36,226 nucleotides of DNA from Burkholderiales bacterium (lineage in GTDB: Bacteria; Pseudomonadota; Gammaproteobacteria; Burkholderiales; Burkholderiaceae_C). The stretch lies in the NCBI GenBank assembly GCA_016195825.1, contig JACPYV010000047.1, forward strand, positions 1 through 36,226, read 5' to 3'. The notes under the pieces were generated by a model, which had not been told where the DNA came from, did not search any database, and worked only from the letters and a program-made list of their open reading frames with translations. Below, in pieces: positions 1 to 36,226 of the stretch; within the stretch, counting starts at the first letter, position 1, and every line of letters begins with the position of its first letter. Both the position numbers and the translations under genes were made by a program.

Positions 1-1
1 C

Positions 2-508
2 ACCATGATCTACGTGACCCACGACCAGGTCGAGGCGATGACGCTGGCCACGCGCATCGTCGTCATGCACCAGGGCGTGATCCAGCAGATCGGCACGCCG
101 GCCGAGGTCTACGAGAAGCCGAAGAACCTGCGCGTGGCGGGTTTCGTGGGCTCGCCGGCGATCAACCGCGTCGAGGGCCAGGTGGGCGAAGGCGGCGTGT
201 TCGCGTCGGCCGCCTTCAGCGTGCCGCTGCCCGCCGCGCTCGCGTCACGGCCGAAGGGCGAGGTGATGACGCTGGCGGTCCGGCCGGAGAACGTGCGCGT
301 GGATGCCGGCGAGGCTTTCGAGGCTGTGGTCCAGTTGGTGGAGCCGCTGGGCAATCAGCACGTCGTCTGGCTGAGCTGCGCGGGCAGCACGCTGTCGGCC
401 GTGCTGCCGGGGCAGCCGGAGGTGCAGGAAGGCGCCAAGGTGAGGCTGGGCTTCGATGCGGGCAAGACGATGTGGTTCGACGCAGCAGGGGAGCGGGTCG
501 AGGCCTGA
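2..508 (+). CDS. Sugar ABC transporter ATP-binding protein, C-terminal part (MalK/UgpC type)
   Basis: Only the last third of the protein is present; the reading frame is open to the left edge, so the true start lies outside the window. The first residues read [13 protein letters not shown], the H-loop (switch histidine) of an ABC ATPase. They are followed by the usual MalK-family stretch ([32 protein letters not shown]) and a TOBE-like regulatory domain containing [10 protein letters not shown]. Family knowledge: these ATPases energise uptake of oligosaccharides with two permeases and a binding protein, and one ATPase can serve several importers. The permease/binding-protein operon at 7572-10554 has no ATPase gene, so this protein is a possible partner (inference). 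Confidence 0.9.
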
Positions 509-637
509 ACCGGCCGTGCGCTCGCCGACACGGTGAGGCCAGTCTCGGGTTGCCGGGCTCAGGCCACTGTCACGAAGACCTGCTGCAATATCGGGTTAGC
601 AGCTTGCAGGCGCGCAGCGCCGTCCGAGATCCCGCCG

Positions 638-1351
638 ATGTCCGAATCCGCCAACCTGAAGCGCCTGCTGGCTGTCCTGGGCTTGACGATCCCTCTGCTG
701 GCCGCGGCGCAGGCGCCCACGCCGCCCATGAGCGACGCCGAGCGAGCCCGGCGCGATGCGGAAAAGGTGTTCAGCTTCATCAAGTTCCAAACGGTGCGCA
801 TCAAGCCGCCGGCCGAGCCGGCCAGCAAGCCACCCCGGCCGGCGTTGCCCACCCCGGCACGACCGGTTCACCTGCCGCGCGTTGCGGAAGCCACGACAGC
901 GGCTGCCGAACCCGCGCCTGCAGCCGCTGTCACGACCATGGCCGGTGCGGACACGCTGCCAGCGGCCGAGCCTGCGGCTCCGCCCCCGGCAGCGCTGCCC
1001 GCCTCGGTCATGGGCGCTGCCGCCACCGAGCCTGCTGCAGCGGCGTTCACGGCGGAGGCAGAGCCTGAAACCGACGACCGAGACGATCACGAGGAAGTCG
1101 CGCTGCAGATGCAGAACTTTGTGGCGCCCGTCCTGACGCCAGCGGTGCAAGCCACCCTGGGCGCCGGCGCCCGCAACGTCAAGGTGCGCTTCACCGTCGA
1201 GGCCAGCGGCCAGGTGAGCAAGGCTGAAGCGGCAGCAGACGTGCCCCGCCGCCTAGCCAAGCCCGCCACCGACGCCATCCTGCAGTGGCGCTTCGCGCCG
1301 CTGCCGCAGGCGCGCACGACGGACGTCGAGATCGCGTTCCGCCGCGACTGA
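638..1351 (+). CDS. Secreted protein with TonB C-terminal domain (energy-transducer-like)
   Basis: A 237-residue protein. I chose the ATG at 638 because it begins a clear signal-like segment (LKRLLAVLGLTIPLLAAAQA); an upstream in-frame GTG at 533 would put that segment inside the chain. A long Ala/Pro-rich low-complexity region (about residues 50-150) follows, and the last 70 residues resemble the TonB C-terminal fold (VKVRFTVEASGQVSKAE, AILQWRFAPLP). TonB proteins couple inner-membrane energy to outer-membrane receptors. Here the N-terminal hydrophobic stretch ends in a plausible cleavage site (AAAQA) and could give a free periplasmic protein rather than an anchored transducer. No ExbB/ExbD genes are nearby. 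The domain call is fairly sure, but the link to the TonB receptor at 19777 is only inferred. Confidence 0.7.
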   Translation: MSESANLKRLLAVLGLTIPLLAAAQAPTPPMSDAERARRDAEKVFSFIKFQTVRIKPPAEPASKPPRPALPTPARPVHLPRVAEATTAAAEPAPAAAVTTMAGADTLPAAEPAAPPPAALPASVMGAAATEPAAAAFTAEAEPETDDRDDHEEVALQMQNFVAPVLTPAVQATLGAGARNVKVRFTVEASGQVSKAEAAADVPRRLAKPATDAILQWRFAPLPQARTTDVEIAFRRD

Positions 1352-1510
1352 GCGGCGCCGCGGCGCGCTACCGATACCCGAATCGGCATCGCCACGCTTG
1401 GAAATGTGACTGGCTTTTTGCCAGCCGCTGCGCCTATCGTTCGCGCTCGGCGGTCAAAGCGCCGTGCCCGTGATATTCGCGGCGCCCTCCATTCCAACGA
1501 TAAAAGAGAC

Positions 1511-3184
1511 ATGAAAAGCCACATTCTTGCTGCGTGCCTGCTGCTCGCCGCGCCGCTTTGTTTCTCGCAAAAAATCACGGCCGTCCATTTGCAGGTCGAT
1601 TTGACCGAGGACAAAGGCCCGCTCAAACCCATGTGGGCCTGGTTCGGCTACGACGAGCCGAACTACACCTACATGAAGGACGGCAAGAAACTGCTGTCAG
1701 AACTGGCCGCCCTCAGCCCAGTGCCGGTTTACGTTCGCGCCCACAACCTGATGACGTCGGGCGATGGCACGCCTGCGCTCAAATGGGGCTCGACCGGCAT
1801 GTACAGCGAAGACAGCGACGGCAAGCCCATTTACAACTGGACGATCGTCGACAGGATTTTCGATACTTATATCGAACGTGGCATGAAACCGCTGGCGCAG
1901 ATCGGGTTCATGCCCGAAGCCCTGTCGGCCCACCCCCAGACTTATCAACATCGCTGGGCGCCGGGCACGCCCTACCCGGAAATCATGACCGGCTGGGCCT
2001 ACCCGCCCAACGACTACAAGAAGTGGTCAGAGCTGATTTACCAGTGGGTCAGGCACAGCGTGGCGCGCTACGGCCAGGCGGAAGTCGAAAGCTGGTATTG
2101 GGAGTTGTGGAACGAGCCCGACGGCTTCTACCTTATCGCGCCGAACGTCGAGCAGGAGTACTTCAAGATGTACGACCACGCTGCTGACGCCGTCAAGCGC
2201 GCGTTGCCGACCGCGCGCATGGGTGGCCCGCATACGGCGCATGGCGGCAAGTTCTTCGACCATTTCATCCAGCATTGCCTGAATGACACCAACCACGCGA
2301 CAGGCGAGAAAGGCGCGCCCATCGATTTCCTGGCCTATCACGCCAAGGGCCGGCCGACGGTGGTCAACGGCGTGGTCCAGATGAGCATGAAGACGCACTT
2401 CAAGAATATCGACGATGGCCTGGCCATCGTGGCGTCCTACCCCCAGTTGAAAGGTATTCCGGTCATCATCGGAGAATCCGATCCCGAAGGCTGCGCGGCC
2501 TGCGGCATGTCGACCAACCCGGAGAATGCCTATCGCAACGGCACGATGTACGCCAGTTATACGGCGGCATCGATTGCCCGCGAATATGACTTGGCCACGG
2601 CTCGCGGGGTCAATCTTGCAGGCGTGGTCAACTGGTCGTTCGAATTCGAGGACCAGCCCTGGTTCGCAGGCTTCCGCGATCTGGCCACCAACGGCGTGGA
2701 CAAGCCTGTCCTGAATGTATTCCGCATGCTCGGCATGATGACCGGCAACCGCGTCGGCGTGGCCGGCGATGGCGCATATGACGCCCCCGCCATACTCCAG
2801 TCCGGCGTGCTGGGCGAGCGCACCGATATCAATGCGCTGGCGGCCCGGAGTGCCAAGGGCGCGACCGTGCTGCTCTGGAATTACCACGACATCGACATCA
2901 TCGATGCCGGCTCCCCGGTGCGCGTGACGATCAAGGGCATACCCGCTAGAAAGGTCGTGATGACGCATTACCGGATCGACCAGGACCACAGCAACGCCTA
3001 CGCGGCATGGAAGAAAATGGGCTCGCCGATCTCTCCCAGCCCAGCGCAGATTGCTGCACTGGAAAAGACCAGCAAGCTCGCCACGATCGGCGCACCCAAG
3101 ACATTGCCGGTCCGTGACCGGCAGGTGGTGGTCACGATGCAATTGCCGCGTCAGGCGGTTTCCTTCATCAAGTTGAGCTATTGA
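1511..3184 (+). CDS. Secreted GH39-like glycoside hydrolase
   Basis: A 557-residue secreted protein. The ATG at 1511 starts a classical signal peptide (MKSHILAACLLLAAPLCFS); the frame is open further upstream but without secretion features. The body has a (beta/alpha)8-type layout. A general acid/base motif WELWNEPDGF holds Glu202, and a nucleophile motif IIGESDPEG holds Glu322, spaced as in family GH39 (beta-xylosidases, iduronidases and relatives). A C-terminal beta-domain region (VLLWNYHDIDI) is also typical of that clan. The substrate cannot be read from sequence. A, T and non-GC-ending codons look commoner here than in neighbouring genes, hinting at a different history. The stop codon (3182-3184) overlaps the start region of the next gene, so the two are probably co-transcribed. 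No LacI-type operator was seen upstream. Confidence 0.75.
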   Translation: MKSHILAACLLLAAPLCFSQKITAVHLQVDLTEDKGPLKPMWAWFGYDEPNYTYMKDGKKLLSELAALSPVPVYVRAHNLMTSGDGTPALKWGSTGMYSEDSDGKPIYNWTIVDRIFDTYIERGMKPLAQIGFMPEALSAHPQTYQHRWAPGTPYPEIMTGWAYPPNDYKKWSELIYQWVRHSVARYGQAEVESWYWELWNEPDGFYLIAPNVEQEYFKMYDHAADAVKRALPTARMGGPHTAHGGKFFDHFIQHCLNDTNHATGEKGAPIDFLAYHAKGRPTVVNGVVQMSMKTHFKNIDDGLAIVASYPQLKGIPVIIGESDPEGCAACGMSTNPENAYRNGTMYASYTAASIAREYDLATARGVNLAGVVNWSFEFEDQPWFAGFRDLATNGVDKPVLNVFRMLGMMTGNRVGVAGDGAYDAPAILQSGVLGERTDINALAARSAKGATVLLWNYHDIDIIDAGSPVRVTIKGIPARKVVMTHYRIDQDHSNAYAAWKKMGSPISPSPAQIAALEKTSKLATIGAPKTLPVRDRQVVVTMQLPRQAVSFIKLSY

Positions 3185-3189
3185 TCGAC

Positions 3190-4617
3190 ATGGCTGCCAA
3201 ACGATGGCCCCTGGCCGCTGCCTGCTGGTTCGGGTTGATCTCGTGGGTCTTGCTCGGGGCCATGCCGGCCCATGCCGGCGAGGGCGCCGGCATCTACGCG
3301 CAGCACTGCATGCAATGCCACGGCCCGAACCGGGAAGGCGGCATCGGCCCCAACCTGACCGGCGCCCGGTGGAACAAGGTCGAGGCCCGGAAGGACAGCC
3401 TCGCCGGATTCATTGCCCAGGGCTCCAGTGACGGGCGCATGCCCGGTTGGAGCAAGCGCCTGACACCGAAGCAGATCGGCGCGGTGGCCGACTACCTGCT
3501 GACACCGCCCTCGAAAGGTGGCGATCAAGTCCTCGGGAGCACGTCTGATCCTTATCCCGAACTGAAGAACTTCCGCCTGCCTGTCGGCTTCTCGATCGCC
3601 GTCTATAGCGACAAGGTCCCGAGTGCGCGCGGCATGGCGGTGGCGGATTCCGGCATCGTCTATGTCGCGTCACGCACCGAGGGCAAGGTGTTCGCGCTGA
3701 TCGACGGCAGCGGCAGGCATGCGGCCGACAAGGTCGTGACAGTCGCCAGCGGGCTTGACTCACCGATCGGCGTGACGCTGCTGAACGGTTCGCTGTTCGT
3801 GTCCGAGCGGTTCCGCGTATCTCGATTCGACGACATTGCGAACACCTACGACAAGATGCCGCTCATGCACGTCGTCAAGGATGACTTTCCCAAGGATGCC
3901 TGGCACGGAGAGAAGATCATCAAGGCCGGCCCGGATGGGAAGCTCTACATCCCCATCGGCGCCCCTTGCAACAGCTGCAACAGGGAGCAGGAGCTGCATT
4001 CGAAGATCCACCGGATGAACCCGGATGGTTCTCAGTTCGAGGTGTACGCGCGTGGCGTCCGCAATTCGGTGGGGTTTGCCTGGCATCCACTGACCCAGGA
4101 GTTCTGGTTCACCGACAACGGGCGCGACATGCTGGGCGACAACATGCCGTCCGACAAGCTCAACCACGCACCCAAGCCCGGCATGCATTTCGGGTTCCCC
4201 TATTGCCAGGGCGGCGTGGTGCCCGATCCTGAGTTCCAGGCCGGCCGGAGTTGCAGCGAATTCACCGAACCCGCCGCCAAGCTGGGGCCCCATGTCGCCT
4301 CGCTGGGCCTGCACTTCTACACGGGGCAGCAGTTCCCGGCGCAGTACCGCAACCAGCTGTTCATCGCCGAGCATGGCTCATGGAACCGCAGCCAGAAGAT
4401 CGGCTATCGAGTGGCGCTCATCACGCTGTACGGCGACAAGGTGGTCAGCGACACCGTGTTCGTGGACGGGTTCCTGCAGGGTGACAAGGTGATCGGCCGG
4501 CCGGTGGACGTCGCCCAGCTGCCGGACGGCTCCCTGCTGATCTCCGACGACTTTGCCGGGCGGGTCTACCGCGTCAGCCATGCCGCACCACCGCCGGCAT
4601 CCCCGGCGACGCAGTAG
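3190..4617 (+). CDS. Secreted cytochrome c fused to PQQ-dependent sugar dehydrogenase (AA12/sorbosone dehydrogenase-like)
   Basis: A 475-residue protein with a signal peptide (WPLAAACWFGLISW...MPAHA). I prefer the ATG at 3190 to a TTG at 3181 that overlaps the previous stop. Domain 1 (about residues 30-110) is a class I cytochrome c: the heme-binding motif is C40-M-Q-C43-H44 and Met84 in GRMPGW is the likely axial ligand. Domain 2 (about 125-465) is a six-bladed beta-propeller of the glucose/sorbosone dehydrogenase type, with LPVGFSIAVYSDKVPSARGMAV at its start, the GAPCNSC motif and a late IAEHGSWNRS motif. Family knowledge: such enzymes oxidise sugars with PQQ as cofactor, and the fused heme can pass electrons onward. 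It follows the GH39-like gene, so it may oxidise a product of that hydrolase (inference). Confidence 0.8.
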   Translation: MAAKRWPLAAACWFGLISWVLLGAMPAHAGEGAGIYAQHCMQCHGPNREGGIGPNLTGARWNKVEARKDSLAGFIAQGSSDGRMPGWSKRLTPKQIGAVADYLLTPPSKGGDQVLGSTSDPYPELKNFRLPVGFSIAVYSDKVPSARGMAVADSGIVYVASRTEGKVFALIDGSGRHAADKVVTVASGLDSPIGVTLLNGSLFVSERFRVSRFDDIANTYDKMPLMHVVKDDFPKDAWHGEKIIKAGPDGKLYIPIGAPCNSCNREQELHSKIHRMNPDGSQFEVYARGVRNSVGFAWHPLTQEFWFTDNGRDMLGDNMPSDKLNHAPKPGMHFGFPYCQGGVVPDPEFQAGRSCSEFTEPAAKLGPHVASLGLHFYTGQQFPAQYRNQLFIAEHGSWNRSQKIGYRVALITLYGDKVVSDTVFVDGFLQGDKVIGRPVDVAQLPDGSLLISDDFAGRVYRVSHAAPPPASPATQ

Positions 4618-4646
4618 CCGCGTGAGCCGACTGCCAGCTCAGGCCG

Positions 4647-5219
4647 TCACTGCGGCGGTGCCGAGGCAGGCGCGGGCGCGGGCGCGGGCGCGGGCAATGC
4701 CCATGAGAACCCCTCGACCCCCTTGGCAAACGCGTCCGTCAGTTCTTTATAGGGACTGGTGGCCGGCCCCTTGAGCAGCACGATGAGGCGATAGCCGTCC
4801 TTGACAGCCACGTAGCTGACGGCGCGCAGGCCGTTGGGCAGCTTGCCCTCGTAGCGCCCACCTTCCACGCCGCCCACCAGCGCGGGCTTGGCGGCATCGC
4901 GGGTCAGGCTCTTGTCGAAGGGATTGCCGATCTTGACCGCGCCATCCAGCGGGTCGTAGGGCTTGGCCGGGTCGGGCTCGGCGTAGCTCCACACAATGAT
5001 GAACACGCCCTTGGGATCGTCGGTGCGAGAGTAGACGGCCATGCCGGTCGGTCGGCCGGTCTTGTCGGGCTTCTCCTCGCGGTTCACCGCCGTCACGCCG
5101 TCCGGGGCGTTGAAGCTGCCGAACGCGGTCTTCACCTCGGCGGCATGGCCCACCGGCGCGCAGAGCAAGCCGGCGATCAGGGAGAAGGTGCAAAGCAGAC
5201 GGTGCATGTTGTTCGGCAT
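4647..5219 (-). CDS. Small secreted protein of unknown function
   Basis: A 190-residue protein beginning at ATG 5219; a TTG just before it (5222) and an ATG at 5207 are alternatives, and none has a good Shine-Dalgarno sequence. It has a signal peptide (HRLLCTFSLIAGLLCAPVGHA), a compact mixed alpha/beta domain (about residues 28-170, with GVFIIVWSYAEPDP and YRLIVLLKGPATSPYKEL) and a C-terminal Ala-Pro repeat tail. I do not recognise the domain. It lies 54 bases downstream of the GH16 lipoprotein gene on the same strand and is probably the last gene of the ABC/GH1/GH16 operon. Its role in glucan use is therefore only suggested by position. Confidence 0.6.
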   Translation of the reverse strand: MPNNMHRLLCTFSLIAGLLCAPVGHAAEVKTAFGSFNAPDGVTAVNREEKPDKTGRPTGMAVYSRTDDPKGVFIIVWSYAEPDPAKPYDPLDGAVKIGNPFDKSLTRDAAKPALVGGVEGGRYEGKLPNGLRAVSYVAVKDGYRLIVLLKGPATSPYKELTDAFAKGVEGFSWALPAPAPAPAPASAPPQ

Positions 5220-5273
5220 CAATGCGAGCGCTTGGGGACGATGAGCGAGCAGGAACGAGCGGGGGCCTTGCGG

Positions 5274-6185
5274 TCAGTTCTCCTTGTAGATCCGCACCCA
5301 GTCCACCTTCATCTGCGCCGTGGCCGGCGTGGTCGCATCGGGCGCGCCGGGCCAGTCGCCGCCGACGGCCAGGTTCAGGATGACGAAGAAGGGCTTCTCG
5401 AACACCCAGGGCGAGCCCGCCGGCAGCGAGGCGGGCGTGAGGCGATGGAACTCGACGCCGTCGACCTGCCAGATGATCTCGTTTGCGCGCTTGATGATGG
5501 TGTAGGTGTGGAAGTCGTCCGCCACCGGCTTGCCGAACTCGTAGGGCTTGCCGATCCCCTGCGCGCCCGAGTAGCCCGTGCCATGCGCGGTGCCGTAGGT
5601 GACGGTCGGCGTCTTGCCGATGAATTCCATGATGTCGATCTCGCCCGACGCCGGCCACTGGCCGGTCTGGCCCAGGCTCCAGAAAGCCGGCCAGATGCCC
5701 TGACCGGACGGCAGCTTCATGCGCGCCTCGACCTTGCCGTAGGTGAAGTTGACTTTGTTGCTGGTGTGGATGCGGGCCGAGGTGTAGAGGCACTGCGCGC
5801 CATTCCAGCAGGGGCCGGGGTTAGCGGCCTTCTCGGCGGAGATGACCAGCATGCCGGCACCGTCCAGCTGCGCGTTGCGGGCGCTCGACGTGTAGTACTG
5901 GAACTCGTGGTTGCCCCAGCCGCCGTTCTCAGCGTTGCCGAGGTCGTAGTTCCAGTTCGCGCTGCTGGGCACGGTGCCGGCGGCGCCGTCGAACTCGTCA
6001 CTCCAGACCAGGCTCCAGCTGTTGGAGGGCGCCGGGGCTGACGCCGCGGGAGCCGGTGCGGCGGGGGTCGCGGGCGCCGGTGCGGCCGTGGCCGAGCCAC
6101 CGCCACCGCCGCAGGCGGTCAGCACGGCGGCCACCGCGGGCAAGACGTTGCGCCAGGGGCTGGGCGCGCGGGTGATGGGGGTCAT
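5274..6185 (-). CDS. GH16 endo-beta-glucanase lipoprotein (laminarinase-like)
   Basis: A 303-residue protein. The start at 6185 is supported by GGAGACA seven bases upstream and by a lipoprotein signal (AVAAVLTAC, lipidated Cys25). A Gly/Ala/Pro-rich tether leads to a complete GH16 domain (about residues 57-303). The active-site motif is E182-I-D-I-M-E187, where Glu182 would be the nucleophile and Glu187 the acid/base. Flanking family motifs are WSDEFDG, GIWPAFWSLG and the C-terminal MKVDWVRIY. The unbulged EIDIME form is typical of bacterial beta-1,3-glucanases. As a lipoprotein it should act at the cell surface or in the periplasm, feeding short beta-glucans to the GH1 enzyme whose gene ends 34 bases upstream. 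It is fifth in the operon starting at 10554. Confidence 0.9.
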   Translation of the reverse strand: MTPITRAPSPWRNVLPAVAAVLTACGGGGGSATAAPAPATPAAPAPAASAPAPSNSWSLVWSDEFDGAAGTVPSSANWNYDLGNAENGGWGNHEFQYYTSSARNAQLDGAGMLVISAEKAANPGPCWNGAQCLYTSARIHTSNKVNFTYGKVEARMKLPSGQGIWPAFWSLGQTGQWPASGEIDIMEFIGKTPTVTYGTAHGTGYSGAQGIGKPYEFGKPVADDFHTYTIIKRANEIIWQVDGVEFHRLTPASLPAGSPWVFEKPFFVILNLAVGGDWPGAPDATTPATAQMKVDWVRIYKEN

Positions 6186-6219
6186 GTCTTGTCTCCGTTG
6201 TTGTTTTGTCGGGGGGCGA

Positions 6220-7569
6220 TCAGCCGCGCCAGTCGCGAAGGAACTGGCGATACCACTCGGCGCTGGCCTTGGGGGTGCGGACCTGGGTGTCGTAGTCGAC
6301 ATGCACGATGCCGAAGCGCTTCAGGTAACCGCTGGCCCATTCGAAGTTGTCCATCAGGCTCCAGACCATATAGCCGGCCATGGGCACGCCCTGTTGCATC
6401 GCACTGGCGACAGCGGCGATGTGGTCGCGCAGGTAGGCGATGCGGTCGTCGTCCTGCACGCGGCCGTGGGCGACGGTCTGGTCCTTGAAGGCGCCGCCGT
6501 TCTCGGTGACGTAGACGGGTGGCAGGCCGGGGTAATCGCGGTGCAGCAGCACCAGCAGGTCGGCCAGGCCGGGTGCGTAGATCTCCCAGTCCATATCGGA
6601 CACGGGAAGGCCGCGCTCCTTCGCCTTCCAGTCCTCGCCGCTGGCGGACACGACAGTGCGGGTGTAGTAGTTGACGCCCAGGTAGTCCATGGGCTGGGCG
6701 ATCGCCGCCATGTCGCCGGCTTCGACGATGGGCGCGTCAGCGCCCAGCTCGGCCAGCACCTCCTCGGGGTAGCTGCCCTTGAACAGCGGGTCGGCATACC
6801 AGCGACGGCCACGGGCATCGGCCATCTGCGCGGCAGCGATGTCTTCGGGCATGGCCGTGGCGGGCATGCAGGACGACAGGTTGAGCACGATGCCCAGCTG
6901 ACTCTTCGCGCCATCGGCCCGCAGCGCCTGCACCGCCAGGCCATGGCTGAGCAGCAGGTGGTGGCAGACCTGGGTGGCGATCTTGCGGCTCTTGATACCC
7001 GGCGCGAAATTGCCCTGCTCATGGCCCAGCACGGCGACCACCCAGGGCTCGTTGTGCGTGGTGATGCCGTCCAGCCGGTCGCCCAGGCGGGCCTGCACAT
7101 AGCGGGCGTATTCGACGAAGCGGTGCACGGTGTCACGGTCGTTCCAGCCGCCTCGGTCCTGCAGGCCTTGCGGCAGGTCCCAGTGATTCAGCGTCGCCCA
7201 GGCCTGGATACCGCGGGCCTTCAGCCCGTCCACCAGACGCTCGTAGAAGTCCAGGCCCTTGGGGTTGAACTCACCGTGGCCCTGGGGCCGCACGCGCGGC
7301 CAGGCGATGGAGAAGCGGTAGGCGTTGACACCCAGCGAAGCGATCAGGTCGAGGTCGCTCTCCAGCCGGTGGAAATGGTCGCAGGCCACGTCGCCGTTGC
7401 TCGCGTCGGCGATGGCGCCAGGCTGCTTGCAGAAGCGGTCCCAGATGGATTCGCCCTTGCCGTCTTCATGGGCGGCACCTTCGATCTGGAAGCTGCTGGT
7501 GGCGACACCCCAGACGAAGTCCGGCGGAAATTGCTGAGGCAGAGGGCGGTGCAAAGGGCTTTGGGGCAT
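6220..7569 (-). CDS. GH1 beta-glucosidase
   Basis: A 449-residue protein, normal length for GH1. The frame is open far upstream, but the real start is ATG 7569, three bases after the permease stop, where the family N-terminus (FPPDFVWGVATSSFQIEGA) appears. The acid/base Glu174 lies in THNEPW and the nucleophile Glu356 in VTENGG. Other GH1 markers are YRFSIAWPRV, NHWDLPQ, YLGVNYYT and MVWSLMDNFEWASGY. There is no signal peptide, so it is cytoplasmic and should release glucose from imported beta-linked oligosaccharides. It sits between the importer permeases and the GH16 gene and shares their transcript and, presumably, the LacI-type operator at 10558-10573. Confidence 0.96.
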   Translation of the reverse strand: MPQSPLHRPLPQQFPPDFVWGVATSSFQIEGAAHEDGKGESIWDRFCKQPGAIADASNGDVACDHFHRLESDLDLIASLGVNAYRFSIAWPRVRPQGHGEFNPKGLDFYERLVDGLKARGIQAWATLNHWDLPQGLQDRGGWNDRDTVHRFVEYARYVQARLGDRLDGITTHNEPWVVAVLGHEQGNFAPGIKSRKIATQVCHHLLLSHGLAVQALRADGAKSQLGIVLNLSSCMPATAMPEDIAAAQMADARGRRWYADPLFKGSYPEEVLAELGADAPIVEAGDMAAIAQPMDYLGVNYYTRTVVSASGEDWKAKERGLPVSDMDWEIYAPGLADLLVLLHRDYPGLPPVYVTENGGAFKDQTVAHGRVQDDDRIAYLRDHIAAVASAMQQGVPMAGYMVWSLMDNFEWASGYLKRFGIVHVDYDTQVRTPKASAEWYRQFLRDWRG

Positions 7570-7571
7570 GG

Positions 7572-8386
<815 letters not shown>

Positions 8387-8390
<4 letters not shown>

Positions 8391-9283
8391 GCCTGCACCT
8401 GCCGATCCGCGAAGGCCTTGTTGGTCAGCCAGGTCAGCAGCGCGATGATGCCGAACATGATCCAGGCCAAGGCGCTCGCGCCGCCGAAGTCGCTGAAATC
8501 GAAGGCCAGGCGGTAGAGGTACATGGCCACCGTCATGGCGGCCTGGTCGGCGCCACCCTTGCCGTTGGTCAGGATGAAGGGCTCCTCGAACAGCTGCAGG
8601 CCGCCGATGACGGACAGCGTCACGCCGAACAGCATCATGGGCTTGAGGCCCGGCAGCGTGATGCGCAGGAACTGCTGCCAGGGGCCGGCACCATCCAGCT
8701 TGGCAGCCTGGTAGAGGTCGTGCGGAATGGTCTGTAGCGCGGCCAGGTAGAGCACCAGGTTGAAGCCCACGTAGCGCCAGAACACGACGATGGCCACCGC
8801 CGGCTTGATCATCTGCGGCGAGCGCATCCAGTTGATGTTGTCGGTGCCGAACATCGCGTGCAGGGCCTGGTTGACCAGCCCGTAGTCCGTCGAGAACAGC
8901 GAGCCGAACAGCATCGCGATGGCGACGGTGGAGGTGATGTAGGGCAGAAAGTAGGCGCCTGAGAACACGCCGCGCCAGCGGCCGAACGACTGGTGCAGGA
9001 ACACGGCCAGCGGCAATGCCACGAGGTGCTGCGGCACGCCGGTGGCGACGGCCAGCCATAGCGTGTTGCGCAGGGACTTCCAGAACCAGCCGTCGGTCAG
9101 CGCGAAGACGAAGTTGTCCAGGCCCACGAACTTCATGGATTCGATGCCGCTGGTAGGTTCCCAGGACTGGAAGGCCAGCCACAGCGAAAACACCAGCGGG
9201 AACAGCCCGAACACGGCGAACAGGATCAGGAAGGGGCTGACCAAGAGGTAGGGCGCCCAGGCGGAGGGTATGCGGAACTTCAT
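8387..9283 (-). CDS. Carbohydrate ABC transporter permease, MalF/UgpA type
   Basis: A 298-residue permease with the usual six hydrophobic segments of the MalF/UgpA family. It has the N-terminal signature WAPYLLVSPFLILFAVFGLFP. The EAA loop is DLYQAAKLDGAGPWQQFLRI followed by TLPGLKPMM. Its start codon shares one base with the binding-protein stop (9283-9285), and its own stop overlaps the MalG-type start. The three transport genes therefore form one translationally coupled unit. It pairs with the 7572-8390 permease; no ATPase gene belongs to the unit. Confidence 0.93.
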
Positions 9284-10554
9284 CAGCGGTTGGCGCGGTG
9301 AACCAGCAAGGCCTGCGCGTCGGCCAAGGCTTGCGGGATGGACTTACCGTACTCCAGCACGTTGTCCAACTCGGCGTTGACGACCTCGTCGGCGAACTTG
9401 TGCTGCTTGTGCATGCGCACAGCGGGGATGCGCCGCGCGGCGTCGCGCCACAGCTGGCGAGCCTTCTGGCCGCCCAGGAAGGGCACCGGCTGGTCGAAGA
9501 AGTCGCCCTCCTGCGCGGCCAGCAGGGCCGGGAATGCATCCTGCGACTTGAAGGCCTCCAGCTGGCGCTGGCGCTCCAGCGTCAGCTCCTGGATCAGCTG
9601 CCAGGCGAGCTGCTTCTTTTCCGGTGCTGAGCGACGCGGGATGGCGTAGTAGGTGCCACCGTAGGAGCAGTAGGCGTTCTCGGGCAACTGGGCCACGCGC
9701 CATTTGCCCGCGGTGCCGGGCGCCACCCAGTTGGCCATCTGGCCGGCCATCCAGCAGCCCGACATCTCGGTGGCCAGTCGCCCGCGTTTGAGCATCTCGG
9801 CCCAGTCGTTGAACCAGACCTCCACCTTCGCGTCCAGCCCATGGCGGCGCACCTTCTGCGCCAGCTCGAAGGCCCGAACGAAGCGCGGCGACGTGATCTG
9901 CGCCCGACCCTGGTTGTCGAAGAATTGGCCCTCGCCCGGCGGCGTGCCTGCGCGCACGATGATGTCCTTGAGCAGCCGCACGTCGCCAATCAGGTAGGCC
10001 CCGGTCCGGCCCTTGAGCTGGGCGCCCGCCTCGACGTAGTCCTCCCAGGAACGCGTCAGGTCGGCTTCCTTCAGGCCGGCCTGGGCCAGCAGGTCGGTGC
10101 GGTAGAACAGCGCACCCGGGCCGATGTCGGTGGGCATCGCAACCACACGACCTTCGCGGTTGCGGGCCGTCTCGAAGGCGAAGGACACGAAGCGGTCCTT
10201 GAAACGCTCGGCGCCGAAGGCCGGGGCCGACATATCCTCCAGGCCGGTACCCAGCGAGAAGCGGCCCAGGTAGCTGGCCTCCAGTGCGATGACGTCAGGC
10301 AGGTGGCCGGAGGTGGACAGCGCCGTCGTCATGGCCGTGTGGTGGTCGTCGTACTGACGGCTGATGACCTGGGCGCGGATCTCGGGGTGGCGCTCGCTCC
10401 AGCCCTTGAGCACGTCCTTGGCGATGACGTCGACCAGCGGAAAGGCGGCCACAGTCAGCGGCTGCGGCGCCTCCTTGGCGCGCACCAGCCCGGCCGCGCC
10501 GCCGAGGGCGGCCGCAAGCAGGTGACGGCGGGGGAGGGAATGGGTGTCTGGCAT
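9283..10554 (-). CDS. Extracellular sugar-binding protein of the ABC importer
   Basis: A 423-residue family-1 solute-binding protein. The N-terminus (SLPRRHLLAAALGGAAGLVRA) is a signal peptide with a twin-arginine-like pair, so Tat export is possible. Binding-protein hallmarks include HPEIRAQVISRQYDDH, LPDVIALEASYLGRF, VAMPTDIGPGALFYRTDLL and GTYYAIPRRS. It is the first gene of the importer/GH1/GH16 operon. I see no ordinary Shine-Dalgarno sequence: the 16-base palindrome TTGAAAGCGCTTTCAA occupies 4-19 bases before the ATG, exactly where one would be. A bound repressor would cover the translation start, and translation may begin on a poorly defined site. The ligand is inferred to be a beta-glucan oligosaccharide from the neighbouring enzymes. 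Confidence 0.9.
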   Translation of the reverse strand: MPDTHSLPRRHLLAAALGGAAGLVRAKEAPQPLTVAAFPLVDVIAKDVLKGWSERHPEIRAQVISRQYDDHHTAMTTALSTSGHLPDVIALEASYLGRFSLGTGLEDMSAPAFGAERFKDRFVSFAFETARNREGRVVAMPTDIGPGALFYRTDLLAQAGLKEADLTRSWEDYVEAGAQLKGRTGAYLIGDVRLLKDIIVRAGTPPGEGQFFDNQGRAQITSPRFVRAFELAQKVRRHGLDAKVEVWFNDWAEMLKRGRLATEMSGCWMAGQMANWVAPGTAGKWRVAQLPENAYCSYGGTYYAIPRRSAPEKKQLAWQLIQELTLERQRQLEAFKSQDAFPALLAAQEGDFFDQPVPFLGGQKARQLWRDAARRIPAVRMHKQHKFADEVVNAELDNVLEYGKSIPQALADAQALLVHRANR

Positions 10555-10557
10555 GGT

Positions 10558-10573
10558 TTGAAAGCGCTTTCAA
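10558..10573. promoter_or_regulatory. LacI-type operator, perfect 16-base palindrome
   Basis: The sequence TTGAAAGCGCTTTCAA is perfectly palindromic with the central CG typical of LacI-family sites. It ends three bases before the ATG of the binding-protein gene read on the minus strand. The same sequence occurs at 14519-14534 and close variants at 19501, 19686 and 19712. The LacI-family gene at 18287 is the likely source of the regulator (inference). Confidence 0.85.
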
Positions 10574-10877
10574 GATTGTGCTTCGTGCCGCCTCCTACCC
10601 CCAGCCGCACAAACCCTAGGGCAACTTCAGACGAAGGCTGAGACCCCTAGAACCCGCCGCCCGCAACGTTTTGTCACCCCATCACCGGGTTTTCACCCGT
10701 GACGCCGTGGGCTTTGGTTTGCAAAGTGGTATTTAAGAGGTGGTAGCAGTCACAAACTGGATGCATACCAGTTGGAACCAGCTCCAAGAGCCTGCTCGGA
10801 GAGGCAGGCCAGCCGTCGGATGGGCCGCAAGCCCGTCCCTTTCAACGAGACCCTTGCACAGCACAGGACATCTCCCC
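10574..10877. other. Divergent intergenic region with TGGT half-sites and nested inverted repeats
   Basis: This gene-free stretch of about 300 bases separates the leftward importer operon from the rightward chitinases. Its right half has a cluster of TGGT elements: TGGTATT at 10727-10733, TGGTAGC at 10741-10747, the inverted repeat AACTGG-N7-CCAGTT at 10755-10773 (core TGGATGCATACCA), and TTGGA-N6-TCCAA at 10772-10787. TGGT/ACCA half-sites are typical for GntR/HutC-type regulators, including N-acetylglucosamine regulators, so this could be a chitin-responsive control site (inference). The left half, apart from the LacI operator, shows nothing I can name. No convincing sigma-70 promoter was found. 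Confidence 0.4.
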
Positions 10878-12611
10878 ATGAAGCAGCCCTCGTCCGGCAT
10901 CCCGGTGCATCAACTGCGCCGCCTCGCCGTCATCACCGCCGCCGCGTTCGCGCTCAGTGCCGGCGCCCAGACCTACCCCGCCTGGGCCCCCGACGTTTAC
11001 TACGCGGCCGGCACGGTGGTGACCTATAACGGTCACAACTACCGCGCCCTGGTCAACCAGACCGACTATTCGTCCACCGGCTGGAACCCGACCAACGCGT
11101 CGCTGTGGACCGATCTCGGCACAACCTCCGGCCCTCCGCCATCACCGGCACCCACGCCCGCTCCGACACCCGCTCCGACACCCGCACCCACCCCGGCCCC
11201 CACCCCTGCACCCACGCCCGCCCCCGCACCCAGCGGCAGCTGCGCACCCGTGTGGGTGGCCGCCACCGCCTACAGCGGCGGCGCCATCGCCAGCAAGGGC
11301 ACCACCAACTACAAGGCCAACTGGTGGACCCAGGGCAACGACCCCGCCACCAACAACGGACCCACCGGAAGCGGCCAGCCCTGGACCTCACAGGGCGCCT
11401 GCACCACCGGTCCGGCACCCAGCCCGGGCCCTGCACCTGGCCCCGCCCCGGCGCCTGGCCCCGGCCCGGCACCCTCGCCTGCCCCGGCACCGGGCCTCAG
11501 CGACCCGGCGGCCAAGTCGGCCACGCAGGCCGGCCGCGCCTACACCGTCTACTACCCGAGCTGGAGCGACAACTGGTTCGATGCCACCGGCAAGACCATG
11601 AACCAGGTCTTCCAGGCCAGCAACTTGGCGCGCATCCCGGCCAATTACACCCACGTGGTGGCCGCGTTCGCGCAGCCCAACTTCGCCTGGGGCGGCATGG
11701 CGGCCAACAACTGGTCGGGCACTGGCATCAATTTCAACGGCCGACCGTCGGACATCAAGGCCGCCATCGACGTGCTGCACGCCCGCAACATCAAGGTCGT
11801 GCTGGCCGTGGGTGGCGCCACCTACAACAGCTGGAGCACGCTGTCGGCCGAAGGCCATGCGGGCAGCGGCCCGACGATCACGGCGCTGGCCAACGTGATG
11901 ACAGACGTGGGCTTCGACGGCCTGGATGTGGACTTCGAGATCGAAGGCCTGGACGCCTACGCCGGCGCCGTGAAGGCGATGCGCAAGGCCGTGGACCTGG
12001 CCGGCGGCGGGCGCATCCTGACGGTGGCCGCCTGGTCCACCGGCGCGGACTGCACCGGGGCGACGGCCAACGACGCGCAGTGCGCGGGCGTGGGCACCAG
12101 CTACTGGGGCGGCAAGGCAGGGCTGGAGCGTCAGCTCGTCAACAGCTACCCGGCGCTGAAGACCGCGTTCAACATCGTGAACATCATGAGCTACGACGCG
12201 CGCTTCGAGCACTACGACGGTGTGACCGCCTGGAAGCAGTACCGCCAGCTGTTCCCGGCCAGCACCATCGTGTCCATTGGTTTCGAGACGGCCCCCGAGG
12301 GCTGGGCCGGCGGGCAGTTGGTGGTGAACAACGCCGACGCGCAGTGCACGGGCTCCGTGATCCTGCAGAACAGCTACGGCGCCAACATCAACCAGGCCTA
12401 CTCGGTGGAGCGCTACCTGAATGCGGTGACGACCAGCACGCTGGCCAACAAAAACCCGCGTGACGGCGCCATGCTGTGGCAGGCACTGAAGACGGCGAGC
12501 GGCAGCTGCGGCAGCGCACCGCTGGCCTCACCCGGCTCCATCGGCGTCAAGGCCGCCAGCAGCCTGGGCCTGGTGAACGACCCGGCGCTGCAGAACGCAC
12601 CCTGGAAGTAA
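10878..12611 (+). CDS. Secreted GH18 chitinase with two chitin-binding modules
   Basis: A 577-residue protein starting at ATG 10878, with a signal peptide ending near ALSAGAQ31. Order of parts: a CBM5/12-like module (about 32-78; YPAWAPDVYYAAGTVVTYNG), a Pro-Thr-Ala linker, a second module of the same class (about 117-168; WVAATAYSGGAIASKG, then WWTQGNDP), a Pro-Gly-Ala linker, and a GH18 barrel (about 215-560). The catalytic motif is DGLDVDFE with Glu354 as the acid; Phe replaces the common Trp before it (DxDWE), and KVVLAVGGATY is the SxGG-like strand. It hydrolyses chitin outside the cell. The N-terminal 435-bp block from 10968 is nearly the same as in the next chitinase, while the catalytic domains are unrelated at sub-family level. 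Confidence 0.93.
   Translation: MKQPSSGIPVHQLRRLAVITAAAFALSAGAQTYPAWAPDVYYAAGTVVTYNGHNYRALVNQTDYSSTGWNPTNASLWTDLGTTSGPPPSPAPTPAPTPAPTPAPTPAPTPAPTPAPAPSGSCAPVWVAATAYSGGAIASKGTTNYKANWWTQGNDPATNNGPTGSGQPWTSQGACTTGPAPSPGPAPGPAPAPGPGPAPSPAPAPGLSDPAAKSATQAGRAYTVYYPSWSDNWFDATGKTMNQVFQASNLARIPANYTHVVAAFAQPNFAWGGMAANNWSGTGINFNGRPSDIKAAIDVLHARNIKVVLAVGGATYNSWSTLSAEGHAGSGPTITALANVMTDVGFDGLDVDFEIEGLDAYAGAVKAMRKAVDLAGGGRILTVAAWSTGADCTGATANDAQCAGVGTSYWGGKAGLERQLVNSYPALKTAFNIVNIMSYDARFEHYDGVTAWKQYRQLFPASTIVSIGFETAPEGWAGGQLVVNNADAQCTGSVILQNSYGANINQAYSVERYLNAVTTSTLANKNPRDGAMLWQALKTASGSCGSAPLASPGSIGVKAASSLGLVNDPALQNAPWK
10968..11402 (+). repeat. Chitin-binding module/linker block, copy 1 (435 bp)
   Basis: From the codon for the last signal-peptide Gln to the Cys codon after the second binding module, this block matches 12783-13217. 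Both copies are exactly 435 bases with scattered, mostly third-position differences (roughly nine in ten bases agree by eye). It encodes module, Pro/Ala/Thr linker and module. Confidence 0.9.
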
Positions 12612-12621
12612 AGCCCCCCCC

Positions 12622-12661
12622 GGCCGGCCGTCGCCCGAGTTCACTCGGCCGGCGGCCTTTT
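12622..12661 (+). terminator. Terminator-like hairpin between the two chitinase genes
   Basis: An imperfect GC-rich stem starts 11 bases after the chitinase stop: outer arms GGCCG/CGGCC, inner arms CCGAG/CTCGG around loop TTCA, then TTTT. It could terminate or attenuate, reducing transcription of the second chitinase. The gap is only 75 bases and no separate promoter is evident, so partial readthrough is likely. Confidence 0.6.
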
Positions 12662-12686
12662 CTTCATCACCGTCTTGGAGAACCGC

Positions 12687-14288
12687 ATGATTTCGCGCCC
12701 ACCTTTGCCGCGCGCGGCCAACCCGTGGCTTGTTGCCACGCTGACCGCCGGCGCCCTGCTGCTGGCCACCCCTGCGTTCGCGCAGACCTACCCCGCCTGG
12801 GCCCCCGACGTGTACTACACGGCCGGCACGGTCGTGACCTACAACGGCCGCATCTACCGCGCCACCGTCAACCAGACCGACTATTCATCCACCGGCTGGA
12901 ACCCGACCAACGCGTCGCTGTGGACTGATCTCGGCGCAACCTCTGGCCCTGCGCCATCCCCGGCACCCACGCCCGCTCCGACACCCGCACCCACCCCGGC
13001 CCCCACCCCGGCCCCGGCCCCTGCACCCACGCCCGCCCCCGCACCCAGCGGCAGCTGCGCACCCGTGTGGCTGGCCGCCACTGCCTACAGCGGCGGCGCC
13101 ATCGCCAGCAAGGGCACCACCAACTACAAGGCCAACTGGTGGACTCAGGGCAACGACCCCGCCACCAGCAACGGACCCAGCGGAAGCGGTCAGCCCTGGA
13201 CCTCGCAAGGCGCCTGCGGCAACGCGCCAAGCCCGTCGCCCGCACCTTCGCCCAGCCCCGCGCCGAGCCCGGCCCCCAGCCCGTCACCAGCGCCCTCGCC
13301 CAGCCCGAGCCCGGCACCCTCGCCCTCGCCCGGTAAGCACCAGCTCATCGGCTACTGGCACAACTTCACCAACCCGAGCGGCTCGAGCTTCCCCATCAGC
13401 GAGGTCTCCGCGGACTACGACGTCATCGTGGTCGCCTTCGCCGATGACGGCGGCAACGGTGCCATCAGCTTCAACCTCGACTCGGGCTCCGGCGGCGAGG
13501 CGCGTTTTATCGCCGATGTGGCCGCGGCCCGCGCGAAGGGCAAGAAAGTGGTGCTGTCCTTCGGCGGCCAGAACGGCACGGTGACGCTGAACAACGCGAC
13601 GCAGGTGACCAACTTCGTCAACAGCGTCGAGGCCATCCTGCGCAAGTACGGCTTCGACGGCATCGACATCGACCTGGAGAGCGGCGCGGGCGTCACGGCC
13701 GGCGCGCCCGTGGTGGCCAACCTGGTCGCGGCGGTCAAGCAGCTGAAGTCCCGCATCGGCAGCGGCTTTTACCTGTCGATGGCGCCGGAGCACCCGTACG
13801 TGCAGGGCGGCTATGTCGCCAGCAGCGGCATCTGGGGCGCCTACCTGCCCATCATCGACGGGCTGCGCGACGAGCTCTCGGTGCTGCACGTCCAGTACTA
13901 CAACAACGGCGCGGTCTACACGCCCTACTCGACTCAGGGACTCGCCGAGGGCAGCGTCGACATGCTGGTGGCTGCCAGCCGCATGCTGATCGAGGGCTTC
14001 ACGACCAACAACGGCACCGGGCCCTACGTGTTCCGCGGCATCCGGCCCGACCAGATTGCGTTCGGGCTGCCGTCCGGGCCGTCGTCCGCCAACAGCGGCC
14101 AGGCCAGCCTCGCCAACATCACGGCGGCGCTGAACTGCCTGACCAAGCTGACCCAGTGCGGCGCGATCAAGCCCCCGGTGGCCTACCCGACGCTGAAGGG
14201 GGTGATGACCTGGTCCATCAACTGGGACCGGAAGGACGGCCTGGCGTTCTCGCGCGGCGTGCGTGCGGCGCTGAACGCCTTGCCCTGA
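12687..14288 (+). CDS. Secreted GH18 chitinase with two chitin-binding modules (second, different catalytic type)
   Basis: A 533-residue protein. The ATG at 12687 has GGAG six bases upstream, which favours it over a TTG at 12675. The signal peptide ends near ATPAFAQ33. Two CBM5/12-like modules and a Pro/Ala/Thr linker, nearly identical to those of the preceding chitinase, lead through a Ser-Pro-Ala linker to a GH18 barrel (about 215-530). Its catalytic motif is DGIDIDLE with Glu331, with KVVLSFGGQNG, FYLSMAPEH and GVMTWSINWD as typical strands. This catalytic domain resembles the Streptomyces ChiC/Bacillus ChiD-like GH18 group rather than that of the first chitinase. The pair probably attacks chitin in complementary ways (inference). 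Both enzymes should be extracellular. Confidence 0.94.
   Translation: MISRPPLPRAANPWLVATLTAGALLLATPAFAQTYPAWAPDVYYTAGTVVTYNGRIYRATVNQTDYSSTGWNPTNASLWTDLGATSGPAPSPAPTPAPTPAPTPAPTPAPAPAPTPAPAPSGSCAPVWLAATAYSGGAIASKGTTNYKANWWTQGNDPATSNGPSGSGQPWTSQGACGNAPSPSPAPSPSPAPSPAPSPSPAPSPSPSPAPSPSPGKHQLIGYWHNFTNPSGSSFPISEVSADYDVIVVAFADDGGNGAISFNLDSGSGGEARFIADVAAARAKGKKVVLSFGGQNGTVTLNNATQVTNFVNSVEAILRKYGFDGIDIDLESGAGVTAGAPVVANLVAAVKQLKSRIGSGFYLSMAPEHPYVQGGYVASSGIWGAYLPIIDGLRDELSVLHVQYYNNGAVYTPYSTQGLAEGSVDMLVAASRMLIEGFTTNNGTGPYVFRGIRPDQIAFGLPSGPSSANSGQASLANITAALNCLTKLTQCGAIKPPVAYPTLKGVMTWSINWDRKDGLAFSRGVRAALNALP
12783..13217 (+). repeat. Chitin-binding module/linker block, copy 2 (435 bp)
   Basis: Second copy of the block at 10968-11402, same length and same order of module, linker and module. 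Conservation stops abruptly after the Cys codon at 13217, where the two genes enter different linkers and different GH18 domains. Confidence 0.9.
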
Positions 14289-14378
14289 AAGCCCCTCGCC
14301 CAGCTGCGTCGGGCTGAACGCGGGCGCATCGCGTCCGTCTTGCGGGTCGCGTTGCGGCAACGCCGCAGCTCTTTGGCA

Positions 14379-14409
14379 GGCCCATCACGCCCACCAGGCG
14401 TGATGGGCC
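14379..14409. terminator. Perfect 13-bp hairpin downstream of the second chitinase
   Basis: Arms GGCCCATCACGCC and GGCGTGATGGGCC surround the loop CACCA. There is no T-run on either side, so it is not a textbook Rho-independent terminator. It may block 3' decay or end transcription with other factors. It is the main structure in the gap 14289-14518; the remainder shows nothing recognisable. Confidence 0.5.
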
Positions 14410-14518
14410 CGGCCTCAGCCCCTGAGGGGACGGCCTGATGACACGCACCCGAGGGTCCACCCGTCCCTGAGTTCAGGCACACGCGCGTGTTGCCGCCCCG
14501 GTACCCGCCCGCTTAACG

Positions 14519-14534
14519 TTGAAAGCGCTTTCAA
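14519..14534. promoter_or_regulatory. LacI-type operator, perfect 16-base palindrome
   Basis: TTGAAAGCGCTTTCAA, identical to 10558-10573, lies 48 bases before the ATG of the secreted GH16 gene. It probably places that gene under the same LacI-family repressor. Confidence 0.85.
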
Positions 14535-14582
14535 GTCGCCGACACAGGCGGCGGGCATCACCACCACTTGTTGGAGACACAC

Positions 14583-16001
14583 ATGAAACTGCTTCGATTC
14601 CTCATCCGGCCCATGTTGGGCGTGCTTCTGCTGGCAGCCACCGGCCTCACCCATGCCCAGGGCTGGCAGCTCATCTGGAGCGACGAGTTCAACGGCAGCA
14701 TCGGCCCGAACTGGGTCTTCGAGACCGGCGCCGGCGGCTGGGGCAACAACGAGCTGCAGTACTACCGCCGCGAGAACGCCACCATCGAGAACGGTGCCCT
14801 GGTCATCACTGCCAAGCGCGAGGACTTCGGCGGCATGGCCTACACCTCGGCGCGCATGAAAACGCAAGGGCTGAAGACCTTCAAGTACGGCCGCATGGAA
14901 GCGCGCATGAAGCTGCCCGCCTTCCTGGGCGCCTGGCCGGCGTTCTGGATGCTGGGCGCCAACCTGCCGCAGGTGGGCTGGCCGGCTTCCGGCGAGATCG
15001 ACGTGATGGAGCACATCAACGACGAGCAAAAGGTTTACGGCACCATCCACTGGCAGGACAACAACGGCCAGTACGCCCAGTACGGCGGCAACCTCGCCAC
15101 CACCGTGACCGACTGGCACGTCTACGCCGTGGAGTGGGACACCAATGCCATCCGCTGGTACGTGGACGGCACCAAGTACCACGAGGCCAATATCGCCAAC
15201 GGCGTCAACGGCACCGATGAATTCCAGAAGGACTTCTTCCTGCTGCTGAACTTCGCCGTCGGCGGCAACTGGCCGGGCTTCAACGTCAACACCGCCGCCC
15301 TGCCCGCCAAGATGTACGTGGACTACGTGCGCGTGTACGCGCCGGCCACCGGCGGGGTGGCCACGGTCTACCAGGACTGCAACTACGCCGGCTACGCGGC
15401 CGCCCTGCCCGAGGGCAGCTACACCCTGGCGCAGTTGCAGGCCCGCGGCGTGCGGGACAACGACTTGTCCTCGCTGCGCGTGAATGCCGGCTACCAAGTG
15501 CAGCTGTTCGATGGCGACAACTTCAGCGGCGCCAGCGTCGTGCGCACCGCCGACACCGGCTGCCTCGTGGACCAGGCCTTCAACGACCGGACCACGTCCC
15601 TCGTCGTGTCCAAAGTGGCGCCCGCCTGGTCGCGCCAGATCGAGGCCGAGTCGTATAGCACGATGGCGGGCGTGCAGACCGAGGCCTGCACTGAGGGCGG
15701 CCTGAACGTGGGCTACATCGATACCGGCGACTGGATGGCCTACAACAGCGTCAGCTTCCCGACGAGCGGCACCTACCGCGTCGAGTACCGCGTGGCCAGC
15801 ACCGCCGGCGGCACGCTGTCGCTGGACCTCAACGCCGGCAGCATCCAGCTCGGCCAGCTGGGCGTGCCCAACACCGGCGGCTGGCAGAATTGGACGACGG
15901 TCTCGCACACGGTGACCATCAATGCCGGCACCTACAACGTCGGCGTGTACGCGCAGCAGGGCGGGTGGAACATCAACTGGATCAAGTTCACCAAGCTCTG
16001 A
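14583..16001 (+). CDS. Secreted GH16 beta-glucanase with beta/gamma-crystallin-like and CBM6 domains
   Basis: A 472-residue protein. The ATG at 14583 has GGAG six bases upstream and a signal peptide ending at THAQ. The GH16 domain (about residues 25-255) carries E138-I-D-V-M-E143, plus WSDEFNG, GAWPAFWMLG and MYVDYVRVY. Next, about residues 260-345, is a segment with the rhythm of a beta/gamma-crystallin domain (VYQDCNYAGYAAALPEGSYT, then QLFDGDNFSGASVV and DRTTSLVV). The last 130 residues resemble CBM6 (IEAESYSTMAGVQTE, DTGDWMAYNSV, WNINWIKF). It should degrade beta-1,3-glucans outside the cell. It is monocistronic: a LacI-type operator precedes it and a strong terminator follows. Confidence 0.92.
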   Translation: MKLLRFLIRPMLGVLLLAATGLTHAQGWQLIWSDEFNGSIGPNWVFETGAGGWGNNELQYYRRENATIENGALVITAKREDFGGMAYTSARMKTQGLKTFKYGRMEARMKLPAFLGAWPAFWMLGANLPQVGWPASGEIDVMEHINDEQKVYGTIHWQDNNGQYAQYGGNLATTVTDWHVYAVEWDTNAIRWYVDGTKYHEANIANGVNGTDEFQKDFFLLLNFAVGGNWPGFNVNTAALPAKMYVDYVRVYAPATGGVATVYQDCNYAGYAAALPEGSYTLAQLQARGVRDNDLSSLRVNAGYQVQLFDGDNFSGASVVRTADTGCLVDQAFNDRTTSLVVSKVAPAWSRQIEAESYSTMAGVQTEACTEGGLNVGYIDTGDWMAYNSVSFPTSGTYRVEYRVASTAGGTLSLDLNAGSIQLGQLGVPNTGGWQNWTTVSHTVTINAGTYNVGVYAQQGGWNINWIKFTKL

Positions 16002-16024
16002 CGCGCTGCCAATACGTATTGCCT

Positions 16025-16048
16025 ACGGCCGCCTCCGCGGCCGTTTTT
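16025..16048 (+). terminator. Rho-independent terminator after the GH16 gene
   Basis: Perfect 8-bp stem ACGGCCGC/GCGGCCGT with loop CTCC followed by TTTT, 24 bases after the GH16 stop. It lies against the end of the convergent LysR gene and separates the two. Confidence 0.9.
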
Positions 16049-16965
16049 CATTCGGCGCGGCGGTTGTCGAAAGGCGCGAAGACCTCGGCGACCCAGTCGG
16101 CGAACACGCGCAGCTTGGCATTCAGGTGCCGGCTGCTTGGGTAGACGAGGTGCATCGGATGGCGCTCGCGCGTCCAGTCGGTCAGCACCGCCTGCAAGGC
16201 ACCGCTCGCCAGATGCGGCGCGGCCATGAAGCGAAACGTCTGGCCCACACCGAGGCCAGCCAGCAGCACCGTCAGGTGGGCCGTGCTCTCGTTGACGGCC
16301 ACGCCCGTTGGCACTTGGACGATGACCTGCTCCTCGCCGCGCTTGAAGTGAAGCGGAAAAGCCTTGCCGCTCAGTGACGAGAAGTAGCCGGCCACCGTGT
16401 GCGCCGGCAGTTGCAGATCGCTGGGCTGCGACGGCACGCCGTGCACGGCGAGATAAGCGGAGCTGGCGCAGGTGACGTAGTCCAGGTTGGCGATGCGCCG
16501 CGCTACCAGCGAGGTGTCGGCCAGCTCGCCGCCGCGGATCACGCAGTCCACGCCGTCACCGATCAGATCCACCGGCCGGTCGTTGACGCCCAGGTCGAGC
16601 TGGATGTCCGGGTAGCGGGCGCGAAACGACGGCAGCGCGGGGATCAGGATGAGGTTGGCCAGCGAGGAGCCAATGTCCACCCGCAGCCGCCCGCGGGGCT
16701 GCACGCGGGCGCCAGCTGCACTCTCGTCCATCTCGGCCAGCTCGCCCAGCACGCGCACCGCACGCTCGTAATAGGCCACGCCTTCCGGCGTCACGCTGAC
16801 GCGCCGGGTCGTGCGCTGCAGCAGCTTGACCTGCAGGTGGCGTTCGAGATCGCTGATCAGCTTGGACGCCGTGGGGCGCGGCACGCCCAGCGCGTCGGCC
16901 GCCTTCGAGAAGGCACCGGCCTCGGCGATGCGCACGAAAACTCGCAGTGCAAGCAGTTGATCCAT
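16048..16965 (-). CDS. LysR-family transcriptional regulator
   Basis: A 305-residue protein, the normal length. The N-terminal winged helix-turn-helix (LRVFVRIAEAGAFSKAADALGV, PRPTASKLISDLERHLQVKLLQRTTRRVSVTPEG) is followed by a periplasmic-binding-protein-like effector domain (RGRLRVDIGSSLANLILIP onward). It is divergent from the SDR gene at 17072 with a 106-base intergenic region, the usual arrangement for a LysR activator and its target. The effector is unknown. It probably governs the SDR/SnoaL-like pair rather than the polysaccharide genes (inference). Confidence 0.93.
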   Translation of the reverse strand: MDQLLALRVFVRIAEAGAFSKAADALGVPRPTASKLISDLERHLQVKLLQRTTRRVSVTPEGVAYYERAVRVLGELAEMDESAAGARVQPRGRLRVDIGSSLANLILIPALPSFRARYPDIQLDLGVNDRPVDLIGDGVDCVIRGGELADTSLVARRIANLDYVTCASSAYLAVHGVPSQPSDLQLPAHTVAGYFSSLSGKAFPLHFKRGEEQVIVQVPTGVAVNESTAHLTVLLAGLGVGQTFRFMAAPHLASGALQAVLTDWTRERHPMHLVYPSSRHLNAKLRVFADWVAEVFAPFDNRRAE

Positions 16966-16983
16966 GCCAAATTATCTATGCAC

Positions 16984-16993
16984 GTGAATTCAC
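16984..16993. promoter_or_regulatory. Palindrome in the LysR/SDR divergent promoter region
   Basis: GTGAATTCAC is a perfect 10-base palindrome in an AT-rich stretch (16970-17040) unlike the surrounding GC-rich DNA. A related half, ATTCAC, recurs near 17014. It is a plausible LysR binding region; the assignment rests on position only. Confidence 0.3.
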
Positions 16994-17071
16994 ATCTTCA
17001 ATTTTGCCTCTTTATTCACACGGGTGCACAACTCATAGTTCTCCCCATCCACTTCAACCCGGAGAACCCCC

Positions 17072-17833
17072 ATGGGAACCAGCAACAAGCTCAATGGCAA
17101 GATCGCAGTCGTCACCGGCGGCAGCAGCGGCATCGGTTTCGCAACCGCGCAGGCCTTTGCCGCCGAAGGCGCGGTCGTCTACATCACCGGCCGGCGCCAG
17201 GCCGAGCTCGACGCCGCGGTGGCGGCCATCGGCCCGCGGGCCATCGGCGTGCAGGCCGACTCGTCCAGGCCCGCCGACCTGGCGCGCCTCTACGCCCGGG
17301 TTCAGGCTGACCACGGCCGCATCGACGTGCTCTACGCCAATGCCGGTGGCGGATCGATGCTGCCGCTGGGTGCCATCACCGAAGCGCACTACGCCGAGAC
17401 CTTCGACCGCAACGTCAAGGGCGTCGTCTTCACGGTGCAGCAGGCGCTACCGCTGCTGGGTGCCGGCGCGTCGGTCATCCTGGCTGGCTCGACGGCCGCG
17501 CTCAAGGGCACGGCCAACTTCAGCATTTACTCGGCCAGCAAGGCCGCTGTGCGCGCACTGGCCCGCAGCTGGGTGCTGGACCTGAAGGACCGCGGCATCC
17601 GCGTCAACACGCTGTCGCCCGGCCCCATTCACACGCCCGGTCTGGCCGATCTGGCAGGCCCGGACGCCGCCCAGCAGCAAGGCCTTCTGGACTACCTGAC
17701 CAGCCAGATCCCCATCGGCCGCATCGGCCAGCCGCGCGACGTGGCCGCCGCGGCTCTCTTCCTGGCGTCTGACGACGCCGGCTTCATCACCGGCATCGAC
17801 CTCTTCGTCGACGGCGGCATCGCCCAGATCTGA
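17072..17833 (+). CDS. Short-chain dehydrogenase/reductase
   Basis: A 253-residue classical SDR. The nucleotide-binding motif is TGGSSGIG (residues 15-22), the structural motif is NAGGG, and the catalytic residues are Ser140, Tyr153 and Lys157 (YSASK). The tail GFITGIDLFVDGG is typical. GGAGAACCCCC precedes the ATG. It uses NAD(H) or NADP(H) on an unknown alcohol or ketone. The SnoaL-like gene follows after 11 bases with its own AAGGAG site, so the two form an operon under the divergent LysR regulator. A link to the glucan/chitin genes is not evident. Confidence 0.95.
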   Translation: MGTSNKLNGKIAVVTGGSSGIGFATAQAFAAEGAVVYITGRRQAELDAAVAAIGPRAIGVQADSSRPADLARLYARVQADHGRIDVLYANAGGGSMLPLGAITEAHYAETFDRNVKGVVFTVQQALPLLGAGASVILAGSTAALKGTANFSIYSASKAAVRALARSWVLDLKDRGIRVNTLSPGPIHTPGLADLAGPDAAQQQGLLDYLTSQIPIGRIGQPRDVAAAALFLASDDAGFITGIDLFVDGGIAQI

Positions 17834-17844
17834 AGGAGCGCACC

Positions 17845-18225
17845 ATGTACACCCCCGCCCAACTGCTGCAACGCTACCTCGACAACATCCGCGACCCGGC
17901 CGCCGCCGCCGCGCTGTTCGCCCAGGACGGCGTGCTGGAACTGCCCACCGTCCAGGCCCGCGCCCAGGGGCCGGCCGCCATCGAAGCGCTGATCCGCGGC
18001 TTGCTCGCCAAGGTGCCGGACTTCCGGTTCAAGGACGTGCAGATCTTCATTGACACGCCCGACCAGGCCTTCGGCGAGTACAGCGTCGAGGCGCTGGTGC
18101 CCGACACAGGCAAGGTCTACAAGCAGACCTATGCCGGGCGCCTGGTGGCCGAGGGCGGCCGGATCCGCCTGCTGCGCGAGGCGCTTGACACCGCCGCAGC
18201 TGCACGCGCTTTCAGCAAGGACTGA
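17845..18225 (+). CDS. SnoaL/NTF2-like small protein
   Basis: A 126-residue protein with the NTF2-like cone fold pattern: an N-terminal helix (PAQLLQRYLDNIRDPAAAAALFAQDGVLELPT), a middle helix (GPAAIEALIRGLLAKVPDF), then a sheet ending in YAGRLVAEGGRIRLLREALD. Family members are small isomerases, hydrolases or ligand-binding proteins, so the reaction cannot be stated. AAGGAG precedes the ATG. It is co-transcribed with the SDR. Confidence 0.8.
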   Translation: MYTPAQLLQRYLDNIRDPAAAAALFAQDGVLELPTVQARAQGPAAIEALIRGLLAKVPDFRFKDVQIFIDTPDQAFGEYSVEALVPDTGKVYKQTYAGRLVAEGGRIRLLREALDTAAAARAFSKD

Positions 18226-18286
18226 GGCGCTCTGCCGGCACGGCAGGGCCGCGCCTACACTCGCGGCCTTGCCTTTCGCTGCTGAC

Positions 18287-19345
18287 ATGTCGACCAAGTC
18301 ACCCGTTCCACCCGCCGCCAGGAAAGCGCCGTCAAGCCGCCCGGACGGCGTCGTCACGCTGGAACAGGTGGCCGAGATGGCCGGCGTGTCGCCCAGCACG
18401 GTGTCACGCATCCTTAACGGCACGGCCGCCGTCAGTCAGGTCAAGAAAGACGCGGTGCAAGCCGCAATCCGCGAGCTGGGCTTCAGGCCCAACCCGGTGG
18501 CGCGCGGCCTGGCCGGCGGGCGCACTCTCTCGGTCGGCGTCGTCACGCAGATCATCTCCAGCCCCTTCTACGGCGAGGCGCTGCTGGGCATCGAGCGCGA
18601 GCTGGAGCGGGCCGGCTACGTCCCGCTGTTCGTCAGCGGCAACTGGCACGAGGACGACGAGCGCAAGGCCATCGAGACATTGTTGTCACGCCGGGTCGAC
18701 GGCATCATCGTGCTGGCCGGGCGGCTGGCCGACGAGGTACTGCTGAGCCTGACCGAAGGCCTGCCCACGGTGGTCGTGGGCCGCCAGCTGGACCGGCCGC
18801 AGCTCTACAGCTTCAGCTTTGACAACCGCCTGGGCGCCCGGCTGGCCACGCAGCACCTCATCGACCAGGGCCACCGCCGCATCGCATTCATTGCGGGCGA
18901 CCTGGTGCACGACGACGCCGTCGAGCGCCAGAACGGCTACCTCGATGCACTGGCCGCGGCCGGTATCCCGTTCGACGCCAACCTCGTCGTGCAGAGCGAC
19001 TTCACCGAGGCCGGCGGCATGCTGGCCGTCAGCCGCCTGCTGGAGCGCGACTCGCACTTCACGGCCCTGTTCGCCTCCAACGATCAGATGGCCATCGGCG
19101 CCTGCCTGGGCCTGCACCGGCGCAACCTGCGCGTGCCCGACGACGTCTCCCTGGTCGGCTTCGACGACCTCATCATGGCCCGCTACTCGATGCCACCGCT
19201 GACCACCGTGCGCCAGTCGGTCTACGAGATCGGCAGCGAGGCGGCCACGGCCATGCTGGACCTGCTGCGCGGCGGCAGCCCGCGCGTTCAGCTGCCCCAG
19301 CCTGAGCTGGTCGTGCGCGAGAGCACGCGCCGCATGGCGCGCTGA
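18287..19345 (+). CDS. LacI-family transcriptional regulator
   Basis: A 352-residue repressor. I chose ATG 18287; the frame is open upstream only because it crosses the SnoaL-like gene in another frame. No clear Shine-Dalgarno sequence precedes it. The N-terminal DNA-binding helix-turn-helix is VTLEQVAEMAGVSPSTVSRI (residues 23-42) with hinge region FRPNPVARGLAGG. The rest is a sugar-binding core (LSVGVVTQIISSPFYGEALLG, RRVDGIIVLAG, FASNDQMAIGACLGLH, VSLVGFDDLIMARYSMPPLTTV). It probably binds the TTGAAAGCGCTTTCAA sites at 10558, 14519, 19501 and 19712 and responds to a glucan- or chitin-derived sugar (inference). A weak half-site (GCGCTTTCAG near 18207) lies 70 bases upstream. Confidence 0.94.
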   Translation: MSTKSPVPPAARKAPSSRPDGVVTLEQVAEMAGVSPSTVSRILNGTAAVSQVKKDAVQAAIRELGFRPNPVARGLAGGRTLSVGVVTQIISSPFYGEALLGIERELERAGYVPLFVSGNWHEDDERKAIETLLSRRVDGIIVLAGRLADEVLLSLTEGLPTVVVGRQLDRPQLYSFSFDNRLGARLATQHLIDQGHRRIAFIAGDLVHDDAVERQNGYLDALAAAGIPFDANLVVQSDFTEAGGMLAVSRLLERDSHFTALFASNDQMAIGACLGLHRRNLRVPDDVSLVGFDDLIMARYSMPPLTTVRQSVYEIGSEAATAMLDLLRGGSPRVQLPQPELVVRESTRRMAR

Positions 19346-19500
19346 GCCGCCACCAGCCTCCCGCGCTCCCCCAAACTGACGCGTCCGGCCGCGCACGGCC
19401 GGCCCCGCTTCGACCGCCACCTGCCGCAGCCGCGCCCGCCGACTGTTGTACGTCCCGGGTAAACCATGTGGCCGAGTGTCGGGTCGCGCCGCATCATTTG

Positions 19501-19516
19501 TTGAAAGCGCTTTCAG
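19501..19516. promoter_or_regulatory. LacI-type operator, distal site upstream of the TonB receptor
   Basis: TTGAAAGCGCTTTCAG: the inner 14 bases are a perfect palindrome. It lies 260 bases before the receptor ATG. A degenerate relative, TTCAACGCTTTTCAA, is at 19529-19543. Its centre is 211 bases from the centre of the site at 19712, close to a whole number of helical turns. Confidence 0.8.
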
Positions 19517-19685
19517 TAGTTTCACTGGTTCAACGCTTTTCAACCCCGGACAACCCGTATTCGGCCTGAAACGACGTTCCGCCCCAGCAGGGACGGAATT
19601 CGACCCGCCACATCGGTTGACGGACGTCAGGTCCCGCCCCGGTCCCGCGTTGCCCGTAAGCCGCAGACCAAGGGTGTTGCCTAGG

Positions 19686-19712
19686 TTGAAAGCGCTGCCA
19701 ATCACGTATTCT
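19686..19712 (+). promoter_or_regulatory. Degenerate LacI-type operator and candidate -35/-10 promoter of the TonB receptor
   Basis: TTGAAAGCGCTGCCAA (19686-19701) keeps the left half of the operator, but the right half has two changes. Its TTGAAA could serve as a -35 element with TATTCT at 19707-19712 as the -10 (spacer 15, a little short). If so, this site and the one at 19712 both overlap the promoter, suiting repression. The rest of the 431-base gap (19346-19776) holds a short GC hairpin (CCGGCCG/CGGCCGG, 19385-19402) and nothing else recognised. Confidence 0.45.
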
Positions 19713-19727
19713 TGAAAGCGCTTTCAG
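19712..19727. promoter_or_regulatory. LacI-type operator, proximal site upstream of the TonB receptor
   Basis: TTGAAAGCGCTTTCAG, with a 14-base perfect palindromic core at 19713-19726, 49 bases before the receptor ATG. It is centred 26 bases from the degenerate site at 19686-19701. Confidence 0.82.
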
Positions 19728-19776
19728 CCACTTTCAGGTGGCATCACGACAAGATCACAACTCTGGAGACAAGTGA

Positions 19777-22700
19777 ATGAGACAGCTACGCCCTGCCCTT
19801 CGCCTCACAACCCTCGCTGCCGCCAGCGGCCTGCTGTTCACCGGCGCCGCGGCGCTGGCCCAAGGCGGCCCCGGTCAGGGCCCCGTGAACCCCAACGCCG
19901 GACCCACGCCGTCCACCTCGGTGCCGCAGGCGCTGGCCAGCACCACGCAGCTGGAAACGGTCATCGTGACCGGCATTCGCAAGTCTCTGGAAACTTCGGT
20001 AAACCTGAAGCGCTCGTCGTCCGGCCTGGTGGACGGCATCGTCGCGGAAGACATCGGCAAGTTCCCCGACACCAACCTGGCTGAATCGCTGAGCCGCATC
20101 AGCGGCGTGTCCATCGACCGCGCCAACGGCGAAGGCACGCGCATCACCGTGCGCGGCATGGGCCCCGACTTCAACCTGGTGCTGCTCAACGGCCGCCAGA
20201 TGCCCGGCGCCAGCCTGGACGGCAGCGCCCCCAGCTCGCGCTCGTTCGACTTCTCCAACCTCGCCTCCGACGGTGTGGCCGCGTTGGAGGTCTACAAGAC
20301 CAGCCGCGCCAGCAGCCCCACCGGCGGCATGGGCGCCACCATCAATGTGCGCACCCAGCGCCCGTTCGACATCAAGGAAACCGTCGCCAGCGTCGGCGTG
20401 AAGATGGTGAGCGACCAGTCCGCCCGCCGCCTGCCCGGCGAGGAGAAGGGCAAGAACGCCACGCCCGAACTGAGCGGCATCTACAGCACCCAGACCAATG
20501 ACGGCACCTTCGGCATCGCGCTGATGGGCACTTACCAGGTGCGCGATTCCGGCTACTCCCAGGCCAACGTCAGCAGCGGCTGGAAGAGCTTCACCGGCAA
20601 CATCGACAACCAGGACTGGGCCGGCGGCAACGCTGCCTGGGGCGGCCTGCCGCCCGCGAGCCCGACAGGCGAGATCAAGAACCGCCCGGCCAAGGACTCC
20701 ATCTACAGCGTGCCGCAGAACCTGAACTACTCGTTCACCGGCGTGCACCGCGAGCGCCTGAACGGCCAGTTGGTGCTGCAGTTCAAGCCGATGAAGGACC
20801 TGGTCGGCACGCTGGACTTCGTCATGTCGGAGCAGAAGTTCCGCCAGCGCCGCAACGACATCTCCGCCTGGTTCAACTACGGCGGCCAGTTCGGCGAATA
20901 CCAGACCGGCTCACCGTCCTCGCCCATCATCTACGGCGAGCACATGACCAACTCCGACCTGGCCATGGGCGCGTCGCGCATCCAGACCAAGAACAAGAAC
21001 CAGCAGCTCGGCCTGAACCTGAAGTGGAAGGCCACCGACGCGCTGAACTTTGACTTCGACATCCACCACTCCACCGCCACCTCGGGTGCCAACGACCCGC
21101 TGGGCACCGCCGTGACGCTGGGTACCGCCTCGCTGAACCGCGGCGACACCTTCGTGGACTTCAGCAACAAGTTCCCGGTGCTGGGCATCAAGGGTGCGAC
21201 GCTGGACCCGACCTTGCAGGAGCTGCAGGGCTCGGTTTTCGGCAACAGCTACCAGAAGAACGAGGTCAACCAGCTGCAGACCAAGGGCAACTGGAAAATC
21301 GACGCGGACAGCAGCCTGGACTTCGGCCTGACCCTGACCGACGTCAAGAACCGCTCGGCCTTCGCCAACGTCCAGCGCGACACCTGGGGCGGTGGCGCAG
21401 CCGGCGGCCCTGCCGCGATGCCGGACGACATCTGGAAGGCCGACTCCATCAGCAAGTACTTCAGCCGCATCCCGGGCTCCAGCGACCCGCGCCTGTTCAA
21501 CCAGTTCTTCTACTTCAACTTCGAAGACCTGCGTGCCGCGGCCATCAAGGCCCTGGGGTCGGACAACCTGCTGAAGGCCTCGTTCAACTTCACGGACGAC
21601 TACCGCACGACGGAAAAGTCGCAAGCCCTCTACGGCCAGTACAACCTGGCCTGGGAATGGGGCGTGCCGATGGACCTGTCCGCAGGCCTGCGGTACGAGC
21701 GCACCAAGGTGCAATCGCCCAGCGTCGAGTCCGTGCCGGGCACCGTGCGCTGGGTTTCTGCCAACGAAATTCCCATCACCTTCAACGGCACCACCAACGC
21801 CTCGCGCGGTGGCAAGTACAGCTATGCACTGCCCTCCATCGACTGGAGTGCCGACCTCAGCTCCGACGTGAAAGTGCGCGCCAGCTACGGCAAGACCATC
21901 GGTCGCCCGGGCTGGAACGCCATCCAGGGTGGCCGCACGCTGAATGGCCTGGCGCGCATCGACGGCGGCTCGGGCGCGGTCGGCAACCCCGACCTGAAGC
22001 CGTTGCAGTCGACCAACCTGGACTTCTCGGCCGAGTACTACTACGCCAAGAGCAGCTACGTGGCCGCCAGCTACTTCCGCAAGTCGCTCAAGGACTACAA
22101 CGAAGCCATCATCTCCCCGCAGACCATCCCGGGCATCACGACACCGATCGGTGGTGCGTACTTCCAAAAGGCCGTACAGGTCGGCAAATGCTCGGCCAAC
22201 GACTCCGGCTGCATCCGTGATTACATCTTTGCCAACTTCGCCGGCCAGCCGGGTGTGGACGCGGCCGCCAAGACGATCACGGCTCAGCCGAGCGATCCGC
22301 TGCTGGTGTTCCAGTTGGGCACGTACCAGAACAACCAGCGCACCAGCAAGCTCAACGGCATCGAGCTGAACGCCCAGCACATCTTCGGCAACACGGGCTT
22401 CGGCGTGTCGGCCAACTTCACCAAGGTGAAGTCCAACCTGAGCTACGACAACAACAAGGTCGGTGCACAGACCGACGTGCTGGTGGGCCTGGGCGACTCC
22501 GGCAACCTGGTGGGCTTCTACGAGAACGAGACCTACTCGGCGCGCCTGGCCTACAACTGGCGTGGCAAGTTCCTGGCCGCCAACTTTGGGGGCACGGACG
22601 GTGCACAGCCGCTGTATGTGGAACCCTTCGGCCAGCTGGATGTGAGCCTGGGCTACAACTACAACGCGCACCTGCGCTTCCAGTTGGAGGCCATCAACCT

Positions 22701-22803
22701 GACAGACGAGTACACGCGCACGCATCTGCGCAACGAAAACCAGATCGGTGCTGTCACCCAACTGGGCCGTCGCTTCATGATCGGTGCGCGCTACCGGTTC
22801 TAA
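19777..22803 (+). CDS. TonB-dependent outer-membrane receptor (large carbohydrate type)
   Basis: A 1008-residue receptor with a signal peptide (about 1-29) and CTGGAG ahead of the ATG. A TonB box (E60-T-V-I-V-T-G66) is followed by the plug domain (DGIVAEDIGKFPDTNLAESLSRISGVSI, ITVRGMGPDFNLVLLNGRQMPG) and a long beta-barrel ending in FMIGARYRF, with the terminal aromatic residue of outer-membrane proteins. Plug wording and size match the Xanthomonas/Caulobacter-type receptors used for polysaccharide fragments. Three LacI-type sites precede it, so it is probably induced by the same sugar signal as the glucanases. The halogenase operon follows after a terminator-like element. The cargo is inferred to be a chitin or beta-glucan oligosaccharide. 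Confidence 0.95.
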   Translation: MRQLRPALRLTTLAAASGLLFTGAAALAQGGPGQGPVNPNAGPTPSTSVPQALASTTQLETVIVTGIRKSLETSVNLKRSSSGLVDGIVAEDIGKFPDTNLAESLSRISGVSIDRANGEGTRITVRGMGPDFNLVLLNGRQMPGASLDGSAPSSRSFDFSNLASDGVAALEVYKTSRASSPTGGMGATINVRTQRPFDIKETVASVGVKMVSDQSARRLPGEEKGKNATPELSGIYSTQTNDGTFGIALMGTYQVRDSGYSQANVSSGWKSFTGNIDNQDWAGGNAAWGGLPPASPTGEIKNRPAKDSIYSVPQNLNYSFTGVHRERLNGQLVLQFKPMKDLVGTLDFVMSEQKFRQRRNDISAWFNYGGQFGEYQTGSPSSPIIYGEHMTNSDLAMGASRIQTKNKNQQLGLNLKWKATDALNFDFDIHHSTATSGANDPLGTAVTLGTASLNRGDTFVDFSNKFPVLGIKGATLDPTLQELQGSVFGNSYQKNEVNQLQTKGNWKIDADSSLDFGLTLTDVKNRSAFANVQRDTWGGGAAGGPAAMPDDIWKADSISKYFSRIPGSSDPRLFNQFFYFNFEDLRAAAIKALGSDNLLKASFNFTDDYRTTEKSQALYGQYNLAWEWGVPMDLSAGLRYERTKVQSPSVESVPGTVRWVSANEIPITFNGTTNASRGGKYSYALPSIDWSADLSSDVKVRASYGKTIGRPGWNAIQGGRTLNGLARIDGGSGAVGNPDLKPLQSTNLDFSAEYYYAKSSYVAASYFRKSLKDYNEAIISPQTIPGITTPIGGAYFQKAVQVGKCSANDSGCIRDYIFANFAGQPGVDAAAKTITAQPSDPLLVFQLGTYQNNQRTSKLNGIELNAQHIFGNTGFGVSANFTKVKSNLSYDNNKVGAQTDVLVGLGDSGNLVGFYENETYSARLAYNWRGKFLAANFGGTDGAQPLYVEPFGQLDVSLGYNYNAHLRFQLEAINLTDEYTRTHLRNENQIGAVTQLGRRFMIGARYRF

Positions 22804-22836
22804 GAGAAGGCCTCAGGGGCCGGCCGCGGCCTGCCC

Positions 22837-22875
22837 CTCAAGGAAAGTCGGGCCCCCCGGGCCGTTCCTTGTGAG
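22837..22875 (+). other. Hairpin after the TonB receptor gene
   Basis: AAGGAA (22840-22845) pairs with TTCCTT (22865-22870), with extra inner CGG/CCG pairs. There is no T-run. It could stabilise the receptor mRNA. Confidence 0.4.
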
Positions 22876-22922
22876 GCAAAGTCTGGTTCGGCGGCGCTCG
22901 CGTTCTGGGGTGCCGCCCTTGT

Positions 22923-22958
22923 TCGCCGCTTGGCGAGGCCGCGCGAGCGGCCCTTTTT
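22923..22958 (+). terminator. Terminator or attenuator just before the halogenase operon
   Basis: Two adjoining hairpins, TCGCC-GCTT-GGCGA (22923-22936) and GGCCGC-GCGA-GCGGCC (22937-22952), are followed by CTTTTT. The second has a GNRA loop. A competing pairing, GCCGCT (22925-22930) with AGCGGC (22946-22951), is also possible. The halogenase TTG start is 18 bases further on. No promoter is evident in between, so the operon probably depends on readthrough from the receptor gene. Confidence 0.65.
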
Positions 22959-22976
22959 ACTTCTGGGGACCAGATC

Positions 22977-24521
22977 TTGAACGACAGGCTGCGTGACGTG
23001 GTGGTGCTGGGCGGGGGCTCGGCAGGCTGGCTGGTCGCCGGGCTGCTGGCCGCTGAACATGCCGAACTGAAGATCACCCTCATCGAATCCAGCGACGTCC
23101 CGACCATCGGCGTCGGCGAGGGCACCTGGCCGTCCATGCGCGACACGCTGCGCCGCATCGGCCTTGCCGAGCCCGAGTTCATTCGCCGCTGCCAGGTCTC
23201 GTTCAAGCAGGGTTCGCGCTTCGACGGCTGGGCCCGCGGCGGCGCCGGCGCTGAGGGCGACCGCTACTACCACCCCTTCATGCTGCCCGTCGGCTACGGT
23301 GACGTGGACCTGGTGCTGCCCTGGCTGGCCACCCAGGGCACGCGGCCGTTTGCCGACGTCGTCAGCCCCTCCGTGCAGGTGTGCGAAGCCGGCCGCGCAC
23401 CCAAGCAGGCGCAGACGCCCGAGTTCGCTGCCGTCGCCAATTACGCCTATCACTTCGATGCCGGCCTCTTCGGCCAGCTGCTGCGCGAGCATGCGGTCGC
23501 CAAGCTCGGCGTCCGGCACGTCATCGACCATGTCGACGCCGTCGTGTCGCACCCGGACGGCGAACGCGGCGGCGACATTGCCGCGCTGCAGACCCGTGAG
23601 CATGGCGAGTTGAAGGCCGACCTGTTCATCGACTGCTCCGGTCTCACAGCACGCCTCATCGGCCAGCACTTCGGCGTGCCCATGAAGAGCGAGCGCGACG
23701 TCCTATTCAACGATGCCGCCCTGCCTGTGCAGGTGCCCTATGCCCAGGCCGATGCACCGCTGGCCTCGGTCACCGTTGCCACCGCCTGGGCCAAAGGCTG
23801 GATCTGGGACATCGGCCTGCCGGCCCGGCGCGGCGTTGGCTGCGTCTACTCGCGTGCTCACGCCAGCGACGACGAGGCCCACGCGGCGCTGCAGGCCTAT
23901 CTCGATGCCACCGGCGCGCCGCCCGAGCGCCCCGCGCCGCGCACCATCCGCTACGACCCCGGCTACCGCCAGCAGTTCTGGGTGCGCAACTGCGTCGCCA
24001 TCGGCCTGTCCTCGGGCTTCATCGAGCCGCTGGAGGCCTCGGCCCTCGCCATGGTCGAGCTGTCTGCCCAGCGGCTGTGCGACGAGCTGCCCATGACGCG
24101 CGCCTCCATGGACGCCGTCGCGCGCCGCTTCAACGACGACTTCGGCTACCGCTGGGCCCGTGTCATCGACTTCCTGAAGCTGCACTACGCGCTCAGCCAA
24201 CGCGACGACAGCGACTACTGGCGCGCCCACCGCGACCCCGCCACCTGGCCCGAGCGCCTGCGCGAGCTGCTGCCGCAGTGGCGCCTGCGCGCGCCGGCCC
24301 GCCACGACTTCGGCCGCATCGACGAGGTCTTCCCGTCGGCCAGCTACCAGTACGTGCTTTACGGCATGGGTTTTCGCCCTGACGCACAGCCCCTGTCCAC
24401 CACCAAACTACAGGCCGCCCAGGCCGCCTTCGACGAGGCCGCGCGCCAGGCCCGCCGCTTCGTGCCCGGCCTGCCCGGCCATCGCAGCCTGATCGACCAC
24501 ATCAGAAAAAACGAGACATGA
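22977..24521 (+). CDS. Flavin-dependent halogenase of the tryptophan-halogenase family, divergent copy
   Basis: A 514-residue protein starting with TTG at 22977; GGGGAC six bases upstream supports this, and a later start would cut into the FAD-binding strand. The FAD motif is VVVLGGGSAGWLVAGLLA. Lys77 in VSFKQGSRFDGW sits where the family's catalytic lysine (Lys79 of PrnA) is expected, and Glu353 in GFIEPLEAS where its catalytic glutamate lies. The WxWxIP halogenase motif reads W275-I-W277-D-I-G-L-P, and the chloride-site segment E-S-T-G of PrnA becomes E-A-S-A. These changes suggest an unusual substrate, or a non-halogenating monooxygenase. A reduced-flavin supplier is not encoded nearby. 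The stop overlaps the SapC-like start in an ATGA. Confidence 0.85.
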   Translation: MNDRLRDVVVLGGGSAGWLVAGLLAAEHAELKITLIESSDVPTIGVGEGTWPSMRDTLRRIGLAEPEFIRRCQVSFKQGSRFDGWARGGAGAEGDRYYHPFMLPVGYGDVDLVLPWLATQGTRPFADVVSPSVQVCEAGRAPKQAQTPEFAAVANYAYHFDAGLFGQLLREHAVAKLGVRHVIDHVDAVVSHPDGERGGDIAALQTREHGELKADLFIDCSGLTARLIGQHFGVPMKSERDVLFNDAALPVQVPYAQADAPLASVTVATAWAKGWIWDIGLPARRGVGCVYSRAHASDDEAHAALQAYLDATGAPPERPAPRTIRYDPGYRQQFWVRNCVAIGLSSGFIEPLEASALAMVELSAQRLCDELPMTRASMDAVARRFNDDFGYRWARVIDFLKLHYALSQRDDSDYWRAHRDPATWPERLRELLPQWRLRAPARHDFGRIDEVFPSASYQYVLYGMGFRPDAQPLSTTKLQAAQAAFDEAARQARRFVPGLPGHRSLIDHIRKNET

Positions 24522-25234
24522 ATCCCGCCTTGCTCGACAACATCACCCACCGCCATCTGCGCGTCCGCAGCGAGCGCTCTGCCGCCCTGGGAGACGCCCG
24601 TCAGTCGGCCCTGGCCCTGCCGGCCGAGTTCCGCCAGTTGCAGGCCCATTTCCCCATCGCCTTCCAACTGGTGGAAGGCGACGCCGCCAACGCCGGCTTT
24701 CAGCCCGTCGCCCTGTTCGGCCTGGAGGAAGGGCAGAACCTCTTCCTGACCGACACAGGCTGGGACGCCCCCGTCGTGCCCATGGCTCTGCAGCGGGACC
24801 CCTTCATGATCGGCCGCGCCCCTGACGACAGCTTGCAGCTGCACATCGACATGGACAGCCCGCGCATCGTGAGGCCCGAGGAGGGCGAGGTCGGCACCGC
24901 CATCTTCATGCCGCACGGCGGCTTCAGCGACTACCTGGATCATGTCGTGCAGCTGATGGAGCATCTGCACGCCCAGGCCCAACAGCTGCCGGTCTTCATC
25001 GAGGCGCTGACCCGCCACCAGCTGCTGGAGCCCTTCGTCATCGACATCGAGATGGCCGGCGGCGAACAGGGCCGGCTGTCGGGCCTCTTCACCATCCACG
25101 AGGAGCGCCTGGCCGCCCTGCCCGGCGCCGCGCTGGAAGCCCTGGCGCGCGAGGGCCATCTGCTGCCCATCTACATGCAGATCGCTTCGCTGGCCCAGTT
25201 GCCCGTTCTCGTCGAGCGAGCCAGCCGCCGTTGA
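24518..25234 (+). CDS. SapC-like protein
   Basis: A 238-residue soluble protein with the SapC-family pattern: an N-terminal HRHLRVRSERSAALGDARQS, the conserved ALPAEFRQLQAHFPIAFQL, then GLEEGQNLFLTDTGWDAPVVPMALQRDPFMIG. Family members are of unknown biochemical role; the name comes from an S-layer-associated gene of Campylobacter. From memory, such genes often accompany TonB receptors and tryptophan-type halogenases in Caulobacter and Xanthomonas. No signal peptide is visible, so it is probably cytoplasmic. Its start overlaps the halogenase stop by four bases, and the cupin gene begins nine bases later. Confidence 0.8.
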   Translation: MNPALLDNITHRHLRVRSERSAALGDARQSALALPAEFRQLQAHFPIAFQLVEGDAANAGFQPVALFGLEEGQNLFLTDTGWDAPVVPMALQRDPFMIGRAPDDSLQLHIDMDSPRIVRPEEGEVGTAIFMPHGGFSDYLDHVVQLMEHLHAQAQQLPVFIEALTRHQLLEPFVIDIEMAGGEQGRLSGLFTIHEERLAALPGAALEALAREGHLLPIYMQIASLAQLPVLVERASRR

Positions 25235-25242
25235 GCTGAACC

Positions 25243-26250
25243 ATGCGTGCAGTACCCGCCTGGACCGGGGCGTTTGACCCCAACGACCTGCCCGCCGAGC
25301 TGCTGGCGGCCGACCGGCCCTACGTCGTGCGGGGCGGCTTCGCCCACTGGCCGGTCGTGCGGGCGGCACGCCAGTCCGACGAGGCCCTGGCCCGCCATCT
25401 GATGGGCTTCTACAACGGTATCCGGATCGGTCTATTCCAACTGGCACCCGAGGCCCGCGGCCGGGTCTTCTACGCCGACGAGACCCTGCGCGACTTCAAC
25501 TTCAGCCGCCATGCCGCCACGCTGGACCAGGTGCTGACCGGCCTGCTGGGCCTGGCCGCGGCACCCGAGCCGCCGGCCCTCTACGTCGGCTCGACCACCG
25601 TCGAGGCCGTGCTGCCCGGCTTCCTCGACGTCAATGCCCTGGGCCTGGGCCAGCGCGACGCCCTTGTCAGTCTGTGGCTGGGCAACCGCACCCGCATCGC
25701 CGCCCACTACGACCTGCCTGACAACCTCGCCGTCGTGGCCGCCGGCCGGCGGCGCTTCACGGTCTTCCCGCCCGAACAGATCCACAACCTCTACATGGGC
25801 CCGCTGGACCCGACACCGGCGGGCCAGCCCGTCAGCCTGGTCGATTTCGAAACACCTGACTTCGAGCGCTTCCCGCGCTTTCGGCAGGCGCTAGACGCTG
25901 GCGAGGTGGCCGAGCTGGAACCCGGCGACGCCATCTTCATCCCCAGCATGTGGTTCCACCACATCGAGGGGCTGGCGCCGGTCAACCTGCTCATCAACGC
26001 CTGGTGGCGCCAGACACCCGAGTACGTCGACTCGCCGCTGAGCGCGCTGCACCTCGCACTGATGACCATGCGCAACCTTCCCGATAAAGAGCGCCGCATC
26101 TGGCAGCACCATTTCCAACATTTCGTCTTCGATGCCGATGCCAGCACCTGGGAACACATTCCCGAGGCCGCACGCGGCTTGCTGGAGGCCGCCGACGAAA
26201 CCACCTCGCGCCAGGCCCGCGCGCAACTCCTGAGTCAACTCAAACGATGA
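25243..26250 (+). CDS. Cupin-8/JmjC-like putative iron(II)/2-oxoglutarate oxygenase
   Basis: A 335-residue protein of the cupin-like/JmjC-like group. Metal-binding residues are visible: H155-Y-D157 in AAHYDLPDNLAVVAAGRRRFTVF, and His239 or His240 in PSMWFHHIEGL. The preceding PGDAIFIPS and later LLINAWWR are typical. Related enzymes hydroxylate proteins or small molecules; this one might act on the same substrate as the halogenases or on a protein (inference). The stop overlaps the start of the second halogenase in an ATGA. There is no signal peptide. Confidence 0.82.
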   Translation: MRAVPAWTGAFDPNDLPAELLAADRPYVVRGGFAHWPVVRAARQSDEALARHLMGFYNGIRIGLFQLAPEARGRVFYADETLRDFNFSRHAATLDQVLTGLLGLAAAPEPPALYVGSTTVEAVLPGFLDVNALGLGQRDALVSLWLGNRTRIAAHYDLPDNLAVVAAGRRRFTVFPPEQIHNLYMGPLDPTPAGQPVSLVDFETPDFERFPRFRQALDAGEVAELEPGDAIFIPSMWFHHIEGLAPVNLLINAWWRQTPEYVDSPLSALHLALMTMRNLPDKERRIWQHHFQHFVFDADASTWEHIPEAARGLLEAADETTSRQARAQLLSQLKR

Positions 26251-27791
26251 ACACTTCCAACAAGCCCCCGCGCCGCGTCGTGATCGCCGGCGGCGGCACC
26301 GCCGGCTGGATGACGGCCGCCCTGATGGGCAAGCTGCTCGGCAAGCAGCTCGACATCAAGCTCATCGAGTCCGAGGAGATCGGCACCGTCGGCGTCGGCG
26401 AGGCCACCATCCCGGCCCTGCACACATATCACAACCTGCTCGGCATCAACGAGGCCGAGTTCATGGCCGCGACCAATGCGACCTTCAAGCTGGGCATCAA
26501 GTTCGAGGGCTGGAAGGACATCGGTCAGGACTACTTCCACTCCTTCGGCAGCACCGGCAACGACCACTGGAGCGCCGGCTTCCAGCACTTCTGGCTCAAG
26601 GGCCAGGCGGAAGGCCTCTCCAAGACCTACACCGACTACAACCCCGAGACGGTCGCCGCCTACGCCAACCGCTTCGCCCACCTGCCGCGCAACGGCCTGA
26701 ACTACGCCTACCACCTGGACGCCGGCCGCTACGCCAAATACCTGCGCGCGATGAGCGAGGGCTACGGTGTACAGCGTATCGAGGGCAAGATCGCCGCGGT
26801 GCTGATGGATGGCCCCGAGGGCCGCGACGGCGACATCACCGCGCTGCAGATGCAGGACGGCAGCCGCATCGACGGCGACCTGTTCATCGACTGCACGGGA
26901 TTTCGCGCCATGCTGATCGGTGAGGCCCTGGGCGTGGGCTACGAGGACTGGTCACACTGGCTGCCCTGCGACCGCGCCGTGGCCGTGCAGACGGCGTCGG
27001 TGCGCGAGGCCTGGCCCTATACCCGCTCCATCTGCCACCCCTTCGGCTGGCAGTGGCGCATCCCGCTGCAGCACCGCGTCGGCAACGGCCTGGTCTACAG
27101 CAGCAAGGAACTCAGTGATGCCGACGCGCCCGAGGTGATCAAGAACAACGTCGAGGGCGAGCTGCTGATCCAGCCGCGCGTCATCAAGTTCCTGCCCGGC
27201 CAGCGCCACAAGGTCTGGCATCGCAACTGCATCGCCGTGGGCCTGGCCAGCGGCTTCATCGAGCCGCTGGAATCCACCAGCATCCACCTCATCCAGCGCT
27301 CGGCCATCCGGCTGATGCAGCTCTTCCCGACCCGGGGCGTCAACCCGGCCGACGTGGACGAGTTCAACGCCCAGTGCGAGCGCGAGTTGACCCACATCCG
27401 CGACTTCATCATCCTGCATTACCACGTGACCGACCGCAGCGACTCCGCGCTGTGGAACCATGTGCGCACGATGGAAGTGCCCGCTACGCTCAGGCACCGC
27501 ATCGAGCTTTTCCGCGAAAGCGCCCGCGCCTTCCGCCCCAGCGACGAGCTGTTCGCCGAGAACTCCTGGATCCAGGTCATGATGGGCCAGGGCATCACGC
27601 CGCAGAGCTACCACCCGGTTGCCGACCTGATGGGCCCGGCCGAGCTGAACCAGTTCCTCGGCGACATCCATCTCAAGGTCTCGCGCACCGTGGCGGGCCT
27701 GCCCAGCCACCAGGCCTATGTCGAGCAGCTCTGCGCGCCGTATCGCAATGCGACGACGGCCCAGTTGGCGGCCACGCCGCTGCAGGCTTGA
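26247..27791 (+). CDS. Flavin-dependent halogenase of the tryptophan-halogenase family, canonical motifs
   Basis: A 514-residue protein. The FAD motif is VVIAGGGTAGWMTAALMG and the catalytic lysine is Lys81 in ATFKLGIKFEGW. The halogenase motif WxWxIP is intact (W268-Q-W270-R-I-P273), and Glu342 sits in FIEPLESTSIHL, close to the PrnA E-S-T-G segment. All active-site markers I can recall are present, so halogenation is credible. It is the last gene of the coupled operon halogenase, SapC-like, cupin, halogenase. Natural substrates of such receptor-linked halogenases are not settled; free tryptophan is not assured. Confidence 0.92.
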   Translation: MNTSNKPPRRVVIAGGGTAGWMTAALMGKLLGKQLDIKLIESEEIGTVGVGEATIPALHTYHNLLGINEAEFMAATNATFKLGIKFEGWKDIGQDYFHSFGSTGNDHWSAGFQHFWLKGQAEGLSKTYTDYNPETVAAYANRFAHLPRNGLNYAYHLDAGRYAKYLRAMSEGYGVQRIEGKIAAVLMDGPEGRDGDITALQMQDGSRIDGDLFIDCTGFRAMLIGEALGVGYEDWSHWLPCDRAVAVQTASVREAWPYTRSICHPFGWQWRIPLQHRVGNGLVYSSKELSDADAPEVIKNNVEGELLIQPRVIKFLPGQRHKVWHRNCIAVGLASGFIEPLESTSIHLIQRSAIRLMQLFPTRGVNPADVDEFNAQCERELTHIRDFIILHYHVTDRSDSALWNHVRTMEVPATLRHRIELFRESARAFRPSDELFAENSWIQVMMGQGITPQSYHPVADLMGPAELNQFLGDIHLKVSRTVAGLPSHQAYVEQLCAPYRNATTAQLAATPLQA

Positions 27792-27816
27792 AATCCCCTA
27801 CGCGAAGCCCAAGATT

Positions 27817-27833
27817 TGTGACCAGCTCACAAT
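27817..27833. promoter_or_regulatory. Inverted repeat upstream of the EF-G leader
   Basis: TTGTGA-CCAGC-TCACAA, six-base arms with a five-base spacer, 25 bases after the halogenase stop. It resembles a CRP site but the spacer is one base short. It may be an operator or part of a promoter for the EF-G paralogue transcript. Confidence 0.35.
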
Positions 27834-27843
27834 TCTGCACATC

Positions 27844-27885
27844 ATGAAGCTCAACCACACTATCCAAGCCCGCCTCAACCACTGA
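27844..27885 (+). CDS. Possible 13-residue leader peptide
   Basis: An ATG-to-TGA reading frame encoding MKLNHTIQARLNH. No Shine-Dalgarno sequence is evident. It is worth listing only because its stop lies three bases before the first arm of a set of competing hairpins that ends in a terminator (27888-27973), the layout of transcription attenuation. Confidence 0.25.
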   Translation: MKLNHTIQARLNH

Positions 27886-27887
27886 AG

Positions 27888-27973
27888 CGCCCTTCGACCG
27901 TGTTCGGAAGGCGTCCAGCCTTCCGGTTCAACCAACCCCGGCAGGCTCGCACCTCCCGGGGTTTTGTTTTTTC
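27888..27973 (+). terminator. Rho-independent terminator with competing hairpins (candidate attenuator)
   Basis: The terminator is AACCCCGG (27934-27941)/CCGGGGTT (27956-27963) followed by TTGTTTTTT. A perfect 8-bp hairpin CGGAAGGC-GTCCA-GCCTTCCG (27905-27925) precedes it. Two alternative pairings exist: CGCCCTTC (27888-27895) with GGAAGGCG, and CCGGTT (27923-27928) with AACC(CC)GG, the terminator's own 5' arm. The simplest role is ending the halogenase operon. The alternative structures also suit conditional readthrough into the EF-G gene. Confidence 0.75.
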
Positions 27974-27991
27974 TGATCCCTGAGTTCAACC

Positions 27992-28099
27992 ATGCGCACA
28001 CGCACCTTCGACAAGCTGATCGCCACGATTCCCGAGCGCCGGAGCGCGGCTCGGCTCTGCCTGTCGCGTGCGCGCTTCGGCGTCCTGCCTTTGCGCTAG
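27992..28099 (+). CDS. Possible 35-residue arginine-rich leader ORF
   Basis: ATG at 27992 to TAG at 28099. The peptide begins MRTRTFDKLIATIPERR, contains eight arginines and ends GVLPLR. The ribosome binding site is weak at best (TGAG). It ends eight bases before a hairpin that hides the EF-G ribosome binding site, so its translation could open that hairpin. I do not recognise the peptide. Confidence 0.3.
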   Translation: MRTRTFDKLIATIPERRSAARLCLSRARFGVLPLR

Positions 28100-28106
28100 T
28101 TCCCCC

Positions 28107-28153
28107 GGCGATTCCGACCGAGGGGCTGGCTCCTCACCCATTCAGGAATCGCC
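28107..28153 (+). promoter_or_regulatory. Hairpin sequestering the EF-G paralogue ribosome binding site
   Basis: GGCGATTCC (28107-28115) pairs perfectly with GGAATCGCC (28145-28153). The 3' arm contains the GGA of the Shine-Dalgarno sequence (AGGA, 28144-28147) and ends at the base before the ATG. The loop holds a second stem, GAGGGG-CTGG-CTCCTC (28120-28135, one G-T pair). CGATTCC at 28026-28032, inside the leader ORF, could pair with the same 3' arm. This is the geometry of translational control. Confidence 0.65.
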
Positions 28154-30178
28154 ATGAACTCGAACATCCACACATCCTTGCGCAACCTGCGCAACATCGG
28201 CGTCATCGCCCACGTCGATGCCGGCAAGACCACGACCACCGAACGCATCCTGTTCTACACGGGCGAGAACCATCGCATCGGCGAAGTCCATGACGGCGCC
28301 ACGACGATGGACTTCGATCCGCAGGAACGCGCACGCGGTATCACCATCCACAGCGCAGCGACGACCGTGCATTGGCACGGCACGCAGATCAACCTGATCG
28401 ACACGCCCGGACACATCGACTTCAACCTCGAGGTGCGCCGCTCGCTGCGCGTGCTGGACGGTGCAGTCGTCGTCTTCGACGGCGTGGCCGGGGTGGAACC
28501 TCAGACCGAGACCAACTGGCGCCTCGCGGATGAGTACCGCGTGCCGCGCCTGGCCTTCGTCAACAAGCTGGACCGCGTGGGTGCAGACTTCCAGCGCGTC
28601 GTCGCGTCCCTGCAGGAACGGCTGGGCGTGCGCGCGCTGCCGCTGCAACTGCCCATTGGCGCGGAAGGCGACTTCCGCGGCGTGGTGGACTTGCTGACCA
28701 TGCAGGCGCTCGTCTGGGACAAGGACGACGCCTCGGCACCGCCGCGCGTGGACGCTATCCCGCACGAGCTGCTGAGCGCGGCCGAGGCCGCGCGTGCACG
28801 CCTGCTGGAAGCCGCCGCCGAACAGGACGACGCGCTGCTGGACGCCTGGCTGCGCGGCGCCGACCTGCCGCTGACTGAGCTGCGTGCGGCGCTGCGCCGC
28901 GGCACTATCGCGGGCGCCTTTGTGCCTGTGCTGGCCGGCTCGGCCTTCCGCAACCGCGGCGTGGAGCCGCTGCTGGATGCCGTCGTGGCCTACCTGCCTC
29001 GCCCCGGTGAGACACCCGGCGCGTCGACGACGGAGGGCCCGCTGTCCGCCCTCGCCTTCAAGCTGACCGCCGACGACCACGGCGCGATGGTGTTCGTGCG
29101 TGTTTACAGCGGACGCCTGAAGCGCGGCGACACGGTGTTCAACGCCAGCACCGGCAAGGTTGAGCGCGTTTCACGCCTGTACGAGATCCACGCGGACCAG
29201 CGCGTTGAGCGCGACGAACTCGTCGCGGGCGACATCGCGGGCGTCGTGGGCCTGAAGGACGTGCTAACCGGCCACACGCTGGCAGCCACCAAGGACGCGC
29301 CGGTCCTGGAGAGCATCGCCGTGCCCGAGGCCGTCATCGACGTGGCCATCGAACCGCGCAGGCAGACCGATGCAGCGGCCCTGTCCAAGGGCCTGGGCGT
29401 GCTCATCCGCGAAGACCCGTCCCTGCGACTGCGCCAGGACGCGGACTCGGGCCAGACGTTGCTGTCGGGCATGGGTGAGCTGCAGCTGGAAGTGGCGGTG
29501 GAGAAGCTGCGCGCGCGCTTTGGCGTGGAAGTGCAGGTCGGCCGGCCCCAGGTCGCCTACCGCGAGACCCTCGCGGGCGCGGCCGAGGTGCGCCACCTGC
29601 ACCGCAAGCAGAGCGGCGGCCCCGGCCAGTTCGCCGAGCTGACGCTGCGCGTGGCACCGCTGCCACGCGGCGACGGCATCCGCTTCGAGAACACCGTGGT
29701 GGGCGGCGCGATCCCGCGCGAGTTCATCCCGGCGGTCGAAGCGGGCGTGCGCAAGGCGGCGCTGGCGGGACCGTTCGCCGGTTTTCCGCTGGTGGACTTC
29801 GAGGCGACGCTGGTGGACGGCAGCCATCACGTGCGTGACTCGTCGGCGCTGGCCTTCGAGCTGGCGGCAGCGACGGCGCTGCGCGAGGCGGTCATGAAGG
29901 CGTCGCCCATGGTGCTGGAGCCGGTGATGACCGTGGAGGTCATCACGCCGGCCGAGCATCTGGGCGACGTCATCGGCGACCTGCTGCGCCGGCGCGGCCA
30001 GGTGCAGGCGCAGGACGCACGCGGCAACGCGGTCGTCGTGACGGCACATGTGCCGCTGGAGCGGATGTTTGGCTACATCGGGCAGTTGCGCGCCCTCAGC
30101 TCGGGTCGTGCGCAGTTCACGATGCAGCTGGGCCATTACGCCGAGGCGCCGGCAAGCGTCGCGGCGATGGCAGCGTAA
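28154..30178 (+). CDS. fusA: Elongation factor G paralogue
   Basis: A 674-residue translational GTPase, slightly shorter than housekeeping EF-G (about 700). The G motifs are intact: AHVDAGKT (19-26), RGITI, DTPGH with His87 (the residue needed for GTP hydrolysis), and N137-K-L-D140. Domain II begins near [24 protein letters not shown], and domains III-V follow ([51 protein letters not shown]). Differences from housekeeping EF-G ([14 protein letters not shown] instead of the usual MDWMEQEQERGITI, and [32 protein letters not shown]) and the absence of rpsL, rpsG or tuf neighbours mark it as a secondary copy. It catalyses ribosomal translocation or a related step. The leader structures suggest regulation by translation status (inference). 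Confidence 0.9.
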
Positions 30179-30183
30179 GTCGA

Positions 30184-30216
30184 GGGCGAGGCGTCGAGAG
30201 GCCCCTCGCCCCTTTT
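30184..30216 (+). terminator. Rho-independent terminator after the EF-G paralogue
   Basis: Arms GGGCGAGG (30184-30191) and CCTCGCCC (30204-30211) with a 12-base loop, then CTTTT. It sits between two convergent genes and touches the stop codon of the minus-strand neighbour. Confidence 0.8.
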
Positions 30217-31094
30217 CAGCAGGACGTCTCCCGCAACACCGTGCGGCGCCGACGCGCCACACCCACCAGCGAGAGCCCGGCCAGCAGCAACACGGCCGAC
30301 GCAGGCTCCGGCACCGCCGCCGCTGCCACTTCGGCACCCCAATAGCCCGGCAGATGCAGATACGGGTTCCCGCTGGCCATCGTCCCATCGGTGATGTAGA
30401 TCGCCCCCAGCCCATGCTGCTTGGCCAGGCCCATCACCTCCTGCATCTGTGCGGCGGTCGCCACGGTGTGCACGATCGCGCCCGTCGACGCGGCGTTGGT
30501 CAGCCCGCTCAGAAACGGGCCGTTGACGAAGTCCGCGTACGAGCCCTCGAAGCTCATCAGTGTGTTGGCGAGTGCCGTGTACCCCGCCGCCGGCGTGACG
30601 CCCGGGTTGCCGACGATCTGCCAGCCCGGGTGCGCCGCCTTCAAGCCATTGCTGACCGTCTGATAGAACGGCAGCGCACTGGGCTGTGTCGCCATCTCGT
30701 CCAGGAACACGCCGTCCACGCTGTACCAGCTTGCGTACTTCTGCGCGTCCGCCAGCACCTCGGCCGTGGACCGCGTGGGCGGCACTTCCGGCGTGCAGTG
30801 GTTGACGCCATAGCAGGTGTACACGTACCCGACCACCTTCCCGCCCGCCGCGCGGAACTCGTTGACCGAAGCCACGTAGTCGCTGTTGGACGCCGTGCCC
30901 GGCCCATTGCCAGGATTCATGATGGCAGTGACCCGTGCGCCCTGCTGGGCAGCCCAAGTGAGCTGGTGCCATTCGTTCTGCGACGGCATCCACGACGGGT
31001 AGAAATATGCCGGCACGACGATCTCGACGGCCGAGGCGAAGGGGGCCGTGGCGGCGAGGGCCAGCGCGGTGAGCAGGGTTTTCAGGCGTTTCAT
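30216..31094 (-). CDS. Spherulin-4/GH135-like protein with PEP-CTERM sorting signal
   Basis: A 292-residue protein. ATG 31094 has AAGGAG upstream and starts a signal peptide ending at ASA22. The body resembles the spherulin-4 family (VPAYFYPSW, VTAIMNPGNGPG, VVGYVYTCYG). Asp132 and Glu133 in DGVFLDE, with Glu183 in MSFEGSY, correspond by motif to the acidic residues of the fungal GH135 enzyme Sph3, which cuts galactosaminogalactan (family knowledge, recalled). The C-terminus is a PEP-CTERM signal: V261-P-E-P264, a hydrophobic helix and ARRRR, so an exosortase system should anchor it or sort it to the surface. It follows the DUF4874/DUF4832 gene by 17 bases and is co-transcribed with it. The substrate is an inference. 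Confidence 0.82.
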   Translation of the reverse strand: MKRLKTLLTALALAATAPFASAVEIVVPAYFYPSWMPSQNEWHQLTWAAQQGARVTAIMNPGNGPGTASNSDYVASVNEFRAAGGKVVGYVYTCYGVNHCTPEVPPTRSTAEVLADAQKYASWYSVDGVFLDEMATQPSALPFYQTVSNGLKAAHPGWQIVGNPGVTPAAGYTALANTLMSFEGSYADFVNGPFLSGLTNAASTGAIVHTVATAAQMQEVMGLAKQHGLGAIYITDGTMASGNPYLHLPGYWGAEVAAAAVPEPASAVLLLAGLSLVGVARRRRTVLRETSC

Positions 31095-31111
31095 GAGAGG
31101 CTCCTTGTTCG

Positions 31112-32980
31112 TCAACGCACGGTGAACGTTGTGCCTGCGCGGAATGCGCCGAGCGTGGCATCCCAGGCCTGGGCTTTGCCGGCGTTGTCGGCATTGGCCG
31201 GGCGCACGCTGTAGCGCACGTCGGCGCTCAGCGATGGGGCGCCGTCCGGCAGGGCCAGCAGCACGTCGTAGGCGCCTGTGGGCGTTCCTGCGGGCACCGT
31301 GAAGCCCGCCGAAACGGTGCTGGTGCTGCCGGGGAGCCAGCCCCGCGGGTCGACAGCCGGCAGCGCGATGCGCACGACGGCGCCCGTGGTCTTGTGCTTG
31401 AGCAGCAGCTGCACGACGCGCGGGTTGAAGGCACGGGCCCAGCCACTGTTCTTCACGGTCAGCAGAATGTCGCCGGCCTGCCCAGCCGTCGCCGCCGCGC
31501 TGTGCCGCAGCGTGACGAGCTCGAAGCGATAGCCCATGCTGCGTTTGACCTCGGCCATGCAGCTCTGCGTCTCCCAACGGGTATGGAAGAGGTCGCGGTA
31601 GTAGTCGTTGTGGAGATAGGTCAGGCTGAATTGCCGGCCCTCGGCCAGGATATCGGCGCAGTTGGTGCGCGGCACGGCGCCCGCCTCGTCGGCCGGGTTG
31701 CAGGTCTCGCCGCCGAAGGGCGCCACCTGCGACAGCGCGGCGATGTAGTTGCGCTCGGTCTGCCGGGCGGCCGTGTCCTCGCTGTAGGTGCCGACGTCAG
31801 TAACTGAGGCGAGGAAGCAGTCGTTGTGCGCGCCGACGCGCGAGGCCGCCGAGCCGTCGCGCCAGCCCGGCACCTGCGGCGCCCACTGCATCAGATAGGC
31901 GGGATAGCGCAGCTGCAGGAAACGCTCGGCCGGCAGGGCGGCAAGCAGCGCGTCGCGGATCTGCGTGCGGGCCGGGTTGGCGGTGAGGTTGTTGGACGAG
32001 GTGTGCCACTCGCCCCAGGCACCGACGAAGCCTGCCTGCAGGTAGGCGATGACGTCCGTGTTGGCCGTCAGCACGGGCTTGAGCTGGCTGATGTGGCCGA
32101 GCACGCGCGTCAACGGTGCATCCTGCGCGTTGAGATACTCGGTTTCGTTGGCCGGGTAGTTGTAGAGGAAGCGCGGCACGACCTTCAGCCCGGCGCGGCG
32201 GGCGATGGCGAAGCGGTCGGCAAGCTGCGTGAGCAGGCTGGCAGGCAGCGTGGTGTTGGCGTAGGCGTCCAGCCGCACAGCGGCATAGACCACGCGGTAG
32301 CCGGCCCGGAACTGCCCGTCGGCGTCGGCCTGGGTCCACAACAGCAGGTTGTCGGCCGCCCAGGTGTACATGCCGCGCTCGGGGTTGGCGATCTCGGCGG
32401 TGCTGACGGTGAAGCTGGTCTCGACCGGCGCGGGCGCCGGAGGCGGTGTCGGCGTGGGGGCAGGCGCCGACAGCTGCCAGGCCTGCTTCGCGTCGCTGGC
32501 GTTGCAGGTCGTGACCGAGAAGGCCACCTGGTTCAGCTGGGCCGGCGCGGTCAGGCAGACGTTGGCCGACGCGAGCTTCAGCTGCACCAGCGATCCGCCG
32601 CCGATGGCCACCGTCTGGAAGCGCTGGCCGGCCTGGCTGCTGACGCAGGTGGCAAGTTCGACGAACGAGCCGGAGCCGGTGCCCGTGGCGGCGATGCACA
32701 GGCCGGCCTGGGTGTTGCGGATCGTCGAGATGCTGCTGCCGGTGCTGACGGGCGTGAAGGCGAAGTCCTGAAGCGTGCCGGCATTGCAGGTCGCCAGACT
32801 CACGTCCCAGCTGGCCGTGATGGCCTGGGTGCAGGCGCCGAGCTGATTGGCCACCAGGGGTGCGGCCTTGGCGGCGACAGGCGCAACGGCAAGCAAGGCA
32901 CAGCCGAGAATGCTGGCGAGCGGAGTGGCAATGAGCCCGGCACGAAAGCGGGGCGGGGGGCAGGGACGCATGGAAGGCAT
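31112..32980 (-). CDS. Secreted ricin-B-like/DUF4874/DUF4832 protein
   Basis: A 622-residue secreted protein; AGGAG lies six bases before the ATG at 32980 and a signal segment (ASILGCALLAVAPVAAKA) follows. Residues about 43-172 resemble a ricin B-type beta-trefoil lectin, with repeated QxF/W units such as QRFQTVAIGGG and QAWQLSA. A Pro-Thr linker follows. Next comes a TIM-barrel-like DUF4874 region (about 190-355; EIANPERGMYTW, RAGLKVVPRFLYNY, AGFVGAWGEWHTSSN) and then DUF4832 (LQLRYPAYLMQW, GAHNDCFLASVTDVGTYSED, YLHNDYYRDLFHTRW). These paired domains occur in probable polysaccharide-active proteins of undetermined activity. GAWGEWH supplies a candidate catalytic Glu (inference). It sits downstream of two alpha-galactosidase genes. 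Confidence 0.8.
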   Translation of the reverse strand: MPSMRPCPPPRFRAGLIATPLASILGCALLAVAPVAAKAAPLVANQLGACTQAITASWDVSLATCNAGTLQDFAFTPVSTGSSISTIRNTQAGLCIAATGTGSGSFVELATCVSSQAGQRFQTVAIGGGSLVQLKLASANVCLTAPAQLNQVAFSVTTCNASDAKQAWQLSAPAPTPTPPPAPAPVETSFTVSTAEIANPERGMYTWAADNLLLWTQADADGQFRAGYRVVYAAVRLDAYANTTLPASLLTQLADRFAIARRAGLKVVPRFLYNYPANETEYLNAQDAPLTRVLGHISQLKPVLTANTDVIAYLQAGFVGAWGEWHTSSNNLTANPARTQIRDALLAALPAERFLQLRYPAYLMQWAPQVPGWRDGSAASRVGAHNDCFLASVTDVGTYSEDTAARQTERNYIAALSQVAPFGGETCNPADEAGAVPRTNCADILAEGRQFSLTYLHNDYYRDLFHTRWETQSCMAEVKRSMGYRFELVTLRHSAAATAGQAGDILLTVKNSGWARAFNPRVVQLLLKHKTTGAVVRIALPAVDPRGWLPGSTSTVSAGFTVPAGTPTGAYDVLLALPDGAPSLSADVRYSVRPANADNAGKAQAWDATLGAFRAGTTFTVR

Positions 32981-33050
32981 CGGGTTCTCCTCATGAACGA
33001 CTGGGCGCTGAACGGGAGGGGCCAGACCACGTCAGCGCGAGCGCGGCCGG

Positions 33051-33071
33051 GGCACCGGCGCAACCGGTGCC
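33051..33071. other. Perfect 8-bp hairpin between GH27 and DUF4832 genes
   Basis: GGCACCGG-CGCAA-CCGGTGCC in the 131-base gap, without a T-run on either strand. It may be an mRNA processing or stability element dividing the minus-strand operon into two segments. Confidence 0.4.
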
Positions 33072-33111
33072 AAAAGGCTGTGGGCAGTGAGCGTGGTGCG
33101 TCGAAGGGCGG

Positions 33112-35013
33112 CTACTCGATGCGAGCCTCACCCCAGGTCACGACGATGGGCCCGACGATATCGGCCCCATGCTGGCGCGCGATCAGCTCGATCAGCTTCA
33201 CGCCGCGCAGGTCGGCGCCGAGTTCGCGCGCCGCTTGGTTGAACTTCATCGGTGCGGTCGCGGCGAGGCGGCGGCCGTCGCCCCAGACCTCGAAGCTGAC
33301 GGCCGCGGTCTTGCCACGCGTCGAATCGTCAACGCCGACGCGGGCCACGAAGCGCTGCGAGCCGGGTGCCACCTGCACCTGCAGGCGCGAGTCGGCCAGC
33401 ACGCCGATGCCGTGGCGAAAGGCCTGGCGCTGCACACTCAACGCCTGTTCGTAGGGCGTCGAATCTGCACGCGGGCCGCCCCAGCCAGCATAGGCGGGGC
33501 GGGTGCCGCCGTTGTCGGTGGTGGCCCATGACGCGAGCGAGCGATAGCCGACGGGGTCCTGCTCCGGCGCACGGATGCCGTCGCGGGCGACGTAGACATT
33601 GCCGGGCCGCTCGGACACGAAATAGCCGCGCGGTAACAGGTGCTTGCCTGTGGCCGTGAATAGCAGCGCCTCGCGCGGCTGCAACTGAAACTCGCGCTGG
33701 CCGGTGAACGTGCCCGCGTCGGCGCGCGCCCAGGCGTCGCGCAGCGCGATGGGCGCGGCGGCATCCATCTTCAGATGCTCAGCTGTCAGTGTGAACCTGG
33801 CGGGCGCGCCGGTGCGGTTGAACAGCAGCACCGCCTTACGTCCATCAGCCAGCGTCTTCACGAGGATCTGCCGGTCGCTATCGGCATAGGCGATGACGCC
33901 CTGGTGGCCAGCCGGGTCCTGGTTGATGGCGACCACCTCGGGCGCCTTCAGGATGTCGATCAGCGCGGGCGCGGCTTTCGACAGGTCCGTGCCGATCATC
34001 AGCGGCGCCGCCGTGATGGCCCACAGGCCTAGGTGGGTGCGCGCTTCCAGCAGGTGGCTTCCATCGAAATCGCCATTGCCAATCTCCAGCATGTCGGGGT
34101 CGTTCCAGCGGCCGGGGCCGGCGTAGAACTCGCGAGTGGCGACGGTGTCGAAGTTGTGCACCATCTGCGAGAAGGTGTTGGCGATATCGCGGCTGGTGCG
34201 CCACATCGTGCCGTAGTCCTGCCCCCAGCTGCGGACGTTGACAGTGCCCCACAGGCACACCGACAACACGTAGTCGCCATTCGGCCTCACCTCGTGCAGC
34301 GCCTGTTTCAGGCCGGCGTAGAGCGCCTGGGTGCCTGGCACGTCGGACTGGTTGACATTGCCTTCGACGATGCTGGGCTTGACCTCGCGGTACTGACCCG
34401 ACGCGACATGCGGCCGGTCACGGCCGTACGACGACAGCCCGCAGCCGTCCACCTTCAGGTAGTCGAAGTTCCACTCGCCGAAGAACAGCGCCACATCCTG
34501 CTTGACGAAGCCCATCAGACCCACCTCGCGCTCGGCGTGCGTGCCTTCGGGCAGGTTGGGGCTGTCGGCGTCGTAGGCCTGCGAGCACGCATTGCGGCCG
34601 ATGTCGGTGTAGATGCCGGCCTTCAGGCCCATCGCGTGGATCTTGTCGGTGAAGGGGCGCAGCGACGAGCCCTTGTCGCCCCCTGCCTCATCACGAAGGG
34701 CTGCGCTCGGGAACAGCCCCGTGCGCACCTGCAGCCGTCCGTCGCTGGTGCGCCGCTTGAGCCACCAGCCGTCGTCCACGTTGATGCTGCGGTAGCCCGC
34801 GCCGGCCAGGCCGGAGTCGACGATGACACGGGCCGAGTCCAGCACCTTCTGCTCGGTGATGTCGACGCGGAAGGCGTTCCAGCTGGACCAGCCCATGGGC
34901 GGCGTGGGCGCACTGCCGACCGGCTGGTGTTGCCAGCGGCTGGTGGGTGCCAGCGGCTGCTGGGCCTGCGCGGTGGTCAGCGAGGTGGCAAGGGCAAGGG
35001 CAAGCAGCTTCAT
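33112..35013 (-). CDS. Secreted GH27 alpha-galactosidase with C-terminal NPCBM-like domain
   Basis: A 633-residue protein. I chose ATG 35013, which starts the signal peptide MKLLALALATSLTTAQA; its ATGA overlaps the upstream stop, so a longer version from 35088 is unlikely. The GH27 barrel (about residues 35-330) has TPPMGWSSWNAF, SINVDDGWW, the nucleophile Asp189 in FDYLKVDGCG, the acid/base Asp276 in MWRTSRDI, and the conserved RWNDPDML. A beta-sandwich domain follows, and the last 145 residues (SLASWATTDNGG, RHGIGVLADSRLQVQVAPGSQ, VSFEVWGDGRRL, GVKLIELI) match the NPCBM/NEW2 type often attached to these enzymes. It removes terminal alpha-galactose outside the cytoplasm. Confidence 0.94.
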   Translation of the reverse strand: MKLLALALATSLTTAQAQQPLAPTSRWQHQPVGSAPTPPMGWSSWNAFRVDITEQKVLDSARVIVDSGLAGAGYRSINVDDGWWLKRRTSDGRLQVRTGLFPSAALRDEAGGDKGSSLRPFTDKIHAMGLKAGIYTDIGRNACSQAYDADSPNLPEGTHAEREVGLMGFVKQDVALFFGEWNFDYLKVDGCGLSSYGRDRPHVASGQYREVKPSIVEGNVNQSDVPGTQALYAGLKQALHEVRPNGDYVLSVCLWGTVNVRSWGQDYGTMWRTSRDIANTFSQMVHNFDTVATREFYAGPGRWNDPDMLEIGNGDFDGSHLLEARTHLGLWAITAAPLMIGTDLSKAAPALIDILKAPEVVAINQDPAGHQGVIAYADSDRQILVKTLADGRKAVLLFNRTGAPARFTLTAEHLKMDAAAPIALRDAWARADAGTFTGQREFQLQPREALLFTATGKHLLPRGYFVSERPGNVYVARDGIRAPEQDPVGYRSLASWATTDNGGTRPAYAGWGGPRADSTPYEQALSVQRQAFRHGIGVLADSRLQVQVAPGSQRFVARVGVDDSTRGKTAAVSFEVWGDGRRLAATAPMKFNQAARELGADLRGVKLIELIARQHGADIVGPIVVTWGEARIE

Positions 35014-36226
35014 GCAGCGTGGTTCATCAGGCGGCCGAAGGCGGCGGGAATGTGAAAGTCGGGGGTCGCAGTCTTCGTCGGGCTCCACGCGGAATAGACG
35101 CGTCCCGCATCCTTGCCCTCCTGTCCCTCCACGCGAAAGAGATTGAGCCGCCAGCCGTCGTCGGCACCGTGCATGGGCACGGCCAGCTCAGCGGTCCACA
35201 CACGGGCCTGTTCGTCGATGTGCGCCCTGGCGCGGCTCTCGCCGATGAGGCGCCGCTTGCCCGAGGCTTCAACGGCGATCTCCAGCAGCAGGCCGTTGGG
35301 CGACACCTCCACCTCGCGGTAGCTCTTCAGGCCAGCGCGGTCCGGTGCCTGCAGGAAGACCTCGACGACGTCGCGCTCCCACAGCGGCCAGATGTCGGTC
35401 GCCGACCCAGCGCGCTCATGGGTACTCAGCGCGTCGAACCTACAGATGAAGCGCAGGTAGAGCTGGCTCGATCCCCGCAGCAGCTGCACGCGCGTGGACT
35501 GCGGGCCGGCGAGCGGCTTGCCCTGCCAGTCATGCCGGAAGAACGTGGTGGGTGCGTCAGCCCACTGCGACGCGAGCGGGAAGCCGTCGCCGGCCACCTG
35601 CGCCACCTTGCCAGCAAAGGCGACGGGCAGCGAGTCGGCCGCTTCAGGGTGCGCCTCGATCAGCAGGCTGTGCGTGAATTTGAGGGGCAGCGTGGGCTTG
35701 TCGGCACTCACGACACCCAGCGCCTGGCCGCTCAGTGAATCGCGCAACGTCCATCGGCCGGCGGCCAAGCCGCGCAGCGTGACTGTGCCATCCCAGCGCT
35801 CGGCATAGAAGGCGTAATGCAGCGCCCCGCCCTGCTCGACGACATGCGTCTCCGGCTTGTCAAAGCCCAGGTCGTACAGCTCGCCGCGGTAGCGGCCTTC
35901 GGCCAGCCGCTGGCGGTTGTAGAGGTCCACCCACTGGCGCCAGTGCAGCTCGCGCTCGGGCGTCAGCAGGAAGCTGTCCTTGGGCTTGGGGTCCACCGGC
36001 CAGGTGAACTTGCTGGCCACAACGGCGCCGATGCCCACGCTGGACGCGAAGTCCTGGCCACCGGTGCTCAACTCGACATGGTCGCCTGCGTACGCGGCCC
36101 AGGGGCCCATCAGTGCCTTCAGCGTCTTGCCCTTGTGGCGCACCTGCCAACTCGACGTGGGGTCGGACGCCGGTGCCTGGTCCATGAACGGCATGTTGTG
36201 GAAGGCGTAGCCGGTGCCGCAGGGGC
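35010..36226 (-). CDS. GH36-like alpha-galactosidase, C-terminal part, with CBM9-like domain
   Basis: The frame is open past the right edge (it reads P-C-G-T-G-Y-A-F-H-N-M-P-F before the first internal Met), so the N-terminus and the catalytic nucleophile are outside the window. The visible barrel end and beta domain (LKALMGPWAAYAGDHVEL, ASKFTWP, LTPERELHWRQWVDLYN, LYDLGFDKPETHVVE) resemble GH36 melibiases. Residues in the last third (LYLRFICRFDA, WERDVVEVFLQAP, VEVSPNGLLLEIAVEA, YSAWSPTKTATPDFHIPAAFGRL) match the CBM9/DOMON-like carbohydrate-binding fold. The stop overlaps the GH27 start by four bases, so the two galactosidases are translationally coupled. Confidence 0.72.
   Translation of the reverse strand, partial: PCGTGYAFHNMPFMDQAPASDPTSSWQVRHKGKTLKALMGPWAAYAGDHVELSTGGQDFASSVGIGAVVASKFTWPVDPKPKDSFLLTPERELHWRQWVDLYNRQRLAEGRYRGELYDLGFDKPETHVVEQGGALHYAFYAERWDGTVTLRGLAAGRWTLRDSLSGQALGVVSADKPTLPLKFTHSLLIEAHPEAADSLPVAFAGKVAQVAGDGFPLASQWADAPTTFFRHDWQGKPLAGPQSTRVQLLRGSSQLYLRFICRFDALSTHERAGSATDIWPLWERDVVEVFLQAPDRAGLKSYREVEVSPNGLLLEIAVEASGKRRLIGESRARAHIDEQARVWTAELAVPMHGADDGWRLNLFRVEGQEGKDAGRVYSAWSPTKTATPDFHIPAAFGRLMNHAA

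Follow-up and report, generated by a model that had tools for sequence, protein, structure and literature searches.

Why do two flavin-dependent halogenases follow a TonB-dependent receptor (TBDT) in a glucan utilisation locus, and what would they act on? In this study, we address these questions for a stretch of 36,226 nucleotides from a Burkholderiales bacterium (contig JACPYV010000047.1), analysed in full and referred to as the window. With modest confidence, we favour as the target of the encoded enzymes not a small molecule but a protein co-produced with the receptor, which might be the receptor itself.

A tight five-gene cluster

According to the gene calls, TBDT, HalA, SapC, Cupin_8/JmjC and HalB form a single tight cluster in the window, with a hairpin between the first two genes:

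19777..22803, forward strand: TBDT of the TIGR01782 type (PF00593, PF07715; TIGR01782 at 604 bits, cut-off 310)
22937..22952, forward strand: terminator-like hairpin before HalA, a possible attenuator (hairpin search)
22977..24521, forward strand: HalA, flavin-dependent halogenase family (PF04820, 388 bits; TTG start)
24518..25234, forward strand: SapC family protein (PF07277, 202 bits)
25243..26250, forward strand: Cupin_8/JmjC Fe(II)/2OG-type oxygenase (PF13621, 205 bits)
26247..27791, forward strand: HalB, flavin-dependent halogenase, Xcc4156-like (PF04820, 614 bits)

The TBDT-HalA gap is 173 bases long. Four-base ATGA overlaps at HalA/SapC and at Cupin/HalB confirm the linkage of the four downstream genes described in the initial annotation, while the nine-base gap given there measures 8 bases (SapC-Cupin). 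No signal sequences were seen by eye in HalA, SapC, the oxygenase or HalB. Among the 27 window genes, two (4647-5219 and 35010-36194) have no Pfam match at all, and Pfam scanning turned up neither NRPS nor PKS nor any further scaffold family. The early remark that nothing here makes a small-molecule scaffold is thus upheld, the scaffold-making gene expected of a natural-product cluster being absent among these genes, and this counts for a module that modifies a protein.

Halogenases, oxygenase and SapC

By sequence, both HalA and HalB belong to the flavin-dependent halogenase family, far over the PF04820 cut-off of 21 bits and with the catalytic residues kept. The catalytic lysine, identified by alignment with the Xcc4156 FK motif, is K77 in 80/80 HalA and K81 in 69/69 HalB sequences, and the tryptophan pair is equally constant (HalA W275xW277 in 80/80, HalB WxWxI in 69/69). 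WxWxIP is the motif of flavin-dependent, Trp-type halogenases. HalB reads WQWRIP, with P in 68/69, and HalA reads WIWDIG, with G in 77/80, so that HalA departs from the motif at its last place. The match of HalB to structure 6Y1W is strong (E 3e-210; 60% identity to Xcc4156), and Xcc4156 falls into a clade with 73 of 78 operonic HalB proteins and 0 of 45 other halogenases (FastTree support 1.0). From this identity, HalB may be expected to have short loops and an open substrate site. The suggested relation to clusters in Caulobacter and Xanthomonas fits: besides the grouping of Xanthomonas Xcc4156 with HalB, Caulobacter vibrioides has matches to PF04820, SapC and TIGR01782 at the level of presence in the genome. 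The NCBIfam matches of HalA to QhpG (34 bits against 240) and LodB (27.5 against 400) stay below the cut-offs.

PF13621 and an HxD...H triad (H155, D157, H239) invariant in 34/34 sequences place the Cupin_8 protein among the predicted JmjC/Cupin_8 Fe(II)/2OG-type oxygenases. Its nearest solved structure is FIH (E 1e-20), followed up closely by JMJD5; both are protein hydroxylases. The originally named enzyme set of two halogenases, a non-heme-iron oxygenase candidate and a SapC-like protein is therefore retained, the oxygenase being of JmjC/FIH type. Together, the four genes probably add halogen and oxygen to some target.

The AlphaFold2 model of SapC is confident (mean pLDDT 96), and its fold received no PDB assignment (best Foldseek match E 0.19, TM-scores <0.2 in the best rows). 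SapC occurs in 45/120 genomes of the phylum, and only 7 of the 44 SapC genomes besides the source genome have PF04820 at E 1e-40; a role as halogenase-only partner was rejected on this count. As SapC usually occurs without halogenases, it says little about halogenation. A survey of 20 SapC regions, in 19 of which SapC was found by BLAST, showed RTX proteins (L202, L210), outer-membrane efflux proteins (L201, L213), a TPS-type secreted protein (L205) and TBDTs (L204, L215) as neighbours, plus unrelated genes, which only partly fits work on exported proteins.

Shared operator-like sites tie the receptor to glucanase genes

The cluster is surrounded by genes for polysaccharide breakdown and uptake and by palindromic sites, the latter listed without strand:

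5274..6185, reverse strand: GH16 (PF00722)
6220..7569, reverse strand: GH1 beta-glucosidase (PF00232; TIGR03356 over cut-off)
7572..10554, reverse strand: sugar ABC transporter, two permeases and a binding protein (PF00528, PF13416)
10559..10572: operator-like palindrome between ABC genes and GH18, exact TGAAAGCGCTTTCA
10878..12611, forward strand: GH18 with CBM5/12 (PF00704, PF02839)
12687..14288, forward strand: GH18 with CBM5/12 (PF00704, PF02839)
14520..14533: operator-like palindrome upstream of GH16, exact TGAAAGCGCTTTCA
14583..16001, forward strand: GH16 with CBM6 (PF00722, PF03422)
18287..19345, forward strand: LacI-family regulator (PF00356/PF13377), adjoining palindromic sites
19502..19515: operator-like palindrome upstream of TBDT, exact TGAAAGCGCTTTCA, kept in close loci
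19687..19700: degenerate palindrome copy, 2 mismatches
19713..19726: operator-like palindrome upstream of TBDT, exact TGAAAGCGCTTTCA, kept in close loci

With up to 2 mismatches allowed, the window has 6 sites against 0.05 expected, and 4 of the 7 exact sites in the genome (6.0 Mb, 207 contigs) lie in it. All nine closest loci (L031-L038, L103) have the palindrome before the TBDT and another before a GH or SBP gene, with up to 1 mismatch at best. These sites bear out the claim that the receptor shares operators with glucanase genes, and extend it to transport genes. In a search of the window plus 70 loci where a TBDT-HalA pair had been called, the palindrome was found within 500 bases of the TBDT (up to 2 mismatches) in 27/71, so that most of the distant loci are without the operator. 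The LacI-family regulator is likely the reader of the sites, as judged from its position. With a TBDT, glycosidases, a sugar transporter, a sugar-type regulator and shared operators, the window locus can be classed, on gene content, as a TBDT-type carbohydrate utilisation locus.

Terminator-like hairpins are not enriched across the whole region (4 against 5.1 in shuffles). Between TBDT and HalA, some such hairpin is present in 33/71 loci, where mononucleotide shuffles give 2.6.

The cluster recurs with the receptor more than with a sugar

Among the best 80 matching related loci, the order TBDT>HalA>SapC>Cupin>HalB is complete in 60, and it is kept across beta- and gammaproteobacteria. The codon-usage gene caller missed some genes (e.g., in L104 and L105), so this count is probably a lower bound. 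GH16, GH1, GH3 or GH30 genes accompany 41/80 of these loci in a survey with 24 reference proteins, likewise a likely lower bound; a random-window expectation exists for GH16 only, which lies within 12 kb of HalA in 15 of the 25 best same-genus loci (0.23 expected). No glycosidase was matched in 30/80, a figure obtained with this small reference set and including several short loci, and none was found among the called neighbours of L020, a complete paralogous operon in the source genome located among haem and two-component genes. Chitinases (GH18) occur in 4/80 best related loci, all close relatives (L031, L032, L036, L038), and chitin was rejected as the general link. The proposed linkage to polysaccharide hydrolases hence holds for beta-glucan, not for chitin, and recurs without being universal: the operon frequently belongs to a glucan locus but need not do so, and the results do not support a general fungal-wall system. 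Moreover, halogenases accompany loci with GH13/GH32, GH13/GH97, GH1/GH30, GH1 plus PfkB, GH31 and GH43. The differing glycosidases indicate that the common element is the receptor, not the sugar.

Of the 71 halogenase entries in five genomes of the genus, 53 have a TIGR01782-type TBDT no more than 5 kb away (3.4 expected), and none of the 34 other TBDT entries among the matches listed has a halogenase at that distance; the genomes are close kin and the counts not independent. The halogenase entries derive from 72 of 97 rows, a split gene being counted once and 25 short or FAD-only rows dropped; the TBDT entries comprise 101 above the TIGR01782 cut-off and the 34 below it, one per gene by judgement. 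Each genome contains 10 to 18 halogenase entries, with 6 to 10 different TBDTs paired. This pairing speaks for a receptor-coupled module and would be needless for one common small product. Against the module, 13/71 halogenase entries lack a TBDT of this type even at 10 kb (4 of them near contig ends or on TBDT-less contigs), and co-inheritance of operon neighbours could alone keep the pairing.

Receptor tryptophans as candidate sites

W365 and W928 are invariant in 69/69 HalA-linked TBDTs, which counts for the receptor as target, although an invariant Trp may merely bind sugar. The receptor model has a mean pLDDT of 83, and the invariant Trp were placed by strand pattern only. In the five genomes, W928 is present in 25/38 halogenase-linked and 9/61 unlinked TBDTs, a contrast that came out strongest when five residues were scanned across 1802 columns. 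With 10 independent pairs, the pair test came out at about 3:0 (p 0.25; 2:1 in some pairings); it left out three unlinked TBDTs at contig ends and used a FastTree tree in which long branches meet. This comparison is suggestive, not significant, and together with the lack of W928 in 13/38 linked TBDTs it argues against the receptor. A single receptor Trp as universal target was rejected on these grounds and is kept as a lead.

Discussion

Tentatively, we propose that the operon is a receptor-coupled module whose target is a protein co-produced with the receptor, in the simplest case the receptor. Glucan oligomers would relieve the LacI repressor so that the receptor is made in quantity, and read-through of the hairpin would yield the four downstream proteins in smaller quantity. 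HalA, SapC, the oxygenase and HalB would act in the cytoplasm, with SapC as the substrate-binding part, and would halogenate and hydroxylate aromatic residues on the co-made protein, most simply the receptor prior to export. Apart from the pairing, this is favoured by the relation of the oxygenase to protein hydroxylases, by the grouping of HalB with the peptide-accessible, free-Trp-inactive Xcc4156 and by the resemblance of HalA to QhpG, which acts on protein Trp in the available text of PMC7876137, a resemblance weakened by scores far under the cut-offs. Pre-export modification of a Sec-exported barrel would be unusual, which speaks against the receptor. The wider notion of a separate enzyme set for each receptor, by which bacteria would halogenate and hydroxylate either the sugar receptors they make or a partner protein of these, appears unlikely at this stage.

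The main competitor, itself somewhat unlikely, is a small molecule bearing halogen and hydroxyl groups, whether siderophore-like, indole-derived or antifungal, that is either imported by the receptor or directed at prey or rivals during fungal-wall feeding. TBDTs import siderophores, and the reading as halogenated siderophores is reportedly that of Iyer et al. 2010. The window Pfam matches contain no scaffold or flavin-reductase family, however. Also against this reading, the receptor is of TIGR01782 type, the other TBDTs listed are unpaired within 5 kb, and each genome has 10 to 18 halogenase entries beside 6 to 10 receptors. Free Trp or indoles are the substrates of most characterised family members (PMC7336383), and free indole is accepted by both Xcc4156 and BrvH (PMC7336383, PMC5945002), but the authors who measured the low activity of BrvH questioned whether indole is its substrate (PMC5945002).

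Less probable still is RiPP-style modification of a small ribosomal peptide encoded elsewhere, or of peptides imported by the receptor. An open active site and peptide substrates have been put forward for BrvH and Xcc4156, and MibH chlorinates Trp only within its peptide (both in passages of PMC5945002 and PMC7336383); a JmjC-type oxygenase would suit such a target. Yet MibH is only 26% identical and does not cluster closely (PMC7336383, same passages), inspection revealed no conserved short ORF in the operon, and neither an exporter nor a protease of RiPP type is among the window Pfam matches. A catabolic or detoxifying side path for an aromatic arriving with the polysaccharide (a sugar-linked phenol or indole) is very improbable: the uptake receptor, flavoenzymes and oxygenase would suit it, but no ring-cleavage family is among the window Pfam matches, halogenases stand beside loci with quite different glycosidases, and halogenation is an unusual catabolic step.

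A crystallised group of orphan halogenases is now tied to a conserved five-gene cluster and one receptor type and, in the source genome, also to a beta-1,3-glucan regulon. The value of this tie is testability, since it supplies a condition for growth and a background for genetics and narrows the candidate targets to a short list, and the recurring arrangement in many bacteria shows where to seek the target. If this were the receptor, it would represent a new kind of protein modification: a post-translational modification of outer-membrane transporters, with the orphan halogenases of BrvH/Xcc4156 type as its enzymes.

The operon belongs to an already known, functionally orphan kind of cluster. 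Iyer et al. 2010 reportedly described TBDT-halogenase-SapC-JmjC clusters with the same gene set and interpreted them as making halogenated siderophores; those clusters are not known to be linked to beta-glucan regulons. Titles, abstracts and passages of the searched literature, which covers few subscription journals, mention no tryptophan halogenases joined with polysaccharide loci, and this search yielded no function for 2PYX (a structural-genomics halogenase), 9LTB or 9LU2. These are the nearest solved HalA relatives, 2PYX being the closest and sharing WIWDI and FKQG. The Bgl locus of Shewanella (LamA, BglA, the TBDT omp-Bgl and the LacI-type BglR) resembles the window as a LacI-controlled beta-glucan locus with a TBDT, but the available main text of PMC2996990 does not mention 'halogen'. 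QhpG and LodB share the flavoprotein superfamily of HalA; unlike HalA, they serve hydroxylation for a quinone cofactor, QhpG acting in the cytoplasm (PMC7876137, in part). The closest counterpart is the group of Xcc4156 (PDB 6Y1W, Xanthomonas campestris) and BrvH (PDB 6FRL), HalB grouping with Xcc4156 in the tree. Crystallised Xcc4156 has no known native substrate; it is described as acting on indoles but not on free Trp and as having a site roomy enough for peptides (PMC7336383), whereas for the window operon the genomic setting and an operator shared with glucanases are known.

Organization of the operon and its neighbourhood

The source genome comprises 6.0 Mb in 207 contigs and, among the best 80 HalA matches listed, Pelomonas, Roseateles and Ideonella are the closest named relatives. 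The operon and the genes that precede it are organized as follows:

18287-19345, LacI-type regulator, upstream of the receptor gene
19777-22803, + strand, TIGR01782-type TonB-dependent receptor (TBDT), with the HalA start 173 bases downstream
22977-24521, + strand, HalA, flavin-dependent halogenase
24518-25234, + strand, SapC
25243-26250, + strand, Cupin_8/JmjC oxygenase
26247-27791, + strand, HalB, flavin-dependent halogenase

Two junctions are ATGA overlaps and SapC and the oxygenase gene are spaced by eight bases. Further upstream of the TBDT lie a CBM6-bearing GH16, two GH18 genes that each include CBM5/12, a sugar ABC transporter, a GH1, a second GH16 and a GH39. Downstream, an EF-G gene of the second type (28154-30178) is preceded by a region (27843-28154) that looks like a leader with attenuation: it holds a T-run hairpin (27934-27963) and two short ORFs, one of 13 codons that is also present in L034, L036 and L037 and one of 35 codons (27992-28099) that is related to ORFs of L032, L036 and L038. 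A second gene group on the minus strand (30216-36194) includes Spherulin4 carrying PEP-CTERM, DUF4832/DUF4874 joined to a ricin-type lectin domain, and an NPCBM-bearing alpha-galactosidase.

Regulation and polysaccharide linkage

The putative LacI operator TGAAAGCGCTTTCA occurs in exact copies at 10559, 14520, 19502 and 19713, and six sites with at most two mismatches are found in the window versus 0.05 expected. Three of the seven exact sites in the whole genome lie elsewhere, ahead of a GH64 beta-1,3-glucanase with CBM56 (L028, ~9825), a run of genes for two PEP-CTERM proteins plus GH16-CBM56 (L027, ~10095), and a thioredoxin-like gene; given the exact operators at these glucanase genes, the putative LacI regulon extends past the window. 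All nine close loci (L031-L038, L103) carry one operator ahead of the TBDT and a second ahead of a GH or SBP gene. Across 71 loci, the window included, 27 have an operator with at most two mismatches within 500 bases of the TBDT, and distant relatives must therefore be regulated otherwise; in the paralog operon of the same genome (L020) the best site has two mismatches and lies within the TBDT gene. A terminator-like hairpin separates TBDT and HalA. Such sites are no commoner region-wide than in shuffles, yet this gap carries one in 33 of 71 loci versus 2.6 in mononucleotide shuffles, and transcription may partially read through from TBDT into HalA.

Among the best 25 HalA matches (20 genus genomes), GH16 lies within 12 kb in 15 loci versus 0.23 expected. 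Five of the ten loci without GH16 form one group in the TBDT tree (G000 C157, G004 C1, G007 C12, G008 C4, G009 C28). The first of these is the paralog operon, which is complete and neighboured by PEP carboxylase, a CCP/MauG-family di-haem peroxidase, a two-component pair and haem genes, with no glycosidase among the neighbours scanned or BLASTed. In the best 80 matches, a small reference set detects GH16 in 23 loci, GH3 in 17, GH1 in 12, GH30 in six, GH18 in four and LacI in 34. One or more of GH16, GH1, GH3 and GH30 occur in 41 loci, including Roseateles-, Massilia-, Lysobacter-, Steroidobacter-type and marine loci (named by HalA match); any reference-set glycosidase is found in 50 and none in 30. 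The cluster type has reportedly been in print since 2010. Our literature search returned nothing joining it to polysaccharide loci, a silence that is weak evidence of novelty.

The receptor as recurring partner

The recurring partner of the halogenases is the TIGR01782-type receptor, and not one sugar, scaffold gene or SapC. In five genomes, whose close kinship makes the entries non-independent, such a receptor lies within 5 kb of 53 of 71 halogenase entries versus 3.4 expected (within 10 kb, 58). Conversely, 36 of 101 TIGR01782 receptors have a halogenase within 5 kb versus none of the 34 other TBDT entries listed (Fisher p 7e-6), one of which has a halogenase within 10 kb. The halogenase-linked label switches 13 times on the TBDT tree.

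The source genome encodes 12 full-length halogenases and one split over two frames (L026:8808-10342, on the 11.7 kb contig C14), by decay or assembly error. Several HalB-type genes occur in sugar loci elsewhere, accompanied by GH13, GH32 and DUF6445 (L018), GH13 and GH97 (L019), GH1, GH30 and ABC genes (L021), GH1, PfkB, a GH27 relative and LacI (L023), or GH31 (L026). DUF6445, part of a HalB fusion in the paralog operon (L020:14019-16208) and a separate gene by two halogenases at L018:11014-11739, is a candidate further partner. The L020 peroxidase gene (3402-4619) lies three genes upstream of the paralog TBDT; a link is conceivable since MauG itself is described as oxidising protein Trp (PMC7876137).

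Conservation and the receptor tryptophans

One scan of genome contigs gave a sample of 80 loci, the best matches listed, of which 60 have the complete order TBDT, HalA, SapC, oxygenase, HalB called; the other 20 reflect contig ends, uncalled genes or variants, e.g., without cupin. The catalytic lysine (HalA 80/80, HalB 69/69) and the W-x-W and EPxE motifs are present in every halogenase, with WxWxIG in 77 of 80 HalA versus WxWxIP in 68 of 69 HalB. The oxygenase HxD...H triad is invariant in the 34 cupins aligned out of 71 collected.

Within the 69 HalA-linked TBDTs, W365 and W928 are invariant and W269, W417 and W537 occur in 68, 68 and 67, respectively. Judging from the strand pattern of a model, W365, W537 and W928 would lie on the outer rim of the receptor. 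We aligned 99 TBDTs from five genomes, of which 38 are linked to a halogenase lying within 6 kb and 61 are unlinked. W928 is present in 25 linked versus nine unlinked receptors and W537 in 31 versus 20. These two were selected as the largest differences across 1802 columns and five residue types, and neither reaches significance once kinship is allowed for (about 3:0 among 10 pairs, p 0.25).

Proposed function and comparison with known systems

Because the receptor recurs as partner and the enzymes show leanings towards protein substrates, modification of a protein produced with the receptor is the most economical account, which we put forward tentatively. The strict version, in which the receptor itself is modified and carries a new protein mark, we consider rather unlikely. 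The main rival is a halogenated small molecule as product. The solved halogenases Xcc4156 and BrvH are reported as active on indole and inactive on free Trp, with an open active site and peptides as possible substrates, and their native substrates are given as unknown (PMC7336383, PMC5945002).

For SapC, no solved relative was found by sequence or fold. SapC genes without the halogenase operon (L201, L202, L205, L207, L210, L213, L217) adjoin genes for RTX, TPS, DUF4214 or repeat proteins as well as genes for outer-membrane efflux or HlyD, which may point to a general role of SapC with exported surface proteins. A SapC-like gene also lies near a Mu-type phage portal gene in L216, the locus of the portal match, with a similar neighbour in L199.

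The oxygenase has FIH as its closest solved relative, followed by JMJD5. HalA is nearest to 2PYX, 9LTB and 9LU2, and its NCBIfam matches to LodB and QhpG are weak and far under cut-off; QhpG is described as acting in the cytoplasm on a protein Trp (PMC7876137). The nearest solved relative of HalB is Xcc4156, which falls inside the operonic HalB clade of our tree, a clade holding 73 of 78 operonic and none of 45 other sequences.
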